64,000 nt of DNA from NCBI RefSeq assembly GCF_011420305.2, contig NZ_CP061769.1, positions 2,529,001-2,593,000 of the forward strand. Reading direction: 5' to 3'. Both the position numbers and the translations under genes were made by a program. The first letter of the stretch is position 1. Every line of letters starts with the position of its first letter. Origin of the DNA: Nocardioides ochotonae. Its GTDB lineage: Bacteria; Actinomycetota; Actinomycetes; Propionibacteriales; Nocardioidaceae. Below the pieces are notes generated by a model, which saw only the letters and a list, made by a program, of their open reading frames with translations, was not told where the DNA came from and ran no database searches. Positions 1 through 64,000 of the stretch are shown here, piece by piece.

Positions 1-44
1 AGCTCGAAGTCCACCGGCGGGCCACCCTTCGTCCGTCTGATCCG

Positions 45-73
45 AACTATTCCTGTTCGGCATATGCAGTCAA
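45..73 (-). promoter_or_regulatory. Predicted leftward promoter at left edge
   Basis: Read on the minus strand the sequence shows TTGACT, a 17-base spacer and ATAGTT, a reasonable sigma70-type promoter in an unusually AT-rich patch. It would serve a gene starting to the left of the window. Inference from sequence only; the bases from 1 to 162 hold no gene I can support. Confidence 0.4.
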
Positions 74-162
74 CGACATCGCCGGGGTGCTGTCAACGGC
101 GGTCTCACGCCCGGGTGGCGACCAACCGCTGCGGTCGACGACGCGCTCGCCGCCGACGCGTG

Positions 163-987
163 TCAGCCCGCGTCGGGACGGAACGGGTGGGGCGCGGGCG
201 GCAGGTCGCTCACCCGGCCGGTCCACCGCGGAGCCCGTCGCTCGCGAACGGCGCGCACGCCCTCGCGCACGTCGTCGTGGTCCATCAGCCGGCGGTGCCA
301 GGCGGTCTCGAGGCGCTCGACCTCGGCGGCGTCGAGGTCGAAGGCGGCCCACAGCAGCTGCTTGCTCGCGGCCACCGACTGCGGCGCGGTGTGCGTGGCC
401 ACGTCGCGGGCCCAGGCGAGGGCGGCGGGCAGCACCTCGTCGGCCGGCAGCACCCGGCTGCCGAGCCCGAGCTCGAGGGCCCGATGGCCGTCGAAGGTGG
501 ACCCCGCGAGCAGCACCTCCGCAGCGCGGGAGACCCCGATCATCCGCGGCAGCACCCAGTGCGACCACGCATCGCCCAGCAGGCCGAGGCGCGCCTGCAC
601 CACGCCGTACCGCGCGTCGGCGGCGAGGAAGCGTACGTCGCACTGCAGCGCCAGTGTCAGCCCGATGCCCAGGGCGTGGCCGTTGACCGCGGCGATCACC
701 GGCTTGCGGACCGCGAACGCCGGGAAGCGCACCCCCGCGGCACTGAACCCGTCGTCGGTCCCGGCGAGGGCCGACTCCCCCGCGCTCAGGTCGGCGCCGG
801 CGCAGAACGCGGGCGGGGTGCCGGTGAGGACCACTGCGCGGATCTCGTCGTCGGCGTCGCAGCGTGCGTACGCCGCGGCCAGCTCGCGGCCGGTGCCGGC
901 GTCGAAGGCGTTGCGCTTCTCGGGCGCGTGCAGCGTGAGCGTGGCGACCCCGTCGGCGACGTCGAGGAGCACCGTGCTCGCGCTCAC
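163..987 (-). CDS. Enoyl-CoA hydratase/isomerase (crotonase) family protein
   Basis: A 274-residue crotonase-fold protein, the usual length for the family. Near residue 60 it has the oxyanion-hole stretch AFCAGADLS, followed by NGHALGIGLTLALQCDVRF, the second backbone-NH segment that holds the acyl-CoA thioester. The GTG start overlaps the stop of the upstream carboxyltransferase gene (GTGA), which fixes the start and implies translational coupling. As the last gene of a ligase-carboxyltransferase-crotonase operon it probably hydrates or isomerises an unsaturated acyl-CoA intermediate in a degradation pathway. The usual catalytic glutamates are not obvious in the YGVVQARLGLLGDAW region, so the reaction could differ from simple hydration. 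Family assignment is firm; substrate is unknown. Confidence 0.9.
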   Translation of the reverse strand: MSASTVLLDVADGVATLTLHAPEKRNAFDAGTGRELAAAYARCDADDEIRAVVLTGTPPAFCAGADLSAGESALAGTDDGFSAAGVRFPAFAVRKPVIAAVNGHALGIGLTLALQCDVRFLAADARYGVVQARLGLLGDAWSHWVLPRMIGVSRAAEVLLAGSTFDGHRALELGLGSRVLPADEVLPAALAWARDVATHTAPQSVAASKQLLWAAFDLDAAEVERLETAWHRRLMDHDDVREGVRAVRERRAPRWTGRVSDLPPAPHPFRPDAG

Positions 988-2495
988 GGCAGGTAGCCCG
1001 CGTGGACGACCGGCTCCGGCCGGGCGACGGGTCGGGCCAGGCGGAGCCCGGCCAGCAGGGCGTTGCGCAGCTCGCGCGGGTCGATCACCTCGTCGTACGT
1101 CGCGGACGCGGCCAGGCGCCACGGACCGGCCGCCTCGTTGGCGAGCAGGGCCTCGCGGGTCTCGGCGTCCGCGCCCGACGTGGCGCCGCCGACCGCGGCC
1201 GGGATGCCGCCGAGCATCGCCCCGGGGAACGCCAGCGAGAGGGTCTGCCCGCCGAAGGCGTTCTGGCCCATCACCGAGCTGCCGAACCCGAAGGCCTTGC
1301 GGACCGTGACGTGCAGCTTGGGCACCCGGGCACGGTGCTGCGCGGCGAACATCCGCGCGGCGGCGCGCAGGATCCCGGCCTTCTCCGAGGCGCTGCCCGC
1401 GAGCACGCCGGGGTTGTCGGCCAGCTGGAGCAGCGGGAGGTGGAAGGCGGCGGCACGCTCGACGAAGCGCGCCCCCTTCTCGGCGGCCGCGACGTCGATC
1501 GCCCCGGCGAGCACCGCGGGCTGGTTCGCGACCACGGCGACCGGACGGCCGCCGAGGCGACCCAGCGCGGTGATCAACGACCGGCCGTGCCGGGCCTGCA
1601 GCTCCAGCAGCGACCCGGCGTCGAACAGCTCCTCGAGCAGCAGGTGCATGTCGTAGGGCCGGCGCGGGTTGGGAGGGACCACGTCGAGCACCCGGTCCAA
1701 CAGGCGTTCGCCGGTGTCCGGACCGGTCGTGGTGGGCGGGTGCTCCCAGGCGTTGGCGGGCAGGTAGGACAGCCAGCGGCGCACCGCCTGCAGGGCGGCA
1801 TGCACGTCGGGGGTCACCTCGTGCACCACCCCGCTGGACTCGGCGTGCACCGCGGCGCCGCCGAGCTCCTCCTTGGTGACCACCTCGCCGAGCGACGCCT
1901 TCACCAGCGGCGGGCCGGCGGTGAACAGCGAGCCGTCGCCCTCGACCAGCACGACGTGGTCGGCCAGCGGCGCGGCGAGGGCGCCGTGCCCGGCGGACGG
2001 GCCGGTCACCACGACCGCGGTGGGCACCAGCCCGGCCAGCTCGACCAGCGCCTGGAGGTCGTTCGGCGCCGGGCGGTGGACGGCGAGCGCGTTGGTCGCG
2101 CGGTGCCCGGCCCCCTCGAGCACCAGCACCAGCGGCACCCGCTCCTGCCGGGCCAGCGCGGCGAGCCGGGCCCGCTTGGTGGCCCCCGCCGTACCGATCG
2201 AGCCGCCGGCGACGGTGAAGTCCTCCACCCCGACCAGCACCGGGCGACCGTCGATCAGTCCCGAGCCGGCGACGAACGCGTCGGCGGGAGTCTCGCCGTC
2301 CCCGGCCAGCGTGCCGAGCTCGGCGAAGCTGTCCGGGTCGAGCAGGGCCGCGACCTTGGCGCGGGCGTCGAGGCGCCCGGCTCTGCGGACGCGCTCCAGC
2401 TTGTCCGGGCCACCCATCGACCGCGCGGCTGCTCGCCGGCGCGCGAGGTCCGCCAGCAGCGGCTCCCACTCGTCGCGGTGCCCGGACGGGGTCAT
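984..2495 (-). CDS. Acyl-CoA carboxylase, carboxyltransferase (beta) subunit
   Basis: A 503-residue carboxyltransferase, slightly shorter than the 510-540 typical of propionyl-, methylcrotonyl- or geranyl-CoA carboxylase beta subunits. It has both crotonase-like halves: an N-terminal acyl-CoA-binding half and a C-terminal half with the ADNPGVLAGSASEKAGI stretch that binds carboxybiotin. It would move CO2 from biotin on a partner alpha subunit, not found in this window, to an acyl-CoA. Its ATG overlaps the stop of the ligase gene by 4 bases (ATGA) and its stop overlaps the crotonase start. This arrangement suggests catabolism of a branched acid such as leucine or an isoprenoid, but substrate specificity cannot be read from the sequence. 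Confidence 0.9.
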   Translation of the reverse strand: MTPSGHRDEWEPLLADLARRRAAARSMGGPDKLERVRRAGRLDARAKVAALLDPDSFAELGTLAGDGETPADAFVAGSGLIDGRPVLVGVEDFTVAGGSIGTAGATKRARLAALARQERVPLVLVLEGAGHRATNALAVHRPAPNDLQALVELAGLVPTAVVVTGPSAGHGALAAPLADHVVLVEGDGSLFTAGPPLVKASLGEVVTKEELGGAAVHAESSGVVHEVTPDVHAALQAVRRWLSYLPANAWEHPPTTTGPDTGERLLDRVLDVVPPNPRRPYDMHLLLEELFDAGSLLELQARHGRSLITALGRLGGRPVAVVANQPAVLAGAIDVAAAEKGARFVERAAAFHLPLLQLADNPGVLAGSASEKAGILRAAARMFAAQHRARVPKLHVTVRKAFGFGSSVMGQNAFGGQTLSLAFPGAMLGGIPAAVGGATSGADAETREALLANEAAGPWRLAASATYDEVIDPRELRNALLAGLRLARPVARPEPVVHAGYLP

Positions 2496-4129
2496 GACAC
2501 CCGGACCTCGCGCCGCATCACCTTGCCGGTGGCGTTGCGCGGCAGCGCCTCGGAGGTCAACGTCCAGCGGGTCGGGACCTTGTAGCGCGCGATCAGCGAC
2601 TGCACGTGCGCGCGCAGGTCCTCGGCGGTCGTCGTCGAGCCCTCGTCGAGCACGACGACCGCGGCCACCTCCTCGCCCCAGTCGGGGTGCTCGACGCCGA
2701 GCACGATGCTCTCGCGGACGTGGGGGTGGGCGTCGAGGGCGTTCTCGACCTCCGCCGGGTAGACGTTCTCCCCGCCGCGCAGGATCAGGTCGGAGCGGCG
2801 GCTGGAGATGCGCAGCTGCCCGTCGCGCATCGTGCCGAGGTCACCGGTGCGGAAGAACCCGTCGGCGGTGGTGACCGCGGCGGTGGCCTCGGGGTCGTCC
2901 CAGTAGCCGATCATCACGAGCGGGCCGCGCAGGCAGACCTCGCCCTCGACGCCGTCGGGCACCCGACGGTTCTCGGGGTCGCGCACCTCGACCTCCATCG
3001 TCGGCACCGGTCGGCCCACGGTCTCGGGGTCGGCGACCAGGTCGGCGGCGCTCGCGAGGGTCGCGGCGCTCGAGGACTCGGTGAGCCCGTACGTCGTGCC
3101 GAGCGCCCGGCCGGCGACCGGCAGCACCTCGCGCACCCGCTGCTTGAGCGTCGGGGCGGAGGGCGCGCTGTTGACGGTGAAGGTCCGCAGCGAGGACAGG
3201 TCGTAGCCGTCCAGGCCGTGGGTGTCCGCGTGCTCGACCAGCCGGCTGGCCATGGTCGGCACCGCACCCCAGTTGGTGATCCTCTCGGCCTCGACCAGCC
3301 GCAGCACCCGGTCGATGTCGAACCTGCCGACGTGGATGACCGCGGTATCGCCGACGGCCAGCCGGATCACCGCGATGTTGTGCAGCGCGGCGATGTGGAA
3401 CAGCGGGGTCGCGAGCAGCCAGCGGCGCGGCGGCGGGGCCATGCCGAGCTCGGTGGCGACCGCGTCGTTGAGCAGGTGGAACCAGACCGCGGCCACCACG
3501 TTGCGGTGCGAGTGGGTGGCGCCCTTGGGGCGACCGGTGGTGCCGCTGGTGAACAGCACGACCGCGGGGTCGTCCTCGGCGACCAGCGTGTCGAGGTCGG
3601 CGGGCAGGGTCGCCCCGGCGTACCGCTCGATGAGGGCCGGCAGGTCCTCCTCGACCGAGACCACCGGGATGCCCGGGTCGCCCACCAGCGCGCGGCGCGG
3701 GCCGTCGGCGACCAGCACGGTCGGCTCGGTGCGCTCCAGGCCGTAGCGGATCTCCGGGCCGGCCCACAGCGAGTTCATGCCGACCACGACGGCACCCAGG
3801 GCCTGCGCGGCCCAGAACGTCACGATCCACTCCGGGGAGTTCGCGGCGCAGATGGCGACCCGATCGCCGCGTCCGACACCGTGCTCGGCGCGCAGCGCGG
3901 CCGCGAGCGCGGCGACGGCGTCGAGGTGCTCGGCGAAGGTCATCCGGGAGGTCTCGGTGACGAGGTACTCCGCGTCCCCGTGCCGCGCCGAGTCGAGCAG
4001 CAGCCGGCCGAGGCTGCGCTGGCGGTTCGCGAAGACCTGGACCTGCTGCCCGCGGACCTCCTCGCGGCGGATCTCGAAGGGCTGGCCGGGTGCGGTGAGC
4101 CGGGCGAGGGCGTCGTCTCGGGTGATCAT
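2492..4129 (-). CDS. AMP-forming acyl-CoA synthetase (class I adenylate-forming enzyme)
   Basis: A 545-residue ANL-superfamily ligase, predicted to activate a carboxylic acid to its CoA thioester through an acyl-AMP. Motifs in order are the P-loop-like LFTSGTTGRPKGATHSH, TYGLTESS (A5), FRTGDLGTM (A7 Asp) and the C-terminal GKVMRREV lysine. The reading frame is open for 41 more codons upstream, but this ATG has GGAG at a suitable distance and the upstream part is Arg/Pro-rich, so I place the start at 4129. It is the first gene of the operon with the carboxyltransferase and crotonase (4-base overlaps), so its product probably feeds them. A fatty or branched acid substrate is likely but unproven. 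Confidence 0.9.
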   Translation of the reverse strand: MITRDDALARLTAPGQPFEIRREEVRGQQVQVFANRQRSLGRLLLDSARHGDAEYLVTETSRMTFAEHLDAVAALAAALRAEHGVGRGDRVAICAANSPEWIVTFWAAQALGAVVVGMNSLWAGPEIRYGLERTEPTVLVADGPRRALVGDPGIPVVSVEEDLPALIERYAGATLPADLDTLVAEDDPAVVLFTSGTTGRPKGATHSHRNVVAAVWFHLLNDAVATELGMAPPPRRWLLATPLFHIAALHNIAVIRLAVGDTAVIHVGRFDIDRVLRLVEAERITNWGAVPTMASRLVEHADTHGLDGYDLSSLRTFTVNSAPSAPTLKQRVREVLPVAGRALGTTYGLTESSSAATLASAADLVADPETVGRPVPTMEVEVRDPENRRVPDGVEGEVCLRGPLVMIGYWDDPEATAAVTTADGFFRTGDLGTMRDGQLRISSRRSDLILRGGENVYPAEVENALDAHPHVRESIVLGVEHPDWGEEVAAVVVLDEGSTTTAEDLRAHVQSLIARYKVPTRWTLTSEALPRNATGKVMRREVRVS

Positions 4130-4290
4130 CGGCGCCGGCTCCGCTCGCTCGTGGCGTGCGGGGTGCGGACGGCAACCGCGATGACGGGGGTACGCATGAG
4201 GGCTCCTCGGGACGACTCGGGACGCTCGGACGCTAGTCGCGACCCGCGTCACACGGCGAGGGCTTCCCGCTCACCGAAAACGCCCGGCGC

Positions 4291-4743
4291 TCAGCGCAGC
4301 GGCTGCGCCGAGGTCTCCTCCTCGTGCCGCGCCCCGAAGATCCGTCGCTCGGCGGCGGCGATGGGCACGTCGTTGATGCTGGCGTGGCGTTCGGCCATGT
4401 AGCCCTCCGCGTCGAAGAGCCAGTTCTCGTTGCCGTAGCTGCGCCACCACCGGCCCTCGGCGTCGTGCCACTCGTACTGGAACCGCACCGCGATCCGGTC
4501 CTCGCCGTACGCCCACAGGTCCTTGCGCAGCGCGTAGTCGAGCTCGCGCCGCCACTTCTCGACGAGGAAGCCCCTGACCTCCTCGCGGCCGGTGAGGAAC
4601 AGGTCGCGGTTGCGCCATCGGGTGTCGGGTGTGTACGCCGCGACGACGACGTCGGGGTCCCGGGTGTTCCAGGCGTCCTCGGCCGCGCGCACCTTGCGGG
4701 CGGCCGTCTCAGCGGTGAACGGGGGCAGGGGCGGACGGGTCAT
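4291..4743 (-). CDS. Nuclear transport factor 2-like protein, DUF1348 family
   Basis: A compact 150-residue protein of the SnoaL/NTF2-like alpha+beta barrel class. Sequence typical of DUF1348 is visible: [20 protein letters not shown], an aromatic-rich [22 protein letters not shown] core and [15 protein letters not shown] near the end. No enzymatic residue set can be assigned. The start ATG at 4743 begins MTRPPLPPF; longer readings run into low-complexity sequence. It lies between the acyl-CoA operon and the cupin gene on the same strand, with gaps of about 60 and 160 bases, so co-expression is possible. Function unknown. Confidence 0.85.
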
Positions 4744-4804
4744 GGCGCTCCTCCAACGAACCGGCGGTGCTCCCGAGTCTGGCAGCGCGCGCCGACACCG
4801 GCGC

Positions 4805-5521
4805 TCAGCGCGACGGCGCGAACAGCGCCACCGCGACCTCAGCCTCCTCGGCGCCGTGGCCGGCAGTGACGCCCGCAACCTCGGCGACGTCCTGGAAGGA
4901 CACCAGGCTCCCCGCCGGGAGCCGACGATCGTCCGCGACCAGCGCGCCGGCGAGCACCACGGCGTACCCCGCCTGCCCGGCCGGGAGGTCGGCCAGACAC
5001 AGCATCTCGCCGGGCGCCAGGCGTACGCCGTAGGCCCGCGCGCCGCGCCCGGTGCCGCCCAGCTCGACCGGCCCGGCCCCGGTGGCGACCCGCTCGTCGA
5101 GAAGGACCGTGAAGTGCTCACCGCGGCCCGCCAGCCGGCGTCGCTTCTCCCGCTCCTCCGGCATGTAGTTGATGCCGGTGGTCGGGTCGCGGCGCAGGGT
5201 CAGGTAGGAGATGCCGATCGCCGGATCGGTGCGGATCGGGCCGTAGGAGGCGTAGGCGTCGGTGTAGTGCACGACGCCCGGCACGGCGCGGTCGCGCCCG
5301 ATCGTCCCCTCGCCGCCGACGACCACCTGGAACTGGTCGACCTCGTGGAAGTGCGCGCGCAGCTCGCCCGCCTGCTGCTCGACCAGGTAGGCCTGCTCCC
5401 CCGGCTCCTTCGCGGTGTGGCTGCCGAGGTAGTCGCGCATGACGTAGCCCGCCCCGTCGGGGCCGTAGGTCACGGGCTGGGTCTCGCTGGGCGTGATCGT
5501 GCGCATGCTCCTGTCTGCCAC
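4805..5521 (-). CDS. Cupin-domain protein of unknown function
   Basis: A 238-residue protein with a cupin motif in its N-terminal half, [20 protein letters not shown], which supplies His/His/Gln-type metal ligands. A second half ([10 protein letters not shown] to [10 protein letters not shown]) looks like another beta-barrel, so the protein may be bicupin-like. I use the GTG at 5521. The next candidate, ATG at 5506, has AGGAG only one base upstream, too close to work as a ribosome-binding site. It is divergent from the histidine kinase gene across a region with two hairpins (5542-5626). Substrate unknown. Confidence 0.75.
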
Positions 5522-5541
5522 ACCGTCGCACCGCCCTGTCG

Positions 5542-5626
5542 GCGGTTCCCGTCCAGCGGAACCGGCACGCCCTTGGCTGATGGCGGTGTTCCGCAGTCAG
5601 CCCGTGGCTGCGGAGCACCGCCATCA
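5542..5626. repeat. Two tandem inverted repeats in the divergent cupin/kinase intergenic region
   Basis: First repeat: CGGTTCC, 8-base loop, GGAACCG (5542-5563). Second: a 19-bp stem (5578-5596 with 5608-5626, one G-T pair) around an 11-base loop, running TGATGGCGGTG... to ...CACCGCCATCA. They lie between two divergent genes, so a terminator role is unlikely. They could be operators, a 5' leader structure or a mobile palindromic element. Confidence 0.75.
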
Positions 5627-5663
5627 CGCAAGGACCGGCGTGCGGGCAGGTAGCGTTCCGGCC

Positions 5664-6935
5664 GTGAGTCAACCAAGCAGTGTCGCGCCCGTCGACGTGC
5701 GCGTCGCGGTGGGGACCGGGGTGGTCGTGCTGCTCGGGCTGGCGGCGCTCGCCGTCGCCACCGAGCTCGCCCCGGACGCCGGGGTGGTCGACCCGGTGCC
5801 CTCGACGGCCGGCTGGATCCTGGGCGCGGTGACGCTGCTGCTCCAGGCGACCGCGCTGCTGTGGCGTCGTACGGCGCCGCGCGCGGTCCTCCTCGTCACC
5901 GCGCTGGGCATGCTTCTGTGCGCGGCGTGGGGGCTCGGCAACGCGATCGGCCTGGCCCAGCCGGCGGTGCTGATCGCGGCGTACACCCTCGGGGTCGAAC
6001 GGCCGCTCTCCCGGGAGACCGTGCCGACCTTCGTCGGGGCGGCGCTGCTCGCCGGCGCGGGCTCGGCGACCGCGGGCCTGGACGGCGGCGAGGACCTGGC
6101 GGTCGCGATCAGCCTGGGACTGACGCAGGGGGTGGCGACCGTGGGCCTCCCGCTCGCCATCGGGGTCGTCGTCGCCACGCGCCGCGAGATCCGGCAGGCG
6201 CGCGCCAGCCGTGCGGACGCGCTCGAGCGCGAGCACGGGGCCCTCGTGCAGGCGACCGTCGCCCGCGAGCGCACCGCGATGGCCCGCGAGCTGCACGACA
6301 TCGCCGCCCACCACCTCTCCGGCATCGCCGTGATGACCGCCGCGATCCGCACCCAGATCGACTCCGACCCCGAGGGTGCCAAGGCCGCTGTCGCGCAGGT
6401 GCGCCAGCAGAGCACCGAGGTCCTGCGCGACCTGCGCAGCCTGGTCGGGCTGCTGCGCGACGACGCCGGCTCCGCCGACCCCGACCGGGTGCGGCCCGAG
6501 TCGATCGCCGGGATCACCGCGCTCGTCCAGGACCTCACCACCGCCGGCCGCGACGTCGGGCTGACCGTGCTGTCCGGGCAGTCAGGCGACCGCCCGCTCG
6601 GCGACGGGGTCGGCCCGCTCGCCCAGCTCGCGGCGTACCGGATGGCCCAGGAGTCACTCGCCAACGCCGCCCGCCACGCGCCGGGCGCCCGCACCGAGGT
6701 CGTGATCGACGACCGCGACCCCGCGGCGGTCGAGGTGAGGGTCCGCAACGACCGCCCCGCGGCGGCGCCGGCACCGGAGGGACGCGACGGGTTCGGCATC
6801 CTCGGCATGCGCGAGCGGGCCGACCTCACCGGCGCCACCCTGGTCGTCGGCCCCACCCCGGGCGGGGGCTGGGAGGTCGCGCTGCGGGTGCCGCGCGAGC
6901 AGCGGCTCGAGACCACCACGAGGGAGCACGCATGA
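5664..6935 (+). CDS. Sensor histidine kinase, NarL/DesK-type (HisKA_3)
   Basis: A 423-residue membrane histidine kinase. About five hydrophobic segments occupy the first 170 residues with almost no extracellular sensor domain, as in intramembrane-sensing kinases linked to drug or antibiotic exporters. The HisKA_3 box ERTAMARELHDIAAHHLSGIAV places the phospho-accepting His near residue 211, and the ATPase domain ends with a GFGILGMRERA G-box. The start is the GTG of VSQPSSVAPV; upstream in-frame sequence overlaps the intergenic hairpins and is not coding-like. Its stop overlaps the response regulator ATG (ATGA), so the two are coupled. It probably phosphorylates the next gene product to induce the ABC exporter at 7722-10372. 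Confidence 0.92.
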   Translation: MSQPSSVAPVDVRVAVGTGVVVLLGLAALAVATELAPDAGVVDPVPSTAGWILGAVTLLLQATALLWRRTAPRAVLLVTALGMLLCAAWGLGNAIGLAQPAVLIAAYTLGVERPLSRETVPTFVGAALLAGAGSATAGLDGGEDLAVAISLGLTQGVATVGLPLAIGVVVATRREIRQARASRADALEREHGALVQATVARERTAMARELHDIAAHHLSGIAVMTAAIRTQIDSDPEGAKAAVAQVRQQSTEVLRDLRSLVGLLRDDAGSADPDRVRPESIAGITALVQDLTTAGRDVGLTVLSGQSGDRPLGDGVGPLAQLAAYRMAQESLANAARHAPGARTEVVIDDRDPAAVEVRVRNDRPAAAPAPEGRDGFGILGMRERADLTGATLVVGPTPGGGWEVALRVPREQRLETTTREHA

Positions 6936-7597
6936 TCCGGGTCGTGGTCGCTGACGACCAGCCGCTGGTGCGCGCCGGCCTGCGCACCCTGCTGAACGCC
7001 GAGCCCGACCTCGAGGTGGTCGCGGTCGCCGCCGACGGCCGCGAGGCGGTGGAGGCCGCGCGGACCCTGCGCCCGGACGTGGTCTGCATGGACATCCGGA
7101 TGCCCGGCCAGGACGGCATCAGCGCGACCCGCGAGCTGTGCGGGCCGGGCGTGGCAGATCCGATCCCGGTGCTGGTGCTCACCACCTTCGACATCGACGA
7201 CTACCTCTTCGGCGCCCTCGAGGCCGGCGCCTCCGGATTCCTGCTCAAGGACGCCGAGCCCGAGGTCCTGGTCGCGGCCGTGCACACCGTGGCCCGCGGC
7301 AACGGCACCCTCGACTCCGCGCTCACCAAGCGGGTGCTGCGCGAGGTGGTCACCCGTCGCGAGATCGTCCCGGTCACCGCTGGCCGCGCCTCCGAGCTGC
7401 TCACCGCCCGCGAGCACGACATCCTGCTGCTGCTCGCGCAGGGACTCTCCAACGACGAGATCGCCGCGCAGCTGGTGCTGGAGACCTCCACGGTGAAGTC
7501 GCACCTGGCCCGGATGATGCCCAAGCTCGGCGTCCGCTCCCGCCTCCAGGCCGCGGTCTGGGCCTACCAGAACAAGGTCGTCGCGGTCCCCGACTGA
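6932..7597 (+). CDS. LuxR/NarL-family response regulator
   Basis: A 221-residue regulator. The receiver domain (1-120) has the acidic pair D8-D9, phospho-acceptor D54 in VVCMDIRMPG, a switch Thr in LVLTTFD and Lys in GFLLKDAEPE. The C-terminal GerE/LuxR helix-turn-helix is LLTAREHDILLLLAQGLSNDEIAAQL...TVKSHLARMMPKLGV. It follows the kinase with a 4-base overlap. The perfect palindrome TTGCATC-N4-GATGCAA, 17 bases past its stop and about 90 bases before the exporter gene, is the obvious candidate binding site; dimeric NarL-type regulators bind inverted repeats of this size. Confidence 0.93.
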   Translation: MIRVVVADDQPLVRAGLRTLLNAEPDLEVVAVAADGREAVEAARTLRPDVVCMDIRMPGQDGISATRELCGPGVADPIPVLVLTTFDIDDYLFGALEAGASGFLLKDAEPEVLVAAVHTVARGNGTLDSALTKRVLREVVTRREIVPVTAGRASELLTAREHDILLLLAQGLSNDEIAAQLVLETSTVKSHLARMMPKLGVRSRLQAAVWAYQNKVVAVPD

Positions 7598-7613
7598 CCC
7601 GATCGGAGGCCGC

Positions 7614-7631
7614 TTGCATCGAAGGATGCAA
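7614..7631. promoter_or_regulatory. Candidate response-regulator operator (perfect inverted repeat)
   Basis: TTGCATC-GAAG-GATGCAA is a perfect 7-bp inverted repeat with a 4-base spacer. It lies between the two-component genes and the ABC transporter genes, about 90 bases before the ATPase start. Position, symmetry and its AT content relative to the surroundings suggest the binding site of the adjacent NarL-type regulator. Inference. Confidence 0.6.
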
Positions 7632-7721
7632 CCTCGCGATCTCCCTCTCAGGCGGCTCGTGGCGGACGCCCGGAACTCCTAGGTTCATGGATGTCCCCAT
7701 CCCGCTACCGAGGGAAGTCCG

Positions 7722-8501
7722 ATGACCGGCCCCACCCCGTCCCGCACCATCCACCCGGCATCCGCCGGCACCACCGGCGCCCCCGCGCTCCGGCTCCTCG
7801 ACGTGCACAAGCAGTACGCCGGGGCGCCGGAGCCGGTCCATGCCCTGCGCGGCGTCTCCCTGACCCTGGAGACCGGCTCGTTCACCGCGATCATGGGCCC
7901 GTCCGGGTCCGGCAAGTCGACCCTGCTGCACGTCGCCGCGGGCCTCGACGTGCCCAGCAGCGGCCGGGTCCTCGTCGGCGAGCACGACATCAGCGCCCTC
8001 TCCCCCGACGCCCTCACCCGGTTCCGCCGCGACCAGGTCGGGTTCGTGTTCCAGTCCTACAACCTCGTCCCGCACCTCAGCGTCGCCGACAACGTGCAGC
8101 TGCCGGTGATCCTCGCCGGGCGCGACCCGGACCCGGCCTGGCAGGACGAGCTGCTGCGGGCCGTGGGCCTGGACGGCCTGGCGCAGCGTCGCCCCGGCGA
8201 GCTCTCCGGCGGCCAGGCCCAGCGGGTCGCCATCGCCCGCGCCCTCTACTCCCGCCCGACGGTCGTCTTCGCCGACGAGCCCACCGGGGCCCTCGACGCC
8301 CGCACCGGCATCGCGGTGCTGGCCCTGCTGCGCGACACCGCGCGGCGCCTCGGCCAGACCGTCGTCATGGTGACCCACGACGCCCAGGTCGCCGCGACCG
8401 CGGAGCAGGTGCTGTTCCTCTCCGACGGGCGGCTCGTGGACCGGCTGGCCGACCCGACCGCGCACGCCGTCGCGGACCGGATGCTGGGACTGGAGCGGTG
8501 A
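7722..8501 (+). CDS. ABC transporter ATP-binding protein, MacB/LolD type
   Basis: A 259-residue nucleotide-binding subunit. Walker A is GPSGSGKST (59-67), the Q-loop lies in VGFVFQSYNLVPHLSV, the signature is LSGGQAQRVAIARAL, Walker B is VVFADEPTGALD and the H-loop is MVTHD. The VGFVFQSYNLVP and DEPTGALD forms are typical of the MacB/LolD/FtsE group that works with FtsX-domain permeases. Its stop overlaps the GTG start of the permease. It supplies ATP hydrolysis for export or mechanotransmission of an unknown substrate and is probably induced by the adjacent two-component system. Confidence 0.95.
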   Translation: MTGPTPSRTIHPASAGTTGAPALRLLDVHKQYAGAPEPVHALRGVSLTLETGSFTAIMGPSGSGKSTLLHVAAGLDVPSSGRVLVGEHDISALSPDALTRFRRDQVGFVFQSYNLVPHLSVADNVQLPVILAGRDPDPAWQDELLRAVGLDGLAQRRPGELSGGQAQRVAIARALYSRPTVVFADEPTGALDARTGIAVLALLRDTARRLGQTVVMVTHDAQVAATAEQVLFLSDGRLVDRLADPTAHAVADRMLGLER

Positions 8502-10372
8502 ACGCCCTGTGGCGGCTCGCGCGCTCCGGCGCCCGCGCCCACGTGCCCGGCCTGGTGGCCCCCTTCCTCGTCATCGCGCTCGCGGGCGTGCTCGTCTCCG
8601 GCACCGGCGTGCTGGTCGAGTCCGGCCTGCGCTCGCCCGGCGAGGCCGAGTTCCTGGTCGCGCTCGCGCTCTCCTTCACCGGCACCGCGTTGCTCCTGGT
8701 GGTCTTCGTCGTCTCGGCCACCGTGTCGCTGGCGCTGCGCCAGCGGCAGCGCGACTTCGCGCTGCTGCGCGCGGTCGGCGCGACCCGGGCCCAGGTCCGC
8801 GGTCTGGTCGCCCGTGAGGTCGGCCTGGTGGCGGTGCTGGCCGCACCGGTGGGCGCGGTCGTCGGGCTGTTCGCCGTACGCCCGCTGACGCCGATGCTGC
8901 GCGACGCCGACATGGTCGAGCCCGGCTTCACCATGTCCCTCTCCCCGCTGCCGGTGCTGGCCGCCGTGCTGTTCCTGCTGCCCGTGGCCCACCTCGCCGC
9001 GCGCCTGGCCACCCGCGGCACCCTGCGCACCTCGCCCACCGCGGCCGTCACGCAGAGCGTGGTCGAGCCCGTCGGCATCGGACGCGTCCGGCGCACCGCC
9101 GCGGTCGTGGTGGCTGCCCTGGGCCTCGCCGCCGCGCTCAGCCCGGCCGTCGTGCCCGGCGCGCTCGGCAGCGCCACCGCCGCCGTCTCCGCCTTCCTGC
9201 TCATCGGCGCGGCGGCACTCGCCGGCCCGGCGCTCGTGGAATGGATGCTGCACCGTGTCGACGGCCGGCGCGGCGGACCGGCCACCCGGCTCGCTGTGGC
9301 CAACACCCGCGGCTTCGCGCGGCGGCTCACCACGGTCGTCGTACCCCTCGCGCTCGCGCTGGGCGTCGGCACCGTGCAGGCCACGCTCGACGACACCCTG
9401 GCGGCCGCCGGGGCACGCCAGCTCGAGGACGGGCTGCACGCGGACCTGATCGTCACCGGCGAGGCCCTGGACGCCGACACGCTGGCCGCGGTCGCCGTGG
9501 CACCCGGTGTCGACGTCGCGACCCCGCTGGCCTCCGTGCCCGCCGACGTCCGCACCGACGACGAGAGCGGCTGGCTCGGCTGGGAGCCGACGCAGATGCG
9601 CGCGCTGCCCGCCGGCGGCGTCGTCGGGACCCTCGACCCGCAGGTGCGCGACGGCGACCTGGCCGCACTGGACCGCGAGGACACAATCGCGATCAGCCGC
9701 GATGCCCGCCTCGAGACCGGCAAGGGCATCGGCGAGCGGATCGCGCTGCGCTGGGACGGCGGCGACCTCACCCATGCCACCGTCGTGGCGGTCTACGACC
9801 GCAGCCTGGGCTTCGGCGCCTACCTCGTCGGCCAGGGCACGCCGGCCGCGCACGGCGTCGACGTCGCTCCCGACACCGTGCTGCTGCGCACCAGCGACCC
9901 CTCCACGCGCGCGGCGCTCGCCGACCTCGGCCTCGCCGTCACCGACGAGCAGGAGTACGTCGCGGCCGCGGACGCCGCGAGCGAAGGGGCACGCGACCTC
10001 TCCACCATGCTGCTGCTCCTGCTGATGGTCTTCGTCGCCGTGGCGGCCGCCAACGCGCTGGTGCTGGCCACCGCCGGGCGCCGGGCGGAGCTGCTGCTGC
10101 TCTGGCGCACCGGGGCCACCCGGCGCCAGCTGGTCGCGATGGCCGGCGTCGAGGCGCTGCTCACCGGGTTCGTGGCGTGGCTGGTCGGCACCGTCACCGT
10201 TGTCCCGGCGGTCCTGGGCGCGAGCGTCGGGCTGCTCGGCCTCGCGGTCCCGCCGGTCGCCCTCACGACGTACGCCGCGCTGAGCGCCACGGTGCTGCTC
10301 ATCCCGCTGCTGACCGTCGTGCCGGTGGTGGCGCGCGCCGCGCTGGCCCCGCGGGACCCGGCGGCCGCCTGA
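8498..10372 (+). CDS. ABC transporter permease with two FtsX-like domains
   Basis: A 624-residue permease with an N-terminal membrane segment, a first FtsX domain (about residues 60-180, including LRQRQRDFALLRAVGATRAQVRGLV), a central membrane block and a roughly 200-residue extracytoplasmic region. The C-terminal FtsX domain contains ATAGRRAELLLLWRTGATRRQLVAM. This is the architecture of actinobacterial exporters paired with MacB-type ATPases. The GTG start overlaps the ATPase stop (GTGA); the frame is open much further upstream but that stretch is the shadow of the ATPase gene. A strong hairpin at 10394-10426 ends the operon. Substrate unknown; antimicrobial resistance or lipoprotein handling is plausible. 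Confidence 0.92.
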   Translation: MNALWRLARSGARAHVPGLVAPFLVIALAGVLVSGTGVLVESGLRSPGEAEFLVALALSFTGTALLLVVFVVSATVSLALRQRQRDFALLRAVGATRAQVRGLVAREVGLVAVLAAPVGAVVGLFAVRPLTPMLRDADMVEPGFTMSLSPLPVLAAVLFLLPVAHLAARLATRGTLRTSPTAAVTQSVVEPVGIGRVRRTAAVVVAALGLAAALSPAVVPGALGSATAAVSAFLLIGAAALAGPALVEWMLHRVDGRRGGPATRLAVANTRGFARRLTTVVVPLALALGVGTVQATLDDTLAAAGARQLEDGLHADLIVTGEALDADTLAAVAVAPGVDVATPLASVPADVRTDDESGWLGWEPTQMRALPAGGVVGTLDPQVRDGDLAALDREDTIAISRDARLETGKGIGERIALRWDGGDLTHATVVAVYDRSLGFGAYLVGQGTPAAHGVDVAPDTVLLRTSDPSTRAALADLGLAVTDEQEYVAAADAASEGARDLSTMLLLLLMVFVAVAAANALVLATAGRRAELLLLWRTGATRRQLVAMAGVEALLTGFVAWLVGTVTVVPAVLGASVGLLGLAVPPVALTTYAALSATVLLIPLLTVVPVVARAALAPRDPAAA

Positions 10373-10393
10373 GGCCGCTCGGTCGGCCGCCCT

Positions 10394-10426
10394 CAGCGGC
10401 GGAGCCGGTCCGGCGGTCCGCCGCTG
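10394..10426. terminator. Bidirectional hairpin between convergent genes
   Basis: CAGCGGCGGA (10394-10403) pairs perfectly with TCCGCCGCTG (10417-10426). It lies between the convergent permease and small ORF, where it can end both transcripts. There is no T-run, as is usual in high-GC actinobacteria. Confidence 0.6.
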
Positions 10427-10432
10427 GGCCGG

Positions 10433-10624
10433 TCAGTCGGTCCGGTCCTGCTGGGCGGAGGCGATGAGGGCCAGGAAGTCGGCGACCGTCTGGTCGGCGA
10501 TCGTCTCGGGGCCCGGGTCGGTGCCGCCGAGCTCCTGGACCTCCACCGACAGCCGTTCCATCTCCTGGACGAGCTCCGCGGCCGTGGCGGCGGCACGCAG
10601 CGCCTCACTCAGGTCGCGCGGCAC
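10433..10624 (-). CDS. Small protein after the MFS transporter; start unclear
   Basis: From the first canonical start (GTG) this reads 63 residues, PRDLSEALRAAATAAELVQEMERLSVEVQELGG and an acidic tail, probably helical. Coding-like sequence with GC-rich third positions clearly continues upstream in the same frame (QDFWGSLEHKIFYKYHRAV), to about 10690, but no ATG, GTG or TTG occurs there. The frame is open back to the TGA stop of the MFS gene, in phase with it. Initiation at a rare codon, readthrough of that TGA or a sequence error are all possible. No family recognised; co-transcription with the transporter is likely. Confidence 0.6.
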   Translation of the reverse strand: MPRDLSEALRAAATAAELVQEMERLSVEVQELGGTDPGPETIADQTVADFLALIASAQQDRTD

Positions 10625-10723
10625 CGCCCGGTGGTACTTGTAGAAGATCTTGTGCTCCAGGCTCCCCCAGAAGTCCTGGGCGGTACGGCGCCCACACCAG
10701 CAGGCTATGCGCGCACAACTGCG

Positions 10724-12025
10724 TCAGCCCTTGGCGACGACCTCGCGCCGATCGCCCGGGAGCTTGGTGACCAGGGTGAGGACGACCGAGACCAGCGCGA
10801 TGATGCCGATCGTGGTGTAGCCGAGGGTGTAGTTCGGCTCGTCGCCGTCGCCGAACAGCGCCGAGATGAGGATCGGACCCAGCACGCCGCCGAGGCTCCA
10901 GCCGACCAGCATCAGCCCGTAGATCCCGCCCGCGTTCTTGACGCCGAAGAAGTCCCCGGCGGTGGCGGGCATGGTGCCGAAGCCGCCGCCGTAGCAGAGG
11001 TAGATCACCGCGGCCAGCACTAACCACAGCGCCTGGTTGCTGGCGTGCGGCAGCACGATCAGGCACACGCCCTGCAGCGCCAGCATCGCCGCGAACGCCG
11101 GCATCCGCCCGATGTAGTCCGAGGCAGCTGCCCAGACGATGCGGCCACCGCCGTTGAACACCGCGAGCACGCCGACCACCGTGGCCGCGGCCGCGCCGCT
11201 GTACGCCGCGATGCCCTCCGCGCTCCCCGCGGCCTGCGAGATCAGCGCGATGCCGGCGGCGACGTTGAGGGTGAGGATGGCGGTGAGCAGGTACCACTGC
11301 GGCGTGCGCAGCGCCTCCTTCTCGGTGTAGTCCTTGGCGACCTCGGCGCTGGCCGCGCCGGTCTCCTTCTCGTGCCCGGGCACGACGTAGCCCTCGGGCG
11401 GGTTGCGGAAGAACGAGGCACCGACCAGCGACATCACCAGGTAGGCCAGGCCGAGCCAGAGGAACGCCTTGGACGGCTGGTCCTCGTCCATCCCGATCAG
11501 CCAGCTCGCGACCGGCGAGGTGAGCACCGCGCCGAAGCCGAAGCCGCCGACCGCCAGACCCGTGATCAGCCCCTTCTTGTCGGGGAACCACTTCTGCAGC
11601 ATCGCGATCGGCACGATGTAGGCGACACCGAGTCCGAATCCGCTGATCACGCCGTAGCTCAGCACCAGCAGCCACAGGTCCTCGGAGCCGCGGGTGAACG
11701 ACGCCAGCAAAATGCCGATCGCGTAGATCACCCCGCCGGCGAGGGCCACGACCCGCGGGCCGCGGCGGTCCTGGACCCGCCCGCCGAGATAGCTGCCGAT
11801 GAAGATCATCGCGATCGTGACCGTGAACGGCAGCGACGACTCGACCTTCGACAGCTGCCACGGCTCCGCGTCCTGGTAGGCCTTGGCGAAGACCGACCAG
11901 GCGTAGACCGCGCCGATGGAGAACTGCAGCAGCAGACCGGCCCCGACCAGCACCCATCGGCTGGCTGAGGGGGTCTGGACACCCCCGTCCGCGGTGGTGG
12001 CCTCTGACTCGTGGATCTCGCTCAT
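10724..12025 (-). CDS. MFS transporter, OFA (oxalate/formate antiporter-like) family
   Basis: A 433-residue protein with 12 predicted membrane segments. It begins after a hydrophilic N-terminus with SRWVLVGAGLLLQFSIGAVYAWSVF, the hallmark first segment of the OFA subfamily. Loop motifs such as GGRVQDRRGPR (after TM2) and QKWFPDKKGLITGLAVGGFGFGA also match. Known members exchange oxalate/formate or carry monocarboxylates such as pyruvate or acetate; substrate here is unknown. The ATG at 12025 has GGAGG 8 bases upstream; longer in-frame starts are not credible. The gene is divergent from the c-di-GMP protein at 12210. Confidence 0.9.
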   Translation of the reverse strand: MSEIHESEATTADGGVQTPSASRWVLVGAGLLLQFSIGAVYAWSVFAKAYQDAEPWQLSKVESSLPFTVTIAMIFIGSYLGGRVQDRRGPRVVALAGGVIYAIGILLASFTRGSEDLWLLVLSYGVISGFGLGVAYIVPIAMLQKWFPDKKGLITGLAVGGFGFGAVLTSPVASWLIGMDEDQPSKAFLWLGLAYLVMSLVGASFFRNPPEGYVVPGHEKETGAASAEVAKDYTEKEALRTPQWYLLTAILTLNVAAGIALISQAAGSAEGIAAYSGAAAATVVGVLAVFNGGGRIVWAAASDYIGRMPAFAAMLALQGVCLIVLPHASNQALWLVLAAVIYLCYGGGFGTMPATAGDFFGVKNAGGIYGLMLVGWSLGGVLGPILISALFGDGDEPNYTLGYTTIGIIALVSVVLTLVTKLPGDRREVVAKG

Positions 12026-12209
12026 GGACGGACCTCCGCTCGCTCGTGAGGGCAGTACCCCGCAGCCACGATCCGAACCGCAGCCGACCCTCCGGCCGCC
12101 CGGGCGCAGAACGTGCAATTGGCCACTGGACTGGACAACTAATCGATATTGGGGACAAATGGGCGGTCCTCTCCCTAATGTCCGAAGTATCCGACCGGGG
12201 GGAGGGCTG

Positions 12210-14735
12210 ATGGCTGTGCGCACGGAGTCACACGCTCCTGTGGCGTCCCCGCGTCTCGCCGTGGCCCGCCTCGACCTCACCGGCGTGCTCGTCGAGGCGA
12301 ACGACGACCTCTGCCGATTGGTCGGCAGCGCCCCCGAGCAGCTCGTCGGCCGCGCCCTGCACCGCATCGCCACGTTCTCGACGTACCGCGTCTGGGAGGA
12401 GCAGCTGGCCGCGGCACGCAACGGCGAGCGCACCGGCCAGCTCCGGGTCGACTGGTGCGGCGCCGAGAGCAGCATCCCGCTGGCGCTCACCTGGATCCTG
12501 GAGCAGGACGCGGAGCACCGGCCCACCTGGCTGACCGCGGTGCTGCATCCGATCGCCCCCGTCACAGGCACCACCACGGCCGCGGCCGAGCTCCCCGAGG
12601 CCGGCGCAGTCGCCGTCGAGCCCCGTGCCCCCCGCCGCGGCCTCGGCGCGCGGCGTCGACGCGTGCAACTGGACTTCTATGAGTCGATGTCGCGTCGCAG
12701 CAGCGACCTCGCCATCGTGCTCGACCCGCTCGGCCAGATCGTCTACGCCTCCCCGAGCGTGAGCGGGATGCTGGCCTACGACCTCATCGATGTCGTCGGG
12801 GCCGAGGCCTGGCGCTTCGTGCACCCCGAGGACCGGGCCGCCGCGGTCGCCGCGGTGCGGGCCGTCGACAGCGGCGGCGGCGCCCTGACCCGGTTCCGGA
12901 TCCGCCGGCGGGACGGCGCCTGGCGCTGGGTCGAGGGCGCGGTCAGCAACATGTTCGACACCGCCGTCGGCGGCATGGTCTTCAACCTGCGCGACGTCAC
13001 CGACCGGCTGCGTGCCGAGCGGGCGCTGAGCGCCTCCGACGCGCTGCACCGCGCGATCGCCGACCGCTCCACCGAGGGCATGTGGGTGGTGCACCCCGAC
13101 GGCCGCACGCTCTACGCCAACGACCGGCTCAGCGAGATCCTCGGCGTCGCCCCGGACGAGCTCGACCCGCCCCTGCTCGGTGGCCTCCTCGGTGAGGTGC
13201 CGATCCAGCTGCGCGCCGACAGCGCCGCGGGCGAGGAGGTCGCGCGGGTGCGCCACGAGACCACCTACCTGCACCCGAACGGCACCGAGCTGGTGCTCAC
13301 CATCGCGCTCACGACCATCGAGCACGCCGAGGTCGCGGACCGCCCGGCGTACCTCCTGCTGCTCGCCGACGTCACCCGGGCCCGCCGCCTCGAGGACGAG
13401 CTGCGCCGCTCGGCCCTGCGCGACCAGCTGACCGGGCTGCCCAACCAGGCGCTGCTCCTGGACCGTCTCGAGCTCGCGCTGACCCGCACCCGGGCCGGTA
13501 CGGCCGTGATCGCCCTGGACCTCGACGGGTTCCGCCACGTCAACGACGCCTGCGGTCACCGGGTCGGCGACGACCTCCTGGTCGCCGTCGCCGAGCGGCT
13601 GCAGGAGAACGTGCCGCAGACCGACACCGTCGCCCGCTTCGGTGCCGACACCTTCGTCATCGTCTGCGAGCCCGCCGACGAGGCGCGCGCCCTCGGGGTG
13701 GTCACCGCCCTGTCCGCCGCGATGCGGGCGCCGTTCCACATCCAGGGCCACGAGCTCCACGTGACCGCCTCCGCCGGCGTCGCGGTCTCCCCCGCCGAGT
13801 CTGCGCACCAGCTGCTGAGCAGCGCGAGCGCCGCGATGCACGCGGCCAAGGCCGCCGGCCGGGGCACGGTCCTCGTCTCCGACCCGCAGCTGTCGGACCG
13901 GGCGAAGGAGGCCTTCGAGCTGGGCTCGGACCTGTGGCGCGCCCTGTCCCAGGACAGCCTGCGCCTGCACTACCAGCCGGTCGTCGACCTGGGCACCGGC
14001 GCCGTCGTCGGCGTCGAGGCGCTGGCGCGCTGGGACCACCCCACCCTTGGCCCGATCGAGCCGAGCCGGTTCGTCGCGATCGCCGAGCGGACCGGGATGG
14101 CCCCCGAGCTCGACCGCTGGGCCGTGCGGACGGCGCTTCGCGACGTACGCCAGATGCGCGACCGGGGCGTGCTCGACCGTCGCGCGTACGTCGCGATCAA
14201 CCTCTCCGCCCGCAGCCTCAGCGCGCCCGGCATGGAGGCCTACATCGCCGCCACCGCCCGGACCCTGGGCATCTGCCCGGCCGGAATCGTGCTGGAGGTG
14301 ACCGAGGGCAGCGTCATGAGCGACCCCGAGGCCGCCCGCGCGATGCTCGGCCGGCTGCGCGAGCAGGGCTTCCAGATCGCGCTCGACGACTTCGGCACCG
14401 GGCACAGCTCCCTGGCCTACCTGCGCACCCTGCCGATCACGACGCTCAAGATCGACCGCAGCTTCGTCGCCGGTATCGCGGACAACCACCAGGACCTCGC
14501 GATCGCGAAGATGGTCGTCGAGCTCGCCCGGGCGGTGGGCCTCAGCGTGGTCGCCGAGGGTGTCGAGACCGTCGCACACGCGCGTCTGCTCACCGCGATG
14601 GGCTGCACCTCGGGTCAGGGCTGGCTGTGGAGCCGTGCCATCTCCCCGAAGGAGGCGCGGGTCAGCCGGGTGCTGGTGCGTGGGTACGCCGGCCTCCACC
14701 GCCCGCGCGCCGCTGCTGCCACGGCCACCGCCTGA
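12210..14735 (+). CDS. PAS-GGDEF-EAL protein, predicted c-di-GMP phosphodiesterase
   Basis: An 841-residue soluble protein with PAS-like domains (about 10-100, 165-280 and 285-400), a GGDEF domain (405-565) and an EAL domain (585-830). The cyclase signature is degenerate: GADTF at about residues 478-482 replaces GGDEF, so cyclase activity should be lost, although such domains can act as GTP-binding activators. The EAL domain keeps the catalytic set: VEALARW near 603, NLSARS, EVTEG, DDFGTGHSSLAYL, KIDRSF and AEGVET. I therefore predict hydrolysis of c-di-GMP under PAS-sensed control. The ATG follows a GGGGGGAGGG ribosome-binding site. It converges on a diguanylate cyclase gene next to the T4P operon. 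Confidence 0.92.
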   Translation: MAVRTESHAPVASPRLAVARLDLTGVLVEANDDLCRLVGSAPEQLVGRALHRIATFSTYRVWEEQLAAARNGERTGQLRVDWCGAESSIPLALTWILEQDAEHRPTWLTAVLHPIAPVTGTTTAAAELPEAGAVAVEPRAPRRGLGARRRRVQLDFYESMSRRSSDLAIVLDPLGQIVYASPSVSGMLAYDLIDVVGAEAWRFVHPEDRAAAVAAVRAVDSGGGALTRFRIRRRDGAWRWVEGAVSNMFDTAVGGMVFNLRDVTDRLRAERALSASDALHRAIADRSTEGMWVVHPDGRTLYANDRLSEILGVAPDELDPPLLGGLLGEVPIQLRADSAAGEEVARVRHETTYLHPNGTELVLTIALTTIEHAEVADRPAYLLLLADVTRARRLEDELRRSALRDQLTGLPNQALLLDRLELALTRTRAGTAVIALDLDGFRHVNDACGHRVGDDLLVAVAERLQENVPQTDTVARFGADTFVIVCEPADEARALGVVTALSAAMRAPFHIQGHELHVTASAGVAVSPAESAHQLLSSASAAMHAAKAAGRGTVLVSDPQLSDRAKEAFELGSDLWRALSQDSLRLHYQPVVDLGTGAVVGVEALARWDHPTLGPIEPSRFVAIAERTGMAPELDRWAVRTALRDVRQMRDRGVLDRRAYVAINLSARSLSAPGMEAYIAATARTLGICPAGIVLEVTEGSVMSDPEAARAMLGRLREQGFQIALDDFGTGHSSLAYLRTLPITTLKIDRSFVAGIADNHQDLAIAKMVVELARAVGLSVVAEGVETVAHARLLTAMGCTSGQGWLWSRAISPKEARVSRVLVRGYAGLHRPRAAAATATA

Positions 14736-14763
14736 CGCTGCCCCGGACGCGGGTGGGTGCCGG

Positions 14764-16074
14764 CTAGTCCCCGCCGGCCACGGTGAGCGGCCGCGAGCCG
14801 CCGTCCGGGTCCGCCAGCGAGGTGCCGCCGGGGCCGAGCACCTTGGCGTCGTACATCGCCTCGTCGGCGCGGCGCAGGAGGTCGCCGACCTCGTGGGGCG
14901 GCGCGAGCGCGACGCCGATGCTGGCACGGACCACCAGACGACCGCCGGCGTGCTCGATGGGCTCCTGGATCGCGCGGTGCAGCCGGGCCGCCACCTCGGC
15001 GAGCGCGGCCTCGCCGACCTGCTCGCAGATGATGGCGAACTCGTCGCCACCGAGCCGGCCGACGGTGTCGCTGGCCCGCACGGTCTCGCTCAGCCGGCGG
15101 CCGACCTCGACGAGCACGGCGTCGCCGGCGGCGTGCCCCAGGGTGTCGTTGACGGTCTTGAAGCCGTCGAGGTCGAGGAAGAGCACCCCGACCGTGCCGC
15201 TCGCGTGGCGGTGCACGCGCGCCGAGGCCATCTCCAGCCGGTCGTGGACCAGCTGGCGATTCGGCAGCCCGGTGAGCGCGTCGTGCAGCGCCAGGCGCCG
15301 CAGCTCGTCCTCGGCGCGGCGGGCCTCGGTCACGTCGGAGACCCGCAGCAGCCACCCGGTGTCGCCGCTGGCGCGCAGCGAGCTCCGGCTCGCGCTGAGC
15401 AGCCGGGTGGTGCCGTCCGGGTGCGGGTAGCTGCTCTGGCGCTGCACCGGCTCCTCGGCGCCGGCCTGCTCCTGCACGGGGACCGGTGGCAGACCGAGCA
15501 GCGCGTGCAGGTCCGTGTGCTCGAGCTCGGCGGTGTCGCGACCGAGCAGCTCGGTGAAGCGGGCGTTGGCGAGCACGACCGCGCCGTCCGGGCCGGTCAC
15601 CGCGATGCCCTCCCCCGCGGTCTCGACGATCGCCCGGTAGACGGTGGCGTCGGCGGGCTGGGCGTCCGCGACGGCGTGTGGCGCGGGATCGGCGGCGCGC
15701 CGGTCGCCGGAGTCGGCGCGCACCACGGCAGTCACACCGACGGCCTCGCCGCCGTTGCGCAGGGTGTCCAGGGAGACCGCCGCGCTGCCCAGTGCACCAT
15801 CGCGCAGCCGCCGGCGGGTGACGTACGTCGGGACCGCCTCGCCGCCCAGGGCGCGCGCGACCGGGGAGCAGGACGGCGAGCCGACCGGGCCGTCGGCGAT
15901 GTCGGGCAGCACCGTCGCCACCGGACGGCCGACCAGGTCGGCGGGGACCCAGCCGAGCACGGCCTGCGTCGCGGCGCTCGCGAAGACGATCTGCTGGTCG
16001 GTGTCCACGCAGAGGATGCAGTCGTCGGCCGCCAGGGAGACGCCGCTCAGCACGACGTGTGCGTCCAACACCAT
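14764..16074 (-). CDS. PAS-GGDEF diguanylate cyclase
   Basis: A 436-residue soluble protein: a PAS domain (about 8-110), a second PAS (about 150-260) and a C-terminal GGDEF domain with LHDALTGLPNRQLVHDR, FLDLDGFKTVNDTLGH and an intact RLGGDEFAII active site near residue 340. It should convert two GTP to c-di-GMP. The start is the ATG behind GGGAGG; a GTG eight codons upstream is an alternative. It lies 85 bases downstream of pilD on the same strand, so it may be read from the pilMNO operon, although a perfect 18-bp palindrome (16132-16149) sits in the gap. Together with the RsiG-like protein and WhiG-like sigma factor it is a plausible c-di-GMP source for pilus control. Confidence 0.92.
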   Translation of the reverse strand: MVLDAHVVLSGVSLAADDCILCVDTDQQIVFASAATQAVLGWVPADLVGRPVATVLPDIADGPVGSPSCSPVARALGGEAVPTYVTRRRLRDGALGSAAVSLDTLRNGGEAVGVTAVVRADSGDRRAADPAPHAVADAQPADATVYRAIVETAGEGIAVTGPDGAVVLANARFTELLGRDTAELEHTDLHALLGLPPVPVQEQAGAEEPVQRQSSYPHPDGTTRLLSASRSSLRASGDTGWLLRVSDVTEARRAEDELRRLALHDALTGLPNRQLVHDRLEMASARVHRHASGTVGVLFLDLDGFKTVNDTLGHAAGDAVLVEVGRRLSETVRASDTVGRLGGDEFAIICEQVGEAALAEVAARLHRAIQEPIEHAGGRLVVRASIGVALAPPHEVGDLLRRADEAMYDAKVLGPGGTSLADPDGGSRPLTVAGGD

Positions 16075-16131
16075 CGGACCTCCCGGCAGCGGCGCCACCG
16101 AGGCGCCGCGGTCAAGTGCCCGAGGCTAGTG

Positions 16132-16149
16132 CTCGACCGGCCGGTCGAG
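16132..16149. promoter_or_regulatory. Perfect 18-bp palindrome between pilD and the cyclase gene
   Basis: CTCGACCGGCCGGTCGAG is a complete palindrome without a loop, in the 85-base gap between pilD and the diguanylate cyclase. It could be an operator for the cyclase gene or act as a transcript hairpin. Function inferred only from position. Confidence 0.4.
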
Positions 16150-16159
16150 GGTGCGCGAC

Positions 16160-16963
16160 TCATGTGAGCCCCACCACGCCGAGGTAGCCCTCCCACAGCG
16201 ACGCCCCGGCGAACATGCCGAGCACCGCCCCGCTCAGGAGGAACGGCCCGTGCGGCACCCGCGCCCGTCGGCCGACCCGACCGGAGGCGATCAGGGCGAC
16301 GCCCACCAGCCCGCCGATGACGAAGCCGGCGCCCAGGCCGACCAGGCTCGGTCCCCAGCCCAGCCACCCGAGGAGCAGTCCGAGCACCGGCGCCAGCGCG
16401 ACGTCGCCCAGCCCCATGCCTCGGCCCGCGGTCCCCAGCCAGATCCCGCCGTACACCGCCAGCCAGACACCGGCCGAGGCCACGGCCGGCCACAGCACGT
16501 CGGGGCCGTTCAGTGCGGCGTCGAGGCCCAGGGCGGCCAGCGCCCCGCACGCGGCGACGCCGGTGATCGGGAACGGCAGCCGCTGGTGCTCGAGGTCGAT
16601 CAGGAAGTGTGCGACGCCGGCGGCGAGGACCACCACGGCACCGAGCGTGTACGCCGAGACGCCGAAGCGCCAGCCGGCGAGCACGAACACCAGGCCGGTG
16701 CTCAGCTCGACCAGCGGGTAGCGCACCGAGATCGGCTCCGCGCAGCCGCGACAGCGTCCGCGCAGCAGCAGCCAGGACACCACGGGCACGTTGTCCCGGG
16801 GCCGGACCGGGTCGCCGCAGGCAGGGCAGGCCGAGCCCGGCGAGGCGATGGAGAGCCCGAGCGGGACCCGGTGCACGACGACATTGAGGAAGGATCCGAT
16901 CAGCAGTCCGAGCACGCCGAGCAGCGCCAGGAAGGTGCCGCCCGGAAGACTGGCGGCGTTCAC
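16160..16963 (-). CDS. pilD: Prepilin peptidase (type IV leader peptidase)
   Basis: A 267-residue polytopic membrane aspartyl protease that cleaves the leader of type IV prepilins and N-methylates the new N-terminus. The N-terminal methyltransferase-like loop holds the four zinc-site cysteines C46-x2-C49 and C71-x2-C74. The catalytic aspartates are D123 in HFLIDLEHQRLP and D187 in the GLGD motif of GMGLGDVALAP. The length and eight or so membrane segments fit the full A24 family form. The GTG start overlaps the stop of the preceding gene (GTGA). It is the last clear pil gene of the leftward pilM-N-O operon. Its substrates should be the pilin at 32123 and the minor pilins at 28157-31904. Confidence 0.94.
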   Translation of the reverse strand: MNAASLPGGTFLALLGVLGLLIGSFLNVVVHRVPLGLSIASPGSACPACGDPVRPRDNVPVVSWLLLRGRCRGCAEPISVRYPLVELSTGLVFVLAGWRFGVSAYTLGAVVVLAAGVAHFLIDLEHQRLPFPITGVAACGALAALGLDAALNGPDVLWPAVASAGVWLAVYGGIWLGTAGRGMGLGDVALAPVLGLLLGWLGWGPSLVGLGAGFVIGGLVGVALIASGRVGRRARVPHGPFLLSGAVLGMFAGASLWEGYLGVVGLT

Positions 16964-17751
16964 GGCGACGGTGCGGATTCGAACGTCTGGAGCAGCACGC
17001 CCTGCTCGGCCGAGCCCAGCAGCGCGACCAGCTGCTCGCGCTGCTCGCGCACCGCCTGGGCCAGCATCTCGGCGCCCGTGATCGTCTCGGACGAACGGGG
17101 CACGAGGTCGCGGGCGAGGTCCCAGCGCAGCTGGACCGAGCCCAGGTCGTCCTCCCCCGCGAGCGACGCGGCGGCGACCAGGTAGGCCTCGAAGGTGGCG
17201 ACGTCGGCCTGCCGGGCCATCCGCGCCGCGGCCTCGTACTCGTGCTCCACGAGGAGCTCGCGGGCCACCGCCATGCAGTCGCCCGCCGCGCCGAGGAGCT
17301 CGACCACGAGCTGCTCGGCGGTGCGCTCCTCGAGCCGCTCCACCGCGTGCCCGTTGCGGCGCGCCTGCGAGGCCGGGAGGTCGATGAGGTGGTCGAGGCG
17401 CTGGAAGCCCTCGACGACCAGCTCGCGCACGGCGGCGTCGACGGTGCCGAGCAGCGCGTCCCGCGCGATCTGCACGATCTCGCGGGCGGTGACGTCGCCG
17501 CTCACCCGATCGGCGGCGGCCTCCATGGAGCGGGCCACGGCCGCACCCACGGCGGCGAGCTCGGCGTGCGGGTCGGAGGCCACCTGCAGGCCTTGGTCCC
17601 ACAGCACCTCCTCGAGCCCGTGGATCTCCACGGCCCAGGTGGTCAGCACGGCCGCCCACACCTCGCCACGGCGCGCGTAGCGCTGGGCGAGGTCGTCGAG
17701 ACGCTGACGCACGGGCGGCTGCTGGATGCTGGTGTGCTGGATCGCGGTCAT
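16960..17751 (-). CDS. Unknown protein of the T4P operon
   Basis: A 263-residue soluble, mainly helical protein without recognisable family motifs. It starts MTAIQHTSIQQPPVRQRLDDLAQRY and contains long amphipathic Ala/Glu/Arg-rich helices such as AEQLVVELLGAAGDCMAVARELLVEHEYEAAARMARQ. Both ends overlap neighbours by 4 bases, so it is translated as part of the pilM-to-pilD operon. A cytoplasmic structural or regulatory role in pilus assembly is a guess from context. Confidence 0.8.
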   Translation of the reverse strand: MTAIQHTSIQQPPVRQRLDDLAQRYARRGEVWAAVLTTWAVEIHGLEEVLWDQGLQVASDPHAELAAVGAAVARSMEAAADRVSGDVTAREIVQIARDALLGTVDAAVRELVVEGFQRLDHLIDLPASQARRNGHAVERLEERTAEQLVVELLGAAGDCMAVARELLVEHEYEAAARMARQADVATFEAYLVAAASLAGEDDLGSVQLRWDLARDLVPRSSETITGAEMLAQAVREQREQLVALLGSAEQGVLLQTFESAPSP

Positions 17752-18716
17752 GACCGGCTCCTCCCCTGGCTGTGGCTGGCGTCGCGGCGCGACCAGCGGG
17801 TGCTGCGGCGTGCGCCGCCCACCGGGACCGCGCCGACCGGTGCGATCCCCGGCACGGGAGCGACGGGCGCGATCTGCTCCGTGCCGTCGTCGTCGTGCCC
17901 GAGTGCGTCGACCTCGTCGTACGCCGCGGCCGGCGGCGGCTCGGGGACGGTCCGGGTGGCGGGCGCGGTGTCCTCCACCGGGGCCTCCGGGGCTGCCGGC
18001 TCGGCCGGGGCTGCGGAAGCGGCCGGGGCCGAGGCAGCGGGCGGGGCAGGTGGCGTCGAGAGCTCAGCGGGTCGCGGATGGGCGGGTGCCGCCAGCGCCG
18101 TACCGGCCGGGACGGTGGGCAGCACCGGGCGGGCCACGGTCTCGGTGGACTCCAGGCGCTCCACCGCGGCGACCACCCGGGCCATGGTGCGCGCCGGGGC
18201 CTCGTCGGGGGCGGTGCGACCGGCCAGCCCGCGAAGCGTCGCGGTGACCTGGCGCCGGTAGCGCGCGGCGTCCGCAGGCGTCGCCGCCTCCGGGCGGGCC
18301 GTACGGCGACCGGCCAGGTGCAGCGAGGGGCCGGCGGTCACGCTGACCTGCTCGGGCTCCTCGCCGGGTGCCGGGGCCGAGCTCAGCCGCTCCAGCGTCT
18401 GCTCGAGGGTGTGCACCTGGGCCCGCAGCCACCGCACCTCGACCTGGCCGTCGGGGTCCGCGTCGGTCCCCACCTCACCTCGGGCGTCGTGGACGGTGCC
18501 GACCAGCGGGTCGCCGGTGGAGCCGGCCTGCTCGACGTGGTCGAGGTGGCCGACCTCCCAGGTGTCCGCCCCGGCCGACGGCGACTGGGCCGCTGCCTCG
18601 CCCTCGACGGCGTCAGGCTCCGCCGCCGCGCGCCGCCGGCGCATCACGACCACCACCGACAGCAGCACGAGCACGGCGACAAGGCCGGCGACGGGCATCA
18701 GGTAGTCGGGTTGCAT
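17748..18716 (-). CDS. Unknown single-span membrane protein of the T4P operon
   Basis: A 322-residue protein with one N-terminal membrane helix (YLMPVAGLVAVLVLLSVVVVM, residues 5-25) followed by an RRRR stop-transfer. That predicts a short outside N-terminus and a large cytoplasmic tail. The tail has a predicted helix (DGQVEVRWLRAQVHTLEQTLERL), an alpha-helical middle (ARYRRQVTATLRGLAGR) and a Pro/Ala/Glu-rich low-complexity C-terminus ending in a basic stretch. It follows pilO by 69 bases and overlaps the next gene by 4. It sits where many T4P loci carry pilP, but has no lipobox and no PilP similarity I can see. Function unknown. Confidence 0.8.
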   Translation of the reverse strand: MQPDYLMPVAGLVAVLVLLSVVVVMRRRRAAAEPDAVEGEAAAQSPSAGADTWEVGHLDHVEQAGSTGDPLVGTVHDARGEVGTDADPDGQVEVRWLRAQVHTLEQTLERLSSAPAPGEEPEQVSVTAGPSLHLAGRRTARPEAATPADAARYRRQVTATLRGLAGRTAPDEAPARTMARVVAAVERLESTETVARPVLPTVPAGTALAAPAHPRPAELSTPPAPPAASAPAASAAPAEPAAPEAPVEDTAPATRTVPEPPPAAAYDEVDALGHDDDGTEQIAPVAPVPGIAPVGAVPVGGARRSTRWSRRDASHSQGRSRS

Positions 18717-18785
18717 GGCGGTCCTCCGGGGCTGTGGGGTGCGGGGTCGACGACGCAGGACGCCGTCAGGTCGATCGGGAGCCGG

Positions 18786-19388
18786 TCAGGGCTTCGGGAC
18801 GGGCCGCATGACGAACATGCTGCCGACCACGGTCGTGGTGTAGTCGCCCTCGGTGCCGGTGAGGTCGACGGCGGTCACCAGGTAGGCGCGGTCCATGTCC
18901 TCGAGGTTCTCGAGGAGCCGGATGGTCTGGCCGTAGTCGCCCTGGACGCTGACGCTGACCTCCTGGCGGGCAAGCTGGTCGTTCGAGGGCACCGGGCTCG
19001 CGCTGGTGGCGCCGGTCGCCTGCTCGGCACCGCCGAGGGTGGGTGCGCTCGGGGACAGCGCGGTCACGCCCTCCGCACCGATCCCGGCGGCCACCGCGGC
19101 CTCGGTGATCTCGGCGAAGAGGCCCGGCTGGTCGGCGGTGGGCGGGAACTCCTTGGCCAGCTTCTTGGCGACCTTCTTGACCGGGCGGAGGTCCGCCTTC
19201 TGGCGCTGGAGGTTGGCCAGCTGGGCGGCCAGGGCCGCGTTCTGCTCGCGCACGATCTCGACCTGCTCGTTGGCCTCGGCCACCGCGTCGGTGCGGGGCC
19301 CCAGGACCAGCAGCCAGCCGAGCGCGGCGACGACCAGCAGCGCGAGGGCGCCCGCGATCTTCGTACCGGTGGCACTCTTCAGGTTCAC
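18786..19388 (-). CDS. pilO: Type IV pilus inner-membrane platform protein PilO
   Basis: A 200-residue bitopic protein: short cytoplasmic N-terminus, one membrane helix (IAGALALLVVAALGWLLVLGP, about 10-30), a coiled coil (AEANEQVEIVREQNAALAAQLANLQRQ) and a ferredoxin-like extracytoplasmic domain ending in VVGSMFVMRPV. This is the standard PilO plan and length. It pairs with PilN and links PilM to the pilus machine. The start overlaps the pilN stop by 4 bases. In this Gram-positive lineage there is no PilQ secretin, so the alignment complex probably ends at the membrane and wall. Confidence 0.9.
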   Translation of the reverse strand: MNLKSATGTKIAGALALLVVAALGWLLVLGPRTDAVAEANEQVEIVREQNAALAAQLANLQRQKADLRPVKKVAKKLAKEFPPTADQPGLFAEITEAAVAAGIGAEGVTALSPSAPTLGGAEQATGATSASPVPSNDQLARQEVSVSVQGDYGQTIRLLENLEDMDRAYLVTAVDLTGTEGDYTTTVVGSMFVMRPVPKP

Positions 19389-20143
19389 TTGTCCGCCTTC
19401 TCGTCGAAGAGCTCGTCCGCCAGGTCGACGTACTGCCCGCTGAAGACCTTCTCGGAGAGCCCGACCGAGCCGCTGAAGGCGACCCCGGTCGAGTCGGCCG
19501 ACGTGGTGGTCGTGATGAACGGCTCGACGAAGAGACCGTTCTCACCGAGCGCGATCACGAGCTCGCCGACGGCGGCCCGGCTGGCCGCGGTGCCGGCGAT
19601 CGACACGCAGCCCACGACCAGGCGCAGGTTGAACGGGTCCGGCCCGGGGCACGGCGACGCGACGGCCGCGGCCACGGCGTCCTCCGCGACCTCGCCCCCG
19701 TCCGCCGCCTGGACCGCCTTGAGCGCCCCAGCCAGGTCGGCGAGGGCGACGGTGAGGGTGTCGACCTTGGCGCTCTCGGGCAGTGCGTCCTGGAGTCCGG
19801 TGAAGACGCTGGAGAACCAGATCTCCCCCATCATCGTCGCCTGCAGGGCAGCGACCTGGGCGCGCACGCCACTGACGTAGGTCTGCACCGGCATCAGCTC
19901 GTTGACCTCGCCGGTGAGCTTGGCGGTCTGCACGGACTCGCGGTCCACGAGCCCCTCGGCGTCGAGCACGCGCTTGTGCTGGAAGCCGGTGAGGGCGACC
20001 AGGAGCACCAGAAGGGCGACGCCGGCGAGCACGAACTGGCGGCGCAGCTGGCGCACCGCGATCAGCTCGAACGCCGCGGGCGAGAGCAGGTTGACCGTGG
20101 GCAGCGACGGGGCGGGGTGCCCGGCCGGGCGACGCCGGCTCAT
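19385..20143 (-). CDS. pilN: Type IV pilus inner-membrane protein PilN
   Basis: A 252-residue bitopic protein. The short cytoplasmic N-terminus contains LPTVNLLSP, matching the conserved INLLP-type segment by which PilN docks into PilM. A membrane helix (FVLAGVALLVLLVALTGF) and a coiled coil plus periplasmic-type domain follow. It is somewhat longer than the roughly 180-200 residues usual for PilN because of an Ala/Gly-rich insert around 150-190. It overlaps pilM upstream and pilO downstream by 4 bases, so all three are coupled. Confidence 0.9.
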   Translation of the reverse strand: MSRRRPAGHPAPSLPTVNLLSPAAFELIAVRQLRRQFVLAGVALLVLLVALTGFQHKRVLDAEGLVDRESVQTAKLTGEVNELMPVQTYVSGVRAQVAALQATMMGEIWFSSVFTGLQDALPESAKVDTLTVALADLAGALKAVQAADGGEVAEDAVAAAVASPCPGPDPFNLRLVVGCVSIAGTAASRAAVGELVIALGENGLFVEPFITTTTSADSTGVAFSGSVGLSEKVFSGQYVDLADELFDEKADK

Positions 20144-21240
20144 CGGGCGCCCACGCAGAGGCCGGTCGGCACCGTGAGGGCGCCGGACTGGTCGGGGGCG
20201 AGGTCGGCGGCGCCGACCCGCAGGTGGCCACGCACGTCCAGCGGCGCGGTGTCGAGCCCCAGCCGCAGGCTCAGCAGCTGGTCGAGGCCGCTCAGGCGGG
20301 AGCCCGCACCGGCGAGGAGCACTCGCGCGATGCCGACGGACTCGGCACCGCCCAGCGGGTCCGCCGTCGAGCTGCGATAGAAGTCCAAGGTGGTCTCGAT
20401 CTCGGCGACGAGCGCCTCGGTGGCCTCGACGATCGTGCCGAGCGCCGGGTGCGACTCCGCGGGGACGAGCGGGTCGGTGGAGGTGGCCGGCGTGCCCACG
20501 AGCCCGAGCGCGACCTTGGTGCGCTCGGCGTCCTCCCAGGTCCAGTCGTAGCGCTGCTGCACCGCGCGGGTGATCGAGTCGCCGCCGAGCCCGGAGATGA
20601 TCCGCACGAACCGCGGGACCCCGCCGGCGTGCACCACCACGGAGGTGATGTCGGCGCCGATGTCGACGATCGCCTCGACGTCCCCGGCGGGCGCGAGCCC
20701 ACCCGGCGTACGCGCCCGGACGAGCGCGAACGGCATCAGGTCGACGGCGTCGACGTGCAGCTTGGCGCCGTGCACCGCAAGCACGAAGGAGTCCACCATC
20801 TCCCGCGTGGCCGCCACGAGGAGCACCCGCGCCTTGCGCTGGAGCACCCCCTGGGCGTCGGGGACCTCGGGCTCGCCAAGCAGGTAGTAGTCGAGGTTGG
20901 CGTCCTCGACCGGGAAGGGCAGGACGTCCTGGACCTGGTAGCGCAGCGCCTTGCCGAAGTCCTCCGGCGGCATCCACTCCAAGTCCATCTGACGCACCAG
21001 CACGCCGGCGTTCGCGATGCCGAGGGTGACGCGGCGGTGCCCGAACTTGCCCACCGCCCACAGCTCGCGCAGCGCCTCGGACAGCCGGGTCGGGTCGACC
21101 ACCGTCCCGGCGCGGACCACGCCGCTGGGAAGGGGGACCTCGGCGAAGCGCTTGAGGGCGAACGAGCGTCGCTTCGGCACCAGCTCGGCTGCCCGGACAC
21201 CGGACGTGCCGATGTCGAGGCCGATCAGCGTGGATGACAT
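20140..21240 (-). CDS. pilM: Type IV pilus actin-like ATPase PilM
   Basis: A 366-residue cytoplasmic FtsA/actin-fold protein. The phosphate-1 loop is LIGLDIGTSGVRAAEL at the N-terminus, the phosphate-2-like segment is AIVDIGADITSVVVHAGG, and the conserved PilM stretch ALRYQVQDVLPFPVEDANLDYYLLG lies near residue 95. The last part has LLAGAGSRLSGLDQLL, the adenosine motif. PilM recruits PilN and connects assembly ATPases to the platform. The ATG at 21240 lies about 40 bases after the -10 element of a WhiG/FliA-type promoter (21280-21307), making this the first gene of the leftward pilM-N-O-x-y-pilD operon. Confidence 0.94.
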   Translation of the reverse strand: MSSTLIGLDIGTSGVRAAELVPKRRSFALKRFAEVPLPSGVVRAGTVVDPTRLSEALRELWAVGKFGHRRVTLGIANAGVLVRQMDLEWMPPEDFGKALRYQVQDVLPFPVEDANLDYYLLGEPEVPDAQGVLQRKARVLLVAATREMVDSFVLAVHGAKLHVDAVDLMPFALVRARTPGGLAPAGDVEAIVDIGADITSVVVHAGGVPRFVRIISGLGGDSITRAVQQRYDWTWEDAERTKVALGLVGTPATSTDPLVPAESHPALGTIVEATEALVAEIETTLDFYRSSTADPLGGAESVGIARVLLAGAGSRLSGLDQLLSLRLGLDTAPLDVRGHLRVGAADLAPDQSGALTVPTGLCVGAR

Positions 21241-21279
21241 GGATCGCGTCCTTGGGTGGTGGGCGGGGCTACGAGGACC

Positions 21280-21307
21280 TGATCGGCGACTCCGGACGAC
21301 GACTTGA
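21280..21307 (-). promoter_or_regulatory. Predicted WhiG/FliA-type promoter of the pilM operon
   Basis: On the minus strand: TCAAG (21303-21307), exactly 15 bases, then GCCGATCA (21280-21287). This matches the WhiG/FliA consensus (TAAAG-like -35, GCCGATAA -10). It is back-to-back with the pilT promoter at 21348-21375 and 40 bases from the pilM start. Confidence 0.75.
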
Positions 21308-21347
21308 GGGCCGAGCCGCAGCGGATCGGCGCGCCGGGACCGCGGGG

Positions 21348-21375
21348 TCAAGTGCGACGTGCGAGATGCCGAAGA
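21348..21375 (+). promoter_or_regulatory. Predicted WhiG/FliA-type promoter of pilT-rsiG-pilB
   Basis: TCAAG (21348-21352), 15 bases, GCCGAAGA (21368-21375). Same element and spacing as four other T4P start regions here. It would give a 5' leader of roughly 110 bases before the TTG start of pilT. Confidence 0.75.
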
Positions 21376-21490
21376 CCCGGATAAGAAGACCCAGATGTCG
21401 GCGGCCCAGCCGCCTGCACCATCGTTCTCCCGGGATCTGGCTCGGGCCGCCCCACCACTTCCCCCCGCTCCGCCACAAGGAGGCCCCGCC

Positions 21491-22594
21491 TTGAGTCCAC
21501 AGATCACGCCGTACCTGCGTGCCGTCGTCCACAACGGCGGGTCCGACCTGCACCTCAAGGCCTCGGTCCCCCCGCGGATCCGGATCACCGGCTCGCTGGT
21601 CTCGCTGCAGGTGGACGCGCTCGCCCCCGACGCCGTGGCAGAGATGGTGCGGGAGACCATGAGCGACGACGTCGCCGCGCACTTCGACGCGACCAACGAG
21701 GCCGACTACGCGCTCGTGGTCGAGGGGGTCGGGCGGTTCCGGGTCAACGCCTTCCGCGCTCGCGGCGAGGTGGGTGCCGTGCTGCGTCTCGTCGGTGACG
21801 ACCCGACCCCGCTGCACGAGCTCGGCATGCCCGACGTCGTACGCCGTCTGGCGCTGGAGTCGCGCGGACTGGTGCTGGTCACGGGGCCGACCGGGTCGGG
21901 CAAGTCGACCACGCTGGCCGGCATGGTGGACGCGGTGAACGAGAGCCGCGCCGTGCACGTGCTGACCCTCGAGGACCCGATCGAGATCGTGCACCGCGAC
22001 AAGCTCGCCAGCGTGACCCAGCGCGAGGTCGGCACCGACACCGGCGACTGGTCCACCGCCATGCGCGCCGCGATGCGCCAGGACCCCGACGTCATCCTCG
22101 TGGGCGAGATGCGCGACGCCGAGACCGTCCGCAGTGCGCTCGCGGCCGCCGAGACCGGTCACCTGGTGCTCTCCACGCTGCACACCAAGGACGCCAAGGA
22201 GACCGTCGGGCGCATCATCGAGTTCTTCCCCGCCCACGAGCACCAGCAGATCCGCCATGCGCTGTCGTCCTCGCTGCGCGGCATCGTCTGCCAGCGCCTG
22301 GTCCCGCGGATCGACGGCGGCAGCCGCACCGCGGTGATGGAGATCGCCGTCAACACCCCGCGGTTGGCCGAGGCGATCGCCGAGCCGGACCGCACCGCGC
22401 TGATCCCCGAGATCGTCGCCGACGGCGCCTACTCCGGCATGCAGACCTTCGACCAGCACCTGGTCGCCCTCGTCCAGCAGGGCGAGGTGTCCGTCGAGGT
22501 CGCGATGGCCTGCAGCAGCCGCCCGCACGACTTCTCGGTGATGCTCAAGAGGGCCGGCGGCGACGTCGCGGTCCGAGACGCGCGGGTGTCGTGA
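21491..22594 (+). CDS. pilT: Type IV pilus retraction-type ATPase PilT (first copy)
   Basis: A 367-residue hexameric GspE/PilT ATPase. The N-terminal PAS-like domain begins PQITPYLRAVVHNGGSDLHLKAS, typical PilT. Walker A is GPTGSGKST, the Asp box LTLEDPIEIVH, Walker B DPDVILVGEMRD, the His box TGHLVLSTLHTKDA. The start is probably the TTG at 21491 with AAGGAGG 7 bases before it; the frame is open to 21359 but that part covers the promoter. It should power pilus disassembly. Its stop overlaps the RsiG-like gene start (TGATG), so a pilus motor and an anti-sigma factor are translationally coupled. Confidence 0.92.
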   Translation: MSPQITPYLRAVVHNGGSDLHLKASVPPRIRITGSLVSLQVDALAPDAVAEMVRETMSDDVAAHFDATNEADYALVVEGVGRFRVNAFRARGEVGAVLRLVGDDPTPLHELGMPDVVRRLALESRGLVLVTGPTGSGKSTTLAGMVDAVNESRAVHVLTLEDPIEIVHRDKLASVTQREVGTDTGDWSTAMRAAMRQDPDVILVGEMRDAETVRSALAAAETGHLVLSTLHTKDAKETVGRIIEFFPAHEHQQIRHALSSSLRGIVCQRLVPRIDGGSRTAVMEIAVNTPRLAEAIAEPDRTALIPEIVADGAYSGMQTFDQHLVALVQQGEVSVEVAMACSSRPHDFSVMLKRAGGDVAVRDARVS

Positions 22595-23127
22595 TGACGG
22601 CCGCGCGCGCCTCCCGCAAGGCCGGCCCGGTGCGCCGGACCAGCCTGGCCCCCGCCGAGCCGTCCCCCCACCTCAGCGAGCTCGACCTGGTGGCCCTGCG
22701 GTCCTACCGGCTGCGGCTCGAGGCGGAGGAGGAGCGGGTCTCCTACTGGCGCCGCCTCGTGCACGCGCGCACCGACGTGCTCCAGGCCCAGTCGACGGCG
22801 GGCTTCACGCTCAGCGTCGCCGCGCTCGCCCGGGCTCTCGGGGACACCGCCACCGGGCGCACCCGACGGGTGTTGCTCAGCGTGAAGCCGGCGGACCCGC
22901 TGCCCGAGCTGCCGGAGCTGGCCGAGATGTGGGTGACCCGCGTCGACACCGACGACCCCGAGGCGGTCACCGACGCGCTCCAGCGCCTCGCCGAGGCCGA
23001 GCACCAGCTCACGGCGTACCGACGGGCGCTGCACGAGCGCATCGACGAGGCGACCGGCGAGCTGATCCTGCGCTACCGCGAGGACCCGCGGGCAGCGCTC
23101 ACCCTGATCCCCCAGGAGAGTCCATGA
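22594..23127 (+). CDS. rsiG: RsiG-like c-di-GMP-responsive anti-sigma factor
   Basis: A 177-residue soluble helical protein. Helix 1 (VSYWRRLVHARTDVL) carries E46-x3-S50-x2-R53-x3-H57-x3-D61. Helix 2 near the C-terminus carries E136-x3-T140-x2-R143-x3-H147-x3-D151. These match, with the same spacing, the E-x3-S-x2-R-x3-Q-x3-D signature with which Streptomyces RsiG binds c-di-GMP; here His replaces Gln in both copies and Thr replaces Ser in the second. The flanks ELDLVALRSYRLRLEAEEE and ELILRYREDP also look RsiG-like. In Streptomyces, RsiG loaded with c-di-GMP sequesters the sigma factor WhiG. Here it sits between pilT and pilB, overlapping both, 11 kb from a WhiG-family sigma gene. I infer a c-di-GMP-gated anti-sigma factor for pilus genes. 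The GTG one codon upstream is an alternative start. Confidence 0.82.
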   Translation: MTAARASRKAGPVRRTSLAPAEPSPHLSELDLVALRSYRLRLEAEEERVSYWRRLVHARTDVLQAQSTAGFTLSVAALARALGDTATGRTRRVLLSVKPADPLPELPELAEMWVTRVDTDDPEAVTDALQRLAEAEHQLTAYRRALHERIDEATGELILRYREDPRAALTLIPQESP

Positions 23128-24821
23128 ACGCCCCCGCTCCCACGGTCGGCGAGATCTCGCGGATCCTGCTCGACCACGGCCTGATCGACGAGGACCAGCT
23201 GCGGGTCGCCACCGACGTGGCCCGGGAGGGGTCGCGCTCGGTGGTCGAGGTGCTCCTCGAGCAGGGCACCGTGGACCGCGTCGCCGTGCTGCGCACGACG
23301 GCGGCCGCGGCCGGGCTGGCCTACGTCGACCTCACCGACTTCCAGGTCGACGCCTCGGCGGCCTCGCTGCTGCCCGCGGACTACGCCCACCGGGCGGCGG
23401 TGCTGCCGCTGAGCCGTGACGGCGGCGAGCTGCTGGTGGCGGTGTCGGTGCGCCAGGCCGGCAACATCGAGCTCAAGGACGACCTGACCCGGATCACCCG
23501 CCAGCGGATCCGGTTCGCGATCGCCAACCGGGCCGACATCATCACCAAGATCGGCCAGATCTACCGCGCCGAAGGCGAGCTGCAGGACCTGACCTCCGAC
23601 CTCACGGTCGATGAGGACAGCGGCGGCGACGCGCTCGCGGACCTGACCGAGGTCTCCGACGAGGCGCCGGTGGTGCGCTTCGTCAACCTGCTCATCGAGC
23701 AGGCCATCACCGACCGCGCCTCCGACATCCACATCGAGCCCGGCGAGCACGAGCTGCGCGTCCGCTACCGCATCGACGGCGTGCTCGTCGACGCGCACCG
23801 CTCCCCCAAGAACATCCAGAACGGCGTGATCTCCCGGCTCAAGATCATGGCGGAGATGAACATCGCCGAGCGGCGGGTGCCGCAGGACGGCCGGATGTCG
23901 ATCACCCACCGCGGCCGCCGCATCGACCTGCGTGTCGCCGCGCTGCCGACGGTGTGGGGCGAGAAGGTCGTGGCCCGAATCCTCGACAACTCCAACACCC
24001 GGCTCGGGCTCGAGGACCTGGGCTTCAGCGCCGACAACTTCGCGCGCTTCCGCAGCTCCTTCACCAAGCCCTACGGGATGATCCTGGCCACCGGCCCCAC
24101 CGGCTCGGGCAAGTCGACGACCCTCTACGCCACCCTGAACCAGCTGAACCGGCCCGAGGTCAACGTGATCACCGTCGAGGACCCGGTGGAGTACCGGCTC
24201 CCCGGCATCAACCAGGTGCAGGTCAACCAGAAGGCCGGCCTCACCTTCGCCGCGGCGCTGCGCAGCATCCTGCGCTCCGACCCCGACATCGTGCTGATCG
24301 GTGAGATCCGCGACCACGAGACCGCCCAGATCGCGGTGGAGTCCGCGCTCACCGGCCACCTCGTGCTGTCCACGCTGCACACCAACGACGCGCCCTCCGC
24401 GGTCACCCGGCTGGTCGAGATGGGCATAGAGCCGTTCCTCGTCGGCTCGGCGATGGACGCGGTGCTGGCCCAGCGGCTGTGCCGCACGCTGTGCGGCCAC
24501 TGCGCGGAGGAGTACGTGCCCGAGCGGGCCGAGCTCGAGCGGATCGGCTTCCCGCTCCCCGCGGACGGGTCCCTGCCGGTGCTGCACCGCCCGGTCGGAT
24601 GCTCGCGCTGCGCGCGCACCGGTTACCGCGGCCGGATGGCGCTGCACGAGGTGATGACGGTGGGCGAGGAGATCGCCCGGCTGGCGGTCACCCGCGCCTC
24701 CACCGACGAGATCGCGCGGGCGGCGTACGCCGACGGCATGGTGGGCCTCAAGCAGGACGGGTGGGCCAAGGTCGCCGCGGGCAAGACCTCGATCGAGGAG
24801 GTCCTGCGGGTCGTGGCCTAG
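23124..24821 (+). CDS. pilB: Type IV pilus assembly ATPase PilB
   Basis: A 565-residue pilus extension ATPase. An N-terminal MshEN/T2SSE_N domain (1-150, starting GEISRILLDHGLIDEDQLRVA) precedes the catalytic GspE core. Walker A is GPTGSGKST near residue 325, the Asp box VITVEDPVEYRLP, Walker B DPDIVLIGEIRD and the His box TGHLVLSTLHTNDA. A tetracysteine zinc site CRTLCGHC...CSRCARTGYRGR distinguishes PilB from PilT. MshEN domains bind c-di-GMP in some bacteria, but the motif is imperfect here, so binding is possible rather than established. The ATG overlaps the stop of the RsiG-like gene (ATGA), completing the pilT-rsiG-pilB operon. Confidence 0.94.
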   Translation: MNAPAPTVGEISRILLDHGLIDEDQLRVATDVAREGSRSVVEVLLEQGTVDRVAVLRTTAAAAGLAYVDLTDFQVDASAASLLPADYAHRAAVLPLSRDGGELLVAVSVRQAGNIELKDDLTRITRQRIRFAIANRADIITKIGQIYRAEGELQDLTSDLTVDEDSGGDALADLTEVSDEAPVVRFVNLLIEQAITDRASDIHIEPGEHELRVRYRIDGVLVDAHRSPKNIQNGVISRLKIMAEMNIAERRVPQDGRMSITHRGRRIDLRVAALPTVWGEKVVARILDNSNTRLGLEDLGFSADNFARFRSSFTKPYGMILATGPTGSGKSTTLYATLNQLNRPEVNVITVEDPVEYRLPGINQVQVNQKAGLTFAAALRSILRSDPDIVLIGEIRDHETAQIAVESALTGHLVLSTLHTNDAPSAVTRLVEMGIEPFLVGSAMDAVLAQRLCRTLCGHCAEEYVPERAELERIGFPLPADGSLPVLHRPVGCSRCARTGYRGRMALHEVMTVGEEIARLAVTRASTDEIARAAYADGMVGLKQDGWAKVAAGKTSIEEVLRVVA

Positions 24822-24843
24822 CCCGATCCGCTCCCGCCCGGTC

Positions 24844-24871
24844 TCAAGTGGGGTGGTCGGGGTGCCGAAGA
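24844..24871 (+). promoter_or_regulatory. Predicted WhiG/FliA-type promoter of pilT2-pilC
   Basis: TCAAG (24844-24848), 15 bases, GCCGAAGA (24864-24871), identical in both boxes to the promoter before pilT at 21348. It lies in the 90-base gap after pilB and about 40 bases before the GTG start of the second pilT-like gene. Confidence 0.75.
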
Positions 24872-24911
24872 GGAGGGTGGCAGATCACCCCTCGTCTCGC
24901 CCGGAGGAACC

Positions 24912-26390
24912 GTGTCCGACCTGATCCGGAGCCGTTTCGGCCTCCCGACGACCACGCCGCGCACCGACGCGCCGCGGACCGACGAGGCGCGCCCCGACGT
25001 GCCCCGCCTGGACGCGCCGCCGGCGCCGAGGCCCGCGCCGACCCACGCCGCGGTCCCGCCCGCGCCGACCCACGCCGCGGTCCCGCCCGCGCCGCTCGAC
25101 CTGCCGATGGCACCGCCGCCGCTTCCCCTCGACGTACCGATCGCGGCGCCGCTGGGTGTCGCCACCCTGGCTCCCCCGCCGGCCGTGCCGGCACCGACCA
25201 TCACGATGCCGACCCTCCTGGAGCCGGCGGCCTCGCGTCCGGCGGCTGCCGCGCCCGCACCGCGCGCGCCCGAGCCGGAGCCTCCGGCGGAGTCCGCGCC
25301 GCTGGCCCTCGACGACCTCCTCCTCGGGCTGGTCGACTCGGGTGGCTCCGACCTGCACCTGACCCGCGGCGCGCCGCCGATGATCCGCCTGCGCGGTGAC
25401 ATGCGGCCGCTGGAGGGCTACGAGCCGCTGGAGGCCAAGCAGCTTCAGGACCTGATGTACGGCGTGATGACCGAGCGCCAGCGCAAGGAGTTCGAGGAGG
25501 AGCTCGAGCTCGACTTCGCCTACGCCGTCCCCGGGCAGGCGCGCTTCCGTGTCAACGTGTTCCAGCAGCGCGAGGCCGTGGGCGCCGTGATGCGCCTGAT
25601 CCCGTGGGAGATCAAGCCGCTCGAGGACCTCGGCATGCCGCCGGTCATCAACAGCTTCACCGAGCTCAAGCGCGGCCTGGTGCTGGTCACCGGCGCGACC
25701 GGCTCCGGCAAGTCGACCACGCTGGCGGCGATGATCGACCGGATCAACCGGACCCGCAGCGGACACATCGTCACCATCGAGGACCCGATCGAGTTCCTCC
25801 ACGAGCACCGCCGCTGCCTGGTGAACCAGCGCGAGGTCGGCGAGGACACCCATGGGTTCCAGGCCGCCCTCAAGCACGTGCTGCGCCAGGACCCCGACGT
25901 GATCCTGGTCGGCGAGCTGCGTGACCTCGAGACGATCTCGGTCGCGCTGACCGCCGCCGAGACCGGTCACCTGGTCTTCGCGACCCTGCACACCCAGTCG
26001 GCGCAGGACACGATCTCCCGCGTGGTCGACGTCTTCCCGGCCGGGCAGCAGCAGCAGATCCGCACCCAGCTGGCCGCGACCCTGCAGGCCGTGGTCTGCC
26101 AGAACCTGGTCAAGACCTCCGACGGCAAGGGCCGCGCCGCCGCCGTCGAGGTGATGGTCTGCAACCCCGGCATCCGCGCGATGATCCGCGACGACAAGCT
26201 CAACCAGATCCAGGGCTCCCTCCAGGCCGGCGCCAAGGACGGGATGCAGACGCTGAACTCGCACCTCGCGGCGCTGGTGAAGGCCGGGCGGATCACCTTC
26301 GAGGCCGGCCTCGAGGCCTGCTCGGACCGTCACGACTTCGAGACCCTGGCGCGGTCGGCGAGCGTGCGCCCGACCCCCGCCTGGTCCTGA
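24912..26390 (+). CDS. PilT-family ATPase with proline-rich N-terminal extension (second copy)
   Basis: A 492-residue PilT/PilU-like ATPase. Residues 1-135 are a Pro/Ala-rich linker with a duplicated nonapeptide APTHAAVPP, unlike PilT at 21491. The catalytic core starts at LDDLLLGLVDSGGSDLHLTRG and has Walker A GATGSGKST, Asp box VTIEDPIEFLHEH, Walker B DPDVILVGELRD, His box TGHLVFATLHTQSA and the PilT-type GIRAMIRDDK segment. GTG start with GGAGG directly upstream. It precedes pilC by 65 bases and has its own WhiG-type promoter. Two PilT homologues with different N-termini suggest distinct roles (PilT versus PilU-like accessory motor); which one retracts cannot be decided here. Confidence 0.9.
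   Translation: MSDLIRSRFGLPTTTPRTDAPRTDEARPDVPRLDAPPAPRPAPTHAAVPPAPTHAAVPPAPLDLPMAPPPLPLDVPIAAPLGVATLAPPPAVPAPTITMPTLLEPAASRPAAAAPAPRAPEPEPPAESAPLALDDLLLGLVDSGGSDLHLTRGAPPMIRLRGDMRPLEGYEPLEAKQLQDLMYGVMTERQRKEFEEELELDFAYAVPGQARFRVNVFQQREAVGAVMRLIPWEIKPLEDLGMPPVINSFTELKRGLVLVTGATGSGKSTTLAAMIDRINRTRSGHIVTIEDPIEFLHEHRRCLVNQREVGEDTHGFQAALKHVLRQDPDVILVGELRDLETISVALTAAETGHLVFATLHTQSAQDTISRVVDVFPAGQQQQIRTQLAATLQAVVCQNLVKTSDGKGRAAAVEVMVCNPGIRAMIRDDKLNQIQGSLQAGAKDGMQTLNSHLAALVKAGRITFEAGLEACSDRHDFETLARSASVRPTPAWS
25034..25094 (+). repeat. 27-bp tandem repeat in the PilT-like linker
   Basis: Two identical 27-bp units (25034-25060, 25061-25087) and a 7-base partial copy encode the nonapeptide APTHAAVPP twice. 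Replication slippage could change linker length without breaking the frame. Confidence 0.85.
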
Positions 26391-26455
26391 CCCACCGCGG
26401 CCGCCCGGCCGCGCGCCGTACCCGCTGATCCGCACCCGAGCTCGAAGAGGCCGCC

Positions 26456-27676
26456 ATGGCAGCACCCACCACGACGACGTACGCCTACAAGGTCCGCGAC
26501 CAGCGGGGCAAGATGGTCGAGGGCAAGGTCGAGGCCCCCAACGAGGCCGCCGTCGCCGAGAAGCTGCTCTCGATGGGCTACGTGCCGCTCGACGTGCGGC
26601 TCGCCAACGCCGGGTTGCAGCGCGAGCTGTCCTTCGGGCCGCCGAAGCGGATCAAGCTCAAGGACCTCGCGATCTTCTCGCGGCAGTTCTCCACGATGAT
26701 CAACGCCGGACTGACGATGCTCCGTGCGCTGACGATCCTCTCCGAGCAGGTCGACAGCCTCGAGCTGCGCAAGGTCCTGCGCGCGGTCAAGCAGGACGTC
26801 GAGGCCGGCTCGAGCCTCTCGGGGGCGATGGGCAAGCACACCGCGTTCCCGCCGATCATGGTCAACCTGGCGAAGGCCGGCGAGGCCGGCGGCTTCCTGG
26901 ACCGGGCGATGAACCAGGTCGCCGACAACTTCGAGAAGGAGGTCAAGCTGCGCGCCAAGATCAAGTCCGCGATGACCTACCCGGTCGTCGTGTTCGTGAT
27001 GGCGATCGTGATGTGCGGCGCAATGATGGTGTTCGTCGTGCCGACCTTCGAGGGCATCTTCACCAGCCTCGGCGGCCAGCTCCCCTTCCCCACCCGGATC
27101 CTGCTGATGATCGCCGGCACGATGAAGTACGTCGTCCCGATCACGGTCGTCGCGATCGTGGCGTTCGTCGCCTGGTGGCGCAAGTACAACCGCACCGAGC
27201 GGGTGCGCAACGTCTGGGACCCGCTGAAGCTGAAGATGCCGGTCTTCGGCGGCCTGGTGCAGAAGCTCGCCCTGGCGCGCTTCGCCCGCAACCTCGGCAC
27301 CCTGATGGGCTCCGGTGTCCCGATCCTGCAGTCCCTCGACGTGGTCGCCGACACCACCGGCTCCATCGTCGTCACCCGCGCGCTCGCCGACGTCCGTGAC
27401 TCCGTACGCCGCGGCGAGAGCCTCGCCGGCCCGCTGGCGGACCACCCCATCTTCCCCACGATGGTGCAGCAGATGATCGCCTCCGGCGAGGAGTCCGGCG
27501 CCATCGACCAGATGCTGCACAAGGTCGCCGATTTCTACGACTCCGAGGTCGAGGCCACCACCGAGCAGCTCAGCGCCATGGTCGAGCCGCTGATGATCGC
27601 CTTCCTCGGCGTCATCGTCGGCAGCATGCTAGTCGCGCTGTACCTGCCGATCTTCAACGTCGGCAACCTGCTCTGA
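26456..27676 (+). CDS. pilC: Type IV pilus platform protein PilC
   Basis: A 406-residue polytopic platform protein. Two T2SSF domains are visible: residues about 68-192 (LAIFSRQFSTMINAGLTMLRALTILSEQ) and 272-395 (LARFARNLGTLMGSGVPILQSLDVV), each ending with membrane helices. The N-terminal TTTTYAYKVRDQRGKMVEGKVEAPNEAAVAEKLLSMGY repeats the usual PilC start. PilB and PilT drive pilin insertion and removal through this protein. It shares the promoter at 24844 with the upstream ATPase, and a strong hairpin at 27713-27748 ends the transcript. Confidence 0.94.
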   Translation: MAAPTTTTYAYKVRDQRGKMVEGKVEAPNEAAVAEKLLSMGYVPLDVRLANAGLQRELSFGPPKRIKLKDLAIFSRQFSTMINAGLTMLRALTILSEQVDSLELRKVLRAVKQDVEAGSSLSGAMGKHTAFPPIMVNLAKAGEAGGFLDRAMNQVADNFEKEVKLRAKIKSAMTYPVVVFVMAIVMCGAMMVFVVPTFEGIFTSLGGQLPFPTRILLMIAGTMKYVVPITVVAIVAFVAWWRKYNRTERVRNVWDPLKLKMPVFGGLVQKLALARFARNLGTLMGSGVPILQSLDVVADTTGSIVVTRALADVRDSVRRGESLAGPLADHPIFPTMVQQMIASGEESGAIDQMLHKVADFYDSEVEATTEQLSAMVEPLMIAFLGVIVGSMLVALYLPIFNVGNLL

Positions 27677-27712
27677 GGCTCACTCCCCGCGTCGCCGACG
27701 CGCCCGGCTGCT

Positions 27713-27748
27713 GAGGCACCCGCTGTCCCCCGGGGCAGCGGGTGCCTC
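27713..27748 (+). terminator. Terminator hairpin after pilC
   Basis: GAGGCACCCGCTG (27713-27725) pairs perfectly with CAGCGGGTGCCTC (27736-27748) around a 10-base loop, 36 bases after the pilC stop. A 13-bp GC-rich stem is a convincing factor-independent or stalling terminator. Confidence 0.75.
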
Positions 27749-28088
27749 TGTCCGTCCCGCCCCCGTCCGTGGCCCCTGTCCCTGCCGCGTCCGGGTCCCG
27801 CCGCGAGCCCCTGGCGTCAGCCGGTCTACAGGCTCGGCGTACACGCCAGGGCGTGGTGTACGGGCGGTGGCACACGAGGCGGCGAGTGACGCCGGACGCG
27901 ACCCGTCGCCGGGCGGCACGCATTCGAGCAACAGCGATTGCGCGGTGACGAGCACTCCGGGCGCCGGACGGACACGCAGGGCTGCCACCGGTGCCCGCCC
28001 CACGGCAGAGGCGCACCCGGCCAACGACGACTCGCTCCCGGCCGAGACCCACGCCGCGCCGCTGGCTCGGCGACGGCGCCGAAATGCC
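27749..28088. other. Gene-less stretch between convergent pilC and tip-protein genes
   Basis: About 340 bases between two terminators. Short open frames on both strands are Arg/Pro-rich and look non-coding. The one structure I see is an imperfect inverted repeat around 27837-27862 (GTACAC... ...GTGTAC). Nothing else supported. Confidence 0.5.
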
Positions 28089-28132
28089 GCAGGGCCGGGC
28101 TCCCCTCGGAACCCGGCCCTGCGCGGACACGG
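28089..28132 (-). terminator. Terminator hairpin of the minor pilin operon
   Basis: GCAGGGCCGGG (28089-28099) pairs perfectly with CCCGGCCCTGC (28122-28132), 24 bases downstream of the minus-strand stop at 28157. Confidence 0.7.
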
Positions 28133-28156
28133 CCGGAACCAGCCCGGCACGTTCGA

Positions 28157-29869
28157 TCAGTAGGCGGCCGAGATCTCGCCGTACGCCTTGATGCCCCAGG
28201 AGGAGCGCACCGGGTCCAGGAAGTACGGCGGCGGCGCGTAGCGCAGCCGGGTGTCGTACTCGTAGTTCTTCTCGTACCCGGTGCCCGACGTCAGCGCCAC
28301 CGGACCGCGGTAGCGCTGGGCGAACGAGCCGAAGAGGTTGAGCTTCCCGAGCCCGCTCGTCGAGCCCTTGTCCCAGGCCTGCACGTTGAAGCTGTGCATC
28401 AGGGTCAGGATGGACGCGTGGACGACCGCGTTCTTGAACAGCCCCTTCGACTCGGGCCTGTTCAGGTCGGAGAAGTTGTTGCCGGACTTCTTCACCGGGT
28501 GGTAGATCTTCACCGAGTTCCCGGCGATCAGGCCCAGCGAGTCGACCCCGGTCTTGCCGCCGTTGTAGGTCAGGTGGTCGGTGATGATGATGTTGTTGTC
28601 CGCCACGAGCGTCAGGCGGCCCTTGAGCGTCCCCTCGACGTACAACGTGCCGTAGCGGCAGCGCGCGTCGCTGAGCGTCTCGTTCCAGTCCTCGGCCTGC
28701 GGGTAGACGCTGATCGTCCCTGTCTGGCACGAGCCGTTCGTGTTCTGCTTCACCGTGAACGGCGCGCTGGCCGGGATGTCCTGCACGATGATCAGGCTGT
28801 TGTGCGGGATCGTCATCGTCTGGGACGTGTTCGGCGAGCTCGCGAAGCTCGCCGCGTTGCCGCACCCGGGGTTGAGCGTCGTGCGCGAGTAGGGACTCCA
28901 GACCTCCATCGTGGAATGGGTGGCCGAGGTCGCGATGAGCTTGATCCGCGTCGGGCCGGTGTAGAGGCAACCGGTCCTGGCGACGAGCGGGTTGGTCCCG
29001 TTCACGTACTGCCGCAGGTCACCGATCGTGGTCGGCAGCTCGATCTCGGGGCGGTAGCTGACGCCCTTCTCGAAGATCGGGTTGCTGCCGCCGGCCTTCT
29101 CGTAGCACTTCTTGGCGCTGCCGGTCTTGGCACAGTCCGGCCAGGAGGTCGTGGTCGTGCCCTTGAACCGGACGGCGCCACCGGTGAGGATCCGGTCGTT
29201 GGTGTGCATCGGGCCGTTGATCACGTCGCCGCCCGCGAACTGAATGTTGACGCAGTCGGAGTGCCGGGGACTGCTGCTCGGCCACCAGTAGCGCACGCAG
29301 TTGTTGGCCGCCCACGTGGTGCTGCGGGGGTTCCCGTTGTAGGTGGAGTCGTTCGCCGGGTCGACCTCCTCGTACACCGTGTAGTAGAGGAACTCACCGA
29401 AGCCACCGCGCCGCAGCACGGTCTGCACCGACCGGGTGACCGTGCCCACCCGGCCGGTGGCCGTCAGCTTGATGGTCCCGTTGACGGGCGTGCTGCCCGT
29501 CTCCGCCTCGTAGTGGTACTCGGCGCGGTCGGCACCGGGCACCTTCACCCAGCCGACCGGCGTGCCCGCGCCCCAGGCGCACGAGCTGACGTTCGGCCGC
29601 TTCATCGCCGGGTTCGAGCAGTCGGTCGCGGTCTGCCAGTAGAGGTCGTTCTTGTTCAGCCGCGCCAGGTAGTCGTCGACGCCGGCCTCAGCGGCGGCGA
29701 GCGCCTGGTTCCAGTCGCTGGAGTGCCGGGCGACGCGGTTGGTGTTCATCGCAGCCGTGGCTGCCACGGTGGCCAGGATGATCAGCACCATCGTCGTCCC
29801 GAGCACCACGATCAGTGCCGACCCCTCGTCCCGATTGCGCACGCGCCAGCGACTCATGATCTCCCCCAT
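28157..29869 (-). CDS. Large PilX-like pilus tip/minor pilin protein
   Basis: A 570-residue exported protein with a pilin-like N-terminus: a basic leader ending RDEG, then SALIVVLGTTMVLIILATVAATAAMN, and a typical PilX-type AALAAAEAGVDDYLARL segment. The rest is a Ser/Thr/Asn/Tyr-rich extracellular domain with several cysteines that could form disulphides. The leader lacks the G-FT-E consensus, as PilX-like proteins often do. Start at 29869 overlaps the preceding stop (TGATG); ATG at 29857 behind GGGGGAG is an alternative. It ends the leftward minor-pilin operon. I infer a tip or assembly-priming subunit, perhaps an adhesin; no ligand motif is recognisable. Confidence 0.78.
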   Translation of the reverse strand: MGEIMSRWRVRNRDEGSALIVVLGTTMVLIILATVAATAAMNTNRVARHSSDWNQALAAAEAGVDDYLARLNKNDLYWQTATDCSNPAMKRPNVSSCAWGAGTPVGWVKVPGADRAEYHYEAETGSTPVNGTIKLTATGRVGTVTRSVQTVLRRGGFGEFLYYTVYEEVDPANDSTYNGNPRSTTWAANNCVRYWWPSSSPRHSDCVNIQFAGGDVINGPMHTNDRILTGGAVRFKGTTTTSWPDCAKTGSAKKCYEKAGGSNPIFEKGVSYRPEIELPTTIGDLRQYVNGTNPLVARTGCLYTGPTRIKLIATSATHSTMEVWSPYSRTTLNPGCGNAASFASSPNTSQTMTIPHNSLIIVQDIPASAPFTVKQNTNGSCQTGTISVYPQAEDWNETLSDARCRYGTLYVEGTLKGRLTLVADNNIIITDHLTYNGGKTGVDSLGLIAGNSVKIYHPVKKSGNNFSDLNRPESKGLFKNAVVHASILTLMHSFNVQAWDKGSTSGLGKLNLFGSFAQRYRGPVALTSGTGYEKNYEYDTRLRYAPPPYFLDPVRSSWGIKAYGEISAAY

Positions 29870-30594
29870 CAGTTGTCCACCAGGACGTTGATCTCGGCAT
29901 TGGGCAGGCGCACCCGCTTGAACACGGTCGCCGGCTTGTAACGGGTGTTGCCGCGCACGGTCTGCACCTTCAGCGCGATCTCCACGCTGGACACCAGCGG
30001 CAGCTCGACGTCACCCAGGCTCGCCAGGGTGATCAGAGTGCCGCCGGAGTCGTAGTAGAAGAACGTGTCCACCGCCGGCCAGGCCAGGCCCCGGGCCAGC
30101 ACCCGCTTCTGCACAGAACAGGTCGGCAGAGTCGCGTCGCAGTAGCTGTAGGACTGGGTGGCGGTGTTGATGATCGGACGCTGGATCCGCTGCACGAGCT
30201 GTCCCGAGGTCTGCGCGGCATGCGTGTCGCGCTCGAGCTCGAGGGTCACCAGCAGTGGCGCGGAGCCGACGGTGTTGAGGTTGGCGTAGAACTGCACCCG
30301 GGTGCGCGTGGCCGCCTTGAGCGCGGTGTCCGCACAGGTGGGGCAGGCCAGCTCCGTGGCCTGCTCCGGCAGCACTGCGGTGCGCAGCACCTTGCTGACC
30401 GCGTCGACCGAGACCTGGCTCTGGGTGGCGTTGTCCAGCCTGTTCTCCAGCGCCGCGGTGGTACGGATGACCAGCACCGCGGTGGTCCCGAGACCGGTCA
30501 TCAGGATGGTGAAGATCGCCATCGCGACCAGAAGCTCGGCGAGGGTCATGCCCCGGTCACCGAAGGCGCCCGGCGAGCATCGCCGGCGGGTCAT
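29869..30594 (-). CDS. Minor pilin, PilW/PilV-like
   Basis: A 241-residue prepilin. The leader MTRRRCSPGAFGDRG is followed by the cleavage-site context G-MTLAELLVAMAIFTILMTGLG, with the conserved Glu at position 5 of the mature protein. Prepilin peptidase (16160-16963) should process it. The body is a single globular domain with two CxxC-like pairs (ELACPTCAD, YCDATLPTCSV). Four-base overlaps with both neighbours put it in the middle of the three-gene minor pilin operon. Confidence 0.85.
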   Translation of the reverse strand: MTRRRCSPGAFGDRGMTLAELLVAMAIFTILMTGLGTTAVLVIRTTAALENRLDNATQSQVSVDAVSKVLRTAVLPEQATELACPTCADTALKAATRTRVQFYANLNTVGSAPLLVTLELERDTHAAQTSGQLVQRIQRPIINTATQSYSYCDATLPTCSVQKRVLARGLAWPAVDTFFYYDSGGTLITLASLGDVELPLVSSVEIALKVQTVRGNTRYKPATVFKRVRLPNAEINVLVDN

Positions 30595-31904
30595 GGCGTC
30601 ACCACGCGCGGGTAGGTGCCGTCCCAGGGCAGCGTGACCTGTTGCGGCCCCCGGTTGCCGACACTGATCCGCCACGTGCCGAAGGGGACGCTGGTCCTGA
30701 GCTTGCCGGTGCCGTCGGTCTTGCCGAGCACGATCTTCGCGGCTCCGGGGCACGCGGCGTCGTCGCCTCGTTCCGCGATCACCTCGCGGTTCGACTTCGA
30801 CCCGCCACCTGCCCACTCCGCCACGACCGCCGCCAACGGAAGGGTCACCGTGCTCGTCCCACCGGGGGTGGCGGTGACCAGCGCACGCGGGCGGTCGCTC
30901 TGGTAGGGATCGCTGTCCGCGCAGGCGCCCGCCCAGACCTCGTAGCCCGCCGGATAGGGCCACAGGTTCGTGAGGGCCTGCGTGCCGGCGCTGTCGACGC
31001 CCCCGCGCACCACGGTCATCCCGCTGGGCAGCAGGGCACTGTTGGCGAGCGTCACCGGGAACCCGGTCGCGCCCTTGGGCTCGTGGCCGGGCCGCGTCTC
31101 GTAGGTGACCACGACGCGGCTCGCCAGTGCGTACTCCATCGTCGTGCGCACGAGCCGGCCGGCCTGGACCTGCACGGTCTTGGACGTCGTGCCGTCGCGG
31201 TTGACGTGTCCCGGGAGGTTGGGCGTGATCGTGTAGGCGCCCTCCGGGAGGAACGCGAAGACCGCGCACCCGTCGTCCGCCGTCAGGCTGCTGCTCGTGC
31301 CCCCGGGGCCCGAGACCGTCACCGACCTGCCCTCGAGCGGCTCGCCCTCGGCGCCGAGGAGCCGGACCCCGATGTGTCCGGTGCTCTGGGAGTAGGTGCC
31401 CTTCGGTGGCGTCATAACGGTGTCGGTCGAGACCGGCGGGCGGTCCGCGCCGAGCCCAGGCCAGGTCACCTCGACCCGCACCCGCAGGAACGCGAGCTCC
31501 GCGCTGCTTCCGTCGTCGCACGTGGACGCGGCGGTCGAGCCGACCTGGGCCCACTGGGCCGTGCGGGTGACGGTGTAAGGCACGTTGTCGACGACCAGCG
31601 GCGCGTTCGCCACACCGCCCGGCACCTGGTTGGGGTTGACCACCTGGTTGGTGGTGATGGTGGTCGGTCCGCGGGTCAGCGACGTGAACGCATCGCGGGT
31701 GATCTCCAGCTCGCGGGTGGCCAGGCTCGTGGCCACCATCCGGTAGCGGTCCTCCTTGGCCAGCCGGATCGCGCTGCCCAGGAGGCTCAGCACGGCGCCG
31801 GTGATGACCAGGAACAGCGCGAGCGCGACCACCACCTCGATGAGGGTCATGCCGTCGTCCCGGCGCGCAGGGGCGCTGCAGCGGGCTCGTGTGGACAGCA
31901 GCAT
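30591..31904 (-). CDS. Minor pilin with C-terminal Ig-like/carboxypeptidase-regulatory-like domain
   Basis: A 437-residue prepilin, about three times the length of a normal minor pilin. N-terminal processing site RRDDG-MTLIEVVVALALF, pilin helix, then a beta-rich region. Residues about 175-260 (HIGVRLLGAEGEPLEGRSVTVSGPGG...LPEGAYTITPNLPG) look like the Cna-B/carboxypeptidase-regulatory fold found in surface adhesins, and a second similar domain may follow at 355-437 (KIVLGKTDGTGKLRTSVPFGTWRISVGN). The ATG has AGGAGAGG upstream and lies 38 bases after a WhiG-type -10. I infer a tip adhesin or stalk extension exposed on the pilus. Confidence 0.82.
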   Translation of the reverse strand: MLLSTRARCSAPARRDDGMTLIEVVVALALFLVITGAVLSLLGSAIRLAKEDRYRMVATSLATRELEITRDAFTSLTRGPTTITTNQVVNPNQVPGGVANAPLVVDNVPYTVTRTAQWAQVGSTAASTCDDGSSAELAFLRVRVEVTWPGLGADRPPVSTDTVMTPPKGTYSQSTGHIGVRLLGAEGEPLEGRSVTVSGPGGTSSSLTADDGCAVFAFLPEGAYTITPNLPGHVNRDGTTSKTVQVQAGRLVRTTMEYALASRVVVTYETRPGHEPKGATGFPVTLANSALLPSGMTVVRGGVDSAGTQALTNLWPYPAGYEVWAGACADSDPYQSDRPRALVTATPGGTSTVTLPLAAVVAEWAGGGSKSNREVIAERGDDAACPGAAKIVLGKTDGTGKLRTSVPFGTWRISVGNRGPQQVTLPWDGTYPRVVTP

Positions 31905-31941
31905 CGCGTTCCTCTCCTCGTGACGGACTCGACCGAGGATC

Positions 31942-31969
31942 AGATCGGCTGCCGGACGTCCTCACTTGA
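31942..31969 (-). promoter_or_regulatory. Predicted WhiG/FliA-type promoter of the minor pilin operon
   Basis: Minus strand: TCAAG (31965-31969), 15 bases, GCCGATCT (31942-31949). Divergent from the pilin promoter at 32017, mirroring the divergent pair at 21280/21348. Confidence 0.75.
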
Positions 31970-32016
31970 GGAACGGCGAGGGTGACCAGACCGGCCGCAC
32001 TTTCTCGCCGCCGCCC

Positions 32017-32044
32017 TCAAGCCGGGGACCGACGGGGCCGACAT
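32017..32044 (+). promoter_or_regulatory. Predicted WhiG/FliA-type promoter of the major pilin
   Basis: TCAAG (32017-32021), 15 bases, GCCGACAT (32037-32044). About 75 bases before the pilin ATG. The -10 differs from the other copies only in its last three bases. Confidence 0.72.
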
Positions 32045-32122
32045 CTCCCTTCGACAAGAGCACCTGACCCCGGGGAGGGGCGCAGGGCACACAGCACCAC
32101 ACCTTCCGCAAAGGGGAATCAC

Positions 32123-32539
32123 ATGCTCGCTCGTCTGCAGAAGTCGATGAAGGAGAAGGACCAGGGCTTCACCCTGATCGAGCTCCTCGTCGTCATCATC
32201 ATCATCGGCATCCTGGCCGCGATCGCCATCCCGGCCTTCCTGAACCAGCGCCAGAAGGGCGTCGACGCCTCGATGAAGAGCGACGTCAAGAACGCCGCCA
32301 CGATCGTCGAGACCTGGATGACCGAGAACCCCTCCACCGCGGTCCCCGCCGGCGCCGCTGAGGACGAGTACGAGGGCTTCACGGCCACCAAGGGCAACAC
32401 CGTCACCGTGACGGCGGGCGGGACCATCGGCGAGTACTGCATCCAGGCCACGAACGACGCCTCGAGCGAGGACGTTGACTTCGTCGTCTACGACTCCGCC
32501 AAGGGTGGCCTGCAGGCCGCGTACGACGCAGGCTGCTGA
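32123..32539 (+). CDS. pilA: Major type IV pilin
   Basis: A 138-residue type IVa prepilin. The leader MLARLQKSMKEKDQG is cut before F16; the mature protein begins FTLIELLVVIIIIGILAAIAIPAF with Glu at position 5, the canonical assembly residue. The C-terminal globular domain is small and has two cysteines (EYCIQ and the C-terminal AGC) that could close a D-loop. The ATG has AAAGGGG upstream; longer readings into the 5' leader are not credible. An unusually stable hairpin follows (32546-32584), which fits a highly expressed, discretely terminated pilin mRNA. Confidence 0.95.
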   Translation: MLARLQKSMKEKDQGFTLIELLVVIIIIGILAAIAIPAFLNQRQKGVDASMKSDVKNAATIVETWMTENPSTAVPAGAAEDEYEGFTATKGNTVTVTAGGTIGEYCIQATNDASSEDVDFVVYDSAKGGLQAAYDAGC

Positions 32540-32545
32540 TCGCCG

Positions 32546-32584
32546 GCGCGGGGTGGGCGAGAGAGTCTCTCGCCCACCCCGCGC
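32546..32584 (+). terminator. 39-base perfect palindrome after the pilin gene
   Basis: GCGCGGGG...GAGAGA (32546-32564) and TCTCTC...CCCCGCGC (32566-32584) are perfectly complementary around one central base, so the loop can be only 3 nt. There is no T-run. It begins 7 bases after the pilin stop and may terminate partially or protect the pilin mRNA, leaving reduced readthrough into the next genes. Confidence 0.75.
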
Positions 32585-32653
32585 ACGCACTACGCGGCGT
32601 CGACACAACGACGCCGCTTCGTTCGTTCTGAACCACACGCCGGGGGGCAACTC

Positions 32654-33073
32654 GTGTCCGCAGTCCGCAAGATCGCCAGCCTGGTCGTGGTCGCAATCAT
32701 CGGGCTCACCGCCATCGACGGCGGCTCGGTGCTGCTCACCACCCTCGCCACCCCCGACGAACTCGAGGAGGCCGGGTTCAAGGCGGCCGCCGTGGTCAGC
32801 CACAGCAACGACCCGGTGCCCACGAGCACGACCGCGGTGGCGGCCCTCGAGGCCGCCCGCGCCGAGGCGGGCAAGCACGACATCACCGTGCGCGAGGACG
32901 ACTTCACCATCTACGCCGACGACACCGTCGAGCTGACCGGCGCGACCACCGCGCCGACCCTCCTCTTCAAGCACGTGCCCTTCCTGGAGGGCCTGGCCGA
33001 GGTCGTCACGACGCTGAGCGTCGAGCCGCGCGCCATCGACAGCAGCAGGCAGCGTTCCGGGAGGAACCGATGA
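32654..33073 (+). CDS. Small exported or membrane-anchored protein of the pilin-sigma cluster
   Basis: A 139-residue protein starting at a GTG behind GGGGGG. Residues 5-32 (KIASLVVVAIIGLTAIDGGSVLLTTLATPDEL) look like a signal anchor, and the remainder is a small domain with repeated Ala/Thr/Val (FKAAAVVSHSNDP, ITVREDDFTIYADDTVELTG). No family recognised. It overlaps the next gene by 4 bases and lies between the pilin and the WhiG-like sigma factor, so a pilus-related role is likely from context only. Confidence 0.75.
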   Translation: MSAVRKIASLVVVAIIGLTAIDGGSVLLTTLATPDELEEAGFKAAAVVSHSNDPVPTSTTAVAALEAARAEAGKHDITVREDDFTIYADDTVELTGATTAPTLLFKHVPFLEGLAEVVTTLSVEPRAIDSSRQRSGRNR

Positions 33074-33477
33074 GCACTCACAGCACCCATCTGGGTCACC
33101 CGCTCGACGAGCGGGTGCTCGATGCCGAGACCGCCCGCACCACGCTGCGCTCGATGGCCTCGGTGACCCGCGTGATCCTCGGGGTCGCGCTCCAGGCCCC
33201 CGCCGAACCCGAGACGCTGAGCGCTGCGCCCGCTGCCGCGCCCCCTCACGCTCCCGTGGCGCTCGCGCAGCCGTCCGAGCCGGAGCCGCTCCAGCTGGCC
33301 GTCGAGCCCGACCCTGAGCCCGCCCCCGCGGCGTACGCCGCCCCGGCGGAGGACGACGCGGACTGGATGCCGGCCCTCGCCGCGGTCCCGCGCCTCGCGG
33401 TGGTCGACCCGCTGCCGCCGGCCCCCGAGCGGCACAACGTCGGCCTGCTGGCCGAGCTCGCCTTCCTCGACGACTGA
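33070..33477 (+). CDS. Unknown Ala/Pro/Glu-rich soluble protein
   Basis: A 135-residue protein with a short helical N-terminus (LDERVLDAETARTTLRSMASVTRVILGVAL), a long Ala/Pro/Glu low-complexity middle and a C-terminal segment HNVGLLAELAFLDD. It overlaps the preceding gene by 4 bases and precedes the sigma factor by 111 bases. No enzymatic motif. The disordered middle with conserved-looking ends resembles an adaptor, but this is speculation. It lacks the RsiG motif. Confidence 0.7.
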   Translation: MSTHSTHLGHPLDERVLDAETARTTLRSMASVTRVILGVALQAPAEPETLSAAPAAAPPHAPVALAQPSEPEPLQLAVEPDPEPAPAAYAAPAEDDADWMPALAAVPRLAVVDPLPPAPERHNVGLLAELAFLDD

Positions 33478-33588
33478 TCCCCACGCGCCCGGCCGGAGAC
33501 GTGCCGAGAATCCCATCACGTCCCACTGGTCCCCCTGGCCCCCTCCGACCCACTACGGTGGTGCGGAACTCCAGAGGGGAGCACGGGG

Positions 33589-34332
33589 ATGGGGACTCAG
33601 ATGCCGGTCGACGACGTCGACGACCTCTGGCGACGCTTCAAGCACGACCACGACCCGCAGGCACGTGACCAGCTGGTCCTCCAGTTCTCACCGCTGGTCA
33701 AGTACGTCGTGGGTCGCCTCCGCTCCGGCCTCCCGGCCAGCGTCGACAGCGACGACCTGACCTCCGACGGCGTCCTCGGCCTGCTCGACGCGGTCGACAA
33801 GTTCGATCCCGAGCGCGGCCTGCAGTTCCAGACCTACGCGGTGTCCCGGATCCGCGGCGCGATCGTCGACGGCCTCCGCTCGACCGACTGGGTGCCGCGC
33901 TCGGTGCGCGAGAAGATCCGCGACCTCAACGCCGCGCAGACCACCCTCGAACGACGTCTGGGCCGCTCCCCCGACGACACCGAGGTGGCCGCCGAGCTCG
34001 GGATCGGCATCACCGAGCTCCAGGAGATGTACGCCCAGACCAGCTACACCAACGTGCTCAGCCTCGAGGCCAGCACCACCGGCGAGGACGACCCGGCGCC
34101 GGCCGCCAGCTACCTGCCCGGCCCCGGCGAGGACTGGCCCGACGGCTTCCTCCAGGCGGTGCGCAGTCTTCCCGAGCGCGACCAGATCCTGATCGCGCTG
34201 TACTACTGGGACCGCCTCACCCTCGCCGAGATCGGCCAGGTCCTCGGCGTGACCGAGTCCCGGGTCAGCCAGCTGCACAGCCGCGCCACCCTCACCCTGC
34301 GCCGCCGGATCGCCGAGCAGGCCGACGCCTGA
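33589..34332 (+). CDS. whiG: WhiG/FliA-family RNA polymerase sigma factor
   Basis: A 247-residue sigma factor with domains sigma2 (about 13-90), sigma3 (95-165) and sigma4 (185-240) and no sigma1.1, the FliA/WhiG/SigD class. Signatures: YVVGRLRSGLPASVDSDDLTSDGVLGLLDAVDKFDPERGLQFQTYAVSRIRGAIVDGLR in sigma2 and the sigma4 helix-turn-helix TLAEIGQVLGVTESRVSQLHSRA. FliA-class factors recognise TAAAG-N14/15-GCCGATAA promoters, and five such sites occur at T4P genes here. In Streptomyces the orthologue drives sporulation under RsiG control; no flagellar or sporulation genes are seen here, and the linked targets are pilus genes. ATG start with AGGGGAG 8 bases upstream. Confidence 0.92.
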   Translation: MGTQMPVDDVDDLWRRFKHDHDPQARDQLVLQFSPLVKYVVGRLRSGLPASVDSDDLTSDGVLGLLDAVDKFDPERGLQFQTYAVSRIRGAIVDGLRSTDWVPRSVREKIRDLNAAQTTLERRLGRSPDDTEVAAELGIGITELQEMYAQTSYTNVLSLEASTTGEDDPAPAASYLPGPGEDWPDGFLQAVRSLPERDQILIALYYWDRLTLAEIGQVLGVTESRVSQLHSRATLTLRRRIAEQADA

Positions 34333-34348
34333 CGGGTACCGCCCGTCC

Positions 34349-34984
34349 ATGGACGAGAAGGACACGGTCGCGGCCCTGCTCGCGCGCCACGGCACGACGT
34401 ACGCCGAGGACGCGGGGATCCGCCTCGACGACGCCCCGGCCCCGCTTTGGCAGCTGCTCGTGCTCAGCCTGCTGCTCTCCGCGCGGATCCGCTCCGAGGT
34501 TGCCGTCGCCGCCGCCCGCGAGCTCTTCGCGGCCGGCTGCACCACTTCCCCGCGCACCCGCGACACCCCGCGTCCGCGGCTGATCGCGGCCCTCGGACGC
34601 GCCGGGTACCGCCGCTACGACGAGCGCACCGCCACCCAGCTCGCCGAGCTCGCCACCACCGTCCTGGACCGGTACGACGGGGACCTGCGGCGCCTGCACG
34701 AGCAGAGCGACGACCTCGGGCGCGACCTGCAGCAGTTCAAGGGCATCGGCCCCGCGGGCGCGGCGATCTTCTGTCGCGAGGTGCAGGGCGTCTGGCCCGA
34801 CCTCGCACCGTACGTCGACGAGCTCACCGCCAAGGGGGCCGAGCGGCTCGGGCTGCCCACCTCATCCGACGCGCTGGCGGGCCTGGTGCCCGACCGGGAC
34901 CTGCCCCGGCTGGTCGCCGGCTGCGTGCGGGCCGCCCGCGACAAGTTGGTCGTCGACGACGTGCGGGGTGCTGGGCCGACCTGA
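34349..34984 (+). CDS. Endonuclease III-like HhH-GPD family protein
   Basis: A 211-residue protein resembling the HhH-GPD DNA glycosylase superfamily: an N-terminal helical bundle (LWQLLVLSLLLSARIRSEVAVAAARELF) and the helix-hairpin-helix LQQFKGIGPAGAAIFCREV near residue 130, where bases are flipped during repair. The usual Asp after the HhH is not in the expected PYVDELTAKGAERLGLP context with certainty (the Asp in YVDE is a candidate), and there are no C-terminal iron-sulphur cysteines. It begins 16 bases after the sigma gene on the same strand but is probably unrelated in function. Activity uncertain. Confidence 0.75.
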   Translation: MDEKDTVAALLARHGTTYAEDAGIRLDDAPAPLWQLLVLSLLLSARIRSEVAVAAARELFAAGCTTSPRTRDTPRPRLIAALGRAGYRRYDERTATQLAELATTVLDRYDGDLRRLHEQSDDLGRDLQQFKGIGPAGAAIFCREVQGVWPDLAPYVDELTAKGAERLGLPTSSDALAGLVPDRDLPRLVAGCVRAARDKLVVDDVRGAGPT

Positions 34985-34986
34985 GG

Positions 34987-35010
34987 GGTCTCGGCAGGCT
35001 CGACCGACGA
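34987..35010 (+). repeat. Interspersed repeat, copy 1
   Basis: A 24-base element starting GGTCTCGGCAGG and ending CGACCGACGA; it differs at two positions from the copy at 40132-40155. Each copy lies just past the 3' end of a DUF222/HNH gene. Confidence 0.7.
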
Positions 35011-35017
35011 AACGCGG

Positions 35018-36316
35018 TCAGTCGTCGGGCGGATGGGCGGTGACGAGCCGCGTGGTGCCGCCGTCCTTGATCAGGTGCAACCCGTGCGGGGATCGCCAGA
35101 GGTAGGTCGCGGCGTCGGTCTTGTCGTAGGTCCAGGCGGTGTGGGTCTTGGCCCGGTGATGTCGCCGGCACAGCGGGGCGAGGTTGCACGAGCAGGTCGA
35201 GCCACCCGCACCGTGGGCGACGACGTGGTCGGTGTCGCAGCGCCGGGCGGGTCGCTCGCACCACGGGAACGCGCAGACCGGTTGGGCGAGACGGGCCTGC
35301 TCGATCAGCTTGTCCGGAACCGCGTAGGCGTCGGTGTGGTGGTGGGCATCGAGATCGATCACCGGCTTGATCACCACCTGCGCGTCGCCGCACCAGTCGC
35401 GGACCTGCTCGGTCGACACGATCGACCGCGTCTCCTCGATGTGGGCGACGCCCGGCTCGTCACGGCTGATCGCCGCCTCCGACAGGTGCACGTGGATGAC
35501 GACCTGGCGAGGCTTCACCACCGACGCGGCACCCTCGCCAGTCTCTGCCCGCAGGTCGAACGCGAGCTGGCGTCGGGCGAGCTCACCGGCCGCCATCGAG
35601 CGCCGCACGTCCAACGACTCGGTCGAGCCGAGGGCGGCGAGCTCCTCCGCGCCGTGGCGGATCGCGGCATCCAGGTCGAGGGCGTCGGCGAGGTCGAGGA
35701 CGCCTTCCACCCACGCGGTGCCGTCGTGGGTCACGTCACGGGTCCGGACCTCGAACCGGCGCCCGTCCGCGGCCTGACGGCGCCGCTTCTCCGCACCTTC
35801 GGGATCGAACGTCGCCCGGGCGTGGTCGACGAGCCGCTCGATCTCTGCCCAGCCGACCTTGCCGACGACCGCAGCGAGCTGACGGTCGACGAAGTCGGCA
35901 CCCTCGGGCGGAAGAGCGAGGGTCAACTGCGCGAGCCGACGTCCCTTCCAGACCGGCACCACACCGGCCCGCATCATCTTCCACGTGCGCGGGAGCCGGT
36001 GCGCCAGCTCGAGCGCGGATCCGACCAGCGCCCGCGCGGAATCCGTCGACATCCCGAGCGCGGCACCCAGCTCCATCGGCGCGAACTCCGCCACCAGCGG
36101 GGTGCCCTCGCCACCGAGCGGCACCGCCACCTCGGCGAAGATCCAGCCGTCTGTCGATGCCGCGTCCGAGACCGACTCGGCCGGGTGCATCGCCGCCCAC
36201 GCCAACGCCGCGTCCAGGACGTCGAACTCCGCGCGCTGGACCGCAGCCCGTCGGCACTGCGCGAACGCCAGCACGGCGGCTGGAGTGTCGCAGTCGGGGA
36301 GCTCGGGGTCGACCAT
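35018..36316 (-). CDS. DUF222/13E12-family HNH endonuclease (copy 1)
   Basis: A 432-residue protein: helical DUF222 domain (about 25-300) and a C-terminal HNH nuclease motif, CAFPWCERPARRCDTDHVVAHGAGG...CSCNLAPLCRRHHRAKTHTAW, with its Cys pairs and catalytic HH. Such genes are multicopy in Nocardioides and mycobacteria; mycobacterial 13E12 genes include SOS-induced members. It is closely related along its length to the gene at 38756-40066 and transcribed in the opposite sense. A LexA-type box (36329-36344) lies 12 bases before the start. Function unknown; DNA damage response or selfish homing are both possible. Confidence 0.9.
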   Translation of the reverse strand: MVDPELPDCDTPAAVLAFAQCRRAAVQRAEFDVLDAALAWAAMHPAESVSDAASTDGWIFAEVAVPLGGEGTPLVAEFAPMELGAALGMSTDSARALVGSALELAHRLPRTWKMMRAGVVPVWKGRRLAQLTLALPPEGADFVDRQLAAVVGKVGWAEIERLVDHARATFDPEGAEKRRRQAADGRRFEVRTRDVTHDGTAWVEGVLDLADALDLDAAIRHGAEELAALGSTESLDVRRSMAAGELARRQLAFDLRAETGEGAASVVKPRQVVIHVHLSEAAISRDEPGVAHIEETRSIVSTEQVRDWCGDAQVVIKPVIDLDAHHHTDAYAVPDKLIEQARLAQPVCAFPWCERPARRCDTDHVVAHGAGGSTCSCNLAPLCRRHHRAKTHTAWTYDKTDAATYLWRSPHGLHLIKDGGTTRLVTAHPPDD

Positions 36317-36328
36317 GCCTCATCCTAC

Positions 36329-36344
36329 TCGAACGCACGTTCGA
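36329..36344 (-). promoter_or_regulatory. LexA-type SOS box upstream of DUF222 copy 1
   Basis: TCGAACGCACGTTCGA matches the actinobacterial LexA consensus TCGAAC-N4-GTTCGA. It is 12 bases upstream of the ATG, where a bound repressor would cover the transcription start or ribosome-binding region. Confidence 0.8.
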
Positions 36345-36395
36345 GGAGAAGCGTGGGCGGTGAACCCGAAGGTAAAGACTTCAGGGACGAGTGGG

Positions 36396-36551
36396 TCAGC
36401 GCTCCCGGCGTTCGCGCTCCTCGCGGTCGCGGCGGGCATCCTCGGCGAGGTCGCGGCGGATGCCCTCGGCGCGGCTGCGCTCGAAGAGCAGGATCGCCGC
36501 CACGACACCGGCGGTGAGGAGGATCGTCAGGATCAGGCCGAACAGGGTCAT
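36396..36551 (-). CDS. Small single-span membrane protein
   Basis: A 51-residue protein: membrane helix MTLFGLILTILLTAGVVAAILLF followed by a highly charged cytoplasmic tail (ERSRAEGIRRDLAEDARRDREERERRER). It is separated by only two bases from the preceding gene on the same strand. The gene is too short for standard gene lists, but the sharp hydrophobic/charged layout and GC-rich third positions support it. Function unknown. Confidence 0.7.
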   Translation of the reverse strand: MTLFGLILTILLTAGVVAAILLFERSRAEGIRRDLAEDARRDREERERRER

Positions 36552-36553
36552 GG

Positions 36554-36760
36554 TCAGTGGCTGGCCTTGCCGCCCTTGCGGCCGGCCTCCTTCTTCTGCG
36601 CGGTCGTGCCGCCCTGCGTGGCGTTGCGGCCCTTGCCGGACTGCTCACCGCCGTGCTTCGAGGAGTCCTTGGCGTCCGCGATCCTCGCGGCCCGCTCCTT
36701 CGACATGCCCTTGTCCTTGAGGGCCTCGTACTGCTTCTGGTTCTTGATGTTCCCGGCCAT
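36554..36760 (-). CDS. Small basic KGG-type stress-associated protein (DUF7218-like)
   Basis: A 68-residue hydrophilic protein: NQKQYEALKDKGMSKERAARIADAKDSSKHGGEQSGKG...QKKEAGRKGGKASH. The KYEALxxKGMSKxxAAxIA and terminal GRKGGKAS patterns are common in small conserved actinobacterial proteins related to the KGG/general stress group. Cytoplasmic, probably nucleic-acid associated. Upstream of the small membrane protein and possibly co-transcribed with it. Confidence 0.8.
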   Translation of the reverse strand: MAGNIKNQKQYEALKDKGMSKERAARIADAKDSSKHGGEQSGKGRNATQGGTTAQKKEAGRKGGKASH

Positions 36761-36876
36761 CTGGCACCCCCGACTCGCTCACGGTTGCCGGACGCGGTAC
36801 CCGGCCGCGTCACGCACATGCGCGACAGCGTCGGTGCCCACGGCTACCGTGCAAGGACCTCGGAAGGGAGTCCGGC

Positions 36877-38004
36877 ATGTCCGATCGGCCCGTGCTCGTC
36901 CTCAACGCCGGCTCCTCCTCGCTGAAGTACCAGGTGCTGCGTCCCGGCACCGGCGAGTCGCTGCTCGGCGGCCACCTCGAGCGGCTGCACCACGACGACT
37001 TCGCCGCCGCCCTGCTCCGCGTCAGCGCGGAGTTGGCGGACGCCGGCCTCGGCGCCGACGCGCTCGCGGCGGTCGGGCACCGGGTGGTCCACGGCGGCTC
37101 CCGCTTCGTGGTGCCGACGCTGGTCGACGACGCCGTCCTGGCCGGCCTCGAGGAGCTCGTGCCGCTGGCCCCGCTGCACAACCCGCCGGCGATCGAGGGC
37201 GTGCGCCACGCGCGAGAGGTCTACCCGGACCTGCCGCAGGTCGCGGTCTTCGACACCGCGTTCTTCGCCGACCTGCCGGTCGAGGCCGCGACGTACGCCG
37301 TGGACCGCACGCTCGCGGAGCGCCACGGCATCCGGCGCTACGGCGCGCACGGCATCAGCCACCACTACGTCGCCGCCGAGGTCGCGGCGTTCCTCGGCCG
37401 CCCGCTCGCCGAGCTCGACCAGATCGTCCTCCACCTCGGCAACGGCGCCTCGGCCACCGCGATCCAGGGCGGGCGCCCGGTCGAGACCTCGATGGGCCTG
37501 ACCCCGCTCGAAGGACTGGTGATGGGCACCCGCGGCGGCGACCTCGACCCCGGCGTGCTGCTGCACCTGCTGCGCGTCGGCGGCCTCGACGTCGATCAGC
37601 TCGACGACCTGCTGCACCACCGCTCCGGCCTCCGCGGACTGTGCGGACTCCAGGACTTCCGCGACCTCCAGGCGGCCCGCGACGCCGGTGACGAGGCTGC
37701 CACGACCGCGTACGCCGTCTACTGCCACCGGCTGCGCAAGTACCTCGGCGCCTACCTCGCCGTGCTCGGCGGCGCCGACGTCATCACCTTCACCGCGGGC
37801 GCCGGCGAGCACGTCCCCCGCCTGCGCGCCGACGTCCTCGCCGGCCTCGAACGGCTCGGGATCATCGTCGATCCCGTCCACAACGGCACGGCCCGTGGCC
37901 CCGCCCGCATCTCCGCCGACGACTCCGAGGTGACGGTGCTGGTCGTCCCCACCCGCGAGGAGCTCTCGATCGCCCGGCAGGTCGTCGAGGCGTTGGCGGA
38001 CTGA
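36877..38004 (+). CDS. ackA: Acetate kinase
   Basis: A 375-residue acetate kinase, a little shorter than the usual 395-400. Motifs in order: VLVLNAGSSSLKYQVL (phosphate-1), GHRVVHGGSRF, VFDTAFFADLP, YGAHGISHHYV, LHLGNGASATAI with GRPVETSMGLTPLEGLVMGTRGGDLDPG, and TFTAGAGEHVPRLRADVLAGL. It interconverts acetyl phosphate + ADP and acetate + ATP. With the phosphoketolase at 40155-42578 it would complete the route xylulose-5-P or fructose-6-P to acetyl phosphate to acetate. The two genes are separated by an IS481 remnant and the second DUF222 gene. ATG start with GGAAGGGAG upstream. Confidence 0.94.
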   Translation: MSDRPVLVLNAGSSSLKYQVLRPGTGESLLGGHLERLHHDDFAAALLRVSAELADAGLGADALAAVGHRVVHGGSRFVVPTLVDDAVLAGLEELVPLAPLHNPPAIEGVRHAREVYPDLPQVAVFDTAFFADLPVEAATYAVDRTLAERHGIRRYGAHGISHHYVAAEVAAFLGRPLAELDQIVLHLGNGASATAIQGGRPVETSMGLTPLEGLVMGTRGGDLDPGVLLHLLRVGGLDVDQLDDLLHHRSGLRGLCGLQDFRDLQAARDAGDEAATTAYAVYCHRLRKYLGAYLAVLGGADVITFTAGAGEHVPRLRADVLAGLERLGIIVDPVHNGTARGPARISADDSEVTVLVVPTREELSIARQVVEALAD

Positions 38005-38147
38005 GCGTCCTCGACGCGGTGACGGTGACGGTGACCTGGATGCTCGGCTCGCACGAACCCCGGATCGGGCACCTGCGCCACCGGACCACCTCGAGCGCGG
38101 CCAAGGGGTCGGTCCTCGGTGCCTTCGTGGGTGCGCTGGCGCCCCGC

Positions 38148-38600
38148 TCAGTGGGCGGGCACCGAGCGGGCGCCCCACTGCCCGCCGTCGAGCTCCGAGG
38201 TCCCTGGGTGTTGTAGACCTCGTCGAACGCGTCGACCTTGGCCTGCAGCTGGGCCAGCTGGTGGACCACGTCATGGCTCTGAGTGTCGAGCCGATCACCG
38301 ACAAGCCCTCTCGCCCCAGGCGACATGGGACGCCGCCGCGTAGCGGGAGTGGTCATCGATGAGCTGGAAGATCACGCACTTGCGCCCACGGGTCAGGACG
38401 TACTCGGTGGCGTCGAGCTGCCAGCACGCGTTCGGGGCCGGGTAGACGAACCGTCGCGACCGGGCACGGATCGCGTAGAACGTCTTACGTGAGATCGGGA
38501 TGCTCTTCGCAGAACGTGGTCACCGCGCCTCGTGGCGGATCCTCAGGCCACTGGACGATCGCGAGACGGACACGAGGATCGACAGGCTCATTGGCGGAAG
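38148..38600 (-). pseudogene. Decayed IS481-type transposase
   Basis: Minus-strand fragments of a DDE transposase. The N-terminal part reads IVQWPEDPPRGAVTTFCEEH, shifts frame into ISRKTFYAIRARSRRFVYPA, and continues into the rve core NACWQLDATEYVLTRGRKCVIFQLIDDHSRYAA. It then breaks, and the C-terminal part VVHQLAQLQAKVDAFDEVYNTQ follows near 38215-38275. Frameshifts and a large internal deletion make it non-functional. Upstream, around 38650-38700, ACCGATGTC-TGA motifs resemble the terminal repeats of this IS family. It explains part of the otherwise gene-less 38005-38755 interval. Confidence 0.75.
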
Positions 38601-38727
38601 GCACCCCACCAGAGAGCCAGAAGTGTCACCACCAAGCACCCCAGTTGTGTCACCGATGTCCTGACACAGAACCGTCACCGATGTCTTGAGACATGACATC
38701 GAGACCGTGGTGGAAAGACTCTTGTCG

Positions 38728-38743
38728 TCGAACGTGCGTTCGA
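38728..38743 (+). promoter_or_regulatory. LexA-type SOS box upstream of DUF222 copy 2
   Basis: TCGAACGTGCGTTCGA, a LexA-type palindrome 12 bases before the ATG, the same distance as in copy 1. The sequence from the box to the start codon is nearly the same in both copies. Confidence 0.8.
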
Positions 38744-38755
38744 GTAGGATGAGGC

Positions 38756-40066
38756 ATGGCCGACCCCGAGCTCCCCGACTGCGACTCCCCAGCTGCTGTG
38801 CTGGCGTTCGCGCAGGCCCGTCGGGCGGCGGCCCAGCGGGCGGAGATCGACGTCCTGGAGGCGGCCCTGGTGTGGGCGTCGATGCACCCGGAGGAGTCGG
38901 TCGCCGAGGTGGCGCCGACGACCGGGCTGGTGTTCGGGGAGGTGGCCGTCCCGCTGGCCGGTGAGGGGGCGCCGCTGGTGGCGGAGTTCGCGCCGATGGA
39001 GTTCGGCGCCGCGCTCGGCATGTCCACCGACTCGGCCCGCTCGCTGGTCGGTGACGCGCTCGAGCTGGCCCACCGGTTGAAGCGCACCTGGCAGTTGGTC
39101 CGCGCCGGCAGGGTCCCGCTGTGGAAGGCCCGGCGACTCGCGCAGCTGACGACCGCTCTGCCGATGGACGGTGCCGAGTTCGTGGACCGCCAGCTCGCCG
39201 CCTTCGTCGGAAAGATCAGCTGGGCCGGGATCGAGCGGCTCGTCGACCAGGCCCGCGTCGCGTTCGACCCCGAGGGTGCGGAGGAGGACCGACTCGCTGC
39301 CGCCGAGTCGCGCCGCTTCGACGTCCACACGCGCGAAGCCAGCCACGACGGGACCGTCCACGTCGAGGGTGTCCTCGACCTCGCCGACGCGATCGACCTC
39401 GACACCGCGATCCGGCAGGGCGCCGAGGAGCTCGCGACTCTCGGGTCGACCGAGCCCCTCGACGTGCGCCGCTCGATGGCCGCCGGGGAGCTCGCCCGAC
39501 GCCAGCTGGCCCTCGACCTGCGCGCCGAGGCCGGCAGCGCCGGCGTAGACGCTGCCTCGGTGGTGAAGCCGCGCCAGGTCGTCATCCACGTCCATCTGTC
39601 CCACGCCGCGATCACTCGCAACGAGGCGGGCATCGCGCACGTCGAGGAGACCCGGTCCATCGTGTCGACCGAGCAGGTCCGCGACTGGTGCAGCAGCGAC
39701 GCCCTGGTGGTCATCAAGCCGGTCATCGACCTCGAGGCCCACCACCACACCGACGCCTACGCCATCCCCGACCGCCTCGTCGACCAGACCCGTCTGGTCC
39801 AGCCGATGTGTGCGTTCCCGTGGTGCGAACGCCCGGCCCGCCGCTGCGACACCGACCACGTCGTCGCCCACGGGACCGATGGCCCGACGTGCTCCTGCAA
39901 CCTTGCGCCGCTGTGCCGCCGACACCATCGCGCCAAGACCCACACCGCGTGGACCTACGACAAGACCGACGCCGCGACCTACCTCTGGCGATCACCGCAC
40001 GGACTTCACCTCGTGAAGGACCAAGGCACCACCCGCCTCGTCACCGCGCACCCGCCGGACGAGTAG
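38756..40066 (+). CDS. DUF222/13E12-family HNH endonuclease (copy 2)
   Basis: A 436-residue paralogue of the protein at 35018-36316, with long identical stretches including CAFPWCERPARRCDTDHVVAHG and the C-terminal THTAWTYDKTDAATYLWRSPHGLHL. It has a DUF222 helical domain and an HNH motif. It differs by scattered substitutions and a short insertion (GSAGVDAAS), so it is a diverged duplicate rather than a recent one. It has the same SOS box and the same 3' repeat element. It is inserted between ackA and xfp, next to the IS481 remnant. Confidence 0.9.
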   Translation: MADPELPDCDSPAAVLAFAQARRAAAQRAEIDVLEAALVWASMHPEESVAEVAPTTGLVFGEVAVPLAGEGAPLVAEFAPMEFGAALGMSTDSARSLVGDALELAHRLKRTWQLVRAGRVPLWKARRLAQLTTALPMDGAEFVDRQLAAFVGKISWAGIERLVDQARVAFDPEGAEEDRLAAAESRRFDVHTREASHDGTVHVEGVLDLADAIDLDTAIRQGAEELATLGSTEPLDVRRSMAAGELARRQLALDLRAEAGSAGVDAASVVKPRQVVIHVHLSHAAITRNEAGIAHVEETRSIVSTEQVRDWCSSDALVVIKPVIDLEAHHHTDAYAIPDRLVDQTRLVQPMCAFPWCERPARRCDTDHVVAHGTDGPTCSCNLAPLCRRHHRAKTHTAWTYDKTDAATYLWRSPHGLHLVKDQGTTRLVTAHPPDE

Positions 40067-40078
40067 ATCGACCGCCCC

Positions 40079-40106
40079 GGACCCCGCCGACACCTTGCCG
40101 GCGGGG
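40079..40106 (+). terminator. Hairpin after DUF222 copy 2
   Basis: CCCCGCCG and CGGCGGGG form an 8-bp GC stem about 15 bases after the stop codon, consistent with a terminator between convergent genes. Confidence 0.5.
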
Positions 40107-40131
40107 CCACACCGCTGCGTGGGTCTCGACA

Positions 40132-40155
40132 AGCTCGACCGACGACAGCGGGCCT
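40132..40155 (+). repeat. Interspersed repeat, copy 2
   Basis: A 24-base element starting GGTCTCGACAAG and ending CGACCGACGA, 22 of 24 bases identical to 34987-35010. Its last base touches the xfp stop codon. The internal palindrome-like TCGACAAGCTCGA is a feature of small intergenic repeats in this group. Confidence 0.7.
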
Positions 40156-42578
40156 CAGCGCTGCTCGGACGAGACCGAGGGGCGGGCGGTGGTGGAGGGT
40201 GAGGCGCCGCGGGCGGGGGTGGCGCCGGGGGTCCAGGACCAGTCACGGACCTCCGGCAGGTCCTCGCCGTACTCACGCGTCCACTGGTGCGCCCGGCGGC
40301 GGGTGTCGACCATCCGCTGGCGCAGGGCGGCGGCGCGCTGTCCGAGCGAGGGCACCCGGTCGATGACGTCCATGACCAGGTGGAAGCGGTCGAGGTCGTT
40401 CATCATCACCATGTCGAAGGGCGTGGTGGTCGTGCCCTCCTCCTTGTAGCCGCGGACGTGCAGGTTGGCGTGGTTGGTGCGGCGGTAGGTCAGCCGGTGG
40501 ATCAGCCACGGGTAGCCGTGGTAGGCGAAGACCACCGGCTTGTCGGCGGTGAAGACGGTGTCGAAGTCGCGCGCCGAGAGCCCGTGCGGGTGCTCGGTGT
40601 CGTCCTGCAGGCGCATCAGGTCCACGACATTGACGAAGCGGACCTTCAGCTCGGGCAGGTACTCGCGCAGGATCGAGGTCGCCGCGAGCGCCTCCACGGT
40701 CGGTACGTCGCCGGCGCACGCGATCACCACGTCGGGGTCGCCGTCGTCGCTGGAGGCCCAGTCCCAGATGCCCAGCCCCCGCGCGCAGTGCAGGTCCGCG
40801 GCGTCGGCGTCGAGCCAGTCGAAGGTCGGCTGCTTGCCCGCGACCACGACGTTGACGTAGTGGGTGGTCTCGAGGCAGTGCCGCATCGTGGAGAGCAGGG
40901 TGTTGGTGTCCGGCGGCAGGTAGACCCGCACGACCTCGGCCTTCTTGTTCACGACGTGGTCGATGAAGCCGGGGTCCTGGTGGGAGAAGCCGTTGTGGTC
41001 CTGGCGCCACACGTGCGAGGTGAGCAGGTAGTTGAGCGAGGAGATCGGCGGGCGCCAGGACATCGTCCGGGTGGTCTTGAGCCACTTCGCGTGCTGGTTG
41101 AGCATCGAGTCGACGAGGTGGATGAACGCCTCGTAGCAGCTGAACAGGCCGTGGCGACCGGTGAGCAGGTAGCCCTCGAGCCAGCCCTGGCAGGTGTGCT
41201 CGGAGAGCAGCTCGACCACCCGTCCGTGCGGGGCGAGGTGCTCGTCGGTCTCGAGGATCTCGCCGGCGAAGACCTTGTCGGTGACCTCGTAGACGGCGTC
41301 GAGCCGGTTGGAGGCCGTCTCGTCGGGTCCGAAGATGCGGAAGTTGTCGGGGTTCTGGCGCACCACCTCGATCAGGTAGCGACCCAGGACCCGGGTCGCC
41401 TCGTGGACGGAGGCCCCCGGGGTCGGGACGTCCACCGCCGAGCCGCGGAAGTCCGGCAGCCGCAGCGGCCGGCGCAGCAGGCCGCCGTTGGCGTGCGGGT
41501 TGGCGCTCATCCGCCGGTTTCCCCGCGGTGCCAGCTCCTGCAACCGGGCGACCGGACTCCCCTCGGCGTCGAAGAGCTCCTCGGGCCGGTAGGAGCGCAG
41601 CCACGACTCCAGGATCGCGCGGTGCTCGGCGTTGTCGCGGGTGCCCGACAGCGGCACTTGGTGGGCGCGCCAGGTGCCCTCGACCTGCACCCCGTCCACG
41701 GTGTGCGGGCCGGTCCAGCCCTTCGGGGTCACCAGCAGCACCATCGGCCAGGGCCGGCGCTCCAGGTCGCCGCCCTCACGCGCCGCCCGCTGGATCTCGG
41801 TGATCCGGTCGTGCGCCTGGTCCAGCGCCGCAGCGAGCTGACGGTGTACGTCGGCGGGGTCGTCGCCCTCCACGGTGAGCACCTCGTGGCCGTAGCCGCG
41901 CAGCAGCGCGAGCAGCTCCTCGCGCGGGATCCGCGCCGGCACGGTGGGGTTGGCGATCTTGTAGCCGTTGAGGTGCAGGACCGGCAGCACGGCGCCGTCG
42001 TGCACCGGGTCGACGAACTTGTTGGCGTGCCACGACGCCGCCAGCGGGCCGGTCTCGAACTCCCCGTCCCCGACCACGGCGGTGACCACGAGGTCGGGGT
42101 TGTCCATCGCCGCGCCGTACGCGTGGGACAAGACGTAGCCGAGCTCGCCGCCCTCGTGGATCGAGCCGGGGGTCTCCGGCGCCACGTGGCTGGGCACCCC
42201 GCCCGGGAAGGAGAACTGGCGGAACAGCTGGCGCATCCCCTCGGCGTCCTCGCTGACCTGCGGGTACACCTCGCTGTAGGTGCCCTCCAGCCACGCGTTC
42301 GCGATCGCCGCCGGCCCGCCGTGCCCGGGGCCGGCGAGGAAGATCATGTCGACGTCGCGCTCGCGGATCAGCCGGTTGAGGTGGGTCCACAGCAGGTTCA
42401 GTCCCGGGGTGGTCCCCCAGTGGCCGAGCAGGCGCGGCTTGATGTCCTCGCGGGTCAGCGGCGTCCTCAGGAGCGGGTCGTCCATCAGGTAGATCTGTCC
42501 GACGGACAGGTAGTTCGCCGCCCGCCACCACGCGTCGAGGTCCGCGAGCTGGTCGTCGTCGAGGGCGTGCTCGGTCAT
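40155..42578 (-). CDS. xfp: Xylulose-5-phosphate/fructose-6-phosphate phosphoketolase
   Basis: An 807-residue thiamine diphosphate enzyme of normal Xfp length. The thiamine-binding [19 protein letters not shown] segment lies near residue 165 and the family stretches [47 protein letters not shown] and [36 protein letters not shown] are all present. It phosphorolyses xylulose-5-P (or fructose-6-P) to acetyl phosphate plus glyceraldehyde-3-P (or erythrose-4-P). Acetate kinase upstream would harvest the acetyl phosphate. ATG with CAGGAG nearby; the last 25 residues are a low-complexity tail. Confidence 0.95.
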
Positions 42579-42760
42579 GGGGCGCTCCTGTGCTGGTGAG
42601 GAGGTGCGTGCCGATGGGCTGGTCTGCACGCTAGGGCTGATCGGCCGGGAGCGGAACCGCCTACCGCGCCGTCGCGCGCCACAGCGGTCCGAACGGGCCG
42701 TCACCGGGGGTCTGCAGGCGTACGGTGAGGAGCGCGCACCCCGGCGACGAGGGAGAGGCC

Positions 42761-43702
42761 GTGGCCACGACGACACCCGACCCGGACGCCGCGATCCGCA
42801 TCGAGGGCCTGATCAAGAGGTTCGGGTCGTTCACTGCCCTGGACCACGTGGACCTGCGGGTCGGGCGGGGCGAGGTGCACGGCTTCCTCGGTCCGAACGG
42901 CGCTGGCAAGTCCACGACGATCCGGGTGCTGCTCGGGCTGTTGCGGGCCGACGCGGGCACGGTCGAGCTGCTGGGCGGCGACCCGTGGCGCGACGTGGTC
43001 GCGCTCCACCGCCGGCTCGCCTACGTGCCCGGTGACGTGGTGCTCTGGCCGTCGCTCTCCGGCGGCGAGGCGATCGATCTGCTCGGGAACCTGCGCGGCG
43101 GGCTCGACCCGGCGCGACGCGATCGGCTCATCGAGCGCTTCGAGCTGGACCCGACCAAGCGGGGCCGTCAGTACTCCAAGGGCAACCGGCAGAAGGTCGC
43201 GATCGTCGCCGCCCTCGCAGCCGACGTCGAGCTCCTCATCCTCGATGAGCCGACCTCCGGCCTCGACCCGCTGATGGAGGCGGTCTTCCAGGACGAGGTC
43301 GGCGCGGAGAAGGCCCGAGGACGCACCATCCTGCTGTCGAGCCACATCATGAGCGAGGTCGAGGCGCTCGCCGACCGGGTGAGCATCATCCGCCAGGGCA
43401 CCATCGCCCAGACCGGGACACTGGCCGACCTGCGCGGTCAGGCGCGGGTCGCGATCAGTGCCACCCTCGGCCGTCCACCCGCGGACCGGTCCGGTCTCGG
43501 CGCGCTGGACGGCGTGCTCCACGACGCCGTGCTCGACGCGCGGCACCGCCTCACCGCCACCGTCGATCCGGACCGGATCAACGAGGCGATGGCCGCGCTG
43601 GTGGCCTACGACCTGTCCGCGCTCACCGTGTCGCCGGCGTCGCTGGAGGATCTCTTCCTGCGCCACTACGACACCGAGCACACCGAGGACGCTGGGCCGT
43701 GA
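42761..43702 (+). CDS. ABC transporter ATP-binding protein (drug/lipid exporter type)
   Basis: A 313-residue ATPase. Walker A is GPNGAGKST, the signature appears as [16 protein letters not shown] (SKGNRQ in place of LSGGQ), Walker B is [12 protein letters not shown] and a C-terminal extension of about 90 residues follows ([19 protein letters not shown] and beyond). The SKGNRQK form is usual in DrrA/CcmA-like ATPases working with large ABC-2-type permeases. The GTG start follows GAGGGAGAGG. Its stop overlaps the permease GTG. Substrate unknown. Confidence 0.92.
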
Positions 43703-45291
43703 GCACGGCGCTGACCGGGACCCGTCCGCTGCTGAAGGTGTCGTTGCGACAGGACGCCCGCCACATCGCCCCGTGGGTGGCCGGGATCTCGGCGCTCTCC
43801 GCGTCCTCGATCCTGGCCTACGCCTGGATCTTCCCCGATGCCTCCGACCGCGAGCAGCTCGCCCGGACGCTGGGGGTCAACCCCGCCCTCGCTCTCATCT
43901 TCGGCCCGGCCCGTGACCTGACGACCGCGGATGGGTTCAACAGCTGGCGCGCCGGCATGCTGGGGGCGTTCTTCGCCGCGCTGATGGCGATCCTGATCGT
44001 CGTGCGCAACAGCCGCGCCCAGGAGGACTCGGGGCAGGCGGAGCTGGTCGCCTCGGGCGTCCTGGCGCGGGGCACCCGGCTCGCGGTCGCCGTGCTGATG
44101 GCGAGCACCGCCTCGGTCGCCCTCGGTGTGGTCTGCTTCGCGGTGACCCTCGCCTGCGGAGGCGGGGCGAGCGCCACGCTGATCCTGTCGGCGACGTTCA
44201 CCGCCTCGGGGCTGATGTTCACCGGCGTCGCTGCGATCGCTGCGCAGCTGGGCTCGGACGCCCACGCTGCGTCGAGCATCGCGATCGGCACCCTCGGTGT
44301 CTGCTACGTGGCGCGCGGCTACGTCGACTCCTCGGACCCCGACAGCGACGCCACCTGGCTCACGCCGTTGGGCTGGTTGTCACAGACCCGGCCGGGCACG
44401 GAGGACAACCCGTGGCCGCTGCTCCTCGCCCTGGTCCTCGCGATCGCGCTCGTGGCCATCGCGTTCGTGCTGCAGCAGCACCGCGACTTCGCGCAGGGGA
44501 TGCTCTCGCAACGGCCGGGACCGGCTCGTGCCGGGTTGGCCGGCAGCGTCTGGGGGCTGGCGCTGAGGCTCAACGTCGGCGCCCTGGCCACCTGGCTGAT
44601 CGCCTTCGTCGCCCTGGGCTTCGTCTTCGGCAACCTGGCCACCTCGGTCGGCGACGTCGCCGCAGACAGCCCGGCACTGGCAGACATCGTCGCCTCGGGC
44701 GGCGGCGCCGGCGTCGACCTCACGTCGGCGTTCATCACCACGATCCTGCAGATCATCGCCATCGTCGCCGCCATCACCGGGGTGCAGGTCGCGCAGCGCA
44801 TCTACGGCGAGGAGGTCGCGCACCGCGTCGAGCCGCTCCTGGCCGGGTCGTTGCGGCGTACGACGTTCCTCGCCAGCCACGTCACCATCGCCCTGGTGGG
44901 GTCAGCGATCGCAATGCTCGTCGCCGGCACCACGCTCGCGCTGGTGGCCTCCACCCGGGACGACACGGTCGCCTTCCGCGACGTCGTGGCGCAGGCGGCG
45001 GTGACCGTTCCGGGGGTCTGGGCCCTGGTGGCCCTCGCCCTCGCCTTCGTCGGGGCCGCGCCCACGCGTCGCCTCGTGGGCTGGCTCGGGGTCGTGGCGA
45101 CCTTCGGGCTCACGCTGCTGGGCCCGACGTTCAAGCTGCCCGACTGGGCCCTCGACATCAGCCCGCTGCGCCACGTCCCCGACGTCACGGCCGACTCCCC
45201 CGACTGGGCCGGCCTCACCGGGCTGGGCGTGGTCGTCGGCGCGCTGCTCGCCGTCGGCTTCGCCGGGTTCCGGCGCCGCGACGTCGCCTGA
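43699..45291 (+). CDS. ABC-2-type transporter permease, duplicated
   Basis: A 530-residue protein with about 12 membrane segments, consistent with two fused six-helix ABC-2 modules; both halves contain the pattern of a soluble stretch followed by helices (NSRAQEDSGQAELVASGVLARG and RIYGEEVAHRVEPLLAGSLRR). It belongs to the exporters that pair with the DrrA-like ATPase overlapping upstream. A hairpin follows at 45298-45316. Likely exports a hydrophobic compound or antibiotic; no specificity evidence. Confidence 0.88.
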   Translation: MSTALTGTRPLLKVSLRQDARHIAPWVAGISALSASSILAYAWIFPDASDREQLARTLGVNPALALIFGPARDLTTADGFNSWRAGMLGAFFAALMAILIVVRNSRAQEDSGQAELVASGVLARGTRLAVAVLMASTASVALGVVCFAVTLACGGGASATLILSATFTASGLMFTGVAAIAAQLGSDAHAASSIAIGTLGVCYVARGYVDSSDPDSDATWLTPLGWLSQTRPGTEDNPWPLLLALVLAIALVAIAFVLQQHRDFAQGMLSQRPGPARAGLAGSVWGLALRLNVGALATWLIAFVALGFVFGNLATSVGDVAADSPALADIVASGGGAGVDLTSAFITTILQIIAIVAAITGVQVAQRIYGEEVAHRVEPLLAGSLRRTTFLASHVTIALVGSAIAMLVAGTTLALVASTRDDTVAFRDVVAQAAVTVPGVWALVALALAFVGAAPTRRLVGWLGVVATFGLTLLGPTFKLPDWALDISPLRHVPDVTADSPDWAGLTGLGVVVGALLAVGFAGFRRRDVA

Positions 45292-45297
45292 GCCGAC

Positions 45298-45316
45298 CCA
45301 CGCGGCCGCGCGGGTG
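45298..45316. terminator. Hairpin between convergent permease and crcB
   Basis: CCCACGCGG and CCGCGCGGG pair with one G-T; the stem is centred between convergent stop codons at 45291 and 45321. Confidence 0.5.
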
Positions 45317-45320
45317 GTGT

Positions 45321-45701
45321 CTAGGCCCGCGACCCGTAGTAGTAGCCCACGAACGCGACGCCGACGCAGACCACCAGCACGCCGACGCCGTAGGCCAGCG
45401 CCAGGCCGTACTGCTTCTGCCGCACGAGCTGCACCGCCTCGTAGCTGGCGGTGCTGAAGGTCGTGTACCCGCCCAGCGGTCCCACAGCGAGGATCGCGCG
45501 CACGTCGGTGTCCTCCATCCGCCCGGCCACCAGGCCAGTCAGCAGACCGAGGACGAAGGCGCCGCTGACGTTGATGATCGTGGTCGCCCAAGGGAACGAC
45601 GACCCCTTCGTCCGGGACCCGATCAGGCCGTCGAGCACATAGCGCAGCGCAGCGCCGACGCCGCCGGTGAGCACGAGCAGCAGGTAGAGCGGCAGGGTCA
45701 C
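45321..45701 (-). CDS. crcB: Fluoride channel subunit CrcB/Fluc (second gene of pair)
   Basis: A 126-residue four-helix protein: GGVGAALRYVLDGLIG, a central INVSGAFVLGLLTG (Asn and the gating helix) and VGPLGGYTTFSTASYEAVQL, whose Phe/Thr/Ser residues line the fluoride path in Fluc channels. Dual-topology CrcB proteins work as antiparallel dimers; two adjacent non-identical copies here suggest a heterodimer of opposite orientations. GTG start overlapping the stop of the first crcB (GTGA). Last gene of a three-gene operon. Confidence 0.92.
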   Translation of the reverse strand: MTLPLYLLLVLTGGVGAALRYVLDGLIGSRTKGSSFPWATTIINVSGAFVLGLLTGLVAGRMEDTDVRAILAVGPLGGYTTFSTASYEAVQLVRQKQYGLALAYGVGVLVVCVGVAFVGYYYGSRA

Positions 45702-46180
45702 CGCTCCACCTCCTCACCCGGTGCCGGGTGCCGCTGGATCCGGGCCCCAGCCACGATGCCCGCGATCGTGGCCGCGGCCCCGACGACCACGGTGCCGCAT
45801 GCGTAGGCCAGCGCCATTCCGATCCGGCCGTTGTCGAGCAGCACGGCGGTGTCGGTCGCCAAGGCACTGTACGTGGTGAGGCCGCCACAGAAGCCTGCGC
45901 CGAGCAGCGCCTTGAGGCGCACGGTGTCCATCGGCCTGGGAACGGTGCGGCTGAGCCCCTCGTAGAGGAACCCGAGCAGGAAGGCGCCGATCACGTTCAC
46001 GACCGGGATCATCACCGGGATCCCGTCGAGGTCCGGGATCTCCCGCGACAGCACCTCGCGGCACCCCGCACCGATGCCGCCGCCGAGCAGCACCAGACCG
46101 ATCGACGCCGGTTGGAAGTGCGCCGGACGCCTGCGTCGCCGGCCGCCGGAGTCCCCGGGCGTGCTGGTGGTGTCGAGCAT
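45698..46180 (-). CDS. crcB: Fluoride channel subunit CrcB/Fluc (first gene of pair)
   Basis: A 160-residue paralogue of the next gene: GGGIGAGCREVLSR, VNVIGAFLLGFLYEG and AGFCGGLTTYSALATDTAVLL. It carries a basic N-terminal extension of about 25 residues (GGRRRRRPAHFQ) and a short acidic/basic tail. The charge pattern differs from its neighbour, consistent with opposite membrane topology in a heterodimer. ATG overlaps the stop of the large FUSC protein (ATGA), so no separate leader for a fluoride riboswitch exists. Confidence 0.92.
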   Translation of the reverse strand: MLDTTSTPGDSGGRRRRRPAHFQPASIGLVLLGGGIGAGCREVLSREIPDLDGIPVMIPVVNVIGAFLLGFLYEGLSRTVPRPMDTVRLKALLGAGFCGGLTTYSALATDTAVLLDNGRIGMALAYACGTVVVGAAATIAGIVAGARIQRHPAPGEEVER

Positions 46181-49100
46181 CAGGCGACCGTACTGTCGTG
46201 CGCCGGGGCGACACCCTCGAGGGCACCCGGAGAGACCAGTTCGAGCAGCGCCAGCACCGTCTGGTTGATCCGGGTCAGCTCGCGCATGACGTCGTCCATC
46301 AGCCGGTCCGTCGGGCCGCTACCGCTCATTTCGAAGGACGCGACCTCGAGCACGAGCGGGCCGGGGAGCCGCCCGTCCAGGGCGGTGGTGAGCGCGGCGA
46401 TGTTCGTGCTCGTGGACCGGGCCATCCCGCGCCAGTCCTGGTCGTGCGGCCCCACCCCCGTCACGATCGCCCGCTCGGCGGCACGCACGAGACGGCGCGC
46501 GTGGCTGGTCAGCGCCCACACCGCAGTGAGGCGGCCCTCGATGCCCTCGGGTCCGAGCGCCCCGGGCGCGTGCCGCAGCGGTTCGGCCGTCGCCACCACC
46601 GTGCGGACGTCCTGGCTGGCGGTGAGCACCCGTTGCCTCAGCTCCGGGAGCGCGGTCGGGGGCGCCCCGGCAAGCCGCCCCATGCTGGCGGTGACGATCG
46701 CATCGATGTCGCGGGCCAGGACGCTGACGTTCTCGTCGAGCACCGTCCGGGTCCGCGTCGGCAGGACGACGTAGGCCACCACGAGAGCGATGACGGCGCC
46801 GAGAAGCGTCTCCGCCACCCGCTGCGCGAGCGCCAAGGTGGTCAGGTTGCCGAGGTACTCGTAGAGCAGCGCGAAGATCATGGTCGTCCAGAACGTCGCG
46901 ACCGCCGGACTCACCTGGCGGTAGTAGACGGAGGCGAACACGGCGAGGGCCAGCAGCGGCATGATGACGGGGGCGATCGCAGCCTCGGACAGCGCGATCC
47001 CGAAGCCCACGGCTGCGCCGACCACGGTGCCCGCGACCCGCCGCGCGCCCTTCACGAACGTGTCCCCGTCGGTGTCGCCGAGCACCTGGAACGCCGACAG
47101 CGTCGCCCAGTACTGATGGGTGGTGGAGACCAGCCAGCCGGCCAGCAGCGAGGCCGCGCTCGCGACCCCGGCCTGGACGGCCCGCCGCACCGCCGGCGCC
47201 AGCAGTCCGCTCCCCCGGCCTGCGTCGGGCGCTGCTGCCACACCGGTGTCGCCCGCGGCGGGAATGGTGGTGGTGTCGGCGACCTCCTGGCGTTCCTCCT
47301 CGCGCTCCTCCTCGGCCTGTGCGGTCGCGGCCACCTCGGCGACCGGCGGGTCCATCGCGGCGATCGCCGCGTCACGCAACCGCACGGCCGAACGGTGCAG
47401 CTCGTCGACGGACTCGAAGACCAGGCGCGCCGCACGCGGCCATGCTGCGGGCGGGTCGGCGTCCACCCACGGCGCCAGCCCGCTCGGCGCCCGTCTCCCC
47501 CCGTCCGAGCCGGGCAGCGAGGCCACCGTCAGCTCGGCCAGATGGGCCTGGAGCAGCTCGACACGGCCGGCGAGGCGGGCACGCGCCTCCAACGAGACCG
47601 TGACGCCGGCGAGGCCGCGAGCCGACGCGACCAGGCTCATCAGGGCGAGCTCGGAGTCGAAGAGCCGGAGCCGCAGGGCCACGGCGCGCCCGGCCGGCAT
47701 CCCGGCCGTGGCCTCTCCCTGCCGGAGCTGACCGCCGACGAACGTCGCGTGAGCACGCAGCTGCTGGAGCTCGACCTCGACGTGCGCGCGCACCGCGCGG
47801 TCCCAGCGCGCCCAGGAGACAGCATCCAGCAGTGCGTCCATCGAGGAGACCATGCGTCGGGCGTAGCCCTCGAGGCCCTGACGCAGGACCACCGGCGGCC
47901 GCTCGGGGATGAGGACGTGGTTGAAGACGAACGCCGCCCCGACGCCGACCACCGCGGCCGCGACGTAGGCGAGGACGTCGGAGGGCTCGAGGCGCAGGAT
48001 CAGCGCGAAGTAGTAGCCCATGAACGACACCTGCCCCAGCGTCGACCAGCGTGGCCCGAAGCGTCTGGCCGCCACGGCGAGGGTCGCCACCGCCACCACG
48101 AGCACACCGGTGAGCCAGACGGAGTCCGAGACGAGCGCTCCGAGCAGCACCAGCGCCGAGATGGGCACGGCGACGACGAGGCTGGTGATCCGCCGATCCC
48201 GCTGGGTCTGGCCCACGGCCGCGCCCGAGCTCAGCATCGCCACGAAACCGCCGAAGACCGCCGGCTCGACGGATGTCCGGTCGAGCTCGTCGAAGACCGC
48301 GTACAGCGCCCCCGCGGAGGCGACCGCGGCGAGCATCGCACGCGTGGCCGCGCGGAGGCGGGCGTTGCCGGGGTCGGTCAGGGACAGGAACCGGGCAGCG
48401 AACAGCTGGCGACGCGTCGGGGGCTCACGGCTGGCCCGCACCGACAGCAGGCGCGGGTCGATGTCCGGGACCGTCCCCGTCTGCACGCTGTCCAGGGCGA
48501 CGCTGTCCTCGGCCTGGAGCATGGAGACGGGCCGGTCGCTGACGATCACCGGCTGGTAGTCGAGGTCGTCGCTCACGGCGAGGGTCATGCGTTGCGCGCG
48601 GAACTCGAACGGCAGCCACTGGCGGTAGCGCTGGTAGGCGTCGTCGAGGTCCGCGAGCGGGTCGATGCGAGCCAACTGGCCCATCGCGGCGTTCAGCTCG
48701 ACGAACCGCGTCACCCACAGGTCCTGCGTGTCACGCTCCGGGTGGCCCACGATGCGCTCGAACTCCTCGCGGCTCACGACCTCCGGGACCGTCACGTTGC
48801 GCCAGGTGGCCATCCGCTCGAGGTAGTCCTCGAACTCCAGGAACTGGAAGGTCAGCGGTACCAGTCCCGGCTCGGTGGCGGCCGGGTGGCCGGTCGGGAG
48901 CCCCCACCGCAGCGCACTCAGTGTCCCCGCGAGCATCCGGACGGCGTACGGCAGCGCGAACTGGTCCTGCCCGCTCTGGAAGTAGTACGCCGAGTGGTGG
49001 AACCGCAGTCCGTCGACGTAGGAGGAGAACGAGCCCGCGATGCCGTCGAGGTGGCCGTCGAGACCGCTGGGCTCGCCCTCACGGAAGAACGCCGCCAGGC

Positions 49101-49656
49101 TCGCGACCGGTGACCCCGCCCCCCGCTCGGCGGTGAAGAAATACCGGCACAGGGCGCTGAGGTCGCTGATCACCGAGAACACGCCGAGCAGGAAGGTCAG
49201 GATCAGCGACAGCAGAAGGACCCCGCTCAGGGTCTCGGCGATGCTGAGGAAGCGCAGCAGGTCGGTCTCGGCGGTGAGGGCGGAGCCGCCCACTGTCGAG
49301 AGCTGCGCGGCGCTGAAGTAGAGAGCATCGAAGAGGGTCAGGCCGGCGTCGGTGCCCGAGACCGAGAAGGTGCTGCGCGACATCTGGCCGTAATAGATGA
49401 GGCCGAACCCGACGATGATCCCGAGCAGCCAGGCGATGATGATCACCACCATGTGCACCCACGTGACCTGGCGCAGGACGGCGCGCCGCCAGCGCCGCGA
49501 CATGCGGCGCGTGAACAGGCGCACGACGAGCCAGACGCCCCGGCTCAGTCGCCCGGAGATGAAGCCGGCCTCGTCGAAGTCCAGCGCCGTGAGGACGACG
49601 TCGAGCAGCGCCGCCGTGAGGACGACGATCCCGAGAAGAAGCCACAGGTTGTCCAT
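46180..49656 (-). CDS. Fusion of potassium-channel-like pore and two FUSC-type exporter modules
   Basis: A 1158-residue membrane protein. Residues 1-170 look like an Ion_trans_2 pore module: helices, then FDALYFSAAQLSTVGGSALT, where TVGGSA takes the place of the TVGYG selectivity filter. A soluble region of about 250 residues follows. Two FUSC-like blocks of helices plus cytoplasmic domain follow (roughly 430-720 and 820-1158; FUSC_2-type GGFVAMLSSGAAVGQTQRDRR and SFQVLGDTDGDTFVKGARRVAGTVVGAAVGF). FUSC proteins export aromatic acids or act in envelope stress. TTG one codon upstream is an alternative start. It heads an operon with two fluoride channels, hinting at anion or toxic-acid export; function unproven. 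Confidence 0.8.
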   Translation of the reverse strand: MDNLWLLLGIVVLTAALLDVVLTALDFDEAGFISGRLSRGVWLVVRLFTRRMSRRWRRAVLRQVTWVHMVVIIIAWLLGIIVGFGLIYYGQMSRSTFSVSGTDAGLTLFDALYFSAAQLSTVGGSALTAETDLLRFLSIAETLSGVLLLSLILTFLLGVFSVISDLSALCRYFFTAERGAGSPVASLAAFFREGEPSGLDGHLDGIAGSFSSYVDGLRFHHSAYYFQSGQDQFALPYAVRMLAGTLSALRWGLPTGHPAATEPGLVPLTFQFLEFEDYLERMATWRNVTVPEVVSREEFERIVGHPERDTQDLWVTRFVELNAAMGQLARIDPLADLDDAYQRYRQWLPFEFRAQRMTLAVSDDLDYQPVIVSDRPVSMLQAEDSVALDSVQTGTVPDIDPRLLSVRASREPPTRRQLFAARFLSLTDPGNARLRAATRAMLAAVASAGALYAVFDELDRTSVEPAVFGGFVAMLSSGAAVGQTQRDRRITSLVVAVPISALVLLGALVSDSVWLTGVLVVAVATLAVAARRFGPRWSTLGQVSFMGYYFALILRLEPSDVLAYVAAAVVGVGAAFVFNHVLIPERPPVVLRQGLEGYARRMVSSMDALLDAVSWARWDRAVRAHVEVELQQLRAHATFVGGQLRQGEATAGMPAGRAVALRLRLFDSELALMSLVASARGLAGVTVSLEARARLAGRVELLQAHLAELTVASLPGSDGGRRAPSGLAPWVDADPPAAWPRAARLVFESVDELHRSAVRLRDAAIAAMDPPVAEVAATAQAEEEREEERQEVADTTTIPAAGDTGVAAAPDAGRGSGLLAPAVRRAVQAGVASAASLLAGWLVSTTHQYWATLSAFQVLGDTDGDTFVKGARRVAGTVVGAAVGFGIALSEAAIAPVIMPLLALAVFASVYYRQVSPAVATFWTTMIFALLYEYLGNLTTLALAQRVAETLLGAVIALVVAYVVLPTRTRTVLDENVSVLARDIDAIVTASMGRLAGAPPTALPELRQRVLTASQDVRTVVATAEPLRHAPGALGPEGIEGRLTAVWALTSHARRLVRAAERAIVTGVGPHDQDWRGMARSTSTNIAALTTALDGRLPGPLVLEVASFEMSGSGPTDRLMDDVMRELTRINQTVLALLELVSPGALEGVAPAHDSTVA

Positions 49657-49950
49657 CAACCCGGCTAACCGCTCGTCGAGGGTGGCTCGCTGGCGAGCGG
49701 AGACGACATAGCCCCATTACCACACAGAGGTGTCGGCCTGGCCAGAGCCTGCCGAATCTGGGGGCGCGGGTATCAGGGCCGGGGTTTTCCTATATCTGGG
49801 CCCCCTCGGGCGGGGGAGGACAAGGGCCCTGCCCGGGGGCGGGACTTCGGCCCTACCTGCCCCATCGGCTCTGGGCGAGGGTGTTCGTGATATTCGACAC
49901 TCCGTCACCGGCTGTGCTGGCGGTCCCCAACCCGGAAGGTCGTCGAGGCC
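49657..49950. other. Intergenic region upstream of the FUSC fusion
   Basis: 294 bases between divergent genes. It contains one AT-richer spot (TTTTCCTATATC near 49783) that could hold a promoter for either side and a G/C-run region with several weak inverted repeats. No open frame is convincing. Confidence 0.4.
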
Positions 49951-50049
49951 ATGAACCTGACCCCTCGAGAGATCGACAAGCTCTACGTCTACCAGGTCGC
50001 GGACCTCGCCCGGCGTCGTCGGGAGCGGGGCACGAAGCTCATGCCCTGA
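49951..50049 (+). pseudogene. ureA: Truncated urease gamma subunit (ureA remnant)
   Basis: A 32-residue reading frame MNLTPREIDKLYVYQVADLARRRRERGTKLMP followed by a stop. This is the conserved N-terminus of the urease gamma subunit (normally about 100 residues, continuing with the PEAVALI region). Everything after residue 30 is missing, so it cannot form urease. It directly precedes a truncated urea transporter, so the pair looks like the scar of a lost urea-utilisation locus. Confidence 0.75.
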
Positions 50050-50057
50050 CCACGAGC

Positions 50058-50429
50058 GTGCACGTGCGCTCGACCCCCCAGCACATCGCCGACGGCACCG
50101 GCGAGTCGATGCTGCGCTCTCTGCTCACCAACGTCTCCGAGGTGGTGCTGGTCAACAGCGTCCGGTCGGGCGCACTGATCCTGATCGGGCTCTTCGTCGC
50201 CTCCTGGAAGGTCGGGCTCGCGGCCGCCATGGGCAGCCTGATCGGCACGCTGTGCGCCTGGGCGATGGGCGAGAGCTCGGCGACCATCGACCAGGGACTC
50301 TCCGGCTATTCCGGCGTCCTGACCGCCATCGCGCTGGCCGCGGTGTTCCTGGTCGGCAACGCCGCCGCCTGGGCCTACGCCGTCCTGCTCGTCATCGCTG
50401 CCTACATCCCCGCACTGCGGCGGCCATGA
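50058..50429 (+). pseudogene. Truncated urea transporter (UT family)
   Basis: A 123-residue open frame (GTG start) that corresponds to roughly the N-terminal half of a bacterial urea transporter: LRSLLTNVSEVVLVNSVRSGALILIGLFVASWKVGLAAAMGSLIGTLCAWAMG, then SATIDQGLSGYSGVLTAIALAAVFL, the inner-helix signature of the first UT repeat. Full proteins are about 300 residues with two such repeats; the second is absent. It follows the ureA remnant by 8 bases. Confidence 0.7.
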
Positions 50430-50498
50430 GCACGCCGCGCGGGGACACCCACTCCCGCCCGGCACCCGGCCTCCGCGCCGCACCAGGAAGGCACTGAC

Positions 50499-51317
50499 GT
50501 GCAGCTCTCACTGGACCGGATCCACGTCCAGGGCCGGCGCGGCCCGCTGCTCCGACTCGACCACCTCGAGCTCGAGACCGGTGAGTGCGTGCTCCTCGCC
50601 GGCGAGCCCGGTCAGGGCCACACCGCGCTCGCGCTGGTGCTGACCGGGCGGCTGGCGCCGGAAGCCGGCCGGGTCCGGCTGCTGCGCGACGACGGCTCGC
50701 AGACGGCCCAGCGCAAGGAGCTGCGCCGGCGCAGCGCGGTGGTCGACCTCCCAGCAGTCTCCGAGCCCGTCGAGGCGGTGCACGTGGGGACCGTCGTCGC
50801 CGAGGACCTCTCCCTCGCTCGACGCACCGCGTGGCCCGGGGTGCCGGTCAAGTGGCTCTCCGCGCACCGGCTGGCCTCGCTGGAGCGCAACCGGGTGGAC
50901 ACACTGCCGGGCGCGGTGCGCACCGCGCTGCTGACCGCGCTGGCCGCCGAGCGCAAGGGCGTGCGGTTCCTCGTGCTCTCCTTGCCCGACCGGCACGGCG
51001 GCGACCCGTCGCAGTGGTGGGCCGTCGCCCAGGCCTATGCCACGGTCGGGTACGGCGTGCTCGTGCAGTGCGGCCTGTCCTCCGCACGCGACCTCGGGGC
51101 GACCCTGCCACCACCGGCACACGGCAGCGACCAACGCACGACACCGCTGGAGGCGATGCGGCTGCGCCCGCAGCGCGACGCGCACCAGCACGACGGCGCC
51201 GCGGCGCCCCCGCCGGCGGCCGACATCGTCGACACGATCTGGCTCTTCGGCGCTCCCCCCGCCGGCGAGGCGCACCTGGGGCCTCAGGCTCCACAGCGGA
51301 GGGAGCAGGAGCGATGA
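50499..51317 (+). CDS. Degenerate ABC-type ATPase paired with YhgE/Pip protein
   Basis: A 272-residue protein with an ABC ATPase layout (LDRIHVQGRRGPLLRLDHLELETGECVLLAGEPGQGHTALALVLTGRL) in which the Walker A lysine is replaced by His (GQGHT). No LSGGQ signature or canonical Walker B Asp-Glu can be found; LVLSLPDRHGG occupies that place. The C-terminal 60 residues are Pro/Ala/His-rich. GTG start with AGGAAGG. Its stop overlaps the YhgE/Pip gene ATG, so the two are made together. I infer a non-hydrolysing regulatory or scaffold subunit for the membrane protein. Confidence 0.8.
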   Translation: MQLSLDRIHVQGRRGPLLRLDHLELETGECVLLAGEPGQGHTALALVLTGRLAPEAGRVRLLRDDGSQTAQRKELRRRSAVVDLPAVSEPVEAVHVGTVVAEDLSLARRTAWPGVPVKWLSAHRLASLERNRVDTLPGAVRTALLTALAAERKGVRFLVLSLPDRHGGDPSQWWAVAQAYATVGYGVLVQCGLSSARDLGATLPPPAHGSDQRTTPLEAMRLRPQRDAHQHDGAAAPPPAADIVDTIWLFGAPPAGEAHLGPQAPQRREQER

Positions 51318-53407
51318 TCGTCATCCGTCTGGCCATCACGGAGCTGCGGCGCATCTCCGCCGGGGTGCTCCCCAAGATGGCCATCCTGGCCATGGTCGTG
51401 ATCCCGTCGCTGTACGCCGGGCTCTACGTCTATGCCAACAAGGACCCCTACGACGCGCTGGAGCGGGTGCCGGCCGCGCTCGTCGTCCAGGACCAAGGGG
51501 CGACCCTGCGCAGCTCGGTCCCGGGCGAGACCCAGGAGGTGAACTACGGCGACGAGGTCGCCCGTCGCCTGCTCGAGGGGGACGGCGGGTTCGGCTGGGT
51601 CGAGACCACCGAGAAGGAGGCCCAGGAGGGCGTCGCGACCGGACGCTACGACGCCGCCCTCGTCATCGGGCCGCGCTTCTCCGCCGACCTCGTCTCCACC
51701 TCGCGGTTCAAGCCGCGCCAGGCCAGCCTCGACCTGCTCACGAACGACGCGACGAACTACCTCGCCACCACGATCGCCACGACCATCGCCAACGACGTGC
51801 GCAAGACGATCGCCCAGGAGGTCGGCACCAAGGCCGCCAGTCGATTCCTCCAGGGTCTCGGCGTCGTGCACACCGACCTCACACGCGGGGTGAAGGGCGC
51901 GCAGCGGCTCGTCGCCGGGACCACCCGGCTCTCCCGCGGCACCGTCGAGCTCGTCGAGGGCGCCGGGCGGCTGGCCGGCGGCGCCGAGCAGGCGGCCAGC
52001 GGCGCGACGCGGCTCTCCGAGGGGACGACCCGGCTCTCCCAGGGGGCGGACCAGCTCGAGCAGGGCACCGCCACCCTGGACGCGGGCCTGCAGACCCTGC
52101 AGACGCGGACCGCGTCGTTGCCCGCGGACACCGACCGGCTGGCGAGCGGGGCGCAAGAGGTGGCCGACGGCAACCGGGAGGTGGCGAGCATCGGGCGGGA
52201 GGCGGCCGCCATCTCACGGGTCGTCGTCGCCCAGCTGGGTGTCGCCCGCAGGTCGCTCGACGACGCGCTCACGCAGCTGGTCGCCGACGGCCTGCTGACC
52301 CGCGCCGAGGCCGACCAGCTGCGCGGTCAGCTCGCCGTCACCGCGATCCCGGTCGACCGCGCCAACGCCCGCATCCAGCGCGCCGCCGCCCAGCTGGACC
52401 GGCTCAGCCGGGGATCCGCCGAGGTGGCCTCGGGCGCGCGGCGGCTGGCCGCGGCGGCGCCGTCCCTCACCGACGGCATCGCGCGGGCCGCCTCCGGTGG
52501 CTCCCAGATCGCCGCAGGCAGCAGCACGCTCGCGAGCGGTGCGCGCACGCTGGCCGACGACACCGGCCGGCTGGCGTCCGGCACCGCCGAGCTGTCCGCG
52601 GGCGCGAGCCGGCTCGCCTCGTCCAGCGCCACGCTGCGCGACGGAGGCGCGCAGCTGGAGTCGGGCACGGCCGAGCTGCGCAACGGCCTCGCCCGGGGGC
52701 TCCGCAAGGTCCCGAACCTCGACGAGCAGACGCAGCGGCGGACGGCGCAGACCATCGGCGACCCCGTCGGCGTCCGTGACGACACCCTCGCCCGCGCCGG
52801 GTCCTACGGCGCCGGCCTCGCCCCGTTCTTCATGTCCCTGGCTGTCTGGATTGGCGCCTACATGCTCTTCCTGCTGGTGCGCCCGCTCTCGGTGCGCGCG
52901 CTGGCGGCGGACGGCCCCTCGGGCCGCACCGCGCTGGGCGGCCTGGTCCCGCCGGCGTTGGTCGGGGTCTTCCAGACCGCCGTGATGTTCGCGATCGTCC
53001 GCTTCGGCCTGGGCATCGACCCGGTGCACGAGCTCGCCACCGCCGCGGTGCTGCTGGTCGCGTCGGTGACCTTCGTGGCCATCATCCAGGCGCTCAACGC
53101 CTGGCTGGGCACCGTCGGGGAGTTCATCGGCCTGGTGCTGATGCTCGTGCAGCTGGTCACCGCGGGCGGCACCTTCCCGTGGGAGACGATCCCCGAGCCG
53201 CTGCGCGCGCTGCACTGGTTCCTGCCGATGACCTATGCCGTGGACAGCCTGCGCCAGACGCTGTACGGCGGGGAGCTGGCGATCGTGGCGCGCAACCTCG
53301 GGGTGCTGCTCGGCGTGTGCCTCGTCGCTCTGCTGGCGACCGCGCTCGCGGCGCGGCGGCAGAAGGTCTGGACGCCCAACCGGCTCCAACCGGAGCTCGT
53401 GCTGTGA
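51314..53407 (+). CDS. YhgE/Pip-family membrane protein (ABC-2-like)
   Basis: A 697-residue protein. An N-terminal helix (MAILAMVVIPSLYAGLYVYANKDPYDALERVPAALVVQD) is followed by a long extracytoplasmic domain (about 40-490) rich in LxxGTxxLxxGAxxL heptad-like repeats, and then five to six C-terminal helices (from GLAPFFMSLAVWIGAYMLFLLV). The family includes the phage infection protein Pip and the ESX/T7SS-associated YueB/EsaA-like proteins. The long coiled region could span the cell wall. It overlaps the degenerate ATPase upstream and the LuxR regulator downstream by 4 bases, giving a three-gene operon. Confidence 0.9.
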   Translation: MIVIRLAITELRRISAGVLPKMAILAMVVIPSLYAGLYVYANKDPYDALERVPAALVVQDQGATLRSSVPGETQEVNYGDEVARRLLEGDGGFGWVETTEKEAQEGVATGRYDAALVIGPRFSADLVSTSRFKPRQASLDLLTNDATNYLATTIATTIANDVRKTIAQEVGTKAASRFLQGLGVVHTDLTRGVKGAQRLVAGTTRLSRGTVELVEGAGRLAGGAEQAASGATRLSEGTTRLSQGADQLEQGTATLDAGLQTLQTRTASLPADTDRLASGAQEVADGNREVASIGREAAAISRVVVAQLGVARRSLDDALTQLVADGLLTRAEADQLRGQLAVTAIPVDRANARIQRAAAQLDRLSRGSAEVASGARRLAAAAPSLTDGIARAASGGSQIAAGSSTLASGARTLADDTGRLASGTAELSAGASRLASSSATLRDGGAQLESGTAELRNGLARGLRKVPNLDEQTQRRTAQTIGDPVGVRDDTLARAGSYGAGLAPFFMSLAVWIGAYMLFLLVRPLSVRALAADGPSGRTALGGLVPPALVGVFQTAVMFAIVRFGLGIDPVHELATAAVLLVASVTFVAIIQALNAWLGTVGEFIGLVLMLVQLVTAGGTFPWETIPEPLRALHWFLPMTYAVDSLRQTLYGGELAIVARNLGVLLGVCLVALLATALAARRQKVWTPNRLQPELVL

Positions 53408-55668
53408 CCCGCCGCGCTGAGCGTCGCCCCGAGGCCACGCCGTCACCGAGGGCGCTCGACGACGTCCTGCTCGACCTCAAGCTGTCGGTTCCGCAGCAGC
53501 ATCCGGGGCTCGTGAGCCGCGCCGAGCTCACGGACACGGCCCGGGACAGCGGCGCCCGCGCGGTCGGCGTCACCGCGCCCGCCGGTTACGGCAAGTCGAC
53601 GCTGTTGGTCGAGTGGGCGCGCCGCGAGCAGCGCAGGACCGGGTGGATCTCCCTCGATCCTCTCGACGACGACCCCGGCACGCTGCTCTTCCTGCTCGCC
53701 TCGGCGTACGAGCGGGCGATGCCGGAGCAGGCCGGTCTGGCCGGGGCGCTGCGCGGCCTGGGCACGGCCGCACTCGCGCGCGGAGCGCCGTACGTCGCCT
53801 CGGCCCTCAGCCAGGCGCCGGTGCCCTTCGTCCTGCTGGTGGACGACCTGCACGAGCTCCGTACCCCCGCCTGCCACGACGTCCTGGCCGTCGTCCTGGC
53901 CGCGATCGCACCCGGCTCGCAGGTCGTGACCGCCAGCCGCCACGAGCAGCCGCACCTGCCGCTGCTGCGGGCGGCGGGCGACGCCCTCGAGATCACCACG
54001 GACGACCTCACCCTGGACTCCCGTGATGCTGCCCGGATCTTCTCCGCAGCCCACGTCGACCTCACACCGGAGCAGGCCGGCGCGGTGACCGAGCGGACAG
54101 AGGGCTGGCCGGTCGGGCTGCGCCTCGCGGCCATGATCGCCCGTGAGGGGCACACCGAGGACTGGGAGCTCACCGGCGAGGACCCGTTCGTCGCCGACTA
54201 CCTCCACCTCGCGGTCTTCCGTGGGCTGGACCCCACGGTCCGGGAGTTCCTGCGACGCACCGCGATCCTCGACCGCCTCCACGGTCCGCTGTGTGACGCC
54301 GTCCTGCAGGAGCCCGGGTCCACCAGCCTGTTGCGGCAGCTCGAGGCGTCTCACGCCTTCCTCTCCCCCCTCGACCGACGCCGGGAGTGGTACCGCCACC
54401 ACACCCTGTTCCGTGACTTCCTGCTCGCCGAGCTGCGCCGGACCGAGCCGGAGCTGATCGAGAAGCTGCACCTGCGCGCCGCCGATTGGTTCGAGGCCCA
54501 CGGCTCCCCCGGGATGGCGGTCGAGCACCTCCTGGCCACGAGCCAGCGGCACCGATGCGCTCAGCTCGTGGCGGGGCTGGCGCTGAAGACGTACGGCGAG
54601 GGGCAGATCGCGGTGCTCCGACGGTGGCTGTCAGCGCTCGGCGACTCGGCGATCGAGGCCTACCCGCCTCTTGCCGTCCTCGCCGGACGGATGGCAGCGG
54701 TCGAGGGAGAGACCACCGAGGCGCGGAGATGGGCGGCGGTCGCGGACGCGAGCTCCTTCGACCTGACACCCGCCGACGGCACGGCGTCTCTGGCGTCGTC
54801 GCGCGCGATGCTGCGCGCCTTGCTGTGTGAGGACGGCGCCGCCCAGATGCTGAGCGACGCCGAGGTCGCGGCCGAGGCAGAACCGCTGTGGAGCCCTTGG
54901 CGCGGCACGGCGCTGTGGCTCCTCGCGGAGGCACAGCTGCTCGTCGGCGCACCGGACCGAGCAGCGAGCAGCTTCGAGGAGGCGACGGCGCTGGGCCTCG
55001 CGGCAGGGAATACCGAGACGGTGGTGCTCAGCGAGGCGAGCCTGGCCCTCGCCGCCATGGAGACCGGGCGGTGGGACGACGCGGCCACGCACGTGCGGCT
55101 CGCCCAACGCACCATCGAGGAGCACCGGCTGGCGGACTACGCGATCAGCCTCCTCGCCGGTGCGGCCGCGGCACGGCTCGCCCTGCACAGGGCGGACCTC
55201 GTCGAGGCCGACCGCCAGCTCGTCCGGGCCATGCGGTGCCGGCCCTCATCGAGCTTCGCACTCCCCTACTTGGCGGCGCGGGGCCGGCTCCACCTGGCGA
55301 AGGTCTACTGGGCCCGTGGTGACCGGGCGAGCACGCGGCACCTGCTGCGCGAGATCGACGACGTGCTGCGGCACCGGCCGGACCTCGGCACGCTGGTCGA
55401 CGAGGTCGCGGAGTTCCGTGCCCTGACGACGACCGCCACGACCGCGACGACCGGCGCGGTCCCCCACGAGGCGCCGCTCACACCCGCCGAGCTGCGGCTC
55501 CTCCCCTACCTCCAGACGCACCTCAAGATCGCCGAGATCGCCGACCGGCTGCGGATCTCCCGCAACACCGTCGCCACCGAGGTCTCCGCGATCTATCGCA
55601 AGCTGGGCGTCTCCTCGCGAAGCGAGGCGGTGCAGCAGGCGACGGTGCTCGGGCTGCTGGGTGGCTGA
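53404..55668 (+). CDS. MalT-like LuxR-family regulator with AAA-type ATPase
   Basis: A 754-residue transcription regulator of the LAL/MalT type: P-loop GVTAPAGYGKST (K64), an acidic FVLLVDDLHEL Walker B, winged region and TPR-like helical repeats (about 360-650), and a C-terminal GerE helix-turn-helix LTPAELRLLPYLQTHLKIAEIADRLRISRNTVATEVSAIYRKLGVSSRSEAV. Such proteins bind a ligand and ATP, then activate transcription. The GTG start overlaps the YhgE/Pip stop. It probably regulates its own operon; ligand unknown. Confidence 0.9.
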   Translation: MTRRAERRPEATPSPRALDDVLLDLKLSVPQQHPGLVSRAELTDTARDSGARAVGVTAPAGYGKSTLLVEWARREQRRTGWISLDPLDDDPGTLLFLLASAYERAMPEQAGLAGALRGLGTAALARGAPYVASALSQAPVPFVLLVDDLHELRTPACHDVLAVVLAAIAPGSQVVTASRHEQPHLPLLRAAGDALEITTDDLTLDSRDAARIFSAAHVDLTPEQAGAVTERTEGWPVGLRLAAMIAREGHTEDWELTGEDPFVADYLHLAVFRGLDPTVREFLRRTAILDRLHGPLCDAVLQEPGSTSLLRQLEASHAFLSPLDRRREWYRHHTLFRDFLLAELRRTEPELIEKLHLRAADWFEAHGSPGMAVEHLLATSQRHRCAQLVAGLALKTYGEGQIAVLRRWLSALGDSAIEAYPPLAVLAGRMAAVEGETTEARRWAAVADASSFDLTPADGTASLASSRAMLRALLCEDGAAQMLSDAEVAAEAEPLWSPWRGTALWLLAEAQLLVGAPDRAASSFEEATALGLAAGNTETVVLSEASLALAAMETGRWDDAATHVRLAQRTIEEHRLADYAISLLAGAAAARLALHRADLVEADRQLVRAMRCRPSSSFALPYLAARGRLHLAKVYWARGDRASTRHLLREIDDVLRHRPDLGTLVDEVAEFRALTTTATTATTGAVPHEAPLTPAELRLLPYLQTHLKIAEIADRLRISRNTVATEVSAIYRKLGVSSRSEAVQQATVLGLLGG

Positions 55669-55676
55669 ACGGACGC

Positions 55677-56003
55677 TCACACCTCGGGCAGGTCGTCGGT
55701 GTCGTAGCCCAACGCCAGACCCAGCGCGGGTGCGGCCGCGACGACCCGCGCCGGGCCCACGACCGGCAGGACACAGAGGAGGACCTCGACGATCTCCTCG
55801 ACCCGTGCCCCGGCGCTCAGGGCCTCATCGGTGAGCCGGCCATAGGAAGCGCCGGCGCCCGCACCGACGGCCACGAGCGCGCCCAGCCTGACCAGTGCCG
55901 TCGTCTTCGCATCGAGAGCGGCCTCAGACCCGGTCTCAGCCGTCTCGGTGCCTGCGGGCAGCTGGTGGAAGGCCAGCCGGCGCAGCACCTCACGTGGATC
56001 CAT
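55677..56003 (-). CDS. Carboxymuconolactone decarboxylase-like protein
   Basis: A 108-residue all-helical protein with the CMD/AhpD fold pattern: ALDAKTTALVRLGALVAVGAGAGASYGRLTDEALSAGARVEEIVEVLLCVLPVVGPARVVAAAPAL. It lacks the CxxC pair that makes AhpD a peroxidase partner, so redox activity is doubtful. Convergent with the LuxR gene (8 bases apart). Function unknown. Confidence 0.75.
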   Translation of the reverse strand: MDPREVLRRLAFHQLPAGTETAETGSEAALDAKTTALVRLGALVAVGAGAGASYGRLTDEALSAGARVEEIVEVLLCVLPVVGPARVVAAAPALGLALGYDTDDLPEV

Positions 56004-56087
56004 CAGGATGTCCCGTCCTCCGGCGTCGTCGTCCCGCTCCGCGCCTGATGCGGTCTCCCGGCCCGTGGGCCGGCGAGGCCGGGTCGG

Positions 56088-56507
56088 CTAGTCGGGTGTC
56101 GGGATGGTCTCCTCGGTGCCCAGGTCCTGGAGCTCGTCGCGGACCTCGTCGGCCTTGTCCGGGCAGTAGGTGTCGACGACGGTGAGGTCGTACTCGACGA
56201 CGCTCGGGTCCAGCACGACGCGGCGCAGATGCAGCGCGTTGTTGCCGAACTGCGACAGCGACAGCTGTTGCTGCAGCTCACCGACGTTCTCGCAGCTGAC
56301 CCCGCCGTCGGTGCCGTACAGCGAGGTCGCCGTCTCCTCATCGATAGGCACCAGCCCCTCGTCGGCGAGGTTCTCGTTCAGCTGCTGGGCAAGTTCCTTG
56401 GCTCGGTCGCCGTCGGTGTCGGACGCGGTCCCCGCGGCCGAGCAGGAGGAGAGCGCGACGCCGGCCGCGACGGCGAGGGCGGCTGCGTAGAGACGGTGGG
56501 TGGTCAT
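56088..56507 (-). CDS. Putative lipoprotein
   Basis: A 139-residue secreted lipoprotein. The signal peptide ends in lipobox L19-S-S-C22, and the mature protein begins CSAAGTASDTDGDRAKELAQQLNENLADEGLVPIDEETATSLYGTDGG. Two further cysteines (SCENVGEL and TYCPDKADE) could form a disulphide. No family recognised. It follows the permease gene by 5 bases on the same strand, so co-expression is likely. Confidence 0.8.
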   Translation of the reverse strand: MTTHRLYAAALAVAAGVALSSCSAAGTASDTDGDRAKELAQQLNENLADEGLVPIDEETATSLYGTDGGVSCENVGELQQQLSLSQFGNNALHLRRVVLDPSVVEYDLTVVDTYCPDKADEVRDELQDLGTEETIPTPD

Positions 56508-56512
56508 CGCGA

Positions 56513-57994
56513 TCAGGCCTCCTGGACCGGCGCGTCGTGGGTGGGGTCGTCCGCGGAAGGCTCGACCTTCCACTCGGGCTTGCGGAGCTTGTAGAGCACC
56601 AGCGGCCAGATGCCGAGCAGGACGATGCCGGCCACGAGGATCAGGATGTAGATGCTCTGGGGCGTCGAGTCCGCGTTGCCCGAGGGCTCGACGAACCCGA
56701 GGATGAAGGCGGCCGCACTCGCGAGGAACCCGACGGATCCGACCAAGGTCATGGCGGGGGTGCGGAATCCGCGCTTCACGTCGGGGTGGCTGCGCCGCAG
56801 CTTCATGGCTGCCAGGAACATGATCATGTACATGATCAGGTAGATCTGCACGGCCATCGCGGTGAGGATCCAGAACACCGACTGCACCGAGGGCAGCACC
56901 GCGAACAGCACCGCCAGGACCGTGACGATCAGGCCCTGCACCAGCATGATCGGGACCTGCATCCCCCGGTTGTTGGTCTTCTGCAGGCTCGGCGGGAGGT
57001 AGCCCTCCTTGCCCACCATGAGCAGGCCCTTGCTCGGGCCGGGGATCCAGGTCACCACCGAGGCGAGGATTCCGATGACGATCAGCAGGGCCATCACGGT
57101 GGTCGCCCAAGGGATCCCGAGATGTCCGAAGAAGACGTCGAAGGCCTGCAGCACGCCCTGGGTCAGGTTGACGCTGGAGCCCCGAACGCCCACGGAGATG
57201 GCGAGGGTGGGCAGGATGAACACGAAGAGGATGACGACGACCGAGAGCACGATCGCCTTCGGGAACTCCCGGCCGGGCCTGCGCATCTCGTTCACGTGCA
57301 CGGCGTTCATCTCCATGCCCGCGTAGGAGAGGAAGTTGCTCACGATCAGGACGACGCTGGCCAACCCGGTGAACTTCGGGAACCAGTTCGCGTCGTCGAT
57401 CGACTGCAGGTTCGACGTCCCGCCATCGACCATGAAGACGACCGCGAAGATGATCAGGGCCGCGGCCGGGACGAGCGTGCCGACCAGGAACCCCCAGGTG
57501 CCCACCTTGGCGAAGGCGTCGACGCCGCGGGTCGCGATCAGCGTCGAGAGCCAGTAGACGGCGAGGATGACGATCCCGGTGAAGAGGCCGGAGTTGGCCA
57601 GCTTCGGGTCGAACACGTAGGCCAGCGCCGAGGCGAAGAAGGCCAGCTGGGCGGGGTACCACGCGACGTTCTGCATCCACTGCTGCCAGATCGCGATGAA
57701 CCCGACCCGGTCGCCGTACGCCTCCTTCACCCAGACGAAGACCCCGCCCTTCCACCCACTGGCGAGCTCGGCGGCCACGAGGGCGACCGGCACCATGAAG
57801 AGGATCGCGGGGAGGATGTAGAGGAAGATCGATGCCCACCCGTAGGGGGCCATCGCCGGGAGGCCGCGCACACTGGCGACCGCCGTGGCGATCAGGATCG
57901 CCATCGAGGTCCAGCTGATGAACGACTTTCCGGGCGTCTGTCCCTGTGCCTGTGATCCCGGCCCCTCGGGCTGTTGGTCCTGAGCGTGCGCCAT
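56513..57994 (-). CDS. APC-family amino acid permease (glutamate:GABA antiporter-like)
   Basis: A 493-residue transporter with about 12 membrane helices. The first helix region SFISWTSMAILIATAVASVRGLPAMAPYGWASIFLYI, the loop WVKEAYGDRVGFIAIWQQWMQNVAWYPAQL and the SYAGMEMNAVHVNEMRRPGREFPKA segment match the glutamate:GABA/AGA antiporter subgroup of the APC superfamily. No glutamate decarboxylase is in the window, so the substrate stays open. It lies upstream of the lipoprotein gene on the same strand. Confidence 0.88.
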   Translation of the reverse strand: MAHAQDQQPEGPGSQAQGQTPGKSFISWTSMAILIATAVASVRGLPAMAPYGWASIFLYILPAILFMVPVALVAAELASGWKGGVFVWVKEAYGDRVGFIAIWQQWMQNVAWYPAQLAFFASALAYVFDPKLANSGLFTGIVILAVYWLSTLIATRGVDAFAKVGTWGFLVGTLVPAAALIIFAVVFMVDGGTSNLQSIDDANWFPKFTGLASVVLIVSNFLSYAGMEMNAVHVNEMRRPGREFPKAIVLSVVVILFVFILPTLAISVGVRGSSVNLTQGVLQAFDVFFGHLGIPWATTVMALLIVIGILASVVTWIPGPSKGLLMVGKEGYLPPSLQKTNNRGMQVPIMLVQGLIVTVLAVLFAVLPSVQSVFWILTAMAVQIYLIMYMIMFLAAMKLRRSHPDVKRGFRTPAMTLVGSVGFLASAAAFILGFVEPSGNADSTPQSIYILILVAGIVLLGIWPLVLYKLRKPEWKVEPSADDPTHDAPVQEA

Positions 57995-58134
57995 GACCCC
58001 CGCCTTCCGCTGGTTTGGTCCGGGCTACGACGCTACGGCGGGGTCGCGGGAAGGGTCATCACTCACGATGAGTGACGTCACAGGGCGAGGACGCGGACTG
58101 AGGCCCGACGCCCGGTCCCCGGTAGGTTCAGCGG

Positions 58135-59700
58135 GTGTCCGACACCCGTCCCCGCCGTACGTTCGCCGTCATCAGCCACCCTGACGCCGGCAAGTCCACC
58201 CTCACCGAGGCGCTCGCGCTGCACGCGCGGGTGATCACCGAGGCCGGCGCGGTCCACGGCAAGGGCGACCGACGAGCCACCGTCTCGGACTGGATGGCGA
58301 TGGAGAAGGCGCGCGGGATCTCGATCACCTCGGCGGCCCTGCAGTTCGTCTACCGCGACCACGTGATCAACCTGGTCGACACCCCCGGCCACAGCGACTT
58401 CTCCGAGGACACCTACCGGGTGCTCTCCGCCGTCGACTCCGCGGTGATGCTGGTCGACGCCGGCAAGGGGCTGGAGCCGCAGACGCTCAAGCTGTTCAAG
58501 GTGTGCGCACTGCGCGGCATCCCGGTCATCACCGTGATCAACAAGTGGGACCGACCCGGCCTCTCCCCGCTGGAGCTGATGGACGAGATCGAGCGCCGGA
58601 TCAAGCTGCGCCCGACCCCGCTGACCTGGCCGGTCGGCGAGGCCGGCGACTTCCGCGGCGTGCTGGACCGTCGTACCGGGGAGTTCGTGAAGTACACCCG
58701 CACCGCCGGCGGCGCCACGATCGCCCCGGAGCGCCGGATGTCCTCGAGCGAAGTGGACGAGACCGACGCCGGTGTCTGGGCCGACGCGGTCGAGGAGCAC
58801 GAGCTGCTCACCCTCGACGAGGCCGACCACGACCAGGAGCGCTTCCTCGCCGGCGCCACCACGCCGGTGATGTTCGCCTCCGCACTGCAGAACTTCGGTG
58901 TCGCCCAGCTGCTCGACCTGCTGCTGGAGCTCGCGCCCGGCCCGAGCGCGACCGCGGGCGTCGACGGCACCGTGCGCGAGGTCGACGACGACTTCAGCGC
59001 CTTCGTCTTCAAGGTCCAGTCGGGCATGAACAACGCCCACCGCGACCGGCTGGCCTACGCCCGGGTGGTCTCCGGCCGGTTCGAGCGCGGCATGGTCGTG
59101 ACCCACGCGGCCACCGGCCGCCCGTTCGCGACCAAGTACGCCCAGTCGGTCTTCGGGCGCGACACGGCCTCGGTGGACCACGCCTCCCCCGGCGACATCA
59201 TCGGGTTCGTCAACGCCCAGGCGCTCCGCGTGGGCGACACCGTCTACGTCGGCGACCCGATCGAGTACCCGCCCGTCCCGAGCTTCGCGCCCGAGCACTT
59301 CATGGCCGCCAGCGCCGGCGACATCGGCCGCTACAAGCAGTTCCGCCGCGGCATCGAGCAGCTCGACCAAGAAGGCGTCGTGCAGGTGCTGCGCTCGGAC
59401 CTGCGCGGCGACCAGAGCCCGGTGCTCGCCGCCGTCGGCCCGCTGCAGTTCGAGGTCGTCGAGGACCGGATGAAGAACGAGTTCAACTCCCCCATCCGCT
59501 TCTCCCGGCTGGACTACCAGGTCGCCCGCATCACCGACGCCGACGGCGCCCTGGCGCTGCGCGGCAAGCGCGGCGTGGAGGTCCTCCAGCGCACCGACGG
59601 CACCCACCTGGCGCTCTTCGTCGACCAGTGGCGCGCCAACGTGACCGCGCGCGACAACCCCGACATCCGCCTCGAGGCGCTCCCGGCCGGCGGGAGCTGA
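58135..59700 (+). CDS. prfC: Peptide chain release factor 3 (RF3)
   Basis: A 521-residue translational GTPase of normal RF3 length. G1 is AVISHPDAGKST, the G2 region contains MAMEKARGISIT, G3 VDTPGHSDF and G4 VINKWDRPG. RF3-specific C-terminal sequences include QAGE-type PLQFEVVEDRMKNEFNSPIRFSRLDYQVAR. RF3 recycles RF1/RF2 after peptide release. The GTG start begins VSDTRPRRTFAVISH; no better start exists. Divergent from the APC permease. Confidence 0.96.
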   Translation: MSDTRPRRTFAVISHPDAGKSTLTEALALHARVITEAGAVHGKGDRRATVSDWMAMEKARGISITSAALQFVYRDHVINLVDTPGHSDFSEDTYRVLSAVDSAVMLVDAGKGLEPQTLKLFKVCALRGIPVITVINKWDRPGLSPLELMDEIERRIKLRPTPLTWPVGEAGDFRGVLDRRTGEFVKYTRTAGGATIAPERRMSSSEVDETDAGVWADAVEEHELLTLDEADHDQERFLAGATTPVMFASALQNFGVAQLLDLLLELAPGPSATAGVDGTVREVDDDFSAFVFKVQSGMNNAHRDRLAYARVVSGRFERGMVVTHAATGRPFATKYAQSVFGRDTASVDHASPGDIIGFVNAQALRVGDTVYVGDPIEYPPVPSFAPEHFMAASAGDIGRYKQFRRGIEQLDQEGVVQVLRSDLRGDQSPVLAAVGPLQFEVVEDRMKNEFNSPIRFSRLDYQVARITDADGALALRGKRGVEVLQRTDGTHLALFVDQWRANVTARDNPDIRLEALPAGGS

Positions 59701-59748
59701 GGGCCGGAACGGTCCGCACAGCGGAACCGAGGTCACGGCACGATCACA

Positions 59749-59780
59749 TTCGCCGACATCCGGCGAAAGGATATATCCTT
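59749..59780. promoter_or_regulatory. Two adjacent palindromes upstream of the interrupted hydrolase gene
   Basis: TTCGCCG-ACATC-CGGCGAA (59749-59767) is followed by the perfect 14-bp palindrome AAGGATATATCCTT (59767-59780), an AT-rich patch in GC-rich DNA. Both look like repressor or activator sites for the gene starting at 59856. Which regulator binds is unknown. Confidence 0.55.
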
Positions 59781-59855
59781 CTATGGTTAGCGGCCCCTAC
59801 CTTCCGCGTGGGGATGCGGCAAACGTGTCGCATCACACAACCATCGGAGGATGTT

Positions 59856-60323
59856 GTGAGAAGCAGCAAGAAGAAGGCCCTCTTCGCCGGACTGCTGGCC
59901 GCAGGCACGATGCTCAGCGGACTGGTCGGCATGGCGCCGACGGCGCAGGCCGCCGAGCAGGCGTGCAACAACTACAGCTCGTCGACCAGCAGGTGCGTCA
60001 ACACCCAGCTCGTCATCGACGGGACCAGCCACAGCGTCGACTGGTACCTGCCCAACTCGACTGCCTCGGCGCTGATGGTGCTCAACCACGGGTTCACCCG
60101 CGGCTGCGGCAACCTGCGGGGCACCAGCAAGGCGATCGCCGAGAAGGGCGTGATGGTGCTCTGCGTGAATCCCTCAACAGAATCACGCACAGTCCTACCT
60201 GGACATATCCGCAGGTCAGGGGCCATGTCGCCCCGGTTGGACCCCGGACCTCCACGCCAGGGAGGTCCAGGGCAGGGGCCAGCCTACGGGGCCGGTCAGT
60301 CGGCAGCGCCACCAGTCAGGTAG
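59856..60323 (+). pseudogene. Secreted alpha/beta-hydrolase gene cut by phage-type DNA
   Basis: GTG start behind GGAGG. A signal peptide (SSKKKALFAGLLAAGTMLSGLVGMAPTAQAA) and the N-terminal strand region of a secreted lipase-like hydrolase (WYLPNSTASALMVLNHGFTRGCGNLRGTSKAIAEKGVMVLCVN) are intact, including the HGF oxyanion-type motif. After about residue 105 (near 60170) the sequence changes to unrelated PSTESRTVLPG..., and the catalytic Ser/Asp/His part is missing. I infer integration of the phage-like element into this gene; the exact att core cannot be seen with one junction only. Confidence 0.7.
60246..60268 (-). terminator. Terminator hairpin at the end of the leftward phage-type transcript
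   Basis: GGACCTCC (60246-60253) pairs with GGAGGTCC (60261-60268) around a 7-base loop, 28 bases beyond the minus-strand stop at 60296. Confidence 0.6.
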
Positions 60324-60526
60324 GTGAGGACGATCGCGAGCTCGACCTTGTTTAGTCCCTCGGTCTTAGGCGCGGCCAGGGCTGCCCCAGGGGTCGACCA
60401 GATCGCGTCCTGGATCTGCCCGGTGTCCCAGTCGGCGACGACGTCCAGCGTGACGTCGAGGGCGTCCGCCTTGACGGCGTAGTGGGCGTACAGCCCGTCG
60501 GTGTAGGTAACGGTCGGCGCGGCCAT
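60296..60526 (-). CDS. Unknown phage-type small protein
   Basis: A 76-residue acidic protein, MAAPTVTYTDGLYAHYAVKADALDVTLDVVADWDTG...KVELAIVLTYLTGGAAD, without a recognised family. The ATG has a strong GGAAAGGAGAGGGAG ribosome-binding site, and a TACAAT -10-like element lies upstream (ATTGTA on the plus strand, 60562-60567). High predicted expression is suggested by these signals. Function unknown. Confidence 0.65.
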   Translation of the reverse strand: MAAPTVTYTDGLYAHYAVKADALDVTLDVVADWDTGQIQDAIWSTPGAALAAPKTEGLNKVELAIVLTYLTGGAAD

Positions 60527-60561
60527 CTCCCTCTCCTTTCCCTTTCCCTCTTTGGGCTTAC

Positions 60562-60567
60562 ATTGTA
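60562..60567 (-). promoter_or_regulatory. Predicted -10 element for the small phage gene
   Basis: Minus-strand TACAAT 36 bases before the ATG at 60526, in an AT-rich spot (TACAATGTAAG). No clear -35 at 17 bases. Confidence 0.4.
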
Positions 60568-60603
60568 CCTCCGTGGAACGTTTGACGCGACTCGCGGGGG
60601 TGG

Positions 60604-61002
60604 CTACGGGAGCAGGTCGCGGGGCAGGTCGTCGTCCAGGCAGCGGGCCATGTAGATCATGTCTGCCGGGACGTTGTCCACGCGGTAGTCATCGGCACCG
60701 ACGAACAGGACGAGCCCTAGCAGGGGCGCGGCGTGGACGCGGCAGCCACTCAGGGCGATCAGCACGGACGCCATACCGTTCGGGCGCATCCCATCGGCGA
60801 CGCCTTGCGCGTCCACCAGGGCCAGCCACGGCGGCGGCTCCTCGTCGGGGGCGACCACGTCGAAACCGGCAGGGCCGAACAGACCCGGCAGCGCCCCCAG
60901 GTGGCGCGGCACGACGATGACCTCAGGCGGCGACGTCGGATAGACCGCTAGGGCCTCGACGAAGTAGGGGGTGGGGGCGGGGCGTAGTGGTGCGCGGGCC
61001 AT
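60604..61002 (-). CDS. Unknown phage-type protein
   Basis: A 132-residue protein from ATG at 61002 (MARAPLRPAPTPYFVEALAVYPTSPPEVIVVPRHLGALPGLFG...ADMIYMARCLDDDLPRDLLP). A longer reading begins at 61059, inside a GC-rich region near the upstream terminator. No motif recognised; the VIVVPRHLG and WLALVDAQGVADG stretches suggest a compact alpha/beta fold. Start uncertain. Confidence 0.55.
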   Translation of the reverse strand: MARAPLRPAPTPYFVEALAVYPTSPPEVIVVPRHLGALPGLFGPAGFDVVAPDEEPPPWLALVDAQGVADGMRPNGMASVLIALSGCRVHAAPLLGLVLFVGADDYRVDNVPADMIYMARCLDDDLPRDLLP

Positions 61003-61086
61003 GCGAGCGACGGTACGCCCGCGCCCTCGTGATAGAACAGCGCCGCAGGTCGCGGCCACGCGCAGCGGCCTACGGGGGGTTAACGC

Positions 61087-61132
61087 AAACGACCCCCGGT
61101 CCTCAGTTCGGGTGAGGTGCCGGGGGTCGTTT
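61087..61132 (-). terminator. Strong hairpin after the ribonucleotide reductase gene
   Basis: AAACGACCCCCGG (61087-61099) pairs perfectly with CCGGGGGTCGTTT (61120-61132), with an inner CCTCA/TGAGG stem. The run of T's after the 3' arm in either direction supports intrinsic termination. It follows the reductase stop by about 84 bases. Confidence 0.8.
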
Positions 61133-61215
61133 GTGGTTTCCCGCCCCCGTGCCTGTCCGATTGACGACGACGCGGGGTGGTCAGAATCGGCGGGGGCGGG
61201 CGGTCGGGTGGGGGC

Positions 61216-63294
61216 TTACTTGATCGGGCACGCCCCCGACGCACAGGCCTCGTCGTATGAGTCATCCACGACCGCAGCGACAGTCAGGGCCTCGAACTGT
61301 TCGCGGGTGAGGCGCTCGTATGGCGACTGCGGGCGGGTGCCGTCGGGCATCATGGTCGTGCCCTTGAGCAACGGCAGCCAGCCGGCCAGGGTGTCGGCGA
61401 CGTAGTCCACGTCGTAGCGTCCCTCGGGGACGTTGACGGTGTAGGACACGGCGTTGTCGGCGTAGTAGGTCTGGTACATGGCCTGGAACGCCAGCAGGGC
61501 GTCGAGGCTCAGTTCGTCGGCGGACTCAACCAGCTCCGCAGGCCGGCCCAGGGCCTCAACAGCCTCCACGAGCCGCTCCTTGGTTGGGATCGACACAACC
61601 AGGGTGTTAGGCGCGTACAGGCAGGGCTCGACGTGGTAGCCCTCGGCGCGGAACTGTTCGACCTGCGCGACCTCCTCAGGGCGCAGGGTTGAGAAGCGCA
61701 CGCGCCGGATGAAGTAACGGGCGTAGATCGGGTGGATGCCCTCGGTAGCGCCAGGGAGCTTGGCAACCGTGCCAGTCGGCGCGACGGTCGTGACCTTGAC
61801 CGGCTCAGGGATCCGCAGCCCGAAGGCGTACCCGCGGGCCTCAGCGCGCACGGTGTCCCGCAGCTCGGCCAGCAGCGCCGCGACCTCAGGGATGTGCGGG
61901 GCGTCGCTATAGCGGATCCCCAGGCGGACGAGGAAGCCCTGGACGCCCAGGTGCCCGACGCCGATGCGCCGGTTTCGGGCGATCCGCGCGGCCTGCGCGT
62001 CGTCGGTGACGTCGCCGAACGTGGCGCGGATCAGGAACCGCGCGGCCAGCCGGTGCGCCATGAACAGCCCGGCCTCGTCGTAGCCCTGCCCGTCGGGGTG
62101 GACGAACGCCTCCAAACAGACGTTCGAGAGACAGCAGTTTTCCCAGGCCTGGAGGGCGATCTCACCGCACGGGTTGGTCGCCTCGACGTAGCCAGGCTCA
62201 CCGACGTTGGACAGGGTGCTATTCCAGTAGCCCGGCTCACCGTTGCGCAGCATCCCGTCGACCACGGCCCGATGCACGGCGCGCGCCAGCTCGACGCGGG
62301 CGGGGTCGTCGGCGTCGTCGGGGTTGGCGATCAGGCGCAGGAAGTCCTCGTCAATCTCAACCGAAATGTTCGTAGTCCAGTGCTGCGCCGGGTCCGACTT
62401 GCACGCGATGAAGTCGTGGATCCAGGGGTCGGCCCAGTGGACGATCGACATGCGCGCGGACCGACGCACGCCGCCAGCAACAACGCACTTGCCCACGGCG
62501 TGATCCATCGACATGGCGTCCAGCGGCGTGATCTGCCCGGCGTCGGCGGCACGGTTGAGGACCTCGACCACCGTCGCCAGCAGCTCGGCCAGGGGCAGCG
62601 GGCCGGACGCGGTGCCGCCGAACGTGCGCAGCCGCGCGCCTCGAGGACGGACCAGGGACACGTCGTAGACCCGGTTCGGGTGCCGGACGTCGTCGGCGAA
62701 ATAGGTCTCGATCAGGTCGACCAGGGCGGCAGCCCAGCCCTCGCGGGTGTCCTCGATGCGGTAGGCACCGGGCCAGTCGGCGGCGTACTCATCGGACAGG
62801 AGCCCCGCCTCGCGCATGGCGTCATAGTCGGCGTGTTCGGGGTCGGCCACGATGTGCAGCCGCAGGCGACGCCGGGGCGCGCCGTAGCGGGTCAGGAAGC
62901 GCGATGAGTAGTTCGCGCCGACGCCACCGCCCTCCATGAGGCGCAGGAAGGTGAACGCAAAGTGACCGGCGAACGTGTCGCCCCACCCAGAGACGTGGCA
63001 GTTGAACAGAAATTGCCGACCCTTGACGCCGGACGCCCACAGGTGGCGACCCGCGGGCAGGATCTTGAAGTGGTAGATGTAGTCGAACAGGAGCCGCGCC
63101 TCATCGACGACGTCGGCGGGCCAGGTCTCAGGGTCGCCGTAGACGAGCCCCAGGTTGCCCACGACGACGCGCCGCACGGTCTCAGCCCAGGTCTCAGGAC
63201 TACCGTCAGGGTTGGGGCGGGCGTAGGTGCGGGTAAACACAGTCTCGCCAGTCGGTCCCCAGTTCGGGGCAGGCAGGTTGGCAAGGTCGAACAA
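61216..63294 (-). CDS. Adenosylcobalamin-dependent (class II) ribonucleotide reductase, monomeric RTPR type
   Basis: A 692-residue enzyme similar to monomeric ribonucleoside-triphosphate reductase. It shows FNCHVSGW near the N-terminus (first redox Cys), a VEATNPCGEIALQAWENC stretch with the thiyl-radical Cys and catalytic Glu (NPCGEI), the VAPTGTVAKLPGATEGIHP phosphate-binding loop and a C-terminal ACASGACPIK redox pair. It makes deoxynucleotides from ribonucleotides with B12 cofactor and needs no second subunit or oxygen. Phages often carry such genes to raise dNTP pools. The start is TTG at 63294, three bases after the zinc-ribbon stop; coupling seems likely. Confidence 0.92.
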   Translation of the reverse strand: MFDLANLPAPNWGPTGETVFTRTYARPNPDGSPETWAETVRRVVVGNLGLVYGDPETWPADVVDEARLLFDYIYHFKILPAGRHLWASGVKGRQFLFNCHVSGWGDTFAGHFAFTFLRLMEGGGVGANYSSRFLTRYGAPRRRLRLHIVADPEHADYDAMREAGLLSDEYAADWPGAYRIEDTREGWAAALVDLIETYFADDVRHPNRVYDVSLVRPRGARLRTFGGTASGPLPLAELLATVVEVLNRAADAGQITPLDAMSMDHAVGKCVVAGGVRRSARMSIVHWADPWIHDFIACKSDPAQHWTTNISVEIDEDFLRLIANPDDADDPARVELARAVHRAVVDGMLRNGEPGYWNSTLSNVGEPGYVEATNPCGEIALQAWENCCLSNVCLEAFVHPDGQGYDEAGLFMAHRLAARFLIRATFGDVTDDAQAARIARNRRIGVGHLGVQGFLVRLGIRYSDAPHIPEVAALLAELRDTVRAEARGYAFGLRIPEPVKVTTVAPTGTVAKLPGATEGIHPIYARYFIRRVRFSTLRPEEVAQVEQFRAEGYHVEPCLYAPNTLVVSIPTKERLVEAVEALGRPAELVESADELSLDALLAFQAMYQTYYADNAVSYTVNVPEGRYDVDYVADTLAGWLPLLKGTTMMPDGTRPQSPYERLTREQFEALTVAAVVDDSYDEACASGACPIK

Positions 63295-63297
63295 GGT

Positions 63298-63435
63298 CTA
63301 GCGGGTCCTCTCATCGTCGGGGGTGTAGCAGTCGCACCGGGGGCAGACGACAGCGCCACCGGGGGTCAGTAGTTCGCGGGTGCCGCACCAGACACACAGG
63401 CCAGGGCGGCGTACGGCGGCGAAGGTCGCCGTCAT
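63298..63435 (-). CDS. Small zinc-ribbon protein
   Basis: A 45-residue protein from ATG 63435 with Cys pairs C-VW-C (near residue 13) and C-PR-C-D-C (near 33-38), a zinc-ribbon pattern: MTATFAAVRRPGLCVWCGTREL then VVCPRCDCYTPDDERTR. GAGGAGG lies before the start, within the stop region of the sigma-like gene. It sits between the sigma-like gene and the reductase. Role unknown; a transcription or DNA-binding adaptor is possible. Confidence 0.7.
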   Translation of the reverse strand: MTATFAAVRRPGLCVWCGTRELLTPGGAVVCPRCDCYTPDDERTR

Positions 63436-63444
63436 GGGGCCTCC

Positions 63445-64000
63445 TCAGATCGGGGGTGCGCCCAGGGCCTCACGCATACGCGCCAGTGCAGCGCCGCGTC
63501 GCCGCTGGACGGTTTGGCGGGATACAACGGTCTGTCCGGCGTCGACGGCCTCACGGCCCAGGGCGGCCTCGCTCATGGCCTGGACGACGCCCGCGTCACT
63601 CAGCGGCTCGCCGGTCTCAAACCCATAGGCGTACCGGACCACCTGCCGCTCGTCGGAGCTCAGGACACGCAGCGCATGGGCGACCATGAGGGCGTCCTCG
63701 ACCTCAGACAGGGAGCCCTGTCCGTCGGCCAGGGGCGCAGCCACGAGCCAGCCGCCCTCGTCGTCCTCATCGCTCAGGGGCACGGTGCCGCGCACGATCC
63801 GCAGGACCTCGTCAAAGGTCGTGACGGCCATCGCGTAGTCGGGGGCGATCGCGCGGGCCAGGTCTACGTCGCCGTCGACCTTGCCCAGGATCGTGTAGAA
63901 CCGCGACAGGGTCCGTGACGGCACGGCCATAGAGGCGTCCAGCCGCGCGGCGTGGCGCAGGGCACCGGTCACGACCTGGACGACGCGACCGGCCAGCCGC
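63445..64000 (-). CDS. Sigma70-region-4-like phage protein (cut by window edge)
   Basis: The frame is open to the right edge, so the N-terminus is missing (185 residues visible; a GTG at 63972 would give 175). The C-terminal half has a sigma4-like layout: ALRVLSSDERQVVRYAYGFETGEPLSDAGVVQAMSEAA...RQTVQRRRGAALARMREAL, with a helix-turn-helix before the RRRG segment. Sequence before it (SRTLSRFYTILGKVDGDVDLARAIAPDY) is unassigned. Possibly a phage regulator of transcription or of antitermination. Confidence 0.55.
   Translation of the reverse strand, partial: RLAGRVVQVVTGALRHAARLDASMAVPSRTLSRFYTILGKVDGDVDLARAIAPDYAMAVTTFDEVLRIVRGTVPLSDEDDEGGWLVAAPLADGQGSLSEVEDALMVAHALRVLSSDERQVVRYAYGFETGEPLSDAGVVQAMSEAALGREAVDAGQTVVSRQTVQRRRGAALARMREALGAPPI

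Follow-up and report, generated by a model that had tools for sequence, protein, structure and literature searches.

The window analysed here, a 64,000-nucleotide stretch of the Nocardioides ochotonae genome, carries genes for two predicted c-di-GMP enzymes that face each other beside a type IV pilus (T4P) operon, and the question is what this pair serves. We consider it probable that the pair supplies the enzymes for a self-contained c-di-GMP circuit controlling type IV pili via RsiG and WhiG. Several lines of sequence evidence point to this reading: what the genes encode, their catalytic and ligand motifs, the conservation of synteny, co-occurrence across genomes and promoter-like sites.

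A predicted phosphodiesterase facing a predicted cyclase

The gene at 12210..14735 (+ strand) encodes a protein with Pfam matches to PAS repeats, GGDEF (E 7e-36) and EAL (PF00563, E 7e-73); that at 14764..16074 (- strand) encodes PAS repeats and GGDEF (E 8e-45). The genes are tail to tail, with 28 nt between the stop codons. Both open reading frames of the facing pair described in an earlier sequence-only reading are found at these positions, and its PAS assignment stands in kind and not in number, each protein having two PAS regions instead of one. The cyclase site of the first protein reads RFGADTF, in which the second G and the E of GGDEF are absent. Aligned to the solved enzymes 5m3c and 4rnh, its EAL domain retains EAL, N, E, DDFG, K, E and QG, in agreement with the claim of a GADTF site combined with intact EAL residues. 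The protein carries the catalytic and metal residues of an EAL phosphodiesterase (EAL, N, E, DD, K and E) and is a predicted c-di-GMP phosphodiesterase (PDE) of PAS-PAS-degenerate GGDEF-EAL architecture. The GADTF form, which the sequence-only reading called inactive, is peculiar to this genome; several orthologous PDEs still have GGDEF.

The second protein, a putative diguanylate cyclase (DGC) of PAS-PAS-GGDEF architecture, has the GGDEF signature and the DxD...FK metal/substrate residues in alignment. Its signature reads RASDTVGRLGGDEF, that is, the intact GGDEF that had been claimed, preceded by RxxD (I-site) five residues earlier. Both elements are intact in all nine pilD-adjacent cyclases (9/9). 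From the pilD stop (16160) to the DGC start (16074) there are 85 nt (16075..16159, - strand), the spacing and orientation given in the sequence-only reading.

RsiG and WhiG within the pilus locus

Upstream of the DGC, on the same strand, lie pilD (prepilin peptidase, 16160..16981; PF06750, PF01478), gene y (16960..17751; function not assigned, no Pfam or NCBIfam match, conserved across type A loci), gene x (17748..18716; function not assigned, N-terminus hydrophobic), pilO (18786..19388; PF04350), a pilN-like gene (19385..20140; start approximate) and pilM (20140..21240; PF11104). On the + strand follow a pilT-like ATPase gene (pilT1, 21395..22594), rsiG (22591..23127, overlapping the pilT1 stop), pilB (23124..24821), a second ATPase gene pilT2 (24912..26390) and pilC (26456..27676). 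Minor-pilin-type genes (PilV-, PilW- and PilX-like, named by eye; 28157..31904, - strand), a pilA-type major pilin gene (32117..32539, + strand; start set by eye from the prepilin motif) and whiG (33589..34332, + strand) complete the locus.

The RsiG profile PF22802 matches the rsiG product in two stretches (E 4e-16), and the sequence aligns to the solved Streptomyces venezuelae RsiG (6pfj/6pfv; E 5e-7), which upholds the earlier mention of an RsiG-like protein. A strict E-S-R-Q-D motif search missed the protein; permitting S/T and Q/H recovered RsiG, with motifs EERVSYWRRLVHARTD and EHQLTAYRRALHERID. Among the relatives, the RsiG translations from G117 and G173 extended beyond their stop codons and were used solely as search queries. 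Motif 1 is an exact E(X)3S(X)2R(X)3[Q/H](X)3D, with H at the Q/H place; in motif 2 T replaces S and H stands for Q. The structure model (mean pLDDT 79) has two long helices, 33-70 and 123-164, that bear both motifs, and its best Foldseek match is the S. venezuelae RsiG-WhiG complex 6pfv, with a best E of only 1.8e-3. By sequence and fold this is a twin-motif RsiG anti-sigma, predicted to bind c-di-GMP and WhiG; both motifs are in one chain, unlike the single-motif homodimeric Rubrobacter type. The whiG product scores 232.2 against FliA_WhiG TIGR02479 (cut-off 189.6); its best match is the WhiG-named model PRK06288, yet at 277.8 it stays below that model's own cut-off of 343. RsiG and WhiG probably switch the pilus genes off and on.

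PilB, which the sequence-only reading had considered a possible sensor, carries an MshEN-type N-terminus (PF05157). The R, G and Q of the c-di-GMP motif RLGxx(L/V/I)(L/V/I)xxG...LxxxLxxQ, as given in the available part of PMC5013675, are replaced in both copies and absent in aligned relatives too, and the score against the NCBIfam MshE-type c-di-GMP model is 19.7 (cut-off 38). Because the c-di-GMP residues are missing, PilB MshEN was rejected as a receptor.

WhiG-like promoter sites

The window has four WhiG-like sites, each just ahead of a pil operon: TCAAGT-N14-GCCGATCA at 21280..21307 (-; 13/14 positions; 40 nt ahead of pilM), TCAAGT-N14-GCCGAAGA at 21348..21375 (+; 13/14; 20 nt ahead of the pilT-rsiG-pilB run), 24844..24871 (+; 13/14; 41 nt ahead of pilT2) and 31942..31969 (-; 12/14; 38 nt ahead of the minor-pilin genes). 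By their letters these are sigma28-like promoter-type sites directly upstream of T4P operons, as a Rubrobacter-type switch requires. A scan with the flagellar consensus TAAA-N14..16-GCCGATAA (at most two mismatches) gave 32 matches in all T4P loci versus 6 and 7 in first-order Markov controls and revealed the TCAAGT form, whose 14-position consensus gave 55 matches versus 0, 0 and 4. Since this consensus was derived from the same loci, permuted motifs are the fairer control, though selection is still not removed by them: a TCAAGT-N14-GCCGATGA site stands upstream of pilM in 20/24 loci, against a mean of 0.01 and a maximum of 1 for permuted motifs. A WhiG-like site is found upstream of the pilD-adjacent cyclase in 6/11 and ahead of the PDE in 0/7. 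The pilT1-side site is present in just 2/25 loci, and the case for WhiG control of rsiG itself is therefore weak.

Four genomes (G122, G087, G029 and G165) were left out of the promoter counts. G122 and G087, in which PilM was found and RsiG was not, carry a more distantly related T4P set of another kind. Against the WhiG reading, G029 has an 11/14 remnant site ahead of pilM without a WhiG, and FliA-like sigmas of similar specificity are frequent in Nocardioides. Across the window's whole genome the 14-position consensus (at most two mismatches) has 31 matches versus 8 for the backward pattern. Among the 30 with an assigned locus, the pil sites account for 4; of the other 26, 22 fall within called ORFs and 4 outside (L158, L164, L166, L177); the rough ORF caller had placed two of the four pil sites within an over-long upstream pilM extension.

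In the pilD-DGC gap of this genome no WhiG-like site was found, and the hairpin there (z -1.38; 19/200 shuffles fold equally well) is not counted as a terminator. Transcription may read through here from pilD into the cyclase gene. Several relatives carry a WhiG-like site within the gap itself. The sequence-only reading had held a separate cyclase promoter together with lost synteny to speak against it; what is found is a promoter-like site of the pilus-promoter class in some relatives, with synteny kept.

c-di-GMP genes across the genome and the genus

In the complete single-contig genome (4.26 Mb) two GGDEF domains and one EAL domain were found, all at the PDE/DGC pair; no HD-GYP was found in it. 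The BldD-like C-terminal domain PF21179 gave no match in the genome, nor did it in control genomes. Two antisense frames that likewise scored with the GGDEF profile (G000 14833+ and G117 10785+) were excluded. As the sole detected enzymes that make and break c-di-GMP lie beside the pilus, RsiG and WhiG genes, the entire signalling system seems to serve a single task, pilus control.

RsiG is present in 21 of the 147 Nocardioides genomes surveyed. A WhiG-type sigma (TIGR02479 score of 212 or more) occurs in 21/21 genomes with RsiG versus 1/126 without (Fisher 1.5e-24), and PilM in 19/21 versus 3/126 (Fisher 8e-19). All GGDEF/EAL genes are at the pilus locus in 14 of the 21 RsiG genomes; five have such genes elsewhere, one of these (G080) with none at its locus. 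The DGC/PDE pair lies beside pilD in 9 of the 19 Nocardioides genomes with T4P and RsiG, the window's genome counted, and adjacency to pilD takes two architectures, type A (9/19) and type B (8/19). The synteny of pil genes, rsiG and whiG that the sequence-only reading had proposed to compare is conserved in relatives, and its placing of c-di-GMP synthesis, breakdown and sensing at one T4P locus holds in that DGC, PDE and RsiG are all there.

G029 keeps T4P and has no RsiG, WhiG-type sigma, GGDEF or EAL, a pattern of coordinated loss. RsiG is present in G153, where no GGDEF, EAL or PilM occurs, and among the 21 RsiG proteins this one alone has its first motif broken (S to C, H to E); the second motif is altered in 6/21. 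Twin-motif RsiG inside pilus loci is found in Nocardioides, in one Aeromicrobium genome and in a second family (5/5 genomes examined); one of 20 regions (L267) gave no RsiG match by tblastn.

A proposed circuit and its alternatives

At low c-di-GMP, free WhiG would transcribe the pil operons (pilMNOxyD, pilT1-rsiG-pilB, pilT2-pilC and the minor pilins) from the TCAAGT-N14-GCCGATGA promoters. Its products would include its own anti-sigma, RsiG, and the DGC, through read-through from pilD here and from an own WhiG-type promoter in several relatives. c-di-GMP would then rise, within the limit set on the DGC by its product-inhibition RxxD site, until two c-di-GMP arm the twin-motif RsiG, WhiG is captured and the pilus genes are turned off, a negative feedback whose sign in this species is presumed. 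The PDE, presumably transcribed outside the WhiG regulon, would lower c-di-GMP and reopen the loop according to the PAS inputs.

Both proteins could synthesise c-di-GMP if the PAS-GGDEF-EAL protein were bifunctional or GTP-tuned and not a pure PDE. Orthologues from G173, G117, G199, G157, G070, G092 and G200 keep GGDEF, as such a role would have it; this genome has GADTF, without the second G and the E, and the AGDQF, AGDEF, ADDEF and GGDQF of other relatives argue for repeated decay of the cyclase site, so that we hold a second synthase to be unlikely. It is quite unlikely that the pair acts directly on assembled pili, through a c-di-GMP-binding motor (the MshEN domain of PilB) or another pilus receptor, with RsiG-WhiG separate. 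PilB does carry the domain, and the pair adjoins pilD in type A loci; however, neither MshEN copy has the binding residues, here or in aligned relatives, the MshE model stays under its cut-off, and RsiG with its motifs intact is the obvious receptor.

GGDEF is present in 87/147 Nocardioides genomes and GGDEF/EAL genes are common where T4P is absent, so c-di-GMP has other uses in the genus; this, with a PDE lacking a WhiG-like promoter, would suit a local pair with a different output, such as a cell-surface or stress response, whose proximity to pil is accidental linkage. We nevertheless think this very unlikely, since adjacency to pilD is a recurrent feature, seen in both architectures, WhiG-like sites lie directly ahead of the cyclase in more than half of the cases scored, and in G029 T4P without RsiG coincides with loss of both enzymes. 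A circuit that runs through RsiG and WhiG remains our preferred reading.

Relation to known systems

RsiG-WhiG is described, in the available text of PMC8325347, as the sole known sigma/anti-sigma pair targeted by c-di-GMP. The same text shows a role of twin-motif RsiG only for Streptomyces sporulation and pilus control only for single-motif RsiG. The S. venezuelae pair (6pfj, 6pfv) resembles that of the window in its twin-motif RsiG, which is monomeric in Streptomyces, and in sequence and fold; it controls sporulation, whereas the rsiG of the window sits in a pilus locus. In Actinoplanes missouriensis zoospores type IV pili are transcribed by FliA/WhiG-like sigmas (PMC8325347, in part), a sigma28-family control of T4P in an actinomycete to which the promoter-like sites of the window correspond; Actinoplanes species are there said to be without RsiG, which the window has. 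The Vibrio cholerae MshE (PMC5013675, in part) shares the MshEN-type domain with the PilB of the window, which lacks the c-di-GMP-binding residues in both copies.

A search of open PubMed Central, subscription papers and preprints being outside its scope, found no link between RsiG and Nocardioides pili, and a twin-motif RsiG inside a pilus locus, together with a circuit of one cyclase and one PDE, appears to be a new form of the RsiG-WhiG pilus switch. With twin-motif RsiG present in pilus loci of several groups, the ancestral function of the switch becomes testable. More tentatively, c-di-GMP in this Nocardioides group could be a private, one-locus signal instead of a global second messenger, with cyclase, PDE, twin-motif RsiG, WhiG and T4P forming a portable cassette gained and lost as a unit. 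WhiG would make both the anti-sigma and the arming enzyme, giving a self-limiting pilus pulse, and pilus control would be ancestral for twin-motif RsiG, with Streptomyces sporulation co-opted later; we put this broader proposal at somewhat less than an even chance. Since all detected c-di-GMP turnover comes down to a single cyclase and a single PDE beside their target, feedback, sensor input and output could be studied here in a clean system free of paralogues.

The closest parallel is Rubrobacter radiotolerans, for which the available part of PMC8325347 establishes that type IV pili are controlled by a (RsiG)2-(c-di-GMP)2-WhiG switch, with binding and WhiG T4P promoters, and already proposes feedback loops. 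Rubrobacter shares with the window a WhiG-type sigma, sigma28-like promoters ahead of T4P operons and a c-di-GMP-dependent anti-sigma, as well as DGC/PDE genes in linkage with the T4P cluster, some of which stand behind WhiG promoters (PMC8325347). Its RsiG is a dimer of single-motif chains, whereas the RsiG of the window, encoded within the pilT-rsiG-pilB run, carries both motifs in one chain. Five promoters are reported ahead of Rubrobacter DGC/PDE genes, in contrast to the one cyclase and one PDE detected in the window's genome, both at the locus, and the -35 element is TAAA in Rubrobacter and TCAAGT in the window (PMC8325347, in part).

A single c-di-GMP enzyme pair beside pilD

The window (2529001–2593000) comes from a complete, single-contig genome of 4.26 Mb. 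The plus-strand PAS-PAS-GGDEF-EAL protein (PDE, 12210–14735) has a cyclase site degraded to GADTF; in alignments the catalytic residues of its EAL domain match those of solved phosphodiesterases. The minus-strand PAS-PAS-GGDEF cyclase (14764–16074) carries RxxD five residues before GGDEF. The two genes are convergent, their stop codons 28 nt apart, and the cyclase starts 85 nt downstream of pilD (16160–16981, minus strand), confirming the enzyme pair that the sequence-only reading had described next to the pilus operon. A genome-wide domain search found two GGDEF domains and one EAL domain, all in this pair, and no others; a search for HD-GYP domains, which gave matches in four of 14 control genomes, found none in the Nocardioides ochotonae genome.

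The probable c-di-GMP receptor at the locus

Between pilT1 (21395–22594) and pilB (23124–24821), both on the plus strand, lies an RsiG homologue (PF22802; 22591–23127); it is thus part of the run pilT1-rsiG-pilB and overlaps the pilT1 stop. It has two c-di-GMP motifs, EERVSYWRRLVHARTD and EHQLTAYRRALHERID; Streptomyces venezuelae RsiG (6pfj) aligns with it over its length (E = 5e-7) and the best fold match of its structure model (mean pLDDT 79) is 6pfv. Judged from sequence, this RsiG homologue is the predicted c-di-GMP receptor. The MshEN domain of PilB, raised earlier as a possible sensor, probably does not bind c-di-GMP: each of the two copies of its motif has other residues in place of R, G and Q. 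Synthesis, breakdown and sensing do share one locus, as had been proposed, with a sensor arrangement different from the one then favoured. The whiG gene is at 33589–34332, and among the matches listed one sigma factor of the genome falls in the WhiG/FliA score range.

Co-occurrence across the genus

In 147 Nocardioides genomes, evenly drawn from a larger group, RsiG is present in 21, PilM in 22, GGDEF in 87 and EAL in 87; RsiG and PilM occur together in 19. Named species reached by the RsiG search include N. ungokensis, N. litoris, N. mangrovi, N. rubriscoriae and N. bruguierae. Presence was compared by Fisher tests. A WhiG-type sigma factor (at least 212 bits, a cut set after the gap to the next score group, beginning at 202, was seen) is found in 21/21 genomes with RsiG versus 1/126 without. 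The association of GGDEF/EAL with RsiG is only moderate (20/21 versus 67/126, p = 2e-4), since other Nocardioides use these domains without type IV pili (T4P).

Locus architectures

Two arrangements account for most of the 19 RsiG + PilM genomes. Type A, the convergent pair adjoining pilD, is found in nine including N. ochotonae; in 9/9 both GGDEF and RxxD are retained by the cyclase beside pilD, and the cyclase site of the PDE is intact in several relatives and degraded in others. In type B (8/19) GGDEF-EAL and EAL genes share the strand of the pil genes, and one of them adjoins pilO or, in two rearranged genomes, rsiG. Among the others, G125 (a 4.9 kb contig) is not assignable to either type and G080 has no GGDEF/EAL genes within 20 kb. 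Between pilO and pilD of N. ochotonae lie two conserved genes, x (17748–18716) and y (16960–17751), both on the minus strand and without a Pfam or NCBIfam match over the cut-off. The y proteins of the remaining type A loci are 39–49% identical to this one; most type B loci have a GGDEF-EAL gene between pilO and pilD.

All GGDEF and EAL domains found genome-wide sit at the locus in 14/21 RsiG genomes, a count that takes in G117 (one copy 0.6 kb beyond the fetched stretch), N. mangrovi (locus on two scaffolds) and G200 (enzyme pair on the pilD contig, rsiG on another). Some or all lie elsewhere in N. rubriscoriae, N. litoris, G123, G189 and G080.

Type B GGDEF-EAL proteins (e.g. loci L124, L144, L146) keep GGDEF, but their RxxD product-inhibition site has no R; type A cyclases keep the site. 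Two to three tandem copies of the PDE/cyclase pair adjoin pilD in N. ungokensis and G117 (L120–L123), which suggests local duplication of sensor inputs. N. mangrovi carries the entire pil-rsiG-whiG locus on two scaffolds in identical layout (L207, L208), which reflects either a real duplication or the assembly.

Putative WhiG-type promoter sites

Promoter-like sites were defined as a 28-mer, TCAAGT-N14-GCCGATGA, matching at least 12 of 14 positions. The T4P loci, from which the consensus itself was read, contain 55 matches; three sets made by Markov shuffling gave 0, 0 and 4. With 200 permuted motifs the mean was 0.00–0.03 per gene class, with more than one in a single class only (PilC, 5/22). 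The site resembles the flagellar/WhiG consensus applied to Rubrobacter (PMC8325347). At the N. ochotonae locus four sites each lie 20–41 nt upstream of a pil operon (pilM; pilT1-rsiG-pilB; pilT2-pilC; the minor pilins). Across loci the site precedes pilM in 20/24, pilT1 in 2/25 and the pilD-adjacent cyclase in 6/11, with genome G092 a seventh case by position; no site was found upstream of the PDE (0/7 loci).

Gene loss and motif change

G165 is the sole genome with a WhiG-type sigma factor and no RsiG; it also lacks GGDEF. It keeps whiG, one EAL gene, a PilB fragment (30 residues, 90% identity) and a pilin remnant (L219–L221); no pilM, rsiG or cyclase was found, and the locus is apparently a decayed relic. 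G029 has a full pil gene set, yet RsiG, WhiG-type sigma, GGDEF and EAL are all absent; it retains an 11/14 site upstream of pilM that may serve its FliA-like sigmas. In G153 (L138/L139) RsiG adjoins WhiG in a genome without T4P (PilM), GGDEF or EAL. Its first RsiG motif is broken (EERVCYWRRLLEGRVD), the sole case among 21, and E is lost from the second; this RsiG may have become c-di-GMP-independent. In five further genomes the second motif is altered as well, three having F for H and two a changed E; it is therefore the less strict of the two motifs.

A proposed negative feedback at the pilus locus

In the published RsiG–WhiG biochemistry, c-di-GMP makes RsiG bind WhiG. Together with the layout of the locus this would give negative feedback. 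WhiG would drive pili, RsiG and the cyclase; c-di-GMP from the cyclase would arm RsiG, which would capture WhiG. The PDE, outside the putative WhiG regulon and with two PAS domains, would be the natural reset input; the cyclase likewise has two PAS domains.

Control of pili by RsiG–WhiG has a precedent in Rubrobacter, and c-di-GMP systems of a single enzyme pair are known elsewhere. As far as the open-access literature searched goes, two features are new: the position of a twin-motif RsiG within a pilus locus, and the restriction to that locus of all c-di-GMP turnover detected in a genome.

Distribution in the class

RsiG occurs in 129/394 genomes of the class. Its surroundings were inspected in 20 regions of 19 genomes, hand-picked across families with Streptomyces-like ones excluded. 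In one family (f14) the order pilM / pilT1-rsiG-pilB is found in 5/5 genomes, with WhiG nearby in the four whose stretch extends far enough and no GGDEF/EAL match within the stretches examined. The f14 pilM-pilT1 gap contains a similar TCAAG-type or TAAA-type site, mostly under the cut-off used. Our guess is that f14 is Geodermatophilaceae, a family for which RsiG is reported in 16/16 (PMC8325347). The remaining 15 regions have no pil genes adjoining rsiG (one weak PilT1 match); in one, from the same family as Nocardioides, WhiG and an EAL gene accompany RsiG, and GGDEF or EAL matches occur in three more. An Aeromicrobium genome has pilT1-rsiG-pilB and the TCAAGT-type site upstream of pilM.

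Elsewhere in the window, two closely similar open reading frames in opposite orientation (35018–36316, minus strand; 38756–40066, plus strand), HNH/DUF222-like by eye, bracket an acetate-kinase-like gene; a phosphoketolase-like gene (40155–42776) adjoins.

Follow-up and report, generated by a model that had tools for sequence, protein, structure and literature searches.

RsiG–WhiG has been described as the sole known sigma/anti-sigma complex that is set by c-di-GMP. In Streptomyces, a twin-motif RsiG controls sporulation, and in Rubrobacter, a single-motif, homodimeric RsiG is linked to pili (PMC8325347); the latter link had been mentioned in a preliminary description of the locus studied here, and it is real. 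The S. venezuelae complex, RsiG-(c-di-GMP)2-WhiG (PDB 6pfj and 6pfv), contains a twin-motif monomer folded as a two-helix coiled coil, as is predicted for the RsiG homologue of Nocardioides ochotonae, and its cognate WhiG contacts c-di-GMP through three residues that are identical in the Nocardioides sigma factor. However, this complex governs sporulation, and its RsiG is about 32% identical to Nocardioides RsiG and belongs to the SYVRR...QGR subfamily, whereas the Nocardioides protein is of the SYWRR...HAR subfamily. The R. radiotolerans complex, (RsiG)2-(c-di-GMP)2-WhiG (7lq2-7lq4; PMC8325347), has the same partners and, as appears to be the case in Nocardioides, type IV pilus genes as its target. 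It differs in that its RsiG is a single-motif homodimer and in that the -35 element of its promoters is TAAA, compared with CAAG in Nocardioides. Additionally, in Actinoplanes missouriensis, FliA/sigma-28 reportedly controls both type IV pili and flagella, which would be another instance of a WhiG-like sigma factor directing pilus genes in an actinomycete. Actinoplanes is without RsiG (PMC8325347).

The window analyzed here is a stretch of 64,000 nucleotides of the N. ochotonae genome (GCF_011420305.2, contig NZ_CP061769.1, positions 2,529,001 to 2,593,000), and all coordinates refer to it unless a different locus is named. Among the papers searched, none joins Nocardioides, type IV pili and c-di-GMP. 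The RsiG–WhiG switch itself is known, but a twin-motif form placed on pili and encoded inside the operon appears not to have been described.

Organization of the pilus cluster

The genes pilT1 (21395–22594, +; TIGR01420, 434 bits), encoding a PilT/PilU-family ATPase, rsiG (22594–23127, +) and pilB (23124–24821, +), encoding an extension ATPase with a TIGR02538 score of 611 bits that is slightly below the cut-off of 675.65, are followed by pilT2 (24912–26390, +; TIGR01420, 490 bits), encoding a second PilT-family ATPase, and pilC (26456–27676, +; NF052607, GspF/PilC family), encoding the platform protein. Divergent from these are pilM (20140–21240, -; PF11104), pilN (19385–20119, -; start uncertain), assigned by position and a weak match to PF05137 (19.9 bits), and pilO (18786–19388, -; PF04350). 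The same operon includes a pilD-like prepilin peptidase gene (16160–16924, -; start uncertain), which had zero matches in the NCBIfam profile search and is assigned by reading of its sequence, with homologues kept in the clusters of relatives. The last gene of the pilM operon encodes a PAS-PAS-GGDEF diguanylate cyclase (14764–16098, -; PF00990, 152.9 bits) with an intact RLGGDEF, and a separate gene encodes a PAS-GGDEF-EAL protein (12210–14735, +; PF00563, 245.4 bits), a likely phosphodiesterase in which the GGDEF site is degenerate (GADTF). Three minor pilin or PilX-type genes (28157–31904, -; PF07963 twice, PF14341) and the major pilin gene (32123–32539, +; TIGR02532 prepilin signature) lie further along. 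Four additional proteins of the cluster (16960–17751, -; 17748–18716, -; 32654–33073, +; 33070–33477, +) had no family match in the libraries searched, and homologues of at least three of them occupy the same places in relatives.

A twin-motif RsiG homologue is encoded between pilT1 and pilB

The rsiG open reading frame begins with ATG at 22594, and its stop codon ends at 23127, giving a product of 177 aa. The pilT1 stop and the rsiG start overlap in TGATG, and the end of rsiG overlaps the pilB start in ATGA, with an AGGAG located within rsiG; the reported position of the gene between pilT and pilB, overlapping both, was thus borne out at each junction. The two c-di-GMP signatures that had been read in the protein were also found residue for residue. 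Motif 1, E46-x3-S50-x2-R53-x3-H57-x3-D61 (codons 22729–22776, +), has the sequence EERVSYWRRLVHARTD and matches E(X)3S(X)2R(X)3[Q/H](X)3D exactly, and motif 2, E136-x3-T140-x2-R143-x3-H147-x3-D151 (codons 22999–23046, +), has the sequence EHQLTAYRRALHERID, with T instead of S. Among all six-frame, stop-to-stop frames of at least 100 residues in the whole window (88,861 residues), RsiG is the sole frame to match E-x3-[ST]-x2-R-x3-[QH]-x3-D, and it does so twice; two matches were obtained in 0 of 200,000 shuffles of its sequence. Motif 1 is nearly invariant in 45 homologues (E, R and D in all 45, S in 44, H or Q in 44). At motif 2, T or S and R are likewise present in 45/45, the first position is E in 37/45, the H/Q position is H in 34 and F in 11, and the last position is D in 40/45.

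A profile search, which the preliminary description had proposed as a check, matched the protein to Pfam PF22802 (RsiG) over two stretches, scoring 58.9 bits where the cut-off is 27. Weak NCBIfam matches to the ParD (15 bits) and PatB (11 bits) families were dismissed as coiled-coil noise. In a sequence search of the PDB, RsiG alone matched S. venezuelae RsiG from end to end (E 5e-7) and Rubrobacter RsiG across helix 1, and a profile of 45 relatives searched against the whole PDB retrieved RsiG chains exclusively. The protein, with 177 aa and two motifs, is not of the single-motif Rubrobacter type (one motif, about 100–130 aa).

The predicted structure is consistent with these results. In an AlphaFold model built from 45 sequences, with a mean pLDDT of 82.9, residues 32–69 and 122–163 form two long helices (pLDDT about 90–97), each carrying one motif. 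The top four Foldseek matches of the model are the four RsiG chains (probability 1.00), and VIA-align superimposed it on 6pfv_T with Z 11.3 over 149 residues (TM 0.54/0.57), whereas the highest Z among unrelated helical proteins was 9.0; a Z of about 11 proves little by itself among helical bundles, and is persuasive when combined with the sequence evidence. The predicted fold is an antiparallel two-helix coiled coil of the RsiG kind, which agrees with the fold anticipated for this protein beforehand.

In a tree, the SYWRR...HAR and SYVRR...QGR subfamilies of RsiG are split with a support of 100/100. A genome search found a single RsiG gene in the N. ochotonae genome. A second RsiG copy was reported in just one genome of an earlier set (PMC8325347). 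In the class, RsiG was found in 77 genomes, and about 50 of these, as counted by eye from the match list, appear to have two RsiG genes at distant places, one copy being of the Streptomyces type and the other of the SYWRR type.

The probable sigma partner

The protein encoded at 33589–34332 (+), previously put forward as a candidate sigma partner, was identified as WhiG. It scores 232 bits against TIGR02479 (FliA_WhiG; cut-off 189.6), has Pfam sigma regions r2, r3 and r4, and its best PDB match is S. venezuelae WhiG (E 2e-69); its score of 277.8 against the WhiG equivalog PRK06288 is under the cut-off of 343 for that model. It is the only FliA/WhiG sigma factor of the genome to exceed the family cut-off. 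In S. venezuelae WhiG, the sigma2 residues K57, G61 and R62 contact c-di-GMP (PMC8325347). They align with K38, G42 and R43 of the Nocardioides protein, which are invariant in 17 homologues.

Predicted WhiG-type promoters

The sequence TCAAG-N15-GCCGA occurs at five sites in the window, all of which are intergenic, one ahead of each pilus transcription unit. Two of these are divergent: one precedes pilT1-rsiG-pilB (21348–21375, +; TCAAG-N15-GCCGAAGA), and one precedes the pilM-N-O...pilD-GGDEF operon (21280–21307, -; TCAAG-N15-GCCGATCA). The others are ahead of pilT2-pilC (24844–24871, +), the minor pilin operon (31942–31969, -) and the major pilin gene (32017–32044, +). Because the first of these predicted promoters overlaps the longer possible start of pilT1 (GTG 21359), the ATG at 21395 is the more likely start. 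No WhiG-type site was found in the window ahead of whiG itself or for the EAL gene at 12210–14735.

The textbook flagellar/WhiG consensus is TAAA-N15-GCCGATAA, and TAAA is also the -35 element in Rubrobacter (PMC8325347). The window sites share its -10 element (GCCGAT) and its N15 spacing, and their -35 element, CAAG, differs from TAAA. Candidate sites of the form CAAG-N15-GCCGA[TCA] are present ahead of all pilus units, and the strict TAAA-N15-GCCGATAA is absent. A search for the latter with up to three mismatches was uninformative (5 window matches vs 3.3 expected).

The pattern was first spotted by eye in the window, and its enrichment there is thus partly circular; the relatives provide the fair test. 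A matrix derived from relatives alone recovered the same five window sites, with scores of 18.8–27.1 and the next best at 14.1. Among relatives, clusters that carry RsiG show a sharp preference for the N15 spacer (75 sites), and other spacings have at most 7 sites, with the exception of 29 sites at a spacing of 21; this second peak was taken as a conserved coding stretch and set aside as a promoter signal, and 6 sites with this spacing also occur in RsiG-less clusters. Positions beyond the ten fixed ones, which were not selected for, also agree in relatives, namely a C preceding TCAAG, a T following GCCGA, and a purine 11 bases past the last A of GCCGA (G in 49/65), which resembles a transcription start. 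Site density is 2.7 per 20 kb in RsiG-bearing clusters vs 0.2 in clusters without RsiG and WhiG, with a P of 7e-4 that is only indicative, because the 24 loci of the test set are phylogenetically non-independent and two of them overlap. The suggestion that rsiG is under the control of its own target sigma factor thus gains support both from the predicted promoter at 21348–21375 ahead of pilT1-rsiG-pilB and from the near absence of such sites in pilus clusters that have neither protein.

Exact sites are few in some RsiG-bearing clusters (zero in L143; one each in L139, L163 and L167). In the Sporichthya-like clusters, which belong to another family, both divergent promoters are present in a slightly altered form, as read by eye from printed sequences. 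Several relatives (L112, L114 and L117) have a site directly ahead of the corresponding GGDEF gene. One pilus cluster without rsiG and whiG (L134, genome G063) has a single exact site, at 7741–7765 of that locus, ahead of pilM; this may be a relic, a chance match, or a target of another sigma factor.

Genome-wide, 42 of 47 exact TCAAG-N15-GCCGA matches are outside the cluster, nearly all within coding sequence and three not. A search for TCAAG-N15-GCCGATGA with 2 mismatches was set aside, as its 369 genome matches mostly reflect Lys...Ala-Asp/Glu codons.

Linkage and co-occurrence of rsiG and whiG

Relatives of the locus were found in Nocardioides, Aeromicrobium and Sporichthya. Most of them likewise have pilM divergent from pilT1-rsiG-pilB, with rsiG located in the pilT1-pilB gap in Nocardioides, Aeromicrobium and Sporichthya-like clusters, and whiG lies further along the pilus cluster in those relatives whose locus extends to it. 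In genomes without pilus genes, rsiG adjoins whiG (L119, L120, L123, L127, L131, L159, L160 and L088). One of these, L119, is a metagenome bin labelled Acidobacteria with a 60% identical RsiG, and its adjacent rsiG-whiG pair may reflect either mis-binning of the contig or transfer beyond the phylum. Two genomes have kept the pilus cluster with rsiG elsewhere: in G220 (L145), rsiG is outside the pilT1-pilB gap and adjoins whiG, and on contig 11 of G188 the two genes are close together, with rsiG probably likewise outside the gap. In G220, and probably G188, it is as if the rsiG-whiG pair had moved as a unit.

Among 215 congeneric genomes, RsiG was found in 31 and a high-scoring WhiG in 30, with 29 having both (Fisher P 2e-32); the genomes that deviate, G306 and G325, are fragmented draft assemblies. 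Pilus clusters of this kind are present in 28 of the 31 RsiG genomes and in 33 genomes overall, and the five that are without RsiG are also without WhiG. As judged from gene content, this co-occurrence and co-loss is explained by a sigma partner and not by a motor regulator. Beyond this group, none of 20 loci sampled across the phylum (13 picked as probable single-motif and 7 as twin-motif or longer) had rsiG within 10 kb of pil genes, although distant pil genes may have been missed by the queries.

Proposed circuit and alternative explanations

The model that we consider very probable is that c-di-GMP-armed RsiG sequesters WhiG and thereby silences the pilus, with rsiG and the cyclase gene being WhiG targets themselves. 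At high c-di-GMP, the motif-bearing helices of RsiG would pair as an antiparallel coiled coil and bind a c-di-GMP dimer. The armed RsiG would then wrap WhiG and keep it off RNA polymerase, so that all five WhiG-type promoters in the pilus cluster would be silent. If c-di-GMP drops, WhiG would be freed to transcribe pilM-N-O...pilD-GGDEF, pilT1-rsiG-pilB, pilT2-pilC, the minor pilin genes and the pilin gene. Because rsiG and the diguanylate cyclase gene lie in the putative WhiG-target operons, switching on the pilus would yield both more anti-sigma factor and more c-di-GMP, a negative feedback that would make the switch self-limiting. A feedback loop of the same kind has been suggested for Rubrobacter, and WhiG promoters are present ahead of several DGC/PDE genes in R. 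radiotolerans (PMC8325347). We infer that RsiG binds c-di-GMP and forms a c-di-GMP-dependent complex with WhiG, with which linkage and co-occurrence agree, and that WhiG uses the five predicted promoters. The sign of the effect, with pili off at high c-di-GMP, is presumed by analogy with Streptomyces and Rubrobacter.

The position of rsiG between pilT1 and pilB, with translational overlap with both, would also fit direct action of RsiG, as a c-di-GMP receptor, on the PilT/PilB motors and not on a sigma factor, and c-di-GMP binding is known for motors of the MshE type. This is very unlikely, however, given that rsiG adjoins whiG where pilus genes are missing, that the RsiG-less pilus clusters are also without WhiG, and that rsiG has left the gap to lie beside whiG in G220, the pair being close in G188 as well. 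A comparably low probability is assigned to a working RsiG–WhiG switch in which transcription from the pilus promoters depends on a different sigma factor and rsiG resides in the operon for co-expression only. The departure of the -35 element from the Rubrobacter consensus is in its favor, but the -10 element and spacer match those of the flagellar/WhiG consensus, pilus clusters devoid of WhiG have hardly any such sites, and the genome has a single FliA/WhiG sigma factor above the cut-off. Least probable of all is that the RsiG fold has been kept and its c-di-GMP dependence lost, so that WhiG is bound constitutively: the weaker conservation of motif 2 among homologues (positions E136 and D151, and F at the H/Q position) could be read in this way, yet all ten motif positions are intact in the RsiG examined here (the second motif has T in place of S), and WhiG has kept the residues that contact c-di-GMP.

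The c-di-GMP-dependent sequestration of WhiG by RsiG is thus preferred. In Nocardioides, the gene for the twin-motif RsiG is physically within the pilus operon, downstream of a promoter that its own sigma factor is predicted to use; this would separate the structural change from one motif to two from the change of target from pili to spores. We lean, with less assurance than for the model itself, towards SYWRR being a separate paralogous RsiG subfamily, distinct from the sporulation RsiG of Streptomyces, that in Nocardioidaceae and Sporichthya-like bacteria is built into the pilus operon. Controlled, like a diguanylate cyclase, by the sigma factor that it binds, it would form a closed, self-limiting c-di-GMP circuit. 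If this reading is true, pilus control by RsiG–WhiG is not peculiar to the single-motif form of Rubrobacter, and would be a use of the switch that recurs and is perhaps the older one. The proposed circuit is compact and testable in many culturable Nocardioides, and the promoter consensus is offered for reading WhiG regulons in this group.

Other proteins possibly connected to the circuit

The best promoter-like site beyond the pilus cluster (score 25.3; G000:C1 near 3277338) precedes a gene (L170, about 1933–5281, -) whose product, a secreted protein roughly 1,100 residues long, has fibronectin/Ig-like repeats and could be an adhesin of the same regulon. Additionally, the N-terminus of PilB (23124–24821) has a weak match to an MshE-related c-di-GMP-binding domain (20 bits vs a cut-off of 38), and c-di-GMP might act on the pilus motor too by this route.
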